Of a DNA stretch of 42,025 nucleotides, positions 1 through 42,025 are shown piece after piece. Below the pieces are notes generated by a model, which was not told the DNA's origin, searched no databases, and saw only the letters and a program-made list of their open reading frames with translations. Origin of the DNA: an uncultured Lachnospiraceae bacterium (GTDB lineage: Bacteria > Bacillota > Clostridia > Lachnospirales > Lachnospiraceae); the NCBI GenBank assembly GCA_944381405.1, contig CALWLA010000020.1:1-42025 (forward strand), read 5' to 3'. The position numbers and the translations under genes are program-made. Every line of letters begins with the position of its first letter. Positions within the stretch are counted from its first letter, which is position 1.

Positions 1-210
1 GCCAACAGGCTGCTGATGCCGGGCTCTGTTCCGGTGCTGGATTATGACCAGACCCATCATACCATCACCAACGCCAACAAGATGATCGTGGATTTTCCGG
101 ACTGGCTCCAGAGCATCTGCAGCGCGATCCTGGTGTGCTATGCGATCTATGCCCTGGTCAAGCTGATCAGAGGCAGCATAAAGAAGACTAAAGAGGTACA
201 GGCGGCATGA
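1..210 (+). CDS. saoP: ABC transporter permease, C-terminal end (partial, SaoP-like)
   Basis: The reading frame is open from base 1 and ends at a TGA at 208-210, so the 5' end lies outside the window; the ATG at 16 is internal. The visible 69 residues contain one hydrophobic helix (about residues 38-56 of the fragment, SICSAILVCYAIYALVKLI) followed by a short basic cytoplasmic tail, as at the end of an ABC permease. The stop overlaps the next start by 4 bases (ATGA), which implies translational coupling. The assignment rests mainly on context: next come a membrane protein ending in Cys-Cys, a binding-protein-like gene and a NitT/TauT-type ATPase. The name saoP is inferred from the operon order, not from this short tail. 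Confidence 0.6.
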   Translation, partial: ANRLLMPGSVPVLDYDQTHHTITNANKMIVDFPDWLQSICSAILVCYAIYALVKLIRGSIKKTKEVQAA

Positions 211-800
211 GCGAGGAAATACAGGAAGAAAAACCGGAGTTTAAGGCAGCTTCGGAGAAAAAAGAAACCAATGAGGCGAAGCCTCAGGCGGCAAAAAAGA
301 AAAAGGGGCCGGTCTTTTACCTGGTGTTGGTGGTCCTGGTGCTTTTGGCAGGCTTCGGTGTCAGCGTCTTTTTAAATCAGAAGGCGGAGGAACAGAAGAG
401 CCGGGGCTTCCGGAATGCCAACTATGCCCCCAACGTGGAGGAAGATCATGAGCTCCTCCTGCAGTTCCAGAAGGATTTCCCGGACTGCTGGCAGGTGCTC
501 AGGGCCTGCGAGGAGGATGTCAATGATGACGGAAGAAAGGATCTGGTGGTGGTTTACCGCACCGGGGATCTGACCCGTATGGTGGTGTGCCAGAACGACG
601 AGGGCGGAATCGTTTATTCCGAGCCCATTCCCGGCCCCATCGAGAACCAGCAGATCCAGTTCAAGGACATCGACAAGGAAGGCCCCATTGAATTTATCGT
701 CTCCGGCGAGAAAAACGGCGCTGTGGGCTATGCCATTTACCGCATGATCGACGGACAGCCCATCGATCTTTTCGGAGAGGGCATGGCAGACTGCTGCTAA
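207..800 (+). CDS. saoC: Membrane-anchored Cys-Cys-COOH protein (SaoC-like)
   Basis: This 197-residue protein has a Lys/Glu-rich cytoplasmic N-terminus (1-34), one transmembrane helix (about 35-56) and an extracytoplasmic domain. The domain contains an Asp/Asn-rich loop (CEEDVNDDGRKDLVVVY, near residue 95) that resembles calcium-binding FG-GAP/VCBS-type loops. The last two residues are Cys-Cys directly before the stop. This terminal pair is the hallmark I remember for the family named Cys-Cys-COOH (seleno)protein SaoC of the selenocysteine-assisted organometal system; in some relatives one Cys is Sec. A terminal vicinal thiol pair outside the membrane could bind a soft metal or metalloid. It overlaps the permease by 4 bases and lies 4 bases before the next gene. 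Function beyond this is unknown. Confidence 0.7.
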   Translation: MSEEIQEEKPEFKAASEKKETNEAKPQAAKKKKGPVFYLVLVVLVLLAGFGVSVFLNQKAEEQKSRGFRNANYAPNVEEDHELLLQFQKDFPDCWQVLRACEEDVNDDGRKDLVVVYRTGDLTRMVVCQNDEGGIVYSEPIPGPIENQQIQFKDIDKEGPIEFIVSGEKNGAVGYAIYRMIDGQPIDLFGEGMADCC

Positions 801-804
801 GACC

Positions 805-1590
805 ATGAGAATCAACGGAAAGATCTATCTGTTTATCCTGCTGTTTGTACTGAGCCTTACGGGCATCGCCCTGTTTTTCCCCAAGGAAAGGAAATTTGCA
901 GATGACGCGGCGATCCGCATCGGCGCGGGAAATGACATTTCCGGGGTGCTGATGGAGGCCATTACCCAGGAGCTTTCCGATCAATACCAGCTGCATCAGG
1001 CCATCGACATGAACGCCTTTGAGGACTGCTGCAGCAATACTGCCCAGTGGGCCCTGAACGCGGCGGAGATCAACGTGGGATTTTTCTGCAACCACATCGC
1101 CAGCTATACCGCCCAGAAAAACCACCGGGTGATGATCTACGCGCCGGTGGTGATGAATGCAGAGCTCATCGCCTACAAGCCGGAAACGGACTGGGCTGAG
1201 GTCCGCAGGGTAGGAGTCACCCAGGGAAGAGAGCAGGAGAAAAACCTGGCCAAGGAATGCTATCCCCAGATCGAAAGCTTTTACGACATCAGCCAGAAGG
1301 GCATCCTCTATGCCATGGAGATCGGCGACGTGGATGCGGATATCCTGGACATCACCCATGCGGCCAGGGTGCCGGACTACCAGTACAAGCCCCTGACGGA
1401 CCGGGATTATATCTCCTACATGCTGGTGGTGGACAAGGAGTTTGCAGAAACGGAAGCCTTTCAGGATTTCATCGAGGGCTATAACCGGGCGGTGCGGAGG
1501 CTTTCGGATCCGGCAGAGCTTGCCAGGGTCCTGGGAGTGGACCAGGACTGGATCGAAGAACGCAATCTGAAATTACTGGAAATAGAATGA
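805..1590 (+). CDS. saoB: Membrane-anchored ABC substrate-binding protein (SaoB-like)
   Basis: The protein has 261 residues. Residues 6-25 form an uncleaved-looking hydrophobic helix with no lipobox, so the binding domain is probably tethered directly to the membrane. The rest resembles NitT/TauT-type periplasmic binding domains. A vicinal Cys pair (FEDCCSNTAQ, around residue 72) and a further Cys in NVGFFCN stand in the first lobe. In the family I recall as substrate-binding (seleno)protein SaoB, one of a Cys pair can be Sec; here both appear to be Cys. No good Shine-Dalgarno stands in front of the ATG, and saoC ends 4 bases upstream, so coupled translation is likely. The protein is shorter than usual NitT/TauT binding proteins (about 300-340 residues). 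Confidence 0.65.
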   Translation: MRINGKIYLFILLFVLSLTGIALFFPKERKFADDAAIRIGAGNDISGVLMEAITQELSDQYQLHQAIDMNAFEDCCSNTAQWALNAAEINVGFFCNHIASYTAQKNHRVMIYAPVVMNAELIAYKPETDWAEVRRVGVTQGREQEKNLAKECYPQIESFYDISQKGILYAMEIGDVDADILDITHAARVPDYQYKPLTDRDYISYMLVVDKEFAETEAFQDFIEGYNRAVRRLSDPAELARVLGVDQDWIEERNLKLLEIE

Positions 1591-1643
1591 TCCGGCAACT
1601 TCAGCTAACGACATTTTGAAACAGAAAGGAAAAGGAACAGCAT

Positions 1644-2480
1644 ATGTCAATCTCAGTGGATAAGATCACAAAGACCTTCAAAGCCAGAAGAAAGGGAGAG
1701 GAGAACCTGGTTGTTCTGAAGGACGTATCCTTTAACGTACAGGCCGGAGAATTCGTAAGCCTGCTGGGCCCCTCCGGCTGCGGAAAGACCACGACCCTCA
1801 CCATCATCGCAGGCTTTCAGAAGGCGGATGAGGGTACCATTACGGTAAACGGCAACATTGTGACCAAACCCGGACCTGACCGGGCCTTCATGTTCCAGAA
1901 CTATGCGCTGTTCCCATGGCTGAAGGTGGGAGAAAACATCGAATATCCCATGCTGAAGAAAAAGATGAATAAGGCAGACCGGGAAAAGAAGCTGGAGGAG
2001 CTTCTGAAGATCGCCCAGATGGAAAAATACAAGGATTATTATATCCACGAGATCTCCGGCGGTATGAAGCAGAGAGTGGCGCTTCTCCGGGCCCTGGCCT
2101 GCGATCCGGAGGTGCTTCTGATGGATGAGCCTCTGGGCGCCATCGACTTCCAGATGCGCCATATGCTGCAGCAGCAGCTGGAGGCCATCCTCATGCAGAA
2201 GGAATGTACCTCTCTCATGGTGACCCATGACGTGGACGAGTCCGTTTACATGAGCGACCGGGTCATCATCATGTCCAGAGACCACGGAAAGATCCTGGAG
2301 GAAGTGAAGATCGACCTGCCCAGGCCCAGGGACCGGGAGACGCCCCAGTACCACGCCTATATCGAACATATCACCGAGGTGCTGAAGAAGGCGCTGAACG
2401 GCGACGTGGTGACCCAGGAGGACAAGGATCTCATGGAATTCATCCAGAAACGGGAGGCGGCCGCCCAGCAGGCCGTATAA
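1644..2480 (+). CDS. saoA: NitT/TauT-type ABC transporter ATP-binding protein (SaoA-like)
   Basis: This 278-residue ATPase energises the transporter formed with the preceding permease and binding protein. Walker A is at 42-50 (GPSGCGKTT), the Q-loop at Gln85, the signature SGGMKQR at 138-144, Walker B VLLMDEP at 157-163 and the H-loop His at 195. The length and the C-terminal helical tail fit the SsuB/TauB/NrtD group. The ATG at 1644 has a purine-rich ribosome site (AGGAAAAGGA) at a normal distance. A lyase remnant follows immediately. The family transports anions or small organic compounds, and the substrate cannot be read from an ATPase. The name saoA depends on the operon context. Confidence 0.85.
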   Translation: MSISVDKITKTFKARRKGEENLVVLKDVSFNVQAGEFVSLLGPSGCGKTTTLTIIAGFQKADEGTITVNGNIVTKPGPDRAFMFQNYALFPWLKVGENIEYPMLKKKMNKADREKKLEELLKIAQMEKYKDYYIHEISGGMKQRVALLRALACDPEVLLMDEPLGAIDFQMRHMLQQQLEAILMQKECTSLMVTHDVDESVYMSDRVIIMSRDHGKILEEVKIDLPRPRDRETPQYHAYIEHITEVLKKALNGDVVTQEDKDLMEFIQKREAAAQQAV

Positions 2481-2500
2481 AACGCCGGCCGGAAGGGCTT

Positions 2501-2695
2501 CATGCCCTGACCTTCCCGTTGGGAGAGCTGTCCAACTGGTCCGGCAGCTGCTGAAATACCATGAATTTCTTCTGCAGTTCTGCAGAATTCGATCAGTACG
2601 TTGCGGACAACGAGCTGGATCCCGATCTGGTGATCAAATGCGACGCAGAGGGCGCCCTCAAGGCGGCCTATGATATTTTCTCCGTGGAGGATTAA
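2501..2695 (+). pseudogene. saoL: C-terminal remnant of MerB-like organometal lyase with in-frame UGA (SaoL-like)
   Basis: Downstream of saoA one frame stays open to TAA 2693-2695 if the TGA at 2552-2554 is read as Sec. It gives LGELSNWSGSCU, then NTMNFFCSSAEF and 38 further residues. This matches the pattern at the C-terminus of organomercurial lyase MerB, where a Cys-Cys pair containing the second catalytic Cys (C159 in E. coli) precedes an HFFAS-type segment and a helix. Here the pair is Cys-Sec. No N-terminal domain with the first catalytic Cys/Asp is present: saoA ends only 21 bases upstream of this interval. The copy therefore looks 5'-deleted. No convincing start codon was seen; TTG at 2519 is the only in-frame near-candidate. 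The true left boundary is uncertain. Confidence 0.6.
2570..2587 (+). promoter_or_regulatory. SECIS-like hairpin downstream of the UGA at 2552
   Basis: A 7-bp perfect stem (2570-2576 with 2581-2587, TTCTGCA/TGCAGAA) closes a GTTC loop. It lies 22 bases from the end of the UGA to the loop. Bacterial SECIS elements need a short stem, a G near the start of the apical loop and roughly 16-37 nt spacing, and this hairpin meets all three. It supports reading the TGA at 2552 as selenocysteine in the ancestral gene. Confidence 0.55.
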
Positions 2696-2753
2696 ACCTA
2701 AACCTCAACTGGAGAAATCAAATAAGGATATACAGAAAGCGGCGGGAGACTCC

Positions 2754-3812
2754 ATGAAGCTCATCAGAACAGAGGATGCCGTGGGACAGGTGCTGTGCCA
2801 CGACATTACACAGATCATCAAGGGCAAGGTCAAGGGTCCGGTGTTCCGGAAGGGACATATCGTGACCAGGGAGGATATCCCGCTGCTTTTGTCTGTGGGA
2901 AAGGAGCATCTCTATGTCCTGGAAAACACGGAGGGGATGCTTCACGAAAATGAGGCGGCCGAGATCCTGGCAGGGCTTTGCCGCGGAACCGGAGGCCGGG
3001 CCCAGGAGAGCCTGATGGAGGCCTCAGCCCCTAGCGAGGGAAAGATCGAGCTTACGGCCCTTTGCGACGGCCTTTTCAAAGTAAACCGGAAGGCCCTTTA
3101 CGCAGTCAACAGCTTTGGCCAGATGATGATCGCCTCCCGTCATGGCAATACGCCTGTCAGAAAGGGCGATAAGCTTCTGGGCACCCGCATCATCCCACTG
3201 ATGATCCAGGAGGAAAAGCTGCGCCAGGTACGGGAAACCGCCATGGCCATTACCGGCGGGGAGCCCATCTTCCGGCTGCTGCCCTTCCGGAGAAAAAAAT
3301 ACGCGGTGCTCACCACAGGCAGCGAGGTGCTGAAGGGTCGCATTGCGGATACCTTTACCCCCTCCATCCTGGAAAAGTTTGCGGAATACGACGGGATCCT
3401 GTGCTACCACGCCCTGTGCGGAGACGATCCTGAGGTGATCGAAGCGGAGATCAAAAAGGCCCTTTCCCAGGGGGCGGAGATGGTGCTGTGCACCGGGGGC
3501 ATGAGCGTGGATCCCGACGACAGGACTCCCCTGGCCATCCGGAGGGCGGTGCCCAATGTGGTCAGCTATGGCGCGCCGGTGCTTCCGGGAGCCATGTTCA
3601 TGCTGGCCTATACAGAGGATGGCAGAGCCGTCATGGGGCTTCCGGGCTGTGTGATGTACGCCCGCAGGACCATTTTTGATCTGGTGCTGCCCAGGGTGCT
3701 GGCGGAGGACCCCGTTACGGCGGAGGAACTGGCGGCACTGGGAGAAGGGGGCCTCTGCCTTGGCTGCAAGGTCTGCACCTTCCCCAACTGCGGCTTTGGA
3801 AAGGGCGCATAA
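2754..3812 (+). CDS. Molybdopterin-binding (MoeA/MoaB-like) protein with Cys-rich tail
   Basis: The protein has 352 residues, taking ATG 2754, which follows GGGAG at a good distance; a longer frame from 2670 would run into the lyase remnant. Residues 183-305 form a MoCF/molybdopterin-binding domain: LTTGSEVLKGRI at 186-197, CTGGMSVDPDDRTP at 246-259 and a PGAMFMLAY...GLPGC segment at 278-299. Residues 1-170 are a family-specific N-terminal region. The C-terminus carries Cys335, Cys338, Cys341 and Cys346 (CLGCKVCTFPNC), which could bind a metal or an Fe-S cluster. Clostridial proteins of this kind accompany molybdenum-enzyme gene sets and are thought to act in cofactor insertion or modification. 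It heads the molybdenum-cofactor run to 6403. Confidence 0.8.
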   Translation: MKLIRTEDAVGQVLCHDITQIIKGKVKGPVFRKGHIVTREDIPLLLSVGKEHLYVLENTEGMLHENEAAEILAGLCRGTGGRAQESLMEASAPSEGKIELTALCDGLFKVNRKALYAVNSFGQMMIASRHGNTPVRKGDKLLGTRIIPLMIQEEKLRQVRETAMAITGGEPIFRLLPFRRKKYAVLTTGSEVLKGRIADTFTPSILEKFAEYDGILCYHALCGDDPEVIEAEIKKALSQGAEMVLCTGGMSVDPDDRTPLAIRRAVPNVVSYGAPVLPGAMFMLAYTEDGRAVMGLPGCVMYARRTIFDLVLPRVLAEDPVTAEELAALGEGGLCLGCKVCTFPNCGFGKGA

Positions 3813-3855
3813 GGCCTGGAAAGGGAGCGTAAGGCTCTGGAAAGGGAGGGCATAA
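3792..3855 (+). repeat. Three imperfect tandem copies of a ~20-bp unit spanning a stop codon
   Basis: Units at 3792-3812, 3813-3832 and 3833-3855 share the core GGAAAGGG followed by GC/GG and TAA. The first unit contains the last codons and the stop of the molybdopterin-binding gene. The third provides the GGGAGGG ribosome site for moaC at 3862. This looks like a local duplication that created the intergenic spacer. Confidence 0.8.
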
Positions 3856-3861
3856 ACCAGG

Positions 3862-4362
3862 ATGGAAACATTTACGCATATCGACGAATACGGAAATGCC
3901 AGAATGGTGGACGTATCGGAAAAGGACGTTACAAGCCGCCGCGCTGAGGCGGAGGGCTATATCGGCATGTCCGGGGAATGCTTTTCTCTTTTGCAGGCGG
4001 GAAAGCACAAAAAAGGAGATGTGCTGACGGTGGCCCAGGTGGCGGGCATCATGGGGACCAAGCAGACGGCAGGACTCATTCCCCTCTGCCACAGCCTGGC
4101 GCTCACAGGCTGCAAACTGCTGTTTTATCCCGGAGAGAGGCCCGGGGAGGGAAAAAAAGACTGCTATGTGCGGGCGGTCTGTCAGGTGGAATGCACCGGC
4201 AAAACGGGAGCGGAGATGGAGGCCCTGACAGGGGTCACCACGGCGCTCCTTACCGTTTACGATATGTGCAAGGCTGTGGACCGGAGCATGGAGATCACCG
4301 GCATAAGCCTGTTGAGAAAAAGCGGCGGAAAGTCAGGCGACTATGTGCGGAAGGAAGGCTGA
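3862..4362 (+). CDS. moaC: Cyclic pyranopterin monophosphate synthase MoaC
   Basis: The 166-residue protein is full length for MoaC. It converts 3',8-cyclo-7,8-dihydro-GTP into cyclic pyranopterin monophosphate, the first stable intermediate of molybdenum cofactor, together with MoaA. Recognisable family segments are THIDEYGNARMVDVS at 5-19, IPLCHSLALTGC at 73-84, and AEMEALTGVTTALLTVYDMCKAVD cut here to its core, GVTTALLTVYDMCKAVD, at 124-140, which carries active-site Lys and Asp. The start has GGGAGGG upstream, supplied by the tandem repeat. The 3' end overlaps moaA by 20 bases, so the two are co-translated. Confidence 0.95.
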   Translation: METFTHIDEYGNARMVDVSEKDVTSRRAEAEGYIGMSGECFSLLQAGKHKKGDVLTVAQVAGIMGTKQTAGLIPLCHSLALTGCKLLFYPGERPGEGKKDCYVRAVCQVECTGKTGAEMEALTGVTTALLTVYDMCKAVDRSMEITGISLLRKSGGKSGDYVRKEG

Positions 4363-5407
4363 AAAGCTTAAAGGAAAAGAGAAAAGCCAGAGCCAAGGTC
4401 AAGTCCCGGACCGTCAGGACCGGTTCGCCAAAGCAGGACAGAATCTGGATCCCTTGGGCAGGACCATCGACTATCTGCGGATCTCCGTAACAGACCGCTG
4501 CAACCTCCGCTGCATCTACTGTATGCCGAAGGGCAGTTGCCGTTGTGAGCAGGAGCCGCCTCTGTCCCTGGAAGAGCTTCTGGAAATCGCAGGCACTGCA
4601 GCGGACTTCGGCATCTCCCATATCAAGGTGACCGGCGGGGAGCCCCTTCTGCGGGAGGATACGCCGGAGCTTTGCCGAAGGCTGAAAGCCATTCCGGGGA
4701 TTCAGACCGTGACCCTCACCACAAACGGCCTGCTGCTGCAGAAATATCTTCCGGCCCTGAAGGAGGCCGGAATCGATGGCATCAACGTCAGTTTGGATAC
4801 CCTGGATCCGGAACGATACCGGCAGATCACCGGCGGCGGCAGCCTTTCCCAGGTGCTGGCTTCCATAGAGGCCGCTCTGGCAGAAGAGATCCCCACAAAG
4901 ATCAATGCGGCGCTTCTGGACCCGGAGGCGGCGGAGGACAGTCTGGCACTGGCAGCCCTGGCGGAAAAACGGCCCATTGCGGTCAGGTTTATCGAAATGA
5001 TGCCCATTGGCTGCGGAAGCCGTTTTCCAGGCTGCGATAACCGCCTTATTCTGAAAAAGCTTTTGGAACGCTGGCCGGACCTGAAAAAAGAAAAGGCCGC
5101 CCTGGGATACGGCCCGGCGGTTTACTATACCTCTGACCGGCTGACCGGATGGATCGGATTTATCTCGGCCATCCATGGAACATTCTGCCAAAGCTGCAGG
5201 CGGCTTCGGCTCAGCTGTCACGGCAGGCTGACCCCCTGTCTCTGCTATGGAGAGGGAATCGAGCTGCGGCCCCTGCTCCGGCAGGAGGGAAAAGAGGCGC
5301 TTTATCAGGCCTTTTGTGAAGCGGTCAAAAGAAAGCCGGAGGGCCATTGCTTTTCTCAACAGGAGAAGATCAGTGAAAAGCGCATGATGAGCCAGATCGG
5401 CGGATAA
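4343..5407 (+). CDS. moaA: GTP 3',8-cyclase MoaA (radical SAM)
   Basis: This 354-residue radical SAM enzyme makes 3',8-cyclo-dihydro-GTP from GTP. The N-terminal cluster motif is Cys53, Cys57, Cys60 (CNLRCIYC). The second 4Fe-4S site, CxxC then 13 residues then Cys, is Cys282, Cys285 and Cys299. The extreme C-terminus is Gly-Gly, the conserved tail that enters the MoaA active site. An unusual hydrophilic extension of about 35 residues stands before the usual start (DPLGRTIDYLRISVTDRC), so initiation may be later than 4343. The ATG at 4343 overlaps moaC and has GGAAAG upstream. It works with MoaC in the same operon. Confidence 0.95.
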   Translation: MCGRKAEKLKGKEKSQSQGQVPDRQDRFAKAGQNLDPLGRTIDYLRISVTDRCNLRCIYCMPKGSCRCEQEPPLSLEELLEIAGTAADFGISHIKVTGGEPLLREDTPELCRRLKAIPGIQTVTLTTNGLLLQKYLPALKEAGIDGINVSLDTLDPERYRQITGGGSLSQVLASIEAALAEEIPTKINAALLDPEAAEDSLALAALAEKRPIAVRFIEMMPIGCGSRFPGCDNRLILKKLLERWPDLKKEKAALGYGPAVYYTSDRLTGWIGFISAIHGTFCQSCRRLRLSCHGRLTPCLCYGEGIELRPLLRQEGKEALYQAFCEAVKRKPEGHCFSQQEKISEKRMMSQIGG

Positions 5408-5438
5408 GGATGAGCCGGACCGGCGGATAAAAAGGATG
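5398..5438 (+). repeat. Two-copy direct repeat spanning the moaA stop codon
   Basis: CGGCGGATAAGGATG (5398-5412) and CGGCGGATAAAAAGGATG (5421-5438) are near-identical. The first contains the moaA stop and the second supplies the purine-rich ribosome site of the following gene. It resembles the stop-codon repeat at 3792-3855. Confidence 0.75.
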
Positions 5439-5446
5439 GAAATACA

Positions 5447-6403
5447 ATGGAGAACCAGCTTAAGGGAATCATCAGAGCAATCTGCATCAGTCCGGAACGG
5501 GGCACGGAGAAACGGCCTGTTCCAGAGGCAAGGCTGCGGCCAGGCTACGGCATCGAGGGAGACGCCCATGCGGGTTACTGGCACCGGCAGGTAAGCCTTT
5601 TGAGCTATGAAAAGGTAGAGGCCTTCAACGCTCTGGGGGCGCAGGTTGCTGACGGCGATTTCGGAGAAAACCTGCTGGTATCCGGCATCGATTTCCGGAC
5701 GCTTCCCCTTGGTACCCTGCTCCTTTGCGGAGAGGTCAGGCTGCGGATCACTCAGATCGGAAAGGAATGCCACAGCCACTGCAGCATCCATCAGCGGGTG
5801 GGGACCTGCATCATGCCTGTGGAGGGCGTCTTTGCGGAGGTGCTGGAGGGAGGCAGCTTACGTCCCGGCGACCGGATGGAGGCAGTTCTCCCCAAGGAGG
5901 ATGCCCTCAGAGCGGCAGTCATCGTCCTGAGCGACAAGGGGGCTTTGGGACAGCGGCAGGATGAAAGCGGTCCGGAGGCGGAGCGCTGCCTTTCGGAGGC
6001 AGGCTATCAGGTGATGGAACGCCGGCTCCTTCCGGATGAGCCGGAGCTTTTGAAACAGGAGCTTATGCGGCTCTGCGATCAGAAACAGGTGAACCTGATC
6101 GTCACCAGCGGCGGCACCGGTTTTTCTCTGCGGGATCAGACGCCGGAGGCCACCCTGGCGGTGGCGGACCGGAATGCGCCGGGAATCGCTGAGGCCATCC
6201 GGGCCGAATCCATGAAATATACGAAGCATGCCATGCTCTCAAGAGGCGTTTCCGTGCTGAGAAAGCAGACCCTCATCGTGAATCTTCCCGGCAGTCCCAG
6301 GGCAGTGCGGGAGAGTATGGAGGTGTTCCTCCCTGGGGTGGAGCACGGCCTCCGGCTGCTGCAGGGCACAGACGGGGAGTGCGGACGCTCCTTGGGGAAA
6401 TGA
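5447..6403 (+). CDS. MOSC domain - MoaB/Mog molybdopterin adenylyltransferase fusion
   Basis: The 318-residue protein joins two cofactor domains. Residues 1-145 are a MOSC domain (GIEGDAHAGYWHRQVSLLS near 33-51, DFGENLLVSGI near 70, and IGKECHSHC near 106), a sulfur- or molybdenum-carrier fold. Residues 152-312 are a MoaB/MogA-type MoCF domain with VTSGGTGFSLRDQTPEAT near residue 222 and VNLPGSPRAVRE near the end; it adenylylates molybdopterin with MgATP before molybdate insertion. The fusion is a known arrangement in Clostridia and suggests a coupled step of adenylylation and sulfur or cofactor transfer. RBS AAGGATGG precedes the ATG. It lies directly downstream of moaA. Confidence 0.9.
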   Translation: MENQLKGIIRAICISPERGTEKRPVPEARLRPGYGIEGDAHAGYWHRQVSLLSYEKVEAFNALGAQVADGDFGENLLVSGIDFRTLPLGTLLLCGEVRLRITQIGKECHSHCSIHQRVGTCIMPVEGVFAEVLEGGSLRPGDRMEAVLPKEDALRAAVIVLSDKGALGQRQDESGPEAERCLSEAGYQVMERRLLPDEPELLKQELMRLCDQKQVNLIVTSGGTGFSLRDQTPEATLAVADRNAPGIAEAIRAESMKYTKHAMLSRGVSVLRKQTLIVNLPGSPRAVRESMEVFLPGVEHGLRLLQGTDGECGRSLGK

Positions 6404-6460
6404 TGCAGGACATCTATCGTAAAGACTGAACGATCGAGGATATCGATGAGGAGGGTAGCG

Positions 6461-7306
6461 ATGAGCTTATACAGAAATATTGCAGCGGCAGCTGCTGCAG
6501 TGCTCCTGCTTTCCGCCTGCGGAGGGACGGATGCGGCCGAAACCCTGAAGGGGGAGGAAGCCCTTCAGGAACCGACCCGAAAGGAAGCAGAGACCCAGGA
6601 GGATACCACCGTGACGCTGGCGGCTGCGGCCTCTCTGGAATACGCCTTTACGGAGCGGCTGATCCCTGCCTTTGAGGCTGCCAACCCCGGAATACGCATC
6701 GAAGGGATCTACGATTCCTCCGGAAAGCTCCAGACCCAGATCGAAGCAGGGCTTCCAGCGGATATCTTTTTCTCCGCAGCGGAAAAACAGATGGATGCCC
6801 TGGATGCGGAGGGGTATGTGCAAAGCGGCACCATTACGGATTATCTGGAAAACAGGATCGTTCTCATCGTGCCGAAGGAAGCCGGAAGCGACATCGCATC
6901 CTTTCAGGATCTGTCCAAGGCGGAGATGATCGCTCTGGGAGATCCGGAAAGCGTTCCTGCAGGGCAGTATGCCCGGGAAGTCCTTACCAATCTGGGTATC
7001 TGGGAGGAACTTCAGGGAAAGATCAGCTTCGGCACCAATGTGACGGAGGTGCTGAACTGGGTGGCGGAGGGCTCTGCTGACTGCGGCATCGTCTATGCCA
7101 CGGACGCCGCCACGGGCCGGGTAACTGTGGTTTCCGAAGCGCCGGAGGGCTCCCTGGATACGCCGGTGGTTTATCCGGCAGCTCTTTTGAAACAGACGGA
7201 GGAGAAAAATACGGATGCGGCAGAATTGTTTTTTGAATATATCCTGTCCGACGAAGCATATTCTGTTTTTGCGGAATACGGCTTTGCGGATCACAGATCA
7301 GAATAA
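6461..7306 (+). CDS. modA: Molybdate ABC transporter substrate-binding lipoprotein ModA
   Basis: The 281-residue protein binds molybdate or tungstate outside the cell and delivers it to ModB. ATG 6461 is preferred to the in-frame ATG 6446 because GAGGAGG (6448-6454) lies just upstream of it. The signal peptide ends in LLLSACGG, with Cys20 as the lipid-modified residue. The mature domain has ModA features: LAAAASLEYAFTERLIPAFE, GIYDSSGKLQTQIEAGLPADIFFSA (shown here only in part: YDSSGKLQTQIE), the GDPESVPAGQYAREVL segment, and the VLNWVAEGSADCGIVYATDA oxyanion-side motif, truncated here to GSADCGIVYATDA. modB follows after 14 bases. Confidence 0.93.
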   Translation: MSLYRNIAAAAAAVLLLSACGGTDAAETLKGEEALQEPTRKEAETQEDTTVTLAAAASLEYAFTERLIPAFEAANPGIRIEGIYDSSGKLQTQIEAGLPADIFFSAAEKQMDALDAEGYVQSGTITDYLENRIVLIVPKEAGSDIASFQDLSKAEMIALGDPESVPAGQYAREVLTNLGIWEELQGKISFGTNVTEVLNWVAEGSADCGIVYATDAATGRVTVVSEAPEGSLDTPVVYPAALLKQTEEKNTDAAELFFEYILSDEAYSVFAEYGFADHRSE

Positions 7307-7320
7307 GGCGGTACTCCGGT

Positions 7321-7995
7321 ATGACTGATCTGTCTCCGGTCTGGATCTCCCTGAGGACCACGGCGGCGGCTTCCCTGATCACTTTTTTCCTGGGGATCCT
7401 GGCCGCCTGGTGGGTGCTGAGAATGAAAAACCGCTGGCTCAAAGTGATTCTGGACGGTATCCTGACGGTCCCTCTGGTGCTGCCGCCTACGGTAGCGGGC
7501 TTTTTCCTTCTATATCTTTTTGGAGCCAACCGGCCTGCGGGAAGATTCTTCATAGAAGTGTTGGGGTACCAGATCCCGTTTTCCTGGTGGGCCACGGTGA
7601 TCGCCGCAGCAGCAGTGTCCTTCCCCCTGATGTACCGGTCCGCCAAGGCAGGCTTCCAGCAGCTGGAGCAGGGCCTGGTGGACGAAGCAAAGCTTATGGG
7701 ACTTGGAGATTTCCGGATCCTGTGGCAGATATTGGTGCCCTGCTCCCTGCCCTCTGTGGTATCCGGCTTTATCCTGGCCCTTACCAGGGGATTGGGAGAG
7801 TACGGTGCGACGGCGATGCTGGCAGGCAACATCCCCGGAAAAACCAGGACCATGCCCCTGGCGGTTTATTCCCAGGTGGCGGCAGGACATATGAAGGAGG
7901 CATGGATCTATGTGGCTGTGATCCTTGCCATCGCCCTGTGGGCGGTATGCCTGCTGGGGCTGTTTGCAGAAAAAGAAGAGGGAATCCGGCTCTGA
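7321..7995 (+). CDS. modB: Molybdate ABC transporter permease ModB
   Basis: The 224-residue integral membrane protein has about five helices and the EAA coupling motif (DEAKLMGLGDFRILWQILVP), which contacts the ATPase. TLPLVLPPTVAGF-like sequence (VPLVLPPTVAGF near residue 47) and LGEYGATAMLAGNIPG near 160 are typical of ModB. It pairs with ModA just upstream. No modC ATPase gene follows: the next gene is saoD, so the ATPase is encoded elsewhere or borrowed. AAGGCGG precedes the ATG. The TGA stop at 7993-7995 was considered as Sec and rejected, since no plausible extension follows. Confidence 0.93.
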   Translation: MTDLSPVWISLRTTAAASLITFFLGILAAWWVLRMKNRWLKVILDGILTVPLVLPPTVAGFFLLYLFGANRPAGRFFIEVLGYQIPFSWWATVIAAAAVSFPLMYRSAKAGFQQLEQGLVDEAKLMGLGDFRILWQILVPCSLPSVVSGFILALTRGLGEYGATAMLAGNIPGKTRTMPLAVYSQVAAGHMKEAWIYVAVILAIALWAVCLLGLFAEKEEGIRL

Positions 7996-8049
7996 GGCGT
8001 TCCCCTTTATGGACAGCTTTTTTCCCGCAATCATTGTTTTCGGAAGCTG

Positions 8050-8077
8050 CGGCTGTTTTCAGCCGTAACTATATAAT
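8050..8077 (+). promoter_or_regulatory. Hairpin and -10 element upstream of saoD
   Basis: A perfect 6-bp stem (CGGCTG 8050-8055 with CAGCCG 8060-8065, loop TTTT) is followed by TATAAT at 8072-8077. The hairpin lacks a U-run, so it is a poor terminator. With the -10 box it may mark an operator-bearing promoter for saoD. No good -35 was seen. Confidence 0.4.
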
Positions 8078-8103
8078 ATTTTCCTAAATGGAGGTACAAA
8101 GAA

Positions 8104-8436
8104 ATGAGAGTCGCTTATTTACTGGAATCCCACAATGTAAGGGACATCCTGGAGAACATGATCGTTCCCCAGCTGGAGGAGGAGCGCCATGTGGCAGAGG
8201 TCGCAGGCATGATGTTCTTCTACGACAACACCTTCATCATGCAGGAGGGCTCTGATCTGGGAGAGCGCATCGCTGCTCTGGCTGAAAAATACGGCATCCT
8301 GCTGATGTGCTGCGACAGATGCTGCTATCAGAGAGATATCGCTGACAAGCTCATCGCTCCCTGCGGCATCGGCTGCTTCCCCAACGTATATACGGCTCTG
8401 GCAGGGGCAGGCGTAGACCAGGTGATCACCTTATAA
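8104..8436 (+). CDS. saoD: DsrE-related Cys-rich small protein (SaoD-like)
   Basis: The 110-residue protein has a DsrE/TusD-like Rossmann fold pattern: strand MRVAYLLES, helix, strand AGMMFFYDNTF, helix, strand GILLMCC. It carries Cys69-Cys70 and Cys73-Cys74 (CCDRCC) plus Cys87 and Cys91 near a glycine-rich turn. DsrE-family proteins carry sulfur (persulfide) or related groups on Cys residues. I recall the family name DsrE-related protein SaoD for the selenocysteine-assisted organometal gene set, which fits the locus. Two adjacent Cys-Cys pairs would suit binding a soft metal or transferring selenium or sulfur. A GGAGG site precedes the ATG, and a strong terminator follows. It appears to be monocistronic. 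Confidence 0.7.
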   Translation: MRVAYLLESHNVRDILENMIVPQLEEERHVAEVAGMMFFYDNTFIMQEGSDLGERIAALAEKYGILLMCCDRCCYQRDIADKLIAPCGIGCFPNVYTALAGAGVDQVITL

Positions 8437-8449
8437 AGAATTTCCGGCA

Positions 8450-8493
8450 AAAAAATATCCGGGCACAGGCAGGTTCCTGTCCCGGATATTTTT
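8450..8493. terminator. Bidirectional rho-independent terminator
   Basis: A nearly perfect stem (AAAAATATCCGGG-C-ACAGG with CCTGT-CCCGGATATTTTT, one bulged C) has a T-run on both strands. It separates the convergent saoD (+) and response-regulator (-) genes and can serve both. Confidence 0.9.
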
Positions 8494-8499
8494 ATCCAT

Positions 8500-9192
8500 T
8501 TAGGGAACGAAGAGATAACCCCTGCCCCATTCCGTCAGGAGATGCTTCGGCTCGGAGGAATCCTCCTCGATCTTGTCCCGGATGCGCTTGATGTAGACCA
8601 GCAGCTTTGTCTGGTCGAAGGTATCCGTATTCCAGACTTCCCGATAGAGCTGTTCCTTCGGCACCGTTTCCCCGGGACGCTCCATGAGCTTGCAGAGAAT
8701 GGAAAATTCCTTGCTGCTGAGGGCAAGCTCCCGGTCCTGATAAAAGGCCTTCTGGATGTCAAGCTTCAGAAGAAAATTGCCGCAGGTAAGCTCCGAGCGC
8801 ACCTCCGGCTCCTGGGTATAGACCCGGCTGCGGCGCAAAAGCGCCTGAATCTTGGAGGCCAGCACGGCGGAGCTGAAGGGCTTTGTGATATAGTCGTCGG
8901 CTCCGAGGCCGTAGCCCCGGATCATGCTGCCGTCCTCGTTGAGGCCGCTCAACACGATGACAGGGGTGTAGATGCCCCGCTCCCGGATGGTGTGCAGCAG
9001 GGAAAAACCGTCTGTCTCCGGCATCATGAGATCCAGAAGGATCACGTCAAAGTTTTTTTCGCCAAGGAGGGAAAGGGCCTCCTCAGCATTTTCCGCAAGG
9101 GAAACCTCCATGCCCTCCGCGGAAAGGGCGGAGCGGATGGCAAGCCTTACGGAGCGTTCGTCGTCGATGACCAGAACGGAAATACAGTCCAT
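8500..9192 (-). CDS. OmpR/KdpE-family response regulator
   Basis: The 230-residue regulator has a receiver domain (1-120) with acidic residues Asp10-Asp11, phospho-acceptor Asp54, Ser82 and Lys104, and a winged-helix DNA-binding domain (about 130-230). It is divergently transcribed from a histidine kinase, sharing a 92-base region that holds a perfect palindrome (9240-9267). It is likely to control that pair and the adjacent selenoprotein binding-protein gene; the target is inferred from position only. The closest functional names by sequence pattern are KdpE/OmpR-like, but the locus contains no K+ transport genes. Confidence 0.9.
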   Translation of the reverse strand: MDCISVLVIDDERSVRLAIRSALSAEGMEVSLAENAEEALSLLGEKNFDVILLDLMMPETDGFSLLHTIRERGIYTPVIVLSGLNEDGSMIRGYGLGADDYITKPFSSAVLASKIQALLRRSRVYTQEPEVRSELTCGNFLLKLDIQKAFYQDRELALSSKEFSILCKLMERPGETVPKEQLYREVWNTDTFDQTKLLVYIKRIRDKIEEDSSEPKHLLTEWGRGYLFVP

Positions 9193-9239
9193 AAAAATCC
9201 TTTCCTCCGGCAGGGTATGCCCTTCCGGAGAATATGTGT

Positions 9240-9267
9240 TATAATAAACAAACTATTGTTTATTATA
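9240..9267. promoter_or_regulatory. Perfect 12-bp palindrome in divergent two-component promoter region
   Basis: Arms TATAATAAACAA (9240-9251) and TTGTTTATTATA (9256-9267) are separated by ACTA. Each outer end reads TATAAT on its own outgoing strand, so the dyad may contain the -10 boxes of both divergent genes and a regulator operator at once. No good -35 is visible on either side. The kinase start is 17 bases away. Confidence 0.65.
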
Positions 9268-9284
9268 GATGGAAAAAGCAGGAA

Positions 9285-10994
9285 ATGAAAGAGAAAATCA
9301 GAAAAATTTCAGCGCAGAAAAGCAAGCTTGGCCCCTCGGGCTATCTCATGATCGCCGCCCTGGGCATCCTGTTCATCGTCCTCATCGGCTATTTCAGCTA
9401 CAGCACGGTGCTCAGGGCCCTGGTGCAGAGCGAAGCGGACAGCATCAAGAGCATCGCCTCCGCCAACGCCCTGAGCCTGAAGGCAGGCTTTGAGGATAAG
9501 GAGACCCTGATCGAAAGCCTGTACGGAGATGATTTTCCGGATATGGCCGCTTTGGAGCAGGCCATGGACAAGGTCTTCTGCGACAAGGATTTTTACAGGG
9601 AGCATGACTACAGGTACTTGCCGGAGGAAAAACGGGAGGTCTGCCAGCGGGCCGCGGAAAATCCGGGAGAGGTCATCAGCGGCCCCACTTATTACCAGAA
9701 CGGGGGCTACTATGTGTTCTATATGACCAAGGCCATTTCCATCGATGGCCGTATAGCCGGGGTCCTGCAGTTTGAATGGAATCTGGACCGGATCTTCCGG
9801 GAAAGCGGCATGCTTTCCAATCTGGAGATCAACAACAACGGCTACTGCATCGTCCGGAACAAGGAAGGAAAGATCATCATGTCCCGGGAGGGGGGAAAGG
9901 AGGATATCCGGCCGGAAACGGATACGGACTTCGCCTATCTGACAAAGGATCTGCCCAGGGCAGAGCGGACCTGGTCCTATACGGTGGAAAAGGGCGTGCC
10001 CATGCGCCGGGAGGAGCTGGTGGCCTACGCCTCCGCCGCCTTTGAGGACGAGGTGTTCACCGTGTGCGTGGGAGAGGACTACGCCATGCTGGTAAAGCCC
10101 CTGGAACGGCTTTTGCTGTATCTGACCCTTCTCGGGGGAGCCCTGCTGGTGTGGCTTTTGGGAGCCCTGTGGTTTTACATGCAGGGAAAAAAGCAGGAGG
10201 AGGCCCTGAAGCTGGAGCTGCTCCACGAAAAGGAAATGAACGAGGTGGGGAAGACCCTGGAAAAACAGGAGGCCCTGATGCAGATCTACAACCGGGACAA
10301 GGAGCTGACCTCCCTGTGGGGAGCCCTGGCCCATGAGTTCAACAACCAGATGACCCCCATCCTGCTGTATGCGGAGCTTTTCAAAAACAACAAGTCCGTG
10401 GCGGCCCTGCTGCCGGAGGAAACGGAGGAGCTGTACCAGTCCGCCGCTCAGTGCAGCCAGCTGTCCCGGCAGATGCTGGAGTTTTCCAGGGCAGGCCGGG
10501 CGGAGCGGAAAAAGACCCGGTTCAACGCTTCTGCAGAGGTGCGGCTGAGCCTGCGGATGATCCAACGGATCCTGCCCCAGAATATCCGGCTGGAAGCCTC
10601 CGTCAGCAAAAAAGACTACTATATGCTGGGACAGACCGGCATGCTTGGGCAGATCCTGCTGAATCTCTCCAACAACGCCATCCATGCCATGAAGGATCAG
10701 GAGCAGGGCATCCTTCAGATCGCCTTTGGAGAAAAGCGGGAGGAGCCGGGGGTTTTATGTCTTGTGGTGGCGGATAACGGAAAAGGCATCCCGAAGGAGC
10801 TCAGGCGGCACATCTTTGAACCCTTTTTCACCACAAAGCCGGAGACCGAGGGCACCGGCATCGGCCTTACGGTGGTTGCCCGGCTGCTGCAGGAAAACGG
10901 CGGCTCCATCAGCGCCTCCTCGGAGGAGGGAAAGGGCAGCCGTTTTGTGGCGGAGCTTCCTGCCGCCCAGGGCCCTGAGAAGGAAACAGAATGA
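9285..10994 (+). CDS. Membrane sensor histidine kinase with extracytoplasmic Cache-like domain
   Basis: The 569-residue kinase starts at ATG 9285; the earlier ATG 9234 would put the palindrome inside the gene. Helix 1 is at about 19-37, a roughly 230-residue extracytoplasmic region resembles dCache sensors, and helix 2 is at about 275-302. The phospho-acceptor is His350 (ALAHEFNNQMTPIL), in an NtrB-like H-box with a following Asn. The catalytic domain shows the N-box (NLSNNAIHAM), G1 (VVADNGKGIP) and G2 (GTGIGLTVVARLL). It is divergent from the response regulator and 142 bases upstream of the selenoprotein gene. The signal may be the transporter's substrate, but this is inference. Confidence 0.9.
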   Translation: MKEKIRKISAQKSKLGPSGYLMIAALGILFIVLIGYFSYSTVLRALVQSEADSIKSIASANALSLKAGFEDKETLIESLYGDDFPDMAALEQAMDKVFCDKDFYREHDYRYLPEEKREVCQRAAENPGEVISGPTYYQNGGYYVFYMTKAISIDGRIAGVLQFEWNLDRIFRESGMLSNLEINNNGYCIVRNKEGKIIMSREGGKEDIRPETDTDFAYLTKDLPRAERTWSYTVEKGVPMRREELVAYASAAFEDEVFTVCVGEDYAMLVKPLERLLLYLTLLGGALLVWLLGALWFYMQGKKQEEALKLELLHEKEMNEVGKTLEKQEALMQIYNRDKELTSLWGALAHEFNNQMTPILLYAELFKNNKSVAALLPEETEELYQSAAQCSQLSRQMLEFSRAGRAERKKTRFNASAEVRLSLRMIQRILPQNIRLEASVSKKDYYMLGQTGMLGQILLNLSNNAIHAMKDQEQGILQIAFGEKREEPGVLCLVVADNGKGIPKELRRHIFEPFFTTKPETEGTGIGLTVVARLLQENGGSISASSEEGKGSRFVAELPAAQGPEKETE

Positions 10995-11136
10995 TAAAGA
11001 AATGTAATAAAGCATAGGTGACTTTATCGAAAATCCTTATAATACACCTTCCATATTGCGGTAAATATTAAAATTTGTTATTATTTTCTCAGAAATAAAA
11101 GAATGTTAATATTTCTATCACAAAAAGGGAGGACGT
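10995..11136 (+). promoter_or_regulatory. AT-rich promoter region with nested inverted repeats
   Basis: TATAAT at 11038-11043 is a plausible -10 without a good -35. An outer 9-bp inverted repeat (AAATATTAA 11063-11071, TTAATATTT 11106-11114) encloses an inner one (TTATTT 11081-11086, AAATAA 11093-11098). GGGAGGA precedes the ATG at 11137. The nested dyads could be operators for the neighbouring response regulator or a leader RNA structure. Confidence 0.45.
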
Positions 11137-12426
11137 ATGAAAAGACAGACAAAGAAACAGGTTCTTTCCTGTCTGCTGGCCGTATCCTTGGCTGTGCCGG
11201 TGATCTCCGCCTGCCACAACAGTGCGGAAAACACGGCTGCCGTATCGAACGAGGCCATCGGTTATGACCCGGAAGAGGCCGTCAAGGATTTTGAATTAGG
11301 CGAGCTCAATGACCTGGAAAAGGACTATACCATTGAAGTAGGCTACAACAACTGCGACCACATGGTTGCATGTATCATCGCTCAGGAAGCGGGCATTTAT
11401 GATGCCCTGGGACTCGATGTGAACCTGACCAAGACCGCAGAGATCATCAACGGACTTTCCTCCGGACAGATGGACGCAGGCTACCAGGGCATCGAGGGTT
11501 CCATCCTGGCGGCGAACCAGGGCGCTCCCATCTTCATGGCGGCGGCAAACCATCTGGGCGGTTCCCGTTACTTTGTAGCTTCCAACGACATCCAGGATCC
11601 TCAGGACCTTCTGGGCAAGACCCTTGCCATCACCGCACAGGGTGAGATCGATCCCGAGTGGATCACCTGGTCCAACAAGCTGGGCATCCCCAATGAGTCC
11701 TCTGCTTACAACGTTGTAAGCATGGGACAGCAGGACGCCATGTTCGCGCTGAAAGCCGGTCAGATCGACGGCTTCACCTGCTGAGACCCCTACGCATCTA
11801 TATGCGAGTTCGAAGGTTTCGGACATATTATGGCGATCGGCTGGGGCGCCGCTAACGTTGACAGCGAATCTACAGCAGAAGAATGGGGCATGTGCTGTAT
11901 CGTAGCCATGGCACAGGAGTTCTATGAGAATTGTCCTGAGCTGGCAAGACGGCTTGTATATGCTCACACCAAGGCGATTGAGTACATGTACTCACATCCT
12001 TACAACGCAGCAATGATGTTTGCAGACGGTTTTGATACCGACCCCTATGTTGGACTTCGTACCATCTACATGAAGACCGTGGCAGAGGGACGTACCATCA
12101 CCTGGCAGTTCTCCGAGCAGAACATCGACAACTACATTCACTATTTCACCCAGTATCCGCAGATTCCCGAGGAGGAGATCCCGAGACTGGAAAACGTTCA
12201 GGAGTTCCTGGGTACAGACCTGATCCAGAGTACGGGCGCAAATGATTTCGAGGAATTCATCGCCAACGAGATCGACCCGGTATTCCCCATCGGAATGACC
12301 TTTGAGGACTGGTACAACAAGGCGGTGGAAGTGGACGGCATTCCGGATGACGAGAAGATCGACATCTCCGATACCGCAACCTCCTACCTGAACAAGGACC
12401 TGGCAGACAGGCCGGTGCTGAACTAA
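11137..12426 (+). CDS. ABC transporter substrate-binding selenoprotein (UGA = Sec216)
   Basis: The gene encodes 429 residues if the in-frame TGA at 11782-11784 is read as selenocysteine; otherwise it would break into 215 and 198+ residue pieces in the same frame. The N-terminus is a lipoprotein signal ending VISAC, with Cys26. The fold is NitT/TauT-like: YNNCDHMVACIIAQEAGIYDALGLDV matches the binding-protein lobe 1 start (abridged core MVACIIAQEAGIYDALGL), and IDGFTC-U-DPYASICEFEG spans the Sec in lobe 2, forming a Cys-Sec pair. A further Cys-Cys (EEWGMCCIVAM) follows. A SECIS-like hairpin lies 30 bases after the UGA to the loop. The neighbours are a sensor kinase upstream and molybdoenzymes downstream. 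The substrate is unknown, and the Cys-Sec pair suggests a soft metal or metalloid ligand. Confidence 0.9.
11808..11824 (+). promoter_or_regulatory. SECIS-like hairpin for Sec216
   Basis: A 7-bp stem (11808-11814 with 11818-11824, one U-G pair) closes a GGU apical loop. Thirty bases separate the UGA from the loop, within the 16-37 nt expected of bacterial SECIS, and the loop starts with G. A smaller hairpin (CGCAT 11793-11797 / ATGCG 11802-11806) lies between and may extend the structure or compete. Confidence 0.7.
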
Positions 12427-12454
12427 AGGAATTGCACTGCAAGTGAATAAAGCG

Positions 12455-12489
12455 AAAAGGCGGTTTTCCTTTCCGGGAGGCCGCCTTTT
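12455..12489 (+). terminator. Rho-independent terminator after the selenoprotein gene
   Basis: AAAAGGCGG (12455-12463) pairs with CCGCCTTTT (12481-12489), with an inner CCT/AGG pair. It is followed by a T-containing tail. It ends the binding-protein transcript before the molybdoenzyme promoter. Confidence 0.85.
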
Positions 12490-12543
12490 CCGTTATAAGA
12501 AAATGTGATAAATCAGGGCTTCGATTATTTCATTTTGCTATGG

Positions 12544-12585
12544 TTCCCCGGCTTCATACCGTCAGGGGAAAAGTTCTGTTATAAT
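12544..12585 (+). promoter_or_regulatory. Putative promoter of molybdoenzyme operon
   Basis: TATAAT is at 12580-12585, 59 bases before the ATG. Upstream, TTCCCC (12544-12549) and GGGGAA (12565-12570) form a 6-bp inverted repeat over the expected -35 area, where no consensus -35 is visible. That pattern suggests an activator-dependent promoter. Confidence 0.4.
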
Positions 12586-12643
12586 CATTATAGATATACT
12601 CATAGGTGTGCCCGTATGCGGCAAAGGAAGAAAGGAGGCTGCA

Positions 12644-14758
12644 ATGGCAGTAAAGAAGGTAAAGGGAATCTGCGGCATCTGTCCGGACAAGTGCGATATC
12701 CTGGCGACTGTGGAGGACGGCAGGCTTATCAAGATCGAACCGGACCGGGAGGCGCCCAGAGGGAGGCTCTGTCCAAGAGGCGCCCTGGCGCCTGAGATCA
12801 TCTACCATGAAAAGCGCATCCTGCATCCTCTGATCCGCACCGGAGAGCGGGGCAGCGGCCAGTTTCGGGAAGCAAGCTTTGAGGAGGCCCTGGATTACGC
12901 TGCGGAAAAGATCAAAGAGGTGGTAAAAAACTACGGACCTGACGCATTGGTGTCCTATGTGGGGACCGCCGGAAGAGAGCCCTCCAGCATGCGCTGCTTC
13001 GGCGGAAAGGACGCTTTTTTCGGACATCTGGGCGGCATCAACGATACCACCTGCGGGTCTACCTGCAACTTCGCCTCCTATGTCATGGCGCCGGTGACGG
13101 TCTTTGGCATCAACCAGACCAATATCGTCCAGGATTTTGCCCATACGGAGCTGATCTTCATCTGGGGCAAGAACCCGGCTACGGATTCCGGCTATCAGAC
13201 GCTTTATAACAATATCAGGGCCGCCAGGAAGCGGGGCGCAAGGGTGGTTGTCATCGATCCGAGGGGAGACTGCAACAACGGGGAATACGACGAGTGGATC
13301 CCGGTGATTCCCGGCACCGACGGGGCCATGATCCTGGCCATGACAAAGCTGGCCCTGGAAAGCGGCCGCTACGACAAGGCTTTTGCAGAGGAATACATGG
13401 AGGGCCTTCCGGAATATCAGGCGTATCTGGACAGCCTCTCCCTTGCGGAGCTGTCTGAAACCTGCGGCGTGCCCCTTTCCGATATCAGGCGGCTTACTGA
13501 AGAGCTTCTGGAAAAGCCTGCAGCCCTCATCGCCTATACGGGCCTGGAGTATCAGCTTTCCGCCATCCAGAACAACCGGGCCGCCTGGATCCTCTGGGCC
13601 CTCTGCGGAAAGATGGACACCCCCGGCGGCATGCTCTTTACCGGTACAGGCTACGAAACGTTTCCGCTCCATCCCCTTCCGGAGGGGAAAAAGCCCATCG
13701 GCTGCCGCAGTTACCCCCTTTACTACATGATGTCCGGCTCTGCCCAGCTGGGGGAGGATTTCCTGACGGGCGTCCTGGAGGATGATCCCTATCCCATCCG
13801 CGGGTATCTCCTTTGCGCGGGAGCCACCTCCCTCACCTTCCCGGAGCAGAAGCGCTGGGAGGAGGCCTACCGGAAGCTGGATATCTTCATCGTGCTGGAG
13901 CGTTTTATGAGCAATGACGCCCGCTTTGCGGACGTGATCTTCCCCTCCACCACCTATTTTGAGGACGAGAGCATCGTGGACGTCCCCGGCGGGAAGCAGC
14001 TCCGGCGGCGCATCATCGACCCGGTGGGGGAGGCCAGGACCGATACCTTCATCCTCCAGGCCCTGGCGGAACGGTTGGGCTTTGGTGATGCTTATCCGAA
14101 AAACGACGAAGAGATGCTTTTGTGGCTGGCAAAGGGCGATGAGACCCTTGTGGAAAAGCTCCGGAATACCCAGTACGGCCTCCTGCGGGAGCCGAACCAT
14201 GACTTGCGGAAATATGAGACAGGGCAGCTTCGGAAGGACGGAAAAAAGGGATTTCCCACACCCTCTGGAAAGATCGAGATCCGTTCCAGCCTCATCGAGG
14301 CGGCAGGGCTTTGCGGCATGCCGGTCTATCATGATATCCGGGAGATTCCGGCCTTTGGCACAAAGGAGGAATTCCCCATGATGCTGACCACCGGCGCAAG
14401 AAGCCTGATCCGTTTTTCCGCCTTCGGGCCTAATCTTCCGGAGATCGCAAAGGTGGAGCCGGATCCCCTTCTGAGCATCAGCCGGGAGGACGCGGAGGCC
14501 CAGGGTATCCGGGAGGGGGACCAGGTGCTGGTGGAAACCGCCTTTGGAAAGGAGACCTTCCCCGCCCATATCTGCAAAATGGCAAAGGGCTGCATCCACA
14601 TCCCCTTTGGCGGCGGCAGTCCCTATATGCTGGGCGGCTGGAAGGAGGGCAATGTGAACCGCCTGGCCTCCATGCGCTACAGCGATCCGGTTTCCGGCTT
14701 TATCAGTTACAAATCCATTCCCTGCCGCATCAGAAAGGCAGAGGAAGCACAGCGGTAA
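12644..14758 (+). CDS. Bis-MGD molybdopterin oxidoreductase catalytic subunit A (DMSO reductase family)
   Basis: The 704-residue protein starts at ATG 12644, which has AGGAGG in front; the GTG at 12608 is rejected. An N-terminal 4Fe-4S site uses Cys10, Cys13, Cys17 and Cys43. The probable molybdenum ligand is Cys141 in CGSTCNFASY (Cys137 nearby), a pattern closer to PhsA/PsrA/arsenate-type Cys enzymes than to Sec formate dehydrogenases. The C-terminal molybdopterin dinucleotide-binding domain starts near residue 580 (MLTTGARSLIRFSAFGPN). No Tat signal is present, so it should act in the cytoplasm. It is the first gene of an operon with a second catalytic subunit, an Fe-S subunit and a cofactor-synthesis fusion. 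The substrate cannot be told from sequence. Confidence 0.88.
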   Translation: MAVKKVKGICGICPDKCDILATVEDGRLIKIEPDREAPRGRLCPRGALAPEIIYHEKRILHPLIRTGERGSGQFREASFEEALDYAAEKIKEVVKNYGPDALVSYVGTAGREPSSMRCFGGKDAFFGHLGGINDTTCGSTCNFASYVMAPVTVFGINQTNIVQDFAHTELIFIWGKNPATDSGYQTLYNNIRAARKRGARVVVIDPRGDCNNGEYDEWIPVIPGTDGAMILAMTKLALESGRYDKAFAEEYMEGLPEYQAYLDSLSLAELSETCGVPLSDIRRLTEELLEKPAALIAYTGLEYQLSAIQNNRAAWILWALCGKMDTPGGMLFTGTGYETFPLHPLPEGKKPIGCRSYPLYYMMSGSAQLGEDFLTGVLEDDPYPIRGYLLCAGATSLTFPEQKRWEEAYRKLDIFIVLERFMSNDARFADVIFPSTTYFEDESIVDVPGGKQLRRRIIDPVGEARTDTFILQALAERLGFGDAYPKNDEEMLLWLAKGDETLVEKLRNTQYGLLREPNHDLRKYETGQLRKDGKKGFPTPSGKIEIRSSLIEAAGLCGMPVYHDIREIPAFGTKEEFPMMLTTGARSLIRFSAFGPNLPEIAKVEPDPLLSISREDAEAQGIREGDQVLVETAFGKETFPAHICKMAKGCIHIPFGGGSPYMLGGWKEGNVNRLASMRYSDPVSGFISYKSIPCRIRKAEEAQR

Positions 14759-14795
14759 CGCTGCAAGAGCGAAACAAAAGAGGTGAGGAACTCAC

Positions 14796-16880
14796 ATGCA
14801 GGAGATCAAAAGGACCATATGCGACATCTGCGCTTCCAGATGCCCCATGGACTGTTATATTGAAGATGGAAGGATCGTATCCGTAGAGCCTGGACAGAAG
14901 GGCAGCGGCGCAAGCGGCCTCTGCTCCAAGGGGGCAGCTGCCCTGCAGTACGTTTACAACAAGGAACGGCTCCGCTATCCCATGGTGCGGACAGGCGAAA
15001 AGGGAAGCGGTCGTTTTGAACGGATCACCTGGGACGAAGCTTATGATCTCATGGCAGAAAAGCTGCTTCGGATCAGGGAAAACCATGGGCCGGAATCCGT
15101 TGTCTTTTATGCCGGCTATCCCAAGTGGTACCGGCCTGCCCTGCTGCGGTTTGCAAACGCCTTCGGCTCTCCCAATTTCTGCACGGAATCCAGCACCTGC
15201 TTTCAGGCCTTTGCCCTGTCCTGGGCTCTGACCTTTGGAGGAAGGCCCGCCATGCCGGACCTGAAAAACTGCCGCACCCTGATGCTCTGGAGCAGGAACC
15301 TGTTTCACTCCGATGTAGGCGCGGGGGTCATGCTGCGGAAGCTGCGGGAGAGGGGCGGAAAGGTCATCGATGTGGATCCGGCCAATACGGTGACGGCCTA
15401 CGAATCCGATATCCATCTGGACCCCCTGCCGGGTACCGACGGAGCCCTTGCCCTAGGCATGGCCAACGTGATCCTTTCCGAAGGGCTCTGGGACCGGGAA
15501 TTTGTGGAAAAGTATGTTTCCGGTTTCGGTGAATTCCGGGCCTATGCGGCCTCCTTTACGCCGGAACGGGTGGAACAGATCACAGGCGTGAAAAAAGAGC
15601 TTGTGGTGGAGGCAGCCAGGATCTATGCCCTGAACAAGCCCTCCGCCATCATGTTTTCCGCCTCACCGGTGGTGCATAACATCAACGGCCTGCAGAATTA
15701 CCGGGCGGTGGAAGCCCTCATCGCCATTACGGGAAACTATGACGTACCGGGAGGCAACTGCCTTCGGGCCAGGGCCTCGGCGCCCCTCAACGAATTCGGC
15801 AGGGTGCTGCGGCTTACGGAGCCGGAGGCCATCGGCCAGCGGGAGTTCCCCGCCTGGTTCGACTGTCCCTGCCAGGAGGCCCAGTGTACCCGTCTCGCCC
15901 AGTATATCCAGTCGGAAGAGCCTTACCCCATCAAGGGGCTTTTCGCCATGGGCATGAATCACAGGATGTGGCCGAAGCCCTCCCATCTGGAAAGAGCCCT
16001 TGGAAAGCTGGATTTCTATGTGGATTCCGATCTCTTCATTACGGATTCCATGAAGACGGCGGACCTGATCCTGCCGGCTCAGAGCTTTTTCGAGCACGAT
16101 GAGATCATAGACCCCATGGATGGACGGGTGATTCTGCGGGAGGCCGTGATTCCGCCTGAGGGGGAAGCGGAAAACGATATCGTGATGATCCAGCGGCTGA
16201 TGCAGCGCATGGGACTTTCGGATCCGGTGCTGTCCGGCAGCTATGAGGACTATATGAATCAGATCCTCCTGCCTTCCGGGCTGCAGGTCTCCGATCTGCG
16301 GGGACACCCGGAGGGGCTTTATTCCGAGGAGACGGGCAGTCCGGAATACAGAAGCTTTGAAAAAACGCCCTTCAATACCCCTTCCGGCAAGATCGAACTC
16401 GCCTCGGAGGTGCTGAAGCGGTACGAAAAGAGCCATGGCTATCACGCCCTTCCGGTCTATCAGGATTTCCGGGAGCATATTCCGGAGGCATGTCTTCTGG
16501 GAAAGGAGCGGGAGGCGTTTCTTGCAGAGTATCCTTTGATCCTGAACGCGGGCTCCAGACGGCCCCAGTTTTTCCACAGCCGCACCTACCGCATGGCCTG
16601 GCTCCGGAATCTGGAGGAGGCGGCCCTTTTGGAGATGCACCCCTCTGACGCTGAGGCAAGGGAGATCCACGATGGGGATCCGGTACAGGTGGTTTCCAGC
16701 TGCGGCAGCATTTCCGCCGTGGCGGAGCTCAATCCCTCCTGCCATCCCGGCGTGGTGCGGTTCTATCACGGAAATCCCCAGGCGGATGTCAACGAGCTGA
16801 TTCCGGAGGAATATCTGGATCCGGTTTCCGGCTTCCCGGGGTTCAAATCCTGGTTTTGTGAGGTGAAACGATACGCATGA
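14796..16880 (+). CDS. Bis-MGD molybdopterin oxidoreductase catalytic subunit B (DMSO reductase family)
   Basis: The 694-residue protein is a distant paralogue of the preceding one. Its 4Fe-4S site uses Cys9, Cys12, Cys16 and Cys43, with an extra Cys20. The likely metal ligand is Cys135 in TESSTCFQAF. NAGSRRPQFFHSRTYR near residue 585 opens the C-terminal dinucleotide-binding domain, and HPGVVRFYHGNPQADVNEL lies near the end. No Tat signal is seen. GAGGTGAGGA precedes the ATG. Two catalytic subunits in tandem with one Fe-S partner is uncommon: either they form a heteromer, or they act on successive substrates and share electron transfer. STC motifs recall polysulfide/thiosulfate- or arsenate-type enzymes. 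Confidence 0.88.
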   Translation: MQEIKRTICDICASRCPMDCYIEDGRIVSVEPGQKGSGASGLCSKGAAALQYVYNKERLRYPMVRTGEKGSGRFERITWDEAYDLMAEKLLRIRENHGPESVVFYAGYPKWYRPALLRFANAFGSPNFCTESSTCFQAFALSWALTFGGRPAMPDLKNCRTLMLWSRNLFHSDVGAGVMLRKLRERGGKVIDVDPANTVTAYESDIHLDPLPGTDGALALGMANVILSEGLWDREFVEKYVSGFGEFRAYAASFTPERVEQITGVKKELVVEAARIYALNKPSAIMFSASPVVHNINGLQNYRAVEALIAITGNYDVPGGNCLRARASAPLNEFGRVLRLTEPEAIGQREFPAWFDCPCQEAQCTRLAQYIQSEEPYPIKGLFAMGMNHRMWPKPSHLERALGKLDFYVDSDLFITDSMKTADLILPAQSFFEHDEIIDPMDGRVILREAVIPPEGEAENDIVMIQRLMQRMGLSDPVLSGSYEDYMNQILLPSGLQVSDLRGHPEGLYSEETGSPEYRSFEKTPFNTPSGKIELASEVLKRYEKSHGYHALPVYQDFREHIPEACLLGKEREAFLAEYPLILNAGSRRPQFFHSRTYRMAWLRNLEEAALLEMHPSDAEAREIHDGDPVQVVSSCGSISAVAELNPSCHPGVVRFYHGNPQADVNELIPEEYLDPVSGFPGFKSWFCEVKRYA

Positions 16881-17314
16881 AACGCAGAATTAACACGGAT
16901 ACGGAAAAATGCGTGGGCTGCCTGGCCTGTATGACGGCCTGCATCGCAGCCCATCATGACTGCAGCGAGGAAGGGGCCAGAAGCTTCCGCATCATCAAAA
17001 AGACAAAGGATCAGACGGGGACCTTTCAGAAAAACGTCTGCCTTTCCTGCACCCACTGCGGCGCCTGTATTTCCGCCTGCACCACCGGGGCATTGTACCG
17101 GGACCGGGAAACCGGGCTGGTGCTGTCTGACAAAAGGCTCTGCGTAGGCTGTCAGCGCTGTTCCCTGGTTTGTCCCCAGGCTGTGATCTTCTATGATGAA
17201 AACGGCAAGATCGAAAAATGCGACGGATGCGTAAACCGGATCCGGGAAGGGAGAACCCCGGCATGTATACAGACCTGTTATCTGAAGGCCATCACCATGA
17301 CTACGGATATCTGA
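16877..17314 (+). CDS. Ferredoxin-type 4Fe-4S electron-transfer subunit
   Basis: The 145-residue protein has four Cys-rich motifs of the DmsB/HycB type: CVGCLACMTAC at 12-22, CLSCTHCGACISAC in the middle, CVGCQRCSLVC next, and CDGCVNRI...CIQTC at the end. This pattern ligates four 4Fe-4S clusters and passes electrons to or from a molybdoenzyme. The start overlaps the upstream stop by 4 bases (ATGA), so it is coupled to catalytic subunit B. No membrane anchor gene follows, so electrons probably come from a soluble carrier or another membrane complex. Confidence 0.92.
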   Translation: MKRRINTDTEKCVGCLACMTACIAAHHDCSEEGARSFRIIKKTKDQTGTFQKNVCLSCTHCGACISACTTGALYRDRETGLVLSDKRLCVGCQRCSLVCPQAVIFYDENGKIEKCDGCVNRIREGRTPACIQTCYLKAITMTTDI

Positions 17315-19644
17315 TCTTAAGCGGTGGAAAAAACCGCCGGATGGAGGGACAGGTCAAGCTGTTCATGAAGGTCCTGGGCAAGACCCAGCTTCAGCGGCTC
17401 CAGGAGCTGATCCAGCATACGGAGTCCCTGCTTAAAGAAGCGGTACTTTTGGAAAAAGCTTCCGAAAACACTGTTTCTGAAAGCGCTGTTCATGAAAATA
17501 CTGTGCATGAGAAAAAAGGCGCGCCACTGTGGATCTCTATCGGCGCAGATCCCCTGCCAAAAGAGGATCGGGAACGCTATCTTTCCACAGGATTGCCCCT
17601 GGTTCCGGATCTGTGCAGGGACTGCGGCCCCATGGGCGGGATCCTGTCAGGTCTTACGGCCTGCGGCAGGGAGGCCCTGCTGGTGCTTCCATCAGATATG
17701 TATGCGGCAGAGGAGGACATCCTGCTGCCGCTGTTGTCTGTTTATGAAAAAACAGGAAAGCCGGTCTTCTATGAGCAGGAAGGGCGGCCGGAGCCCTTTC
17801 CCGGCATTTATACCAAGGTTTTGCTTTCCGGCCTCAAAAAATCCCTGGAGGCAGGAAGGCTGGGGCTTGTGCCCTGGATCAGGGCCCTGGCAGCAAAAGG
17901 CCAAGCGCAGCTTCTGCCTCTTGCAGAAACCCGCTGGCACAATCTGAATACCCCAAAGGAGGTTCTGGAAATGGAAGAGCCCAGGCTTGAACTGGAAGAG
18001 GCATTTTACGGCATGGAGGCGCTGCTTAGGCCCATGGAAGAGACAGAAGAAGTCCCCCTGTCCGAGGCCCTGGGCCGTTTTCTGGCCAAGGATTACCTTG
18101 CCAGCCGTCCCCAGCCTCCCTTTGACCGGTCCCCCCTGGACGGCTATGCGGTGAGGACAGCTGACATCAAAGGGGCTTCAAAGGAACAGCCTGCGGTCCT
18201 CAGGGTAAAGGACAGATCCTATGCGGGAGAGGGCAGGCGGCTTTCCATCGGCCCGGGAGAGGCTCTGCGGATCATGACCGGCGCTCCTGTTCCAGAAGGA
18301 GCTGACGGGGTGGTGATGCAGGAGGACACGGATCAGGGGGAGCAGGAGGTACGAATCTACAAATCCTTAAAGCCTGGCCAGAATGTCGTTTTTGCAGGGG
18401 AGGACTATTCCGCGGGAGAAAGGCTCCTGCAGGCGGGAGAGCGTCTGTCTCCTTCCCGCATCGCCCTGCTGGCTTCCATGGGGGAAGACCGGATCGCCGT
18501 GACCAAAAGGATTCGCATCTCTCTTTTTTCCACCGGGGATGAGCTGGCGCTTCCGGGAGACCCCCTCAGCTATGGAAAGATCTACGATTCAAACCTTTAC
18601 GGCGCAAGGGCCCTGCTGCAGGCGGCGGGAGAGGAGGTGGTGAGGGCGGAACGGCTTCCGGATACCCAGGAAGAGATCCTCTCCATGATCCGCAGGGCCC
18701 TTTCCGATTCCGACATGGTGATCACCACGGGAGGCGTTTCCGTGGGAGAAAAGGACCTGATGCCCCATGTGCTCAGGGCCCTTGGGACAGAGCTGGTGTT
18801 TTTCGGCCTCCGGATGAAGCCGGGGATGCCGTCAAAGGGCGGCCTGTTGCAGGAAAAGCCCATTTTCTGCCTGTCAGGAAATCCCGCAGCGGCCTATACC
18901 CAGCTGGAGCTCCTGATAAAGCCTCTGCTGCGGTACCTTCACGGAGCCAGGGAGCAGGATCCCTGGAACAGGACCCTGGCGGTGCTGCAGACCGACGTGG
19001 AAAAGAAAAGCCCGGGCCGCAGACTGCTGCGGGGGACGCTCCAGGGTGGCCGGGTATGGTTCCCGGAGGGGCGTTTTTCCTCCGGAAGTCTCTCGGGCCT
19101 TTCGGAAAGCAACTGCTTTATAGACATTCCGGCAGGCAGCGGCGCTTTAAAAAAGGGCGCGGTGGTTTCCGTGCTGCCTTTTTCCGAGGGAAACGAGAGC
19201 CTTCGGCCCTGTGGAAAAAGAAAGCCCTTTGTCTATGCCGTAAGCGGCTACAAAAACACAGGGAAGACGACCCTTATGGAAAAGCTGATACCGCTGCTTG
19301 AGGCGGAGGGGCTCAGGACAGCCTGCATCAAGCACGACGGACACGACTTCCTGCCGGACGTGCCCGGCACCGACAGCTTTCGTTTCCGGGAAGCCGGAGC
19401 CTTAGGCTGCGCCGTTTTCTCCGGGAGCCGCTTTATGCTGACAAAGGAGCAGGCCCTTACGGAGGAACCGCTGCTTTCGGCCTTTCCGGAGGCGGATATC
19501 ATCCTCATAGAAGGCCTTAAGGACAGCAGCTATCCGAAGCATATCTGCCGGTATCCGGATGAAGATGACGATCCAAAAGAGGTGCTGAAGGACATCCTGG
19601 AACAGTACCGGAGGCATCTGGATAACGAAAAGAATTTCTTATAA
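17263..19644 (+). CDS. MobA-MoeA-MobB triple fusion (molybdenum cofactor maturation)
   Basis: The protein has about 793 residues from ATG 17263, which has GGGAGA upstream; the gene overlaps the Fe-S gene by 52 bases. Residues 15-230 are MobA-like guanylyltransferase (LILSGGKNRRMEGQVKLF), which makes the dinucleotide cofactor. Residues 235-640 are MoeA (DRSPLDGYAV, MTGAPVPEGADGVVM, STGDEL, TTGGVSVGEKD, CLSGNPAAA), which inserts molybdenum. Residues 655-793 are MobB with the P-loop SGYKNTGKTT near 661. The order matches MobA + MoeA + MobB in one chain, needed by the bis-MGD enzymes encoded just upstream. The MobA part has an insertion with three imperfect ENTV/ESAV-type units near residue 67-86. 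Confidence 0.93.
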   Translation: MYTDLLSEGHHHDYGYLILSGGKNRRMEGQVKLFMKVLGKTQLQRLQELIQHTESLLKEAVLLEKASENTVSESAVHENTVHEKKGAPLWISIGADPLPKEDRERYLSTGLPLVPDLCRDCGPMGGILSGLTACGREALLVLPSDMYAAEEDILLPLLSVYEKTGKPVFYEQEGRPEPFPGIYTKVLLSGLKKSLEAGRLGLVPWIRALAAKGQAQLLPLAETRWHNLNTPKEVLEMEEPRLELEEAFYGMEALLRPMEETEEVPLSEALGRFLAKDYLASRPQPPFDRSPLDGYAVRTADIKGASKEQPAVLRVKDRSYAGEGRRLSIGPGEALRIMTGAPVPEGADGVVMQEDTDQGEQEVRIYKSLKPGQNVVFAGEDYSAGERLLQAGERLSPSRIALLASMGEDRIAVTKRIRISLFSTGDELALPGDPLSYGKIYDSNLYGARALLQAAGEEVVRAERLPDTQEEILSMIRRALSDSDMVITTGGVSVGEKDLMPHVLRALGTELVFFGLRMKPGMPSKGGLLQEKPIFCLSGNPAAAYTQLELLIKPLLRYLHGAREQDPWNRTLAVLQTDVEKKSPGRRLLRGTLQGGRVWFPEGRFSSGSLSGLSESNCFIDIPAGSGALKKGAVVSVLPFSEGNESLRPCGKRKPFVYAVSGYKNTGKTTLMEKLIPLLEAEGLRTACIKHDGHDFLPDVPGTDSFRFREAGALGCAVFSGSRFMLTKEQALTEEPLLSAFPEADIILIEGLKDSSYPKHICRYPDEDDDPKEVLKDILEQYRRHLDNEKNFL

Positions 19645-19655
19645 AACAGTTTCCA

Positions 19656-19678
19656 CTTTATAAGGATTTTTTATAAAG
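19656..19678. repeat. 8-bp inverted repeat after triple fusion gene
   Basis: CTTTATAA (19656-19663) and TTATAAAG (19671-19678) are perfect arms with a 7-base spacer. No U-run follows directly. It may belong to the termination region or to a regulatory site. Confidence 0.4.
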
Positions 19679-19686
19679 GTTACTTT

Positions 19687-19740
19687 GCGTAAACCGACCG
19701 GTCTTGGAAAAGCCCGAAAAACCGTTGGTTTACGCTTTTT
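19687..19740 (+). terminator. Rho-independent terminator
   Basis: GCGTAAACC (19687-19695) pairs perfectly with GGTTTACGC (19727-19735), followed by TTTTT. The long loop has little extra structure. It closes the molybdoenzyme operon. A third GTAAAC lies at 19745-19750. Confidence 0.8.
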
Positions 19741-19770
19741 GTTTGTAAACTTGTGTTACTTACGAGGACG

Positions 19771-19828
19771 TTCCTGTAAAAATGACTTGTTTTTTACGAT
19801 TGACAGGAAAATAACTTTTTGGTATAAC
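19771..19828 (+). promoter_or_regulatory. Consensus sigma-A promoter with overlapping inverted repeat
   Basis: TTGACA (19800-19805), 17 bases, TATAAC (19823-19828) form an excellent promoter for the 19907-23042 transporter. TTCCTGT (19771-19777) and ACAGGAA (19803-19809) make a 7-bp inverted repeat whose right arm covers the -35, a typical repressor layout. Between them GTAAAAA and TTTTTAC can also pair. Confidence 0.8.
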
Positions 19829-19853
19829 ATCAACGCCTTCTGGTATTGAATAA

Positions 19854-19872
19854 AATTTCTCATAGAGAAATT
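19854..19872. repeat. 8-bp inverted repeat in 5' leader
   Basis: AATTTCTC (19854-19861), loop ATA, GAGAAATT (19865-19872). It lies in the leader of the transporter operon, about 20 bases before the GGGAG ribosome site, and could be an operator or an mRNA stem. Confidence 0.5.
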
Positions 19873-19906
19873 ATTTATATTTGTTTATATTTAGGGAGAA
19901 AAATCT

Positions 19907-20968
19907 ATGGCATCAAAGGACAGCAAAGCAGCAATGCCTGCTGATACGGAAAAGCTGACCCGGCAGCAGCTCCGGGAACTGGAAACAAAGGAGAAGAGCA
20001 AGGGCCAGCGCATCCTGGACCGGTTCATCATAGCCCTTCCCTTTCTCTGCGGCCTTGCGGCGATCTGCGAATATTGCTTTATCCCCAATAAAAGCCCCAA
20101 CGACAATCCCTATACCTATCTGGGGGCATTGATCGTCCTGGTGCTGGCTTATCTGTGCTATGGAATCTTTGCCGCCATGAAGCTCAGGGCGGGAGATAAG
20201 ACGGTGATCGAAAAATACCGCTACAAGGCTCCCCTTTATGCAGCCCTTTTCCTGCTGCTGGCGGCCTACGATTATCTGACCCTCAAGACCGGCGTCCTGA
20301 CCCAGCCCTTTGTGCCCTGCATGAATTACATCCTGAACATCGCATGGATCGATCGGGCATACCTGCTGGAATGCACCCTGCACACCCTGCGGCTTCTGTT
20401 CCTGGGCTATTTCATCGGTGTGGCTGTGGGCCTTGTGACCGGAATCACCTGCGGTTATTCGGAAAAAGCCCGCTACTGGGTAAATCCCATCATCAAGTTC
20501 CTGGGGCCGATCCCAACGGCTACCTGGATTCCCATCATCATGGTGGTGGCCACCTCCCTCTTCGGAGGCGCCGTATTCATCATCGCTTTGGGCTCCTGGT
20601 TTGCCGTTACAGTGGCCTCCATGACCGGCATCCAGAACGTGGACAAGTCCTTTTTTGAGGCAGCAAAGACCCTTGGCGCCAGCGAACGGCAGCTGGTGTT
20701 CCGGGTAGCCATCCCTCACGCCATGCCCTCCATCCTGCAGGGCTGCACCCAGGCCATGAGCTCCGCCTGCACGGCCATCATGGTTGCGGAGATGATGGGT
20801 GTAAAAGCGGGCCTCGGCTGGTATATGGCCTGGGCAAAATCCTGGGCCAGCTACGATAAGATGTTTGCAGCCCTGTTCATGATCTGCATCATCTTCACGG
20901 TGGTCACAAAGGTACTGGATAAGATCAAACGCCATGTGCTGCGCTGGCAGAACGGAGTGGTGAAATAA
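19907..20968 (+). CDS. NitT/TauT-family ABC transporter permease
   Basis: The 353-residue permease has a charged N-terminal cytoplasmic region (1-38), about three extra N-terminal helices (about 40-145) and then the conserved BPD_transp_1 core with the EAA loop EAAKTLGASERQLVFRVAIP. The extra N-terminal helices make it longer than typical family members (about 250 residues). A GGGAG site precedes the ATG. The stop overlaps the ATPase start (TAATG). It forms a transporter with the following two genes. The substrate is not evident. It resembles a second copy of the kind of transporter at the left edge of the window. Confidence 0.88.
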   Translation: MASKDSKAAMPADTEKLTRQQLRELETKEKSKGQRILDRFIIALPFLCGLAAICEYCFIPNKSPNDNPYTYLGALIVLVLAYLCYGIFAAMKLRAGDKTVIEKYRYKAPLYAALFLLLAAYDYLTLKTGVLTQPFVPCMNYILNIAWIDRAYLLECTLHTLRLLFLGYFIGVAVGLVTGITCGYSEKARYWVNPIIKFLGPIPTATWIPIIMVVATSLFGGAVFIIALGSWFAVTVASMTGIQNVDKSFFEAAKTLGASERQLVFRVAIPHAMPSILQGCTQAMSSACTAIMVAEMMGVKAGLGWYMAWAKSWASYDKMFAALFMICIIFTVVTKVLDKIKRHVLRWQNGVVK

Positions 20969-21750
20969 TGGAAGCAAAAAAGAATGTGGTTCTGACACTT
21001 GAAAATGTATCGAAAAGCTTTGCAAAGGTGGAGACCGACGAGGTGACCCATGCCCTGAACTGCGTGGATCTGACCATGCACAGCGGGGAGTTCATCAGCC
21101 TGGTGGGCCCCTCAGGCTGCGGTAAATCCACCATCCTGCGGCTCATCGCGGGCCTCATCACCCCCACCACCGGCAAGGTGTGCGTGGACGGGAAGGAGAT
21201 CACGGAGCCTTCTCCTGAGCGGGGCATGGTGTTCCAGAAGCCCACCCTGTTCCCCTGGCTCACGGTGAGGGACAACATCGGCTTCAGCCTGAAGATGCAG
21301 GGAAAGCTCAAGGGAAACGAGGATAAGGTGGAGCATATGATCGACGTCATCGGCCTGCAGGAATTCCGGGAGGATTATCCCGGACAGCTTTCCGGCGGTA
21401 TGGCCCAGAGAGTCGCCCTGGTCCGCTCCCTCATCAATGAGCCGGATATCCTGCTTCTGGATGAGCCTCTGGGAGCCCTGGACGCCTTTACCAGGATGAA
21501 CATGCAGGATGAGATCCTGAAGATCTGGCAGAAACGTGGACAGCTGGCCATCATGGTGACCCATGACGTGGACGAGGCCATCTATATGGGCACCAGGGTC
21601 ATCGTTATGGATGCCAATCCCGGGCGGGTGGTATCGGATATCACCATTCCGGAGCCCTTCCCCAGAGACCGTTCCTCGGATTCCTTCGTCAGGTACCGCA
21701 ACGAGATCCTGAACAAGCTCCATTACGGAGGAAAAGGGCAGAACGCCTGA
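20968..21750 (+). CDS. NitT/TauT-family ABC transporter ATP-binding protein
   Basis: The 260-residue ATPase has Walker A GPSGCGKST at 47-55, the signature LSGGMAQR, Walker B ILLLDEPLGALD and the H-loop THDVDEA. It pairs with the preceding permease, whose stop overlaps its start by one base. It is a clear paralogue of the SaoA-like protein at 1644-2480, and both carry the TRP-free FPWL segment after the Q-loop typical of this family. Confidence 0.92.
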   Translation: MEAKKNVVLTLENVSKSFAKVETDEVTHALNCVDLTMHSGEFISLVGPSGCGKSTILRLIAGLITPTTGKVCVDGKEITEPSPERGMVFQKPTLFPWLTVRDNIGFSLKMQGKLKGNEDKVEHMIDVIGLQEFREDYPGQLSGGMAQRVALVRSLINEPDILLLDEPLGALDAFTRMNMQDEILKIWQKRGQLAIMVTHDVDEAIYMGTRVIVMDANPGRVVSDITIPEPFPRDRSSDSFVRYRNEILNKLHYGGKGQNA

Positions 21751-21821
21751 TTTTAAGACCGTCTGCTTGACCGGAAACCCCGGTTTAAGTCTATAAATTT
21801 TACATGCAAAAGGAGAGTATT

Positions 21822-23042
21822 ATGAAACTTCATCGTTTGACCGCTCTGAGCCTGAGCGCAGCCATGGCCCTTACCGTGGCAGGCTGCGGACTTCAGTCAG
21901 AGCCTGCGGCAACCACAACGGCAGCACCGGCAGAGACTGAGGCTGCGGAAACGGAAGCAGCAAAAGCAGAGGCAGAGACCGAGGCTGCAGAGCCTGCAGC
22001 GGATGATCCGGAGCGCCCGGAGGCGGTTACTCCGGAGGATTGGGAGGCCATGAAGCAGGAGCCTGCTTTCGGCACCGAGCTCAACTATCTTTTCAACGGC
22101 GGCGCCTGCGTGTCAGCAAAGTATCTGGCAGAGGAGCTTGGCTACTATCAGGAGTACGGCATCAATGCCACCTATCTCCAGGGCGGTTCCGTAGTTGACA
22201 CCGTGGGAACCGGAAAATGTATGTGGGGTACCGACCATATCGCTACCATGCTGGTGCCGGTAACCAACGGCGTGAATATGACCTTTGTCTGCGGCGCTCA
22301 TATCGGATGTAAGTCCATCTTCGTGCCGGCTGACAGCGACATTCAGACTGTAGAGGATCTGAGAGGAAAGACCATCGCCATCCACGACGGCATCGGCGCT
22401 TCCGACCAGAACATCTGCTACCGTCTGCTGGACGAGTACGGTATCGATCCCACCACCGAGGTGGAGTTTTTGAACATCGAGGATAATGCGGCTACCGTCG
22501 CAGCTATGGAAAATGGCGAGGTGGACGCCACCATTTTCTCCGACTATTTCGTACTGGCAAACTACCGGGACGACATGCGCATGATCTGCTCCATCACCCA
22601 CAGCCCTGAATTCCAGGATGAGGCCTGCTGCGTGACTGCCATGAACAAGGATTTCCTTGCAGAAAATCCGGTACATGCAAAGTATATCGTAAAGGCCATC
22701 AAGCGGGCGGGACAGTATGCGCGCCTCCACTCTGAGGATGCGGTTCAGCTGATGTACGACACCGACAAGATGACCGGTAAATATGAGGACCAGCTGGAGT
22801 TCTGGGATACCCTTCATTTCGGCCTTTCCGACGCCTTCACGGAGCAGTCCCTCCGGGAGATCGCTGAGGACTACCTGCGTCTCGGCATCATCACCAAGCA
22901 GGATCTGACCGCAGATCAGGTGATGGAGATGGCTTGGACCGAGGTTTGTCCGGATGAGGAGATCGAGGGCCTTACGGTAGGCGATCCGGTGGAGCCGGAG
23001 AACGCCGTGGTTCCGATCCAGCAGAAGGGAGAGGAGGCTTAA
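21822..23042 (+). CDS. NitT/TauT-type substrate-binding lipoprotein (no Sec)
   Basis: The 406-residue lipoprotein starts at ATG 21822, since AAAGGAG lies between 21804 and it. The signal ends VAGC (Cys22). A Glu/Ala/Thr-rich linker (residues 25-65) precedes the binding domain, which opens with FNGGACVSAKYLAEELGYYQEYGI. It has Cys in CGAHIGCKS and a Cys-Cys in DEACCVTAM, matching MCCIVAM of the Sec protein at 11137. At the position of that protein's Cys-Sec pair it has Phe-Ser (TIFSDYF), so it is a selenium-free paralogue. A strong terminator follows. Confidence 0.9.
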   Translation: MKLHRLTALSLSAAMALTVAGCGLQSEPAATTTAAPAETEAAETEAAKAEAETEAAEPAADDPERPEAVTPEDWEAMKQEPAFGTELNYLFNGGACVSAKYLAEELGYYQEYGINATYLQGGSVVDTVGTGKCMWGTDHIATMLVPVTNGVNMTFVCGAHIGCKSIFVPADSDIQTVEDLRGKTIAIHDGIGASDQNICYRLLDEYGIDPTTEVEFLNIEDNAATVAAMENGEVDATIFSDYFVLANYRDDMRMICSITHSPEFQDEACCVTAMNKDFLAENPVHAKYIVKAIKRAGQYARLHSEDAVQLMYDTDKMTGKYEDQLEFWDTLHFGLSDAFTEQSLREIAEDYLRLGIITKQDLTADQVMEMAWTEVCPDEEIEGLTVGDPVEPENAVVPIQQKGEEA

Positions 23043-23106
23043 GCCTTTCTCCGCCATTAAACGGATAATTACCTAAAAGTAATTATAAAATTCCCCTAAA
23101 TAACGG

Positions 23107-23157
23107 AAATGCCCCGTATGGAGCGGCAGCCTGTCTGCCGTCCCCAGCGGGGCGTTT
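23107..23157 (+). terminator. Rho-independent terminator
   Basis: AAATGCCCCG (23107-23116) pairs with CGGGGCGTTT (23148-23157), with an inner CGGCAG/CTGCCG stem (23124-23129, 23135-23140). T-run follows. It ends the second transporter operon. Confidence 0.85.
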
Positions 23158-23158
23158 T

Positions 23159-23430
23159 CATGTTCCAGTATATTTGAAAATTTTATATTTTCATTTTATT
23201 GGGTGGGTAAATTTGATATTTGTTATTTTTTGTCACTTAGCTACATATTTTTTATTTTCAATAATGCCTGCAAATCAAAGGATATTTATTTTTAAAGGTG
23301 AAAAACATGTAACTTATTGTTAATAATTGATGCCAAATGTACAGAATGAACAATAATTCCGATTTGCTATTTTTTTCATATTTTGTTATATAATCTTGTG
23401 CAACAAGCCAATACTACATAAGGAGGGGAA
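23159..23430 (+). promoter_or_regulatory. AT-rich intergenic region with promoter and operator-like dyad
   Basis: TTGCTA (23364-23369), 19 bases, TATAAT (23389-23394) form a likely promoter. CTTGT-GCA-ACAAG (23395-23407) sits immediately after the -10, over the expected start site, a good repressor position. AAGGAGGGG precedes the next start. The rest of the stretch (23159-23360) is very AT-rich and contains no gene I can support. Confidence 0.6.
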
Positions 23431-24105
23431 ATGAGTAACAATATCTTCAGCGTAAGCTATTTTCTGGAGATCTTTCCAAAGGTCGTTGGAAAACTGGATG
23501 TTACGCTCTATCTCACATTGATCGCCATGATCTGTGCTTTGATTCTTGGTACGATCCTCGCGATCATCGCGTTCTACCGTGTTCCGGTGTTGTATCAGAT
23601 TTCACGAGTCTACATTGCATTCATGCGGGGAACCCCGGCGGCTCCGCAGCTTTTTTTCTTTTATTACGGACTTGCGTTGATCAGTACAACCATCACAAAT
23701 ATGTCTGCCACAACTGCGGTGGCCATCATCATCAGCCTGAACATGGGTGCTTTCATGTCGGAAAGCATACGGGCCGCATTGATGTCCGTTGACGTGGGGC
23801 AGCGAGAGGCGGCGGCTTCTCTTGGCATGAACGGTCTGCAGACGGTGATCCGGGTGATCTTGCCTCAGGCGATTCGGGTGGCCCTGCCTCCTCTGTTCAA
23901 CGACATCATCAACATTATTAAGATGACATCGCTGGCTTTTATGTTGGGCGTCAAGGACATCATGGGTGTCGGCAGATCAGAGGCTGCCCTTTCTCTCAGA
24001 TATTTTGAGACCTATGCGGCCATCATGATCGTTTATTTTGTTGTGATCATGATCTTCAGCTTCTTCAGCAAAAAGCTGGAAAAGATCTGCAACGAAGCTT
24101 ATTAA
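23431..24105 (+). CDS. Polar amino-acid ABC transporter permease (HisM/GlnP family)
   Basis: The 224-residue protein has about five helices and the EAA loop REAAASLGMNGLQTVIRVILPQA, trimmed here to its core AASLGMNGLQTVIRVI. The family moves amino acids such as cystine, glutamine and histidine with a soluble or lipidated binding protein and an ATPase, here at 24142 and 26989. It is the first gene of a five-gene operon that also has a C-S lyase and an amidohydrolase, which argues for a sulfur-containing amino-acid derivative. The AAGGAGGGG site is strong. Confidence 0.92.
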   Translation: MSNNIFSVSYFLEIFPKVVGKLDVTLYLTLIAMICALILGTILAIIAFYRVPVLYQISRVYIAFMRGTPAAPQLFFFYYGLALISTTITNMSATTAVAIIISLNMGAFMSESIRAALMSVDVGQREAAASLGMNGLQTVIRVILPQAIRVALPPLFNDIINIIKMTSLAFMLGVKDIMGVGRSEAALSLRYFETYAAIMIVYFVVIMIFSFFSKKLEKICNEAY

Positions 24106-24141
24106 GTGAAAGAATATTTCTTATAAAATGGAGGACATGAA

Positions 24142-25785
24142 ATGAAAAAACAGACAATCGCCCTGCTTCTGGCAGCGCAGTGCGGCCTTATGCTTGCCGG
24201 ATGCGGCGCAGGGGAGAGCGCGGAAACAGAGGCTGCCACTACGGCAGCGGCAGAAGCAGAAGCAGCAGCTTCCGGTGAAGAAACAGAGGCTTCACAGGAG
24301 ACTGATACAGAGAGCCGGAGCATCATTGTGGGAACATCCGGTACCTCAGACAAATATAGCGTACTGGACGATGAAGGAAACTGGACAGGCGTTGATGCAG
24401 ATATCTGGAAGGAGATAGAAGAGCGTACCGGTTGGGACGTGGAGATCAAACAAGTGGATTTTGCCGGTACCTGGGGCGAGCTGGACAGCGGCCGCATTGA
24501 TATTGCATCCAATTACTGGGCTGTCAATGACGAACGTAAAGAAAAATACTGCACAAGCATTCCCTATGCCTCCGATGTGCAGGTGGTAGTGGTTCCGGAG
24601 GATCGGACCGATCTGAATACCTTTGAGGACATTCGCGGCGCAAAGGTTTCCGTGGCACAGGGCCAGTCCGCCCAGTTCATGATTCAGGCCATCGCAGACC
24701 AGTATGATTTCGATGTGATCGTTTATGAAAGCGATGCGCTGCAGGATCTGCTGCTGGGCCGCGTGGACGCTACCGCCAGCAGCATCACCTATATACAGAA
24801 CTACTGCGATACCCATGATGTCAAGGTGCATCAGCTGGAGGAGGATCTGTCCAAGGTCAATGTAGGCATGTATGCCCAGAAGACCGAAGAAGGAGAAGCG
24901 CTGATGTCAGATATCAACGCAGTTCTTCAGGAGATGCTGGACGATGGCACCATCGCTGAGATCACTGAAAAATATCTGGATATGGATATGACAGAGTTCA
25001 TCATGCCGGAAGACGGAGCAGCGGATACGGAGGAAGCGGAAGCTTCCGAAGAGGCTGCTGCAGTTGAGTTTACAGACAGATCCCTTACCATCGGAACGGT
25101 AGGCGGAAGCAGCGGCTATAGCGTTCTGACCAGTGACAGCGATGAATGGAGCGGTGTTGATGGAGATCTCTGGAATGCGATTGCTGAGCGTACAGGATGG
25201 GATATTGATGTGAAACAGGTCGAATTTTCAGGAACCTGGGGAGAACTGGACACCGGCCGGATCGATATTGCATCTAATTTCTGGGCCATTACGGATGAAA
25301 GAAAAGAAAAATATTGTGTTTCCATTCCCTATGCTTCTGATGTACAGCTGATCGCCGTTACAGAGGATCGGACTGATGTCAACAGCTTTGAGGATCTTCG
25401 CGGAGCAAAAATTGCAGTTTATCAGGGTCAGTCAGCACAATATTCGCTTCAGGCCATTGCAGACCAGTATGATTTTGAAGTGATCGTATACGAAGATTCT
25501 AATGCAGCCATGCAGGATATGCTCCTGGGCCGTGTGGATGCCTATGCGGCCAATATTACCTTCTTTGAGTTGTATGAAAAGAATTTTGGCACAAAGGTAC
25601 ACACCCTGGAGGAAGAGCTTTCCCATGTCAATGTAGGCCTTTACGCCCAGAAGACCGAGGAGGGGCAAGCTCTGATAGATGAGATCAATATCGTGCTGCA
25701 GGAGCTTCTGGATGACGGCACGATCTCTGCCATCTGCGATGAGTGGCTCGGCGTTGATCTGACCCAGTATATTACAGAAGAATAA
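24142..25785 (+). CDS. Amino-acid ABC binding lipoprotein with two tandem binding domains
   Basis: The 547-residue protein is about twice the length of a normal SBP_bac_3 binding protein. The signal ends LAGC (Cys21), followed by an Ala/Glu-rich linker. Domain 1 runs from about 59 to 293 and domain 2 from about 314 to 545, with a second Glu/Ala-rich linker between. The domains align throughout: SGRIDIASNYWAVNDERKEKY against TGRIDIASNFWAITDERKEKY (abridged), IPYASDVQ in both, and GQSAQ...QAIADQYDF in both. By eye more than half of the residues are identical, so the duplication is recent. The domain may give two binding sites per lipid anchor, raising local capture. Confidence 0.9.
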   Translation: MKKQTIALLLAAQCGLMLAGCGAGESAETEAATTAAAEAEAAASGEETEASQETDTESRSIIVGTSGTSDKYSVLDDEGNWTGVDADIWKEIEERTGWDVEIKQVDFAGTWGELDSGRIDIASNYWAVNDERKEKYCTSIPYASDVQVVVVPEDRTDLNTFEDIRGAKVSVAQGQSAQFMIQAIADQYDFDVIVYESDALQDLLLGRVDATASSITYIQNYCDTHDVKVHQLEEDLSKVNVGMYAQKTEEGEALMSDINAVLQEMLDDGTIAEITEKYLDMDMTEFIMPEDGAADTEEAEASEEAAAVEFTDRSLTIGTVGGSSGYSVLTSDSDEWSGVDGDLWNAIAERTGWDIDVKQVEFSGTWGELDTGRIDIASNFWAITDERKEKYCVSIPYASDVQLIAVTEDRTDVNSFEDLRGAKIAVYQGQSAQYSLQAIADQYDFEVIVYEDSNAAMQDMLLGRVDAYAANITFFELYEKNFGTKVHTLEEELSHVNVGLYAQKTEEGQALIDEINIVLQELLDDGTISAICDEWLGVDLTQYITEE

Positions 25786-25805
25786 TCTTGCAGATTGATT
25801 GAATT

Positions 25806-26984
25806 ATGATTGATACAAACATTTTTGACAAAGAAATCAAACGAAGCGGAACCAGCTGTATCAAATGGGATTTTATGACAGGGGGAGCGGATCCGGAAAA
25901 ACTGCTGCCATTTTCCATCGCAGATTCAGACTGGAAAACTGTCCCTGAGGTGATCGATGTCCTGCAGGAACGAGTTGCCCATGGAATTTTCGGTTATTCA
26001 GCGCCTGGGAGAGGATACTATGAGGCTCTGGCGCACTGGTACCGGCAACGCCATCAGGTTGATCTGAAAAAGGAATGGATCGTGCCGACGGCTGGCGTGG
26101 TCCCCTCCATCAGTCTTGCAGTCATGCTTTTTACCGGCCAGGATGATGGTGTGATCCTACAGCCGCCGGTATATGATCCCTTCTACTCCGTGATCGAGGC
26201 CAATCACAGAAAAATCCTCTGCAACGATCTGAAACTGACAGAGGAAGGCTATCAGATGGATTATCAGGATCTGGAGGAAAAACTCCGGTCCGGCGCAAAA
26301 ATGCTGATCCTCTGCAATCCCCACAATCCGGTGGGACGGGTATGGAGGCGGGAGGAACTGGAAGCCTGCGCAGCCCTCTGTGAAAGGTATGACGCCATTT
26401 TGGTTTCAGACGAGATCCACGGAGATCTGGGGCTTTGCAGAAACGCTTATTTCAGTGTAGGGAGGTTGGAAAAGTACAGGGACAGGATGATCATCTGCAC
26501 AGCGCCCAGCAAGACCTTTAATATCGCAGGGCTTGGAGTCTCCAATATCATCATTCCGGATGAAAGGCTTCGCAGCGCATACAGCAGCTGGCTTCAGGCG
26601 CGATACCAGACCGGATCGAATCTGCTGGGAATGCTGGCCTGCCAGACCGCATATGAAAAAGGTGCCGACTGGGTCGATGCTGAACTGCGGTATCTTTCCG
26701 AGAACTATCTGTTCCTGCGGGAATACTTTGAAAGACGGATTCCTTCTGGAAAGGTCGCAGATCTTGAGGGAACTTATCTGGCATGGATCGATTTTACCAG
26801 CCTGAAAAAAAGCAGCGATGCCCTTTGCAGCCTTTTTTCGGAAAAAGGGGTCATCGTAAACAGCGGCGCCCATTACGGAGCCAACTATGACGGATTTATC
26901 AGGCTTAATTTTGCTTGTCCCCGCGGTCAGCTGGAAAGAGGACTTTCGGCGATCGAAACGGCTGTGAAGGAAGAAGTGAGGTAA
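25806..26984 (+). CDS. PatB/MalY-type pyridoxal-phosphate C-S lyase / aminotransferase
   Basis: The 392-residue fold-type I PLP enzyme fits the PatB/MalY group: start [35 protein letters not shown] and the Schiff-base Lys236 in [11 protein letters not shown]. Such enzymes cleave C-S bonds of cystathionine, cystine or S-substituted cysteines to pyruvate, ammonia and a thiol. Its place between the binding protein and the ATPase of an amino-acid transporter is unusual and says that the transported compound is probably its substrate after removal of a protecting group by the M20 hydrolase. The aminotransferase reaction is an alternative. Confidence 0.88.
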
Positions 26985-26988
26985 CAAA

Positions 26989-27729
26989 ATGATTCAAGTA
27001 GATCATCTCTATAAAAAATTTGACGAAAACACCGAGGTATTAAAGGATATCAACCTTCATATCAGCAAAAATGAGGTGGTGTCGATCCTCGGACCTTCCG
27101 GAACCGGAAAGTCAACGCTGCTTCGCTGCCTGAATTATCTCTGCGTACCGACAAAAGGTGTAATTCGGATCGGGGATACCACCGTCGATGCAGAACACCA
27201 TAAAAAAAGCGATGTCAGGGCTTTGCGCAGGCATTCCTCCATGGTCTTCCAGAACTATAACCTTTTTAAAAACATGACGGCTCTGCAGAACGTCATGGAA
27301 GCCCTTATCCAGGTACAGAAAAAAAGCAAGAAAGAGGCGGAGGAGCGGGCGATAGAGCTTTTGGAAAAGGTGGGAATGGCGGATCGGAAGGATTTTTATC
27401 CTTCCAAGCTTTCCGGCGGACAGCAGCAGCGCGTCGGCATTGCAAGGGCTCTGGCTGTTTCCCCTGATGTGATTCTCTTTGACGAGCCTACTTCGGCCCT
27501 GGATCCGGAGCTTGTAGGCGAAGTGTTGAATACCATTCAGAAGATCGCTGAGGACGGAGCGACCATGATCCTTGTGACCCATGAGATACGTTTTGCCAGA
27601 GAGGTTTCCTCAAGAGTCCTTTTCATGGATGAGGGAAGGATTGCAGCTGACGGCAAGCCGGAGGATATCATTTCTCACCCCCAAAATCCAAGACTGCAGC
27701 AGTTCCTGAAGTATTTTGCCCAGACATAA
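26989..27729 (+). CDS. Polar amino-acid ABC transporter ATP-binding protein
   Basis: The 246-residue ATPase has Walker [10 protein letters not shown], the signature [15 protein letters not shown], Walker [15 protein letters not shown] and the H-loop [11 protein letters not shown]. This is the GlnQ/HisP/TcyC type. It starts 5 bases after the lyase gene. It completes the transporter formed by 23431 and 24142. It has no extra domain. Confidence 0.93.
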
Positions 27730-27752
27730 AGGGCAGAGGGGAGAGGATTACC

Positions 27753-28916
27753 ATGATCTTCAACGGAAAAGATGTACAGGATTATGTGGTTTCCCTTAGG
27801 AGGGCCATACATGAACGGCCGGAGCTTGGCCTGAAGGAGTATGAGACCAGCAGGCTCATACAGGATGAATTGACAAAGCGGAACATCCCTTTCAAGCTTT
27901 TCGGAGATACGGCAGTCATTGCAGAGATACAGGGAGAAAAAGAGGGAAACGGCGGCTGTGCCGCTTTGAGAGCCGATATGGATGCGCTTCCGATTCAGGA
28001 GGAAAGCAATCTGGAATACGCTTCAAAAAACCAGAACGTCATGCACGCCTGCGGACACGATGCTCACACGGCAATGCTTCTGGGAGCGGCCCGGCTGCTT
28101 TCTGAAAACCGCCGGTGCTTTTGTGGCAGGGTCCGTCTGATCTTTGAACCGGCAGAGGAATTTGGCGGTGCAGGAGATCAAATTGTAGCGGCGGGCTATC
28201 TGAAGGATGCGGAAACGGTTTTTGCAATCCATGTGATGCCGGATCTTGCGGCGGGAAAGATCTCCGTAGAAGCAGGCCCTCGGATGGCAGGAATCGGCGG
28301 ACTGAAAGCCGTGTTCCATGGAAAAGGCGGACATGCAGCGCTGCCGCATCAGAATACGGACTGTGTGCTGGCAGCGGCAGAGGCCCTTGTGAGCCTGCAG
28401 GCCTTTGTAAGCCGGGAGATTGACGCAAACGATGCAGTCGTGGTATCAGTTCCATATTTTCATGCCGGAACTGCAGGAAATATTATGCCGGAGACGGCGG
28501 AATTCCGGGGCTGTGTGCGGTATTTCGATCAGGCTCTTGAGCCAAAGATTTCTGAGGGAATCAAACGAATCATCTCCAGGACGGCGGAAGCCTTCCGCGT
28601 CGAAGCAGAGGTTTCCGTGTCTTTCGTGGGACCGCCCTGTATCACAGATGCTGCCTGCAGCGTCATTGCAGCCGAAGCTGCCAGAAAGGTGATGGGGGAA
28701 AGCGCGATCAGTCTGAAGCGCCAAGTTCCGACCTCAGACGATTACGGCGTCTATCTGCAAAAGGTTCCTGGTGTTTATGCCTTTTTGGGTGTTGGGAATC
28801 AGGAAAAGGGAGCAGTCTATCCGCTCCACAGTCCAAAATTCCGGCTGGATGAGGACGTACTGGGAGCAGGAAGCGCAGTGATGGCTCAGTATGTCTTGGA
28901 TTTTCTTGAAAAATAA
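27753..28916 (+). CDS. M20-family amidohydrolase (N-acyl amino acid hydrolase)
   Basis: The 387-residue metal-dependent hydrolase has the M20D signature MHACGHDAHTAMLLGAA near 96-112, RADMDALPIQEE near 73, a Glu-Glu pair (EPAEEFGGA) near 132, and the dimerisation-domain insert. Enzymes of this group remove acyl groups from amino acids, as YxeP-like or aminoacylase proteins do. In this operon it would free an N-acylated substrate for the C-S lyase. An RBS-like GGGAGAGGA lies in front. Confidence 0.92.
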   Translation: MIFNGKDVQDYVVSLRRAIHERPELGLKEYETSRLIQDELTKRNIPFKLFGDTAVIAEIQGEKEGNGGCAALRADMDALPIQEESNLEYASKNQNVMHACGHDAHTAMLLGAARLLSENRRCFCGRVRLIFEPAEEFGGAGDQIVAAGYLKDAETVFAIHVMPDLAAGKISVEAGPRMAGIGGLKAVFHGKGGHAALPHQNTDCVLAAAEALVSLQAFVSREIDANDAVVVSVPYFHAGTAGNIMPETAEFRGCVRYFDQALEPKISEGIKRIISRTAEAFRVEAEVSVSFVGPPCITDAACSVIAAEAARKVMGESAISLKRQVPTSDDYGVYLQKVPGVYAFLGVGNQEKGAVYPLHSPKFRLDEDVLGAGSAVMAQYVLDFLEK

Positions 28917-28943
28917 AATAAGAGGCCGGCATTAGGCAAACGA

Positions 28944-28976
28944 AAAACTCCTGGGCACATAAAGTCCAGGAGTTTT
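28944..28976. terminator. Rho-independent terminator between convergent genes
   Basis: AAAACTCCTGG (28944-28954) and CCAGGAGTTTT (28966-28976) form a perfect 11-bp stem with U-rich ends on both strands. It serves the M20 gene (+) and possibly the ABC-F gene (-). Confidence 0.88.
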
Positions 28977-29029
28977 CAAATAAAAGAGATATGATTCAAT
29001 TCGGAACAAAATGATTATCTGAAGTGCAG

Positions 29030-30586
29030 CTACACGCGAAGGGACCACTCGGAGCAGTCGATGACCCTGGGAGAGAGGGCCTCATAGAACTCCGGCTCGT
29101 GGCAGATCAGCAGCAGGCTGCCCTTGTAGGCCCTAAGGGCGGTCAGGAGGGCTTCCTTGGCGTCCACGTCCAGATGGTTGGTGGGCTCGTCCAGAAACAG
29201 CACGTTGCTTTCCCGGTTCATGAGCTTGCAAAGCCTGAGCTTGGCCTGCTCCCCGCCGGAAAGGACCCGCACCTGGCTCTCGATGTTTTTGGTGGTAAGG
29301 CCGCATTTTGCCAGGGCAGCCCGGCATTCGTACTGGGTAAAGGACGGAAATTCCTCCCACAGCTCCTCGATGCAGGTGTTGGAGGAGGCCTGTACCTCCT
29401 GCTCAAAGTATCCGGGGAACAGATAGTCCCCCAGCTCCACGCTGCCGGAAAGGGCAGGAATCTTGCCCAGGATCGTCTTCAGCAGGGTGGTCTTGCCGAT
29501 GCCGTTTGCCCCCTTCAACACCAGGCGCTCTCCCCGTTCCATCCTAAGATCTATAGGGCGGGAGAGGGGCTCTTCATAGCCGATGACAAGTTCCTTCGTT
29601 TCAAAGATCAGCTTGCCGCTGGTGCGGGCCTCCTTAAAGCGAAACTCCGGTTTGGGCTTTTCCCTGGTGAGCTCGATGCGTTCCATTTTGTCCAGCTTTT
29701 TCTGCCGGGACATGGCCATGTTCCTGGTGGATACCCGGGCTTTGTTCCGGGCCACAAAATCCTCAAGCTCCGCGATTTCCTGCTGCTGCCTGCGGTAAGC
29801 CGCTTCCAGCTGGGATTTTTTTGCGGCGTAGACCTCCTGGAATTTGTCGTAATCCCCCACATAGCGGTCCAGGCGCTTGTTTTCCATATGGTAGATCAGG
29901 TTGACCACGCTGTTTAAGAAGGGGATATCGTGGGAGATGAGGATAAAGGCGTTCTCATAGTCCAGCAGATACCGCTTGAGCCATTCGATGTGCTGGACGT
30001 CCAGATAGTTGGTGGGCTCATCCAGAAGGAGGATGTCCGGTTTTTCCAGAAGGAGCTTGGCCAGCAGTACCTTGGTGCGCTGGCCGCCGGAAAGCTCTGA
30101 AACGTCCCGGTCGAGGCCCAGCTCATCCAGCTCAAAGGCCCGGGCGATCTCCTCCACCTTTGCGTCGATCATGTAAAAATCGTGGGAGAGGAGCAGTTCC
30201 TGGATGGTGCCCAGCTCCTCCATCTTTTCCGCCATCTCTTCATCGGAAAGAGCGCCGCTGCCCAGATCGTCGCAGATGGCGTTCATATCCTTTTCCATGT
30301 CAAAGAGAAAGGAAAAAGCACCTTTCAATACGTCCCGGATGCTCTGGTTCTTTTCCAGCACCGTGTGCTGATCCAGATATCCCACCCGGACATTTTTCGC
30401 CCATTCGATCTTCCCCTCGTCGGGCACGAGCTTGTCGGTGATGATGCTCATGAAGGTGGATTTTCCCTCGCCGTTGGCTCCTACGAGACCGATATGTTCC
30501 CCCTTTAGAAGGCGGAAGCTCACGTCTTCAAAAATAGCCCGGTCTCCAAAGCCGTGGCTTAAATGTTCTACGTTTAAAATGCTCAT
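29030..30586 (-). CDS. ABC-F family ATPase (ribosome-associated)
   Basis: The 518-residue protein has two ATPase domains and no membrane helices. Walker A motifs are GANGEGKST and GANGIGKTT; signatures are LSGGQRTKVLLAKL and LSGGEQAKLRLCKL; both domains have DEPTN-YLD/HLD Walker B. A basic, Lys/Arg-rich linker connects them. ABC-F proteins act on the ribosomal E site, in translation factor or antibiotic-protection roles. I cannot tell which from the sequence. ATG 30586 is chosen because AGGAAT precedes it and the protein begins with the usual MSILNVEHLSHGF. It has its own promoter (30654-30682). Confidence 0.9.
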   Translation of the reverse strand: MSILNVEHLSHGFGDRAIFEDVSFRLLKGEHIGLVGANGEGKSTFMSIITDKLVPDEGKIEWAKNVRVGYLDQHTVLEKNQSIRDVLKGAFSFLFDMEKDMNAICDDLGSGALSDEEMAEKMEELGTIQELLLSHDFYMIDAKVEEIARAFELDELGLDRDVSELSGGQRTKVLLAKLLLEKPDILLLDEPTNYLDVQHIEWLKRYLLDYENAFILISHDIPFLNSVVNLIYHMENKRLDRYVGDYDKFQEVYAAKKSQLEAAYRRQQQEIAELEDFVARNKARVSTRNMAMSRQKKLDKMERIELTREKPKPEFRFKEARTSGKLIFETKELVIGYEEPLSRPIDLRMERGERLVLKGANGIGKTTLLKTILGKIPALSGSVELGDYLFPGYFEQEVQASSNTCIEELWEEFPSFTQYECRAALAKCGLTTKNIESQVRVLSGGEQAKLRLCKLMNRESNVLFLDEPTNHLDVDAKEALLTALRAYKGSLLLICHEPEFYEALSPRVIDCSEWSLRV

Positions 30587-30626
30587 GTGACAATTCCTTA
30601 TAAACTCATAATCAATATTCCGGACA

Positions 30627-30682
30627 GGCCGCACCGCGGCCATAAGCTCCGTAAGCATACCATACGGAAGGAAGCGGGTCAA
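30627..30682 (-). promoter_or_regulatory. Promoter and GC-rich leader hairpin of the ABC-F gene
   Basis: On the minus strand TTGACC (30682-30677), 17 bases, TATGCT (30659-30654). The leader then has a 6-bp hairpin GGCCGC/GCGGCC (30627-30641) with a three-base loop. It could be part of a leader control such as ribosome-mediated attenuation, though no leader peptide was confirmed. Confidence 0.6.
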
Positions 30683-30687
30683 TCGTC

Positions 30688-30748
30688 AAAAAAAGAACCT
30701 GTGGAAAAGGTGCGGAGGAACCGGCATCCCCTTCCAACAGGTCCTTTC
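30688..30748 (-). terminator. Rho-independent terminator of reductase operon
   Basis: ACCTGT-GGAA (30697-30706) pairs with TTCC-A-ACAGGT (30732-30742, one bulge). On the minus strand it is followed by T-run (30688-30694). It ends the transcript of genes 30776-34056. Confidence 0.75.
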
Positions 30749-30775
30749 TATAAAGAAAAAATGAGTGTAAGCGTA

Positions 30776-31930
30776 TCAAGAAAGCATCTCCAGGAACGCC
30801 CCAAGCCTTGTGGCGATCTGGCCCTTGTCCGCCTGAGAGTAGTCAGTCTCCAGACCCAGATAGGGAACGCCCTTTTGTTCCGTGACATAGCGCTTTACGT
30901 TGTAGGCTTCCACATTGAAGGTATGGCAGGCCTGGAGGATCACCTCCACCACGCCATCCACCTGAAACTCGTCCATCAGCTTTCCCATCATCTCAAAGCG
31001 AGGCGCATTGGGAGACATGACGGAGCAGGTGATATCGATGTATTTTTCTGCCAGGGCGGTGTAAACGTCACCGGTTTCCTCCACCTTCTGCATCTGGGTG
31101 CGGATTCCGCCGCAGGTGTCGATGAGAACGATATCGCCTCCAAGCTCCTCGATGGTCTTTAAAAGCTTGTCCCGGACGCCGCCGTTGGGGCAGCCGGTGA
31201 CCATGATGCGGGGACGGTCCGAGGTCTTTCCTTTTCGTTCCGTTTCCCAGTAATGGAGCACCTCTCTGGTACGTTCCTCAAAGGACCGGATCCGGTCGTT
31301 GATATCAAAAGTAAAGGCGGAGGCGTCTGTCTTTGTGCCCATTTCATAGCCGCTTAAGGCAGGGGGATCCAGCTTGCCAAGCTCCAGATAGGTCTGAAAG
31401 GCCACACGCTCCCGGTTTTTTAGCCTGATGGCCTCCCGAATCTGATCCTCGGTGATGGTGATGTGATAGAAGTCCTCCAGCTTTTCTTTGAGCCGGATGA
31501 TCTCAGACCTCCATGCGGCCACGGCGGCCTCCCTGGGCTCCCGGCTGTTGGGAAGGCTCATGACAAAGGTCTCTTTGATCTCGTTCATGAGCTCGAACAT
31601 CTTTTTCTTGCCGTCGCAGGTGGTCTCTCCCACGACGAGATCGGAAAAATAGAAATAAGGGCATTTTTCCGTCAGGGCAAAGCCGTAGCTGGCCTTGATG
31701 AGGGGGCAGAGGTTTCTGGGGAGCCTGGTCTCTCCTGCGGGGATGGGCTCCTCGGAGTTGGCGCAGAGGCCTACGGGAATGGCTCCTGCGGCATAGATCA
31801 GCTCTGTAGGCACATAGGAGCAGAAGATGCCTACCACCCGTTGGCCCTTGTCCTTGAGCTCCTTCAGGGCCAGAAAGCCCCGCTGTCTGGCCTCGTCATA
31901 GGTTTCAAAATTGTCTGGAAGTTTTTGCAT
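30776..31930 (-). CDS. Double-cubane-cluster anaerobic reductase family protein (copy 2)
   Basis: The 384-residue protein belongs to the HgdB/BcrC-like dehydratase superfamily, and its Cys pattern fits the single-subunit double-cubane-cluster (YjiM-like) branch. Cys positions in [54 protein letters not shown] and [11 protein letters not shown] are all present. Such proteins carry an [8Fe-9S] double cubane and do ATP-driven low-potential reductions, activated by the partner at 33232. The substrate is unknown. The first and last portions are near-identical to copy 1 at DNA level. Confidence 0.88.
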
Positions 31931-31981
31931 AGCGAATATTTCCCTTTCTTTTTACCATCGCCGCCTGTCCAATGGCTGTAT

Positions 31982-33133
31982 TTAACCCAGCATCTCCAGG
32001 AACGCCCCAAGCCTTGTGGCGATCTGGCCCTTGTCCGCCTGGGAGTAGTCCGTCTCCAGACCCAGATAGGGCAGTCCCTTTTCCTCGGTGACGTAGCGTT
32101 TTACGTTGTAGGCTTCGATGTTGAAGGTATGGCAGGCCTGGAGGATCACCTCGATGACGCCGTCCACCCGGAAATCATCGATGAGCCGTCCCATTTCCTC
32201 GAAACGGGGCTTGTTGGGAGACATGACGGAGCAGGTAACGTTCAGATATTTCTTTGCAAGCGCGTCGTAAACGTCGCCGGTCTCATCCACCTTGTCGATC
32301 TGGGTGCGGATGCCGTTGCAGGTGTCGATGACCACGCAGTCGGCGCCCAGCTCCTCCACAGCCTTTACGATCTTGTCCCGGACGCCCATGTTGGGGCAGC
32401 CGGTGACCATGAGCCGGGGACGGTAGGATTCGGTTCCTTTGATATTTTCCTCCCAGTACTTTTTCAGCTCCTCCGTGCGGGCCGCAAAGGTCCTGCAGCG
32501 CTCTTCGATGTCAAAGCTGAAGCCTGCGGCGTCGGTCCTGGTACCCATCTCATAGCCGCTGATGGCGGCGGGATAGAGCTTGCCCAGGCTCAGGTATTCC
32601 GTCATGATCTCGCGCTCTTTGTTTTTCATGCGGATGGCTTCCCGAATCTTGTCCTCGGTAATGGTGATGCCGTAGAAATCCTCTAGCTTTTCCTTGAAGC
32701 GGATGATCTCGCTGCGCCATTCCTTTAAGGCGCCGGGATAATCCCGGCTGTTGGGCAGCTTCAGCACATAGGTCTCCTTGATCTCATTCAGCAGCTCGAA
32801 CATCTTTTTCTTGCCGTCGCAGGTGGTTTCTCCCACGATAAGATCGGAGTAGTAGAAATAGGGGCATTTGTCCGTCAGGGCAAAGCCGTAGCTGGCCTTG
32901 ATGAGGGGGCAGAGGTTTCTGGGCAGCACGGATTCAGCCGCCGGGATGGGCTCCTCGGAGCTGGCGCAGAGGCCGCAGGGCACTGCGTCCGCCGCATAAA
33001 TGATCTCGCAGGGCACATAGGAGCAGAAGGTGCCGATGACCCTTTTTCCATTGTCCTTCAGCTCCTTGACCTTCATGAAACCGGCCTTTCTGGTTTCGTC
33101 ATAGGTTTCAAAATTATCCGGTAATTTCTGCAT
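31982..33133 (-). CDS. Double-cubane-cluster anaerobic reductase family protein (copy 1)
   Basis: The 383-residue paralogue of the previous gene has the same Cys set: [63 protein letters not shown]. An extra Cys in VPCEI and another in VPCGLC set it apart from copy 2. The N-terminus [13 protein letters not shown] is identical to copy 2. AAAAGGAGAAAC lies in front of the ATG. It sits between the activator and copy 2 in one minus-strand operon. Either it is a functional duplicate or the two form an asymmetric dimer. Confidence 0.88.
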
Positions 33134-33231
33134 GTCTTTGTTTCTCCTTTTCCATGGATATATGACAGTTTTCTTTTTCCGTTTTGACCGGCGTCCTGTT
33201 TTATCAGGACGTTGTCCGTGTCGCGCTCATC

Positions 33232-34056
33232 TTATTGAACTTGGGCCCGTTGGCGGCTGCGGCGCTCCCCAAGCTTTTTTGCCGTCATGGCTGCTCCCAA
33301 GGCTCCGGCGTACCGGCCTTCGGAGGAATTTTCCACCGGCTGTCCCAGACGGTCGGAGAGCAGGGCGGCGAAGTAGCTGTTGCTGCTGAGTCCTCCAGTC
33401 AGGACGATCTTTTCCGCAAGGCGCTGGCGCTTGCACATGGTGGCCACCTTATTGGCCACGGAAGCGATGACGCCGCTGGCGATATCCTCCCGGCTGCGGC
33501 CCTCCGCAATATAGCTGATAACTTCGGACTCTGCGAATACAGTGCAGAGGGCGGAGATGGGGATGGGCTCCCCGGCCTTTGCCAGCTCGAACATCTCCTC
33601 GATGTCCACGTTGAGGCGGTTGGCCATGACCTCGATGAATTTTCCGGTGCCTGCGGCGCATTTATCGTTCATGAGAAAGTCGGATACCAGGCCGTTTTCC
33701 ACCAGGATCACCTTGGTATCCTGACCGCCCACGTCGATGACGCTGACAGCCTTTTCCTTCTGGAAGAGGAGCTGAGCGCCTTTGGCATGGCAGGTGATCT
33801 CCGTTACCTGCTTGTCGGCAAACTCCACAGCCTCCCGGCCATAGCCGGTGGAAACCACCAGAGTGTTTTTTTCATGTTCCTCTGTATCCTGCACATAGAT
33901 TCCTTTGTTTTCCAGAAGCTCCGCAATGTGCTTTGCGGCCATGCGGCTGCTCCAGCCCGTGGGGATCACAAAGCGGTCAATGGCTGCGCCGGTTTCATCC
34001 AGCACCGCGATCTTGGCTGCAGTAGAGCCGATATCGATTCCTGTATAATACATCAT
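33232..34056 (-). CDS. CoA-dehydratase/double-cubane reductase activator (ASKHA ATPase)
   Basis: The 274-residue protein is an HgdC/YjiL-type activator. It starts YYTGIDIGSTAAKIAVLDETG, the ASKHA phosphate-1 motif. Cys in NDKCAAGTGKFIEV and ALCTVFAESEV bridge one 4Fe-4S cluster at the dimer interface, and GGLSSNSYFA is near the C-terminus. It uses ATP hydrolysis to fire electrons into the double-cubane reductases encoded just downstream. ATG 34056 is chosen because GGAGAC precedes it; an upstream in-frame ATG at 34080 has no such site. Confidence 0.9.
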   Translation of the reverse strand: MMYYTGIDIGSTAAKIAVLDETGAAIDRFVIPTGWSSRMAAKHIAELLENKGIYVQDTEEHEKNTLVVSTGYGREAVEFADKQVTEITCHAKGAQLLFQKEKAVSVIDVGGQDTKVILVENGLVSDFLMNDKCAAGTGKFIEVMANRLNVDIEEMFELAKAGEPIPISALCTVFAESEVISYIAEGRSREDIASGVIASVANKVATMCKRQRLAEKIVLTGGLSSNSYFAALLSDRLGQPVENSSEGRYAGALGAAMTAKKLGERRSRQRAQVQ

Positions 34057-34130
34057 GACAGTCTCCGTTCTTTTTTTCATATATGAAATAAATTATACCA
34101 TTTTTCTTCTGCCATCGGTGAAATATTACG
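34057..34130 (-). promoter_or_regulatory. Promoter region of reductase operon
   Basis: On the minus strand TATAAT (34097-34092) is a good -10 with a weak TTCACC -35 19 bases upstream. It drives the activator and both reductases. Confidence 0.5.
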
Positions 34131-34196
34131 TTTTTTTATGGATGTACAGGGGGTTATAAAGAAATATAATAACAGTGAAAAACGAAGCCCAGATGA

Positions 34197-34224
34197 TTGA
34201 CAGATGAGATGAAAAGGATATAAT
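34197..34224 (+). promoter_or_regulatory. Orphan consensus sigma-A promoter
   Basis: TTGACA (34197-34202), 16 bases, TATAAT (34219-34224): both boxes are consensus. No protein-coding gene lies downstream on the plus strand; it fires into a long hairpin (34245-34319) and then antisense into the recombinase 3' end. Confidence 0.65.
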
Positions 34225-34244
34225 GAATGTATTGAAAAATTTTT

Positions 34245-34319
34245 CATAACAAGAACCTTCCAAACAACAAGGACAGCTCTTTATGATGGTGGTTTCATAA
34301 AGGGCTGTCTCTTGTTATG
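34245..34319. repeat. Long hairpin / candidate small RNA or terminator
   Basis: Arms GACAGCTCTTTATGA (34272-34286) and TCATAAAGGGCTGTC (34295-34309) pair with a single wobble. The right flank CTTGTT can extend pairing with AACAAG (34266-34271) or, instead, TCTTGTTATG (34310-34319) with CATAACAAGA (34245-34254), so two alternative outer stems compete. It lies just past the recombinase stop and may terminate that transcript. It also sits 20 bases after the orphan promoter's -10, so it may be a small structured RNA. Confidence 0.6.
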
Positions 34320-34338
34320 TGGAAGAGAGGCAGGGGCT

Positions 34339-35406
34339 TCAGGGGTCCTTCCTGAGGCGTACCGCATCCCTTGCCATGCGCCGCCGGTCGTCCTCGATGG
34401 CGGCATAATGCTTTTTTGTGGTGTTGACGTCCGCATGTCCAAGCACGTCCGCCACCAGATAAATATCCCCGGTTTCCCGGTACAGGGCGGTGCCGTAAGT
34501 GCTGCGGAGTTTGTGGGGTGTAATATGTTTCAGGGGGGCTGCAGAGCGGGCATATTTTTTCACAAGGTTTTCCACGCTGCGGACGCTTATACGCTTTTGC
34601 TGCAGGGAAAGGAAGAGGGCGTTTTCGTGGCCGCTTTCCGGAATGGTATGCCGCCGTTCCTCCAGGTAGGCGGAAAGCGCTTCCCGCACCTCGTCGCCGA
34701 AATAGACAGTGACCTCCTTGCCTCCCTTCCGGTGGATGCGGACGCCGTTTTCTTCCATGTTGAGATCAGAAAGATCGATGCCCACGCATTCCGATACCCG
34801 CATGCCGGTGCCAAGCAAAAGGGAGAGGAGAGCGGTGTCCCGGACTCTGGTTTTCGCATGAAAGCTCTGCTGGCGCTTGGAGAGATGGGCTCCGGTATCC
34901 GCCTCCGCCAGGAAACGATCCATTTCATCGTTATTGAGCCGCACGATCTCTTTCTGGTGCAGCTTCGGCAGCCGGACCCTGGCGGCGGGATTGGATTGAA
35001 TCATTTCGTTGTTGTAAAAATAGTTGTAAAAGGACTTTAAGGAGGCGATTTTCCGTTTGATGCCGTTTTCCCGGTTCACCACGACCTCGTCCTCATTTTC
35101 AGCAGGGCGGTATTTCAGATATTCCATGTATTCCTCCAGATCCTGGACGTTGATCTGTTCCAGGTCCTGGATCCGGAAATCCTGGATGCTTTTCCTGGTT
35201 TTCCGGAATATGGGATTTTCCGTTATCAGGAACTGAAAAAAAACATGCAGATCGTAGGCATAGGCCAGACGGGTCCTGGACTGGGTCCTGGGCTCAATGC
35301 CCCGGAAAAACTGCCTGCAGAAAGGCGGAAGCCCTGCGGTCAGTTCGGTGAGACGGTCGTAATTCTTTTTATCCTGCTGCTGGCTGTAGGAGAGCGTTCG
35401 TTTCAT
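34339..35406 (-). CDS. Tyrosine site-specific recombinase (XerC/D-type)
   Basis: The 355-residue integrase-like protein has an N-terminal SAM-like core-binding domain (about 30-165) and a C-terminal catalytic domain. Recognisable active residues are Arg in LGTGMRVSECVGIDL, Lys in HRKGGKEVTVYF, HxxR in HKLRSTYGTALY, His in LGHADVNTTKKHY and the nucleophile Tyr that ends that motif. It looks like the chromosomal Xer-like clade of Clostridia rather than a prophage integrase, since no phage or conjugation gene lies near. Flanking long hairpin and inverted repeat may be binding sites or simply transcription signals. Confidence 0.92.
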   Translation of the reverse strand: MKRTLSYSQQQDKKNYDRLTELTAGLPPFCRQFFRGIEPRTQSRTRLAYAYDLHVFFQFLITENPIFRKTRKSIQDFRIQDLEQINVQDLEEYMEYLKYRPAENEDEVVVNRENGIKRKIASLKSFYNYFYNNEMIQSNPAARVRLPKLHQKEIVRLNNDEMDRFLAEADTGAHLSKRQQSFHAKTRVRDTALLSLLLGTGMRVSECVGIDLSDLNMEENGVRIHRKGGKEVTVYFGDEVREALSAYLEERRHTIPESGHENALFLSLQQKRISVRSVENLVKKYARSAAPLKHITPHKLRSTYGTALYRETGDIYLVADVLGHADVNTTKKHYAAIEDDRRRMARDAVRLRKDP

Positions 35407-35663
35407 GTGAAATCATTCCTCCGAATATCGTATATTTGGTAGGTCGGTTCTTGTCGGAACCTCATTGTATTTTATTTCTATTTATTCGCAAAACACAGGT
35501 TTAACGAATAGTTTGTGCGAAGATCCAGGCAGATAAAGGTTCAACAAAGCCCTGGATCTCTGCGATATTTCCTTTGTTTTCCGAATAGTTCCCATGTTTT
35601 CTACATTATACTATCATCAGAGGCAGGATTTCAACGTCCATTTTCCGAAAAAGGAAATTCCGG
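35407..35663 (-). promoter_or_regulatory. Recombinase promoter and long leader with dyads
   Basis: On the minus strand TTGAAA (35634-35629), 18 bases, TATAAT (35610-35605) form a likely promoter, leaving a leader of about 190 bases. In it, GGTTC-N6-GAACC (35446-35461) and TTCGCA...TGCGAA arms (35485-35521) are inverted repeats. No gene is supported in this stretch. Confidence 0.55.
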
Positions 35664-35698
35664 AAAAAAAAATACAGGGCTGTTCCCGAGCCCTGTAT
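35664..35698 (-). terminator. Rho-independent terminator of ABC-2 exporter operon
   Basis: ATACAGGGCT (35672-35681) and AGCCCTGTAT (35689-35698) form a perfect 10-bp stem. On the minus strand it is followed by nine T. Confidence 0.92.
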
Positions 35699-35734
35699 AT
35701 TTGAAAGATATTTTTACGATCCAAAGATAAATGT

Positions 35735-36577
35735 TTATTCCAGATTGAGACGGCGCTTCAGGATGTAATGGGTGGGAAGCATCTCCAACAGGAAGAACAC
35801 AGCCTGCCCCAGGATCAGCATCCAAAGCACCATATGTGCCATCAGGACTGCGCCGGACTCCATATTCTCCTGAAACCCTATAAAGAGTCCTTCCGGAAGC
35901 AGGCTCAGGCTGCACAGCATCCCGTAGCCCAGAAGGCTTGTGAGAAAGGCGATCACCACATAGCTGATGACGGACCAGACCACCCGGTTTTTCCGGAACA
36001 GCTGTCCGACGGACATGCTGAGATAAAAATGATAGATGACGGAAAGTGCCCACAGCACGCCTGCGAAAAGCAGCTCCAAAAGGAGCAGCGCCGCGTGAGG
36101 CATCAGCTCCGGCGCTTCTCTCATACCCTCTGATACCCCATGAATGACTGCGCCGGGCAGGGATATCAGGGCTGATACGAGGTCGAAGCCTGCCAGGATG
36201 CACATGGACAGGATCGCCGTAAAGCAGGACAAAAAGCAGATCACAAGAGCCACCAGCGCCTTGGAAAGAACCAGCTGCCATACCCTTACCGGCAGGGTGA
36301 ACATGAGATACCCCTCTTCTCCCAGGAGCCCATGATAGAAACGGCCCACCAGCGCCACCACCGTAATGGCGCAAAGGGCGACCAGGAGCCCGAAATAGAC
36401 AAAGGCGCTGAGGGTCTGCAAAAGCCCCAGTACGTTGTCCGGAAGAGGCCGGTTCGTCCACAGGATATCCCTATACAGCAGGTAATTGATGGCGGCTACC
36501 GCCAATATGGCCACATAGACCGGAAGCATTTCCCGGATCATGGCGGTCCATTCGTATTTAATGAGCTTTCTCATCAT
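35735..36577 (-). CDS. ABC-2-type transporter permease
   Basis: The 280-residue protein has about six hydrophobic helices (AILAVAAINYLLY, LLVALCAITVVALVG, LVICFLSCFTAILS and others) and no enzymatic motif. It follows a GntR regulator and ATPase in one operon of the YtrABC type, and their ends overlap by 20 bases. Such exporters respond to envelope stress or export peptides or antibiotics; the substrate is unknown. Confidence 0.85.
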   Translation of the reverse strand: MMRKLIKYEWTAMIREMLPVYVAILAVAAINYLLYRDILWTNRPLPDNVLGLLQTLSAFVYFGLLVALCAITVVALVGRFYHGLLGEEGYLMFTLPVRVWQLVLSKALVALVICFLSCFTAILSMCILAGFDLVSALISLPGAVIHGVSEGMREAPELMPHAALLLLELLFAGVLWALSVIYHFYLSMSVGQLFRKNRVVWSVISYVVIAFLTSLLGYGMLCSLSLLPEGLFIGFQENMESGAVLMAHMVLWMLILGQAVFFLLEMLPTHYILKRRLNLE

Positions 36578-37298
36578 GGGGCACCTCCTTTACAGGTATG
36601 ACAGAAAAGATCTCCCGGAACAAGGCGTCTACGGATTTTCCTTCAGACTCTCGAAGATCATCCACCCGGTCCCGGCGGACCACCTGGCCATCTTTGAGGA
36701 AGATCACCTCGTCCAGGATCTTTTCCACATCTGAGATCAGATGGGTGGAGATCAGCACCGTGGCTTCCTCCGAATAATTTGTCAGTATGGTCCTCAGGAT
36801 AAAATCTCTGGAGGCGGGATCCACCCCGCCGATGGGCTCGTCCAACAGGTACAGCCGCGCCCTGCGGCTCATGACCATCACCAGCTGGACCTTTTCCCTG
36901 GTGCCCTTGGACATGTTTTTGATCCGGGCCTTTTCGGCGATTCCCAGGCTGTCCAGCATGCTGCGGGCCCGGTCCGGATCGAAATCCCGGTAAAAATCCT
37001 GAAAGAAATGCATCAGGTCCTTTACCCGCATCCAGTCCGCGATATACATCCGGTCCGGCAGATAGGAAACCAGAGCCTTTGTTTCCGGTCCCGGCGCTGA
37101 GCCTGCGATGTCGATGCTGCCCTGATCCGGCTGCAATAGTCCGTTCATGAGCTTTATCAGCGTGGTTTTTCCGGACCCGTTTGGTCCCAGGAGACCGATG
37201 ATCCGGCCCGGCATTAGCTCCAGATCCACCGCTGAAAGCGCTGTGGTCTTTCCAAAGCGCTTTGTAACGCCCTTTATGACTGCAAGTCTTTCTTCCAT
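36558..37298 (-). CDS. ABC transporter ATP-binding protein (YtrB-like)
   Basis: The 246-residue ATPase has Walker A GPNGSGKTT, the signature MSKGTREKVQLVMVMSR (a non-canonical LSGGQ), and Walker B LYLLDEPIGGVDP, with H-loop STHLISD. The divergent signature is usual in YtrB/BcrA-like exporters. It overlaps the GntR regulator at its start and the permease at its end. Confidence 0.9.
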   Translation of the reverse strand: MEERLAVIKGVTKRFGKTTALSAVDLELMPGRIIGLLGPNGSGKTTLIKLMNGLLQPDQGSIDIAGSAPGPETKALVSYLPDRMYIADWMRVKDLMHFFQDFYRDFDPDRARSMLDSLGIAEKARIKNMSKGTREKVQLVMVMSRRARLYLLDEPIGGVDPASRDFILRTILTNYSEEATVLISTHLISDVEKILDEVIFLKDGQVVRRDRVDDLRESEGKSVDALFREIFSVIPVKEVPHDEKAH

Positions 37299-37669
37299 AC
37301 TTCCTCCTCTTCTGCTTCCGTTTCGGAAAGCACCTGCCGGACCTCCTCAGGGCTGTATCCAAGGCCCTGCATGCGTTTCAGAAAGGCCCTGGCCTCTTCC
37401 CTGGCCTTTTCCCTCCGGATAGCCCGGATGATCTCCATATCCTCTGTCACAGATCTTCCTGCGGTCCTGTTGGTGAGGATCACGCCTCTGCCCTCCAGCC
37501 CTGCAAAGGCCCGCTGCATGGTGTTGGGATTGACCCCCGCCTCCGCCGCAAGCTCCCGCACCGAGGGAAGACGGCTGCCAGGCGGAAAATAGCCCGACAC
37601 CACAGCGGTGAGAAGCTGTTCCTCCAGCTGCAGAAAGATGGGACTGTTATCGTTGATCTTCCACTCCAT
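37274..37669 (-). CDS. GntR-family transcriptional regulator (YtrA subfamily)
   Basis: The 131-residue protein has a winged helix-turn-helix (about 10-75: FLQLEEQLLTAVVSGYFPPGSRLPSVRELAAEAGVNPNTMQRAF, core PPGSRLPSVRELAAEAGVNP) and only a short C-terminal helical tail, as in YtrA. It probably represses its own exporter operon by binding the dyad at 37702-37721. AGGAAAGGAAGCGGAG lies before the ATG. Confidence 0.93.
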   Translation of the reverse strand: MEWKINDNSPIFLQLEEQLLTAVVSGYFPPGSRLPSVRELAAEAGVNPNTMQRAFAGLEGRGVILTNRTAGRSVTEDMEIIRAIRREKAREEARAFLKRMQGLGYSPEEVRQVLSETEAEEEEVWKKDLQS

Positions 37670-37701
37670 CTCCGCTTCCTTTCCTGTGTGTTCCCGTCAA
37701 C

Positions 37702-37721
37702 TGTATTATTGACTTAATACA
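37702..37721. promoter_or_regulatory. GntR operator-like palindrome
   Basis: TGTATTA (37702-37708), 6 bases, TAATACA (37715-37721) is a perfect dyad 33 bases upstream of the GntR start, at the place for self-repression. YtrA-type regulators bind such short spaced dyads. Confidence 0.7.
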
Positions 37722-37823
37722 AGTATACAGCCATAAGAAAAAAAGTCAAGGGAACCGGGAAAAAGAAAGGATGATTTAAGGAAGCCGGGAAAACAGAGAA
37801 ACAGAAAAATTTCTGAAAAAACA

Positions 37824-37862
37824 AAAATTGCGGTTTTCAGGAGCACCGCAATTTTGTATAAT
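37824..37862 (+). promoter_or_regulatory. Inverted repeat overlapping the promoter of the PP-loop gene
   Basis: AAAATTGCGGT (37824-37834) and ACCGCAATTTT (37845-37855) are perfect 11-bp arms with a 10-base spacer. TATAAT (37857-37862) follows one base later, and the -35 candidate TTTTCA is 17 bases upstream of it. The dyad thus covers the -35/spacer region and may be an operator. Confidence 0.6.
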
Positions 37863-37896
37863 GCTTTCAGTTTGTTTACTGCAGGAGGAAAAGGGA

Positions 37897-38640
37897 ATGG
37901 AGCTTCAGAAATTACTCAGCCTGACCAGAAAAGGCATCGACACCTATCAGATGATCCAGGAGGGGGACCATATTGCCGTGGGGGTGTCCGCCGGAAAGGA
38001 TTCCCTTTCCCTGCTGTATGCCATGAAAGCCCTCCAGCGCTTCTATCCCAGGCATTTTCAGCTTTCAGCCATCACCGTTGACCTGGGCCTGGGAAATCTG
38101 ATCCTGGAGCCCGTGAGGGCCCTCTGCCAGGAGCTGGGGGTCCCCTATCACGTCGTCACCACGGATATCGGGGAGATCCTCTTCGATAAAAGAAAAGAGA
38201 CCAACCCCTGCTCTCTCTGCGCCAAGATGCGGAAGGGAGCCCTGAACGACAAGGCAAAAGAGATCGGCGCAGGAAAGATCGCCTATGCCCATCACCGGGA
38301 CGACCTCATCGAGACCATGCTCATGTCCCTGATCTTCGAGGGCCGCTTTCATTCCTTTTCGCCCCTTACCTATCTGGACCGCACAGGGCTTTATGTGATC
38401 CGTCCCTTCCTCTTTGTGGAGGAGCGGGACATCATCAGCTTTGCTAGGGAGATGAAGCTGCCTGTGTGCAAAAATCCCTGTCCTGTGGACGGCAACACCA
38501 AGCGCCAGTATACCAAGGAGCTTCTGCAGCAGATCTACCGGGAAAATCCCGGCGCAGACAAACGGCTGTTCCACGCCATCCTGGACGGGAACCTTTCCGG
38601 CTGGCCGGAGGCGATCCCCCACCCCAGATATCAGAAATGA
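37897..38640 (+). CDS. TtcA-like PP-loop ATPase, tRNA thiolation family
   Basis: The 247-residue protein starts at ATG 37897, since AGGAGG precedes it; an upstream ATG 37828 is weak. PP-loop SAGKDS near residue 36, CxxC (CSLCAKMRKG) near 107 and Cys-x3-Cys (CKNPC) near 191 are those of the TtcA/TtuA group, which use a 4Fe-4S cluster to put sulfur in tRNA bases. Its exact target is not shown. Distinct from TilS, as the protein has no extended C-terminal domain. Confidence 0.85.
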   Translation: MELQKLLSLTRKGIDTYQMIQEGDHIAVGVSAGKDSLSLLYAMKALQRFYPRHFQLSAITVDLGLGNLILEPVRALCQELGVPYHVVTTDIGEILFDKRKETNPCSLCAKMRKGALNDKAKEIGAGKIAYAHHRDDLIETMLMSLIFEGRFHSFSPLTYLDRTGLYVIRPFLFVEERDIISFAREMKLPVCKNPCPVDGNTKRQYTKELLQQIYRENPGADKRLFHAILDGNLSGWPEAIPHPRYQK

Positions 38641-38686
38641 GCAACAAGATATCAGACATGACTAAACTCAAAAAAGTTATATTGCG

Positions 38687-38733
38687 AAAAAGCCAGGCGC
38701 CGCCTTTTACAAAGGGGAACGCCTGACTTTTTT
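38687..38733. terminator. Bidirectional rho-independent terminator
   Basis: AAAAAG-C-CAGGCG (38687-38699) pairs with CGCCTG-A-CTTTTT (38720-38732), with one mismatch. It lies between converging genes. Confidence 0.88.
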
Positions 38734-38738
38734 ACTTT

Positions 38739-40142
38739 TTAACGGTAGATCAGCTGACCGTCGTTTACAGTCTGGGCATCCAGCACGATGTGATCGTACA
38801 CGGAAAGGCCGTAGCTGGTATTTTTCTTCACGATGCAGTAATCGTTGGCCTGCTCCAGGACCTCGATCCGTTTGAAGACCGCATAGCCCTTGTTGATGTT
38901 GTAAACGCCCTCCAGAGGCTTTGTAGGGCCGATCTGATAACGGTCCTCTCCCGCTGGGCTTCTGACAAAGTCGCCGGAATGCAGGGGGGAATCCTCCTGG
39001 GTATCGATGTAGCAGTATTCCTCATCGATGTTGTAGAACTCCGGGGAAACGAACTCGGAGGCGGTGCCTGTCTCGGAGATCACCTCCTTCAGGAAGCCCT
39101 GGGAGCCGTCCTCGGCGGTTTCCAGATAGGAAACAGGAATCACACAGAAATCCTTTGAGGTGATGGATTTTTCCGGAATCTTGAGGCCGGAAACGTCGCT
39201 GGTCACAACCTCGAAATCCACATAACGCTGGGAAGTGAACTGCACCAGATAACGGGTCAGGGTCAGCTGTCCGTAATCCCCGCCGTCGGCCCCTTTTACC
39301 TGGGAATAATCCGCCAGGGTGGTGACGCCGGTGTCCGGAAAACGGATGCGCAGCTGGTTTTTCCCGGAAAACTCCCGGATGTCGCTTTCCGTAAGGGGAA
39401 AGACGATGTTCCAGATATCCGAGGTGATGAGCTTATAGACCGGTTTTCCAGCCTCGATGAGATCCCCTGATTTGGAGATGGTCCGCTGGTACTGTCCCTT
39501 GTCAAAAACAGCTGCCGTCACATCCTCCGGCGTAAGGGCCTCCATGCCGTCGATGGAATAGGAAACGATGCCGGATTTTTCCGAAGGATAGGAATTGAAC
39601 ACGATGCCCTGCTCCCGCAGCTTGTCGGAAAGGGCGCTCATGGCGTTGAAGTTGGAAAACTCCAGCACCTGGGCGTTCAGGGAGGAGCTCAGGTCATAAA
39701 GGGCGCTGAAATCCTCGTCAGAATAGGAACCGGTATAATTTGACAGCATGGAACGCAGCTCCGCCACGTCTCCCTGGCTGAGGGCGTTGACCTCCTCCGG
39801 ATGCTCCTGGAGGTACTGATTGAGGCTGCCGGTTTCGTCTACGGAATAGACGCTGGTCCCCTTGGCAGTCTTCTTTCCGTCGGGAATGTAATAGTTCAGG
39901 TTTCCGCTGGCGGCGGCGTTCACTACTTCCTCCTGCCGGAGGATCACTCCGCTGTAGGTGTGTTCCTTCACGATGCTGCCCTCTTCCACCTCGTAGAATT
40001 TGACCTGATCCCGCTTGAGGTAGGAAGAGACGCTAAAAACAATGTAGACAGCGATCAGGAAGAACATGAGCGTGCCTACATTGATTTTAAACTGCCTGCG
40101 CAGCTTGATTATTTTTTTGTTTTTCTTTTTTTTCGGAGCCAT
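38739..40142 (-). CDS. Membrane protein with HlyD-like barrel-sandwich domain
   Basis: The 467-residue protein has a Lys-rich N-terminus (MAPKKKKNKKIIKLRR), one transmembrane helix (about 23-42) and an extracytoplasmic part that opens VEEGSIVKEHTYSGVILRQEE, like HlyD/efflux-adaptor barrel-sandwich segments. No transport ATPase is adjacent. Similar clostridial proteins lie near cell-division and envelope genes. The function is not known to me. It is second in an operon with the small P-loop protein at 40152. Confidence 0.75.
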   Translation of the reverse strand: MAPKKKKNKKIIKLRRQFKINVGTLMFFLIAVYIVFSVSSYLKRDQVKFYEVEEGSIVKEHTYSGVILRQEEVVNAAASGNLNYYIPDGKKTAKGTSVYSVDETGSLNQYLQEHPEEVNALSQGDVAELRSMLSNYTGSYSDEDFSALYDLSSSLNAQVLEFSNFNAMSALSDKLREQGIVFNSYPSEKSGIVSYSIDGMEALTPEDVTAAVFDKGQYQRTISKSGDLIEAGKPVYKLITSDIWNIVFPLTESDIREFSGKNQLRIRFPDTGVTTLADYSQVKGADGGDYGQLTLTRYLVQFTSQRYVDFEVVTSDVSGLKIPEKSITSKDFCVIPVSYLETAEDGSQGFLKEVISETGTASEFVSPEFYNIDEEYCYIDTQEDSPLHSGDFVRSPAGEDRYQIGPTKPLEGVYNINKGYAVFKRIEVLEQANDYCIVKKNTSYGLSVYDHIVLDAQTVNDGQLIYR

Positions 40143-40151
40143 TCGTTTCTG

Positions 40152-40571
40152 TTACAGAACGATACTTACGTACTTCTTGCACTCCTCCGGAAGCTCTTCC
40201 GCATCCATGGAAACGCTTACGATGAAGTTTACATGATACTTGTCTGAAAGCTCTGCAAGCTGATTTACGGAAGCGGTGATATCTGCGCCGTAAAGGTTTG
40301 CGATCTTCAGGTAGCTGTCAAGGAACATATACTCCAGATCATGATCCTGAGAAATTACACCGCTGATGAAGCCGATGAAACCGTCCTCGGAATTCACAGG
40401 GAAATTGCTGACGTTGATGAGACGGATCTTGTTCGGCAGCTCATACATATGCTGTGAACTCTTGTCAAGGTATACGACGCTTCCGTTTGCTTTTTTGACT
40501 GCCTCGTCGGCTCTCTTCAGAAGCTCCTTCGTTTTGCCTTTGCCCTTGCTTCCAACGATTAACTCTATCAT
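40152..40571 (-). CDS. Small P-loop protein of unknown function
   Basis: The 139-residue protein opens MIELIVGSKGKGKTKELLKRA, a Walker A-like P-loop, followed by a Rossmann-like pattern and DLEYMFLDSY, a possible Walker B. ATG 40571 has AGGAGGAGAG in front. It overlaps no gene and shares a promoter with the HlyD-like gene. Conserved small ATPases of this type occur in Clostridia; I do not know the function. Confidence 0.75.
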   Translation of the reverse strand: MIELIVGSKGKGKTKELLKRADEAVKKANGSVVYLDKSSQHMYELPNKIRLINVSNFPVNSEDGFIGFISGVISQDHDLEYMFLDSYLKIANLYGADITASVNQLAELSDKYHVNFIVSVSMDAEELPEECKKYVSIVL

Positions 40572-40608
40572 ATCTCTCCTCCTAAGATGTATGTGTCTTT
40601 GTATGTAA

Positions 40609-40637
40609 ATTATATTACAGGATGCGTTCTTTCGCAA
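40609..40637 (-). promoter_or_regulatory. Promoter of the P-loop/HlyD-like operon
   Basis: On the minus strand TTGCGA (40637-40632), 17 bases, TATAAT (40614-40609), 38 bases upstream of ATG 40571. Confidence 0.65.
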
Positions 40638-40640
40638 GCT

Positions 40641-41612
40641 TTAATTCCGGGACTTTTCCAACAGGGTATTCATTCCCGTATAAAGCTTGTCGTAGCTTCC
40701 GGACTTGAAGATGACGGAAATGTAATCCTTCCCGTCCTCCGCCGTCTCCGCCATCACCAGGCAGTAGCCCGCAGCGTTGGTGTGGCCCGTTTTGCCCCCC
40801 TGGTAGCTCATGCCGGAGGGCAGCTGGTATTCGCCTCTGATATACAGGTTGGTGGTCTCCCAGCTGATGGTCCTGGTTTCTCCGTCCGCCCCCAGCACCT
40901 CCGCATCGTGGGAAGTGGTGGCGATGATATCCCGGAAATCCGGATTTTTCATGGCCGCCTGGAAGATCAGGTACATGTCGTAGGGCGTGGTGTAATGATT
41001 ATCATCCGGCAGGCCGTGGGGATTGACGAAATGGGACTGGGTGGCCCCAAGCCGCAGGGCGGTCTCGTTCATCATCTCCGCAAAGGCCTCCTCGCTGCCT
41101 GCGATATGCACCGCCACAGCCGCCGCAGCGTCGTTTCCGCTGGGAATCATTAGTCCGTACAGCAGATCCTGCAGGGAAAGCTGGTCTCCCACCTTGAGGT
41201 CTGCCATGGAAGAGCCGGAAACGGTGATCCGGGCCTCCTCCGGGACGGTGACGGTATCCGAAAGGTCTCCGTGCTCCAGAGCCACCAGACAGGTCAGGAT
41301 CTTTGTGGTGGATGCGGGATACACCCGGTCGTAGATGCCCTTCTGGGAGAGCACCTGACCGTCATCTAGGGAAAACAGGGCGAAGGACTCCGCCTCGATC
41401 CCCTCTGCCTCCAGTTCCTCGTAGTTGCCGGGGATGCAAAGATCGCTGGCAAAGCCCTTCGCCAGATAGGCCTCTCCCGGTTCCATCTGAGAAAGGCTCA
41501 GATTCTGCAGATCGTATGGATTTTTCAGATTGACGCTGCAGGCGCACAGCGGTACGCACAGGCACGCTGCCGCCGCTGCAGCAAGAAAAGACTTAAATTT
41601 CACGCCACTCAA
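40641..41612 (-). CDS. D-alanyl-D-alanine carboxypeptidase (penicillin-binding protein, lipoprotein-like)
   Basis: The 323-residue protein trims D-Ala from peptidoglycan stem peptides. The active-site serine motif is PASTTKILT (SxxK), the second SGND (SxN) and the third GGKTGHT (KTG). The N-terminus has a signal ending LCAC, a likely lipobox. It is shorter than DacA and lacks the long C-terminal domain. The gene overlaps mgsA by 20 bases. Confidence 0.93.
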   Translation of the reverse strand: MSGVKFKSFLAAAAAACLCVPLCACSVNLKNPYDLQNLSLSQMEPGEAYLAKGFASDLCIPGNYEELEAEGIEAESFALFSLDDGQVLSQKGIYDRVYPASTTKILTCLVALEHGDLSDTVTVPEEARITVSGSSMADLKVGDQLSLQDLLYGLMIPSGNDAAAAVAVHIAGSEEAFAEMMNETALRLGATQSHFVNPHGLPDDNHYTTPYDMYLIFQAAMKNPDFRDIIATTSHDAEVLGADGETRTISWETTNLYIRGEYQLPSGMSYQGGKTGHTNAAGYCLVMAETAEDGKDYISVIFKSGSYDKLYTGMNTLLEKSRN

Positions 41613-41982
41613 GATCTCCGTTCTCCAAAGCCCTGATCAGAAGCTCCGCCGTCGCCAGATTGGTGGCGATGGGAATGTTATAGGTATCGCAGAGCCGTAC
41701 CACATTGTTGACGTCCGGCTCATGGGGATTCGGCTGCTGGGGATCCCTCAGAAAGATCACCATATCCAGGCCGTTGTTCGTGATCTGCGCCGCCATCTGC
41801 TGCTGGCCCCCCAAATGGCCGGCAAGATATTTGTGGACCCGCAGGTTGGTGACCTCCTCGATCAGTCTGCCTGTGGTTCCGGTGGCATACAGCTCGTTTT
41901 TCGATAGGATTCCTCTGTAAGCTATGCAGGAATTCTGCATCAGCTTCTCTTTTGAATCATGTGCGATCAAGCCCACCTTCAT
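41593..41982 (-). CDS. mgsA: Methylglyoxal synthase MgsA
   Basis: The 129-residue enzyme converts dihydroxyacetone phosphate to methylglyoxal and phosphate, bypassing lower glycolysis. Family segments GLIAHDSKEKLM, ATGTTGRLIEE, GHLGGQQQMAAQI and FLRDPQQPNPHEPDV hold the phosphate-binding and catalytic residues (His, Asp). It is the usual length. It is co-transcribed with the carboxypeptidase. GGAGAAGG lies before the ATG. Confidence 0.96.
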   Translation of the reverse strand: MKVGLIAHDSKEKLMQNSCIAYRGILSKNELYATGTTGRLIEEVTNLRVHKYLAGHLGGQQQMAAQITNNGLDMVIFLRDPQQPNPHEPDVNNVVRLCDTYNIPIATNLATAELLIRALENGDLEWREI

Positions 41983-42025
41983 AAACCTTCTCCTTTCGCT
42001 CTCCGCACCCCTGCGGAAAGCACTG

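Follow-up and report, generated by a model that had tools for sequence, protein, structure and literature searches.

The gene described here belongs to a known family, that of the substrate-binding protein of the SAO system (Haft and Gwadz 2023, as cited in PMC13188914). A 2026 review lists this ABC-type protein, SaoX (NCBIfam NF040735), as a selenoprotein with the motif UxP and credits the assignment to the same authors (PMC13188914). Solved structures with the same fold include the taurine-binding protein TauA (6ssy), in which Trp176 touches bound MES, Asp205 binds the taurine amine and Leu204 is among the binding-site residues compared with SsuA (PMC6906117). A further one is THI5/NMT1 (4h65), whose CCCFC motif has been called iron-binding (PMC10512395).

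We examined a saoX gene in 42,025 bp of a contig, here called C20, of an uncultured Lachnospiraceae bacterium; this whole stretch is referred to as the window. The features of the window that concern saoX and its SAO neighbours are as follows:

1–206, + strand: 3′ end of saoE, an efflux transporter gene (truncated at the contig start; translated in frame 1, it is similar to the final part of the L020 SaoE homologue)
207–800, + strand: saoC, Cys form, product ends in CC (NF040734, 175.7 bits, cut-off 80)
805–1590, + strand: saoB, Cys form with DCC (NF040727, 254.2 bits, cut-off 140)
1644–2480, + strand: saoA, ABC ATPase (NF040729, 426 bits, cut-off 360)
8104–8436, + strand: saoD, DsrE-related (NF040732, 171.4 bits, cut-off 169)
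8500–9192, − strand: response regulator, divergent from the kinase gene (PF00072 and PF00486)
9234–10994, + strand: sensor histidine kinase, adjoining saoX (PF02518 and PF00512)
11137–12426, + strand: saoX, ABC substrate-binding protein, 429 residues with predicted Sec216, stop TAA at 12424–12426
11782–11784, + strand: in-frame UGA, predicted Sec216 (TGA or a Cys codon in 29 of 29 aligned sequences)
11808–11824, + strand: SECIS-type hairpin, 7 bp with loop GGU, the loop starting at nucleotide 31 after the UGA

A sequence-only reading had proposed that a TGA at 11782 interrupts a single frame of 429 codons and that similarity to binding proteins continues across it, and both proposals held. With TGA read as selenocysteine (Sec, U), the frame at 11137–12426 is open for 215 + 1 + 213 residues and then ends in TAA. 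Exactly one TGA lies within it, at 11782–11784 (residue 216, preceded by Cys215), and a Shine-Dalgarno-like GGGAGG is visible by eye upstream of the ATG at 11137. When the read-through protein was compared with NF040735, it scored 483.9 bits (cut-off 300) in a match that crosses the TGA and joins residues 62–400 to positions 1–329 of the 330 in the profile. This is the only SaoX above the cut-off in the whole genome, and the closest relative, at locus L019 in a Lachnospiraceae assembly, is 93% identical to it. Like SaoX of the SAO system, the protein thus combines a full-length match above the cut-off with Sec in UxP (PMC13188914), here U216-D217-P218, and Asp217 and Pro218 are present in all 28 sequences compared. 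As PMC13188914 already includes SaoX with UxP, the protein belongs to a described selenoprotein family and is not a new kind of selenoprotein. What is added here is the pocket alignment, a synonymous-site test, the variability of Cys215, the repeated change between Cys and Sec, and a counted co-occurrence of SaoX with SaoL.

Codon 216 was compared in 29 sequences that span the site (related loci, loci from two whole-genome searches and the window, some identical sequences being present twice). It is TGA in eight and a Cys codon (TGC or TGT) in 21, with no other codon found. Among the 20 related loci, 19 span residue 216, with TGA in five (assemblies L019, L021, L022, L030 and L033) and TGC or TGT in 14; L037 was left out, as it does not span the residue. 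Extibacter muris (L023) has a natural Cys form. The SaoX relative in L037 (L037:10001-10753) has approximately residues 104–240, including the Sec/Cys position, unaligned, the result of either a deletion or an assembly fault. Alignment A1 covers 17 of the 20 loci (L032, L036 and L037 omitted), and neither the tree nor the 28-sequence conservation counts include L036. The tree, built from 28 sequences of which 24 are different, calls for at least three changes of state between Cys and Sec, two of them forced by starred branches, and the family represents a natural experiment on the interconversion of these residues. Since 21 of the 29 sequences carry Cys, selenium is not essential to the SaoX family.

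The comparison with L019 (Nei–Gojobori) gave dN/dS values of approximately 0.011 before the TGA (0.0204/1.862) and 0.021 after it (0.0234/1.109), and saoX is under purifying selection on both sides. The host genome contains selA, selB, selD and a tRNA-Sec gene, all above their cut-offs. The first two are side by side on contig C1, which also carries selD. The tRNA-Sec search returned ten hits, one of them above the cut-off, and ARAGORN called a tRNA-Sec with anticodon TCA. The match to selD (L012, contig C1:53320-54243) contains one TGA in frame, and SelD is probably a selenoprotein too.

Downstream of the UGA, the predicted hairpin GUUCGAA-GGU-UUCGGAC has seven pairs. For bacterial SECIS elements the published constraints are a loop of 3–9 nt, a stem of 4–16 bp, a G in the first two loop positions and 16–37 nt from the UGA (PMC13188914). 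With 7 bp, loop GGU and 30 nt between UGA and loop, the saoX hairpin, which the sequence-only reading had placed at the correct distance, falls within all of them, and it is a weak signal when taken by itself. Most of the stem is dictated by the protein sequence FEGFG, and so the hairpin alone is weak evidence. When the 18 downstream codons were recoded synonymously 20,000 times, 61% of the recodings yielded a qualifying stem of ≥7 bp, and we rejected the hairpin as sole proof of Sec. Of the 719 TGA trinucleotides on the + strand, 49 have a qualifying stem. Searches against Rfam returned no match over the window at the gathering score, nor around the site at E values up to 5.

Comparison among relatives was more informative. 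All seven pairs are kept in each of the eight TGA sequences versus one of the 21 Cys sequences (L020). In L021 and L022 an A-U pair has become U-A by change on both sides of the stem, and in L033 a U.G pair has become C-G. Over the hairpin codons, four Sec–Sec pairs of sequences show 0/10, 0/10, 1/8 and 1/8 synonymous changes, compared with 95/214, 79/205, 77/155 and 20/44, in the same order, over the rest of the gene; of the stretches elsewhere, 0/154, 3/96, 1/88 and 1/11 were equally conserved. Six Cys–Cys pairs show 3/10, 3/10, 5/8, 5/9, 5/10 and 4/9 over the hairpin codons, and the Sec–Cys pair of L020 and the window shows 4/9. These counts are from ungapped frames anchored at codon 216, so that outside the hairpin few codons can be compared in the pairs with indels (L030–L033 and L028–L029); the pair of the window and L021 does not count as an independent comparison. 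Selection seems to act on the RNA where codon 216 is UGA. As a near-complete hairpin is already present in many Cys forms, a switch from Cys to Sec would be easy.

The evidence beyond chance is therefore the strict alternation of TGA and Cys codons, the low dN/dS on both sides of the TGA and the scarcity of synonymous changes over the hairpin in Sec–Sec pairs. The support that the sequence-only reading had looked for is also present, as the sel genes and tRNA-Sec are in the genome and the homologues run unbroken through residue 216 with Cys or TGA, none stopping there. If the TGA were instead a real stop, saoX would be a pseudogene, the product of a sequencing error or two genes for separate proteins (11137–11784 and 11830–12426). 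Two open reading frames do flank the TGA, and several other genes in the window end in TGA. However, codon 216 is TGA in further assemblies as well (those five listed above), which makes a sequencing error very unlikely, the two sides have dN/dS of only ~0.01 and ~0.02, and the Cys homologues are unbroken. In addition, the stretch just upstream of the in-frame ATG at 11830 lacks a motif resembling a Shine-Dalgarno sequence, as judged by eye. We consider a real stop extremely improbable, and predict from the sequences compared that Sec is almost certainly inserted at residue 216 of SaoX.

The AlphaFold model of SaoX has a binding-protein fold (mean pLDDT 85.4), and its best PDB match in Foldseek was TauA (6ssy, E = 1.8e-14). 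In the HMMER alignment to 6ssy, residue 216 falls on TauA Trp176 with the top posterior mark (‘*’), while residues 253–254 align less firmly with TauA Leu204-Asp205 (posterior marks of 4 and 5 out of 10). The alignment and the TauA paper (PMC6906117) differ in numbering by an offset of 21, which fits six of the eight named residues in range, with Asp84 and Ser109 as misfits. TauA and SaoX thus have a common fold, but TauA has Trp, Leu and Asp where SaoX has Sec or Cys, Cys and Cys. THI5 is an enzyme of the thiamine pathway, not a transport protein. It also shares the fold, and the CC at 253–254 of SaoX aligns with its Cys-rich stretch, though THI5 has CCCFC and SaoX only CC at that place.

Conservation in the 28 sequences is complete for Cys73, Asp74 and Met76, and nearly so for Cys253 (26) and Cys254 (27); the exceptions are the distant homologue L076, with KT at 253–254, and L075, with His at 253. 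Residue 216 is always Cys or Sec. A Cys-Sec pair had been proposed earlier, and Cys215 does precede Sec216 here, but the pair is not a family feature, as the 28 sequences have Cys at 215 in 23 cases, Thr in three, Val in one and Ser in one. With 215 variable and 216 invariably Cys or Sec, we conclude that the key residue is 216 and not the 215–216 pair. It very probably lies in the ligand pocket, the geometry of which, like the placing of the other cysteines, is predicted from the alignments. Because the TauA counterpart of residue 216 is in the pocket, it is reasonable to infer that the selenium of SaoX would be used in ligand capture. A Sec in the ligand site of a transport protein would, if real, mean selenium used for binding, and the alignment to the TauA pocket makes the question of the SAO transport substrate directly testable.

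Two related binding proteins differ at this site. A SaoX paralogue in L021 and L022 (L021:10001-11266 and L022:3684-4961) has Thr-Sec instead of Cys-Sec, and among the SAO genes queried only a distant ATPase similarity was found near it in the stretches examined. Within the window, a further ABC transporter at 19907–23042 includes a binding protein resembling SaoX (68.8 bits, under the cut-off); it has kept a CC pair but, by eye, seems to lack both Cys and Sec where SaoX has residue 216.

MerB cleaves carbon–mercury bonds, and SaoL is a MerB-like protein. SaoL was matched in five of 397 genomes of the host family, all five among the six that have SaoX; one of these, the host genome studied here, is below the cut-off, leaving 4/397 above it. 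The co-occurrence of SaoX and SaoL gives a Fisher p of 7.5e-11 with kinship ignored. A search of eight other SaoX genomes found SaoL above the cut-off in seven and no SaoL match in the remaining one (G323), and in five of the eight SaoL is within ~7 kb of SaoX by coordinates. In the host genome the only relative of SaoL is divergent (110.3 bits, cut-off 140) and on another contig, C2. As SaoL is MerB-like and MerB cuts carbon–mercury bonds, the leading idea is import of an organometal followed by its cleavage. This reading is also reflected in the name SAO (PMC13188914).

We propose that SelB and tRNA-Sec(UCA) would recode the UGA at 11782 with help from the downstream hairpin, giving a precursor of 429 residues, with a predicted lipoprotein-type signal (ISAC), for an exported binding protein. 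The product would take the NitT/TauT (NMT1) binding-protein fold and place Sec216 at a helix start in the ligand cleft, where the taurine-binding protein has Trp176. Together with Cys253-Cys254 and probably Cys73, Sec216 would line the cleft with selenium and sulfur donors, which suggests a soft ligand, and the cleft could capture a soft metal, metalloid or organometal. A SaoP/SaoA importer would then take the ligand in, and SaoT, SaoC, SaoD and SaoE, with MerB-like SaoL in relatives, would handle it. We consider this explanation as a whole, with Sec216 in a cleft that captures a soft (organo)metal for import by SaoP/SaoA, to be likely, and the pocket alignment and the SaoL co-occurrence favour such a ligand. 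That the ligand is a soft (organo)metal has, in our estimate, about an even chance, and both ligand and import route are putative. A narrower version is more speculative and, we think, somewhat doubtful: Cys73, Sec216, Cys253 and Cys254 may form a selenium–sulfur cage for scavenging an organometal, for example an organomercurial, with selenium serving capture and not catalysis, and with FEGFG encoding most of the SECIS element so that a single base would switch between Cys and Sec. It is weakened by the less firm placing of Cys253 and Cys254 in the pocket.

Two other roles for residue 216 were weighed. The ligands in the nearest solved structures are sulfonates, nitrate, bicarbonate or thiamine precursors, making an ordinary ligand possible for SaoX, and Sec or Cys at 216 with the other cysteines might bind an organic compound free of metal, such as a thiol or seleno-compound. 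That the very closest structures bind taurine and alkanesulfonates is in keeping with this, and DsrE-related SaoD may hint at sulfur handling. However, the conserved set of C73-D-H-M, residue 216 and the CC is rich in soft donors, and SaoX co-occurs closely with MerB-like SaoL, so that we regard a metal-free ligand as rather unlikely. Sec is chiefly known from redox catalysis, and Sec216 might instead act as a redox switch, forming a selenenylsulfide with Cys215 or another Cys that SaoT reduces, which would make SaoX a redox-gated carrier and not a metal trap. Cys215 and Sec216 are neighbours here, the SAO system includes a thioredoxin-like SaoT with Sec, and a partner Cys at 73 or 253/254 is possible. 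Yet 215 is Thr, Val or Ser in five of the 28 sequences, including the Sec forms in L021 and L022, and we find a redox switch quite unlikely. Capture of a soft metal or organometal is the reading we prefer.

The neighbourhood of saoX resembles that of the SAO system in the presence of saoA, saoB, saoC, saoD and saoE (PMC13188914). It differs in three respects: genes for the molybdenum cofactor and molybdate transport separate saoA from saoD, two molybdopterin oxidoreductases are encoded downstream, and SaoB and SaoC are both Cys forms. At its start, contig C17 carries saoP (with a TGA in frame), saoT (ACAUCE) and the rest of saoE, all above their cut-offs; SaoE on C17 scored 420.2 bits (cut-off 325) over positions 2–262 of a 352-position profile. 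As positions 1–206 of the window are the end of saoE, C17 very probably adjoins the start of the window. This genome thus has SaoX, SaoP and SaoT with in-frame TGA codons, and SaoB and SaoC with Cys. SaoP has a TGA at its position in all 13 loci that span it (14 have a match). When the 20 SaoX loci, which are of unequal length and in some cases too short to show neighbouring genes, were searched with tblastn (E ≤1e-15), matches were returned for saoC in 15, saoB in 13, saoA in 12, saoD in 11 and the histidine kinase in 12. The response regulator and kinase may control the SAO genes. An ORF at 8542–9288 (+) was rejected as a gene, being very probably an antisense reading of the response regulator gene at 8500–9192 (−).

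The genes between saoA and saoD (2670–7995) are moeA-like, moaC, moaA and moaB-like, with the molybdate transport genes modA and modB. Directly after saoX, at 12608–19644, come the two molybdopterin oxidoreductase genes, a gene for a ferredoxin-type subunit and what is probably a MobA-MoeA-MobB fusion. Three of the 20 related loci have a match to the second oxidoreductase close to saoX. Farther along, 30776–35406 (−) contains two genes resembling the 2-hydroxyglutaryl-CoA dehydratase D-component, a BadF-type ATPase gene and a phage-type integrase gene.

The divergent SaoL/MerB-like protein on contig C2 (L049:9155-9805, −) has a CU motif with a TGA at residue 172, and a weak match to MerB2 (5c17; E = 9e-5) pairs the Cys of this motif with a MerB2 Cys. 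ATPase and permease genes separate its gene from that of a second NMT1/SsuA-type binding protein (L049:11486-12595, −; contig C2:130485-131594), which has an in-frame TGA at residue 240 (NHPU). Reading through the TGA raised its SsuA match from 50 bits to 90.5, and the homologues in 22 other genomes of the family all have Cys at this residue (22/22, in a CC motif that is mostly CCR), with no second TGA form among them. No NCBIfam seleno model matched this protein, and a term search of the available text of PMC13188914 returned no such entry. It is a candidate for a new selenoprotein family, and the position of an HPU binding protein near a MerB-like gene hints at a second import route of the SaoX kind.
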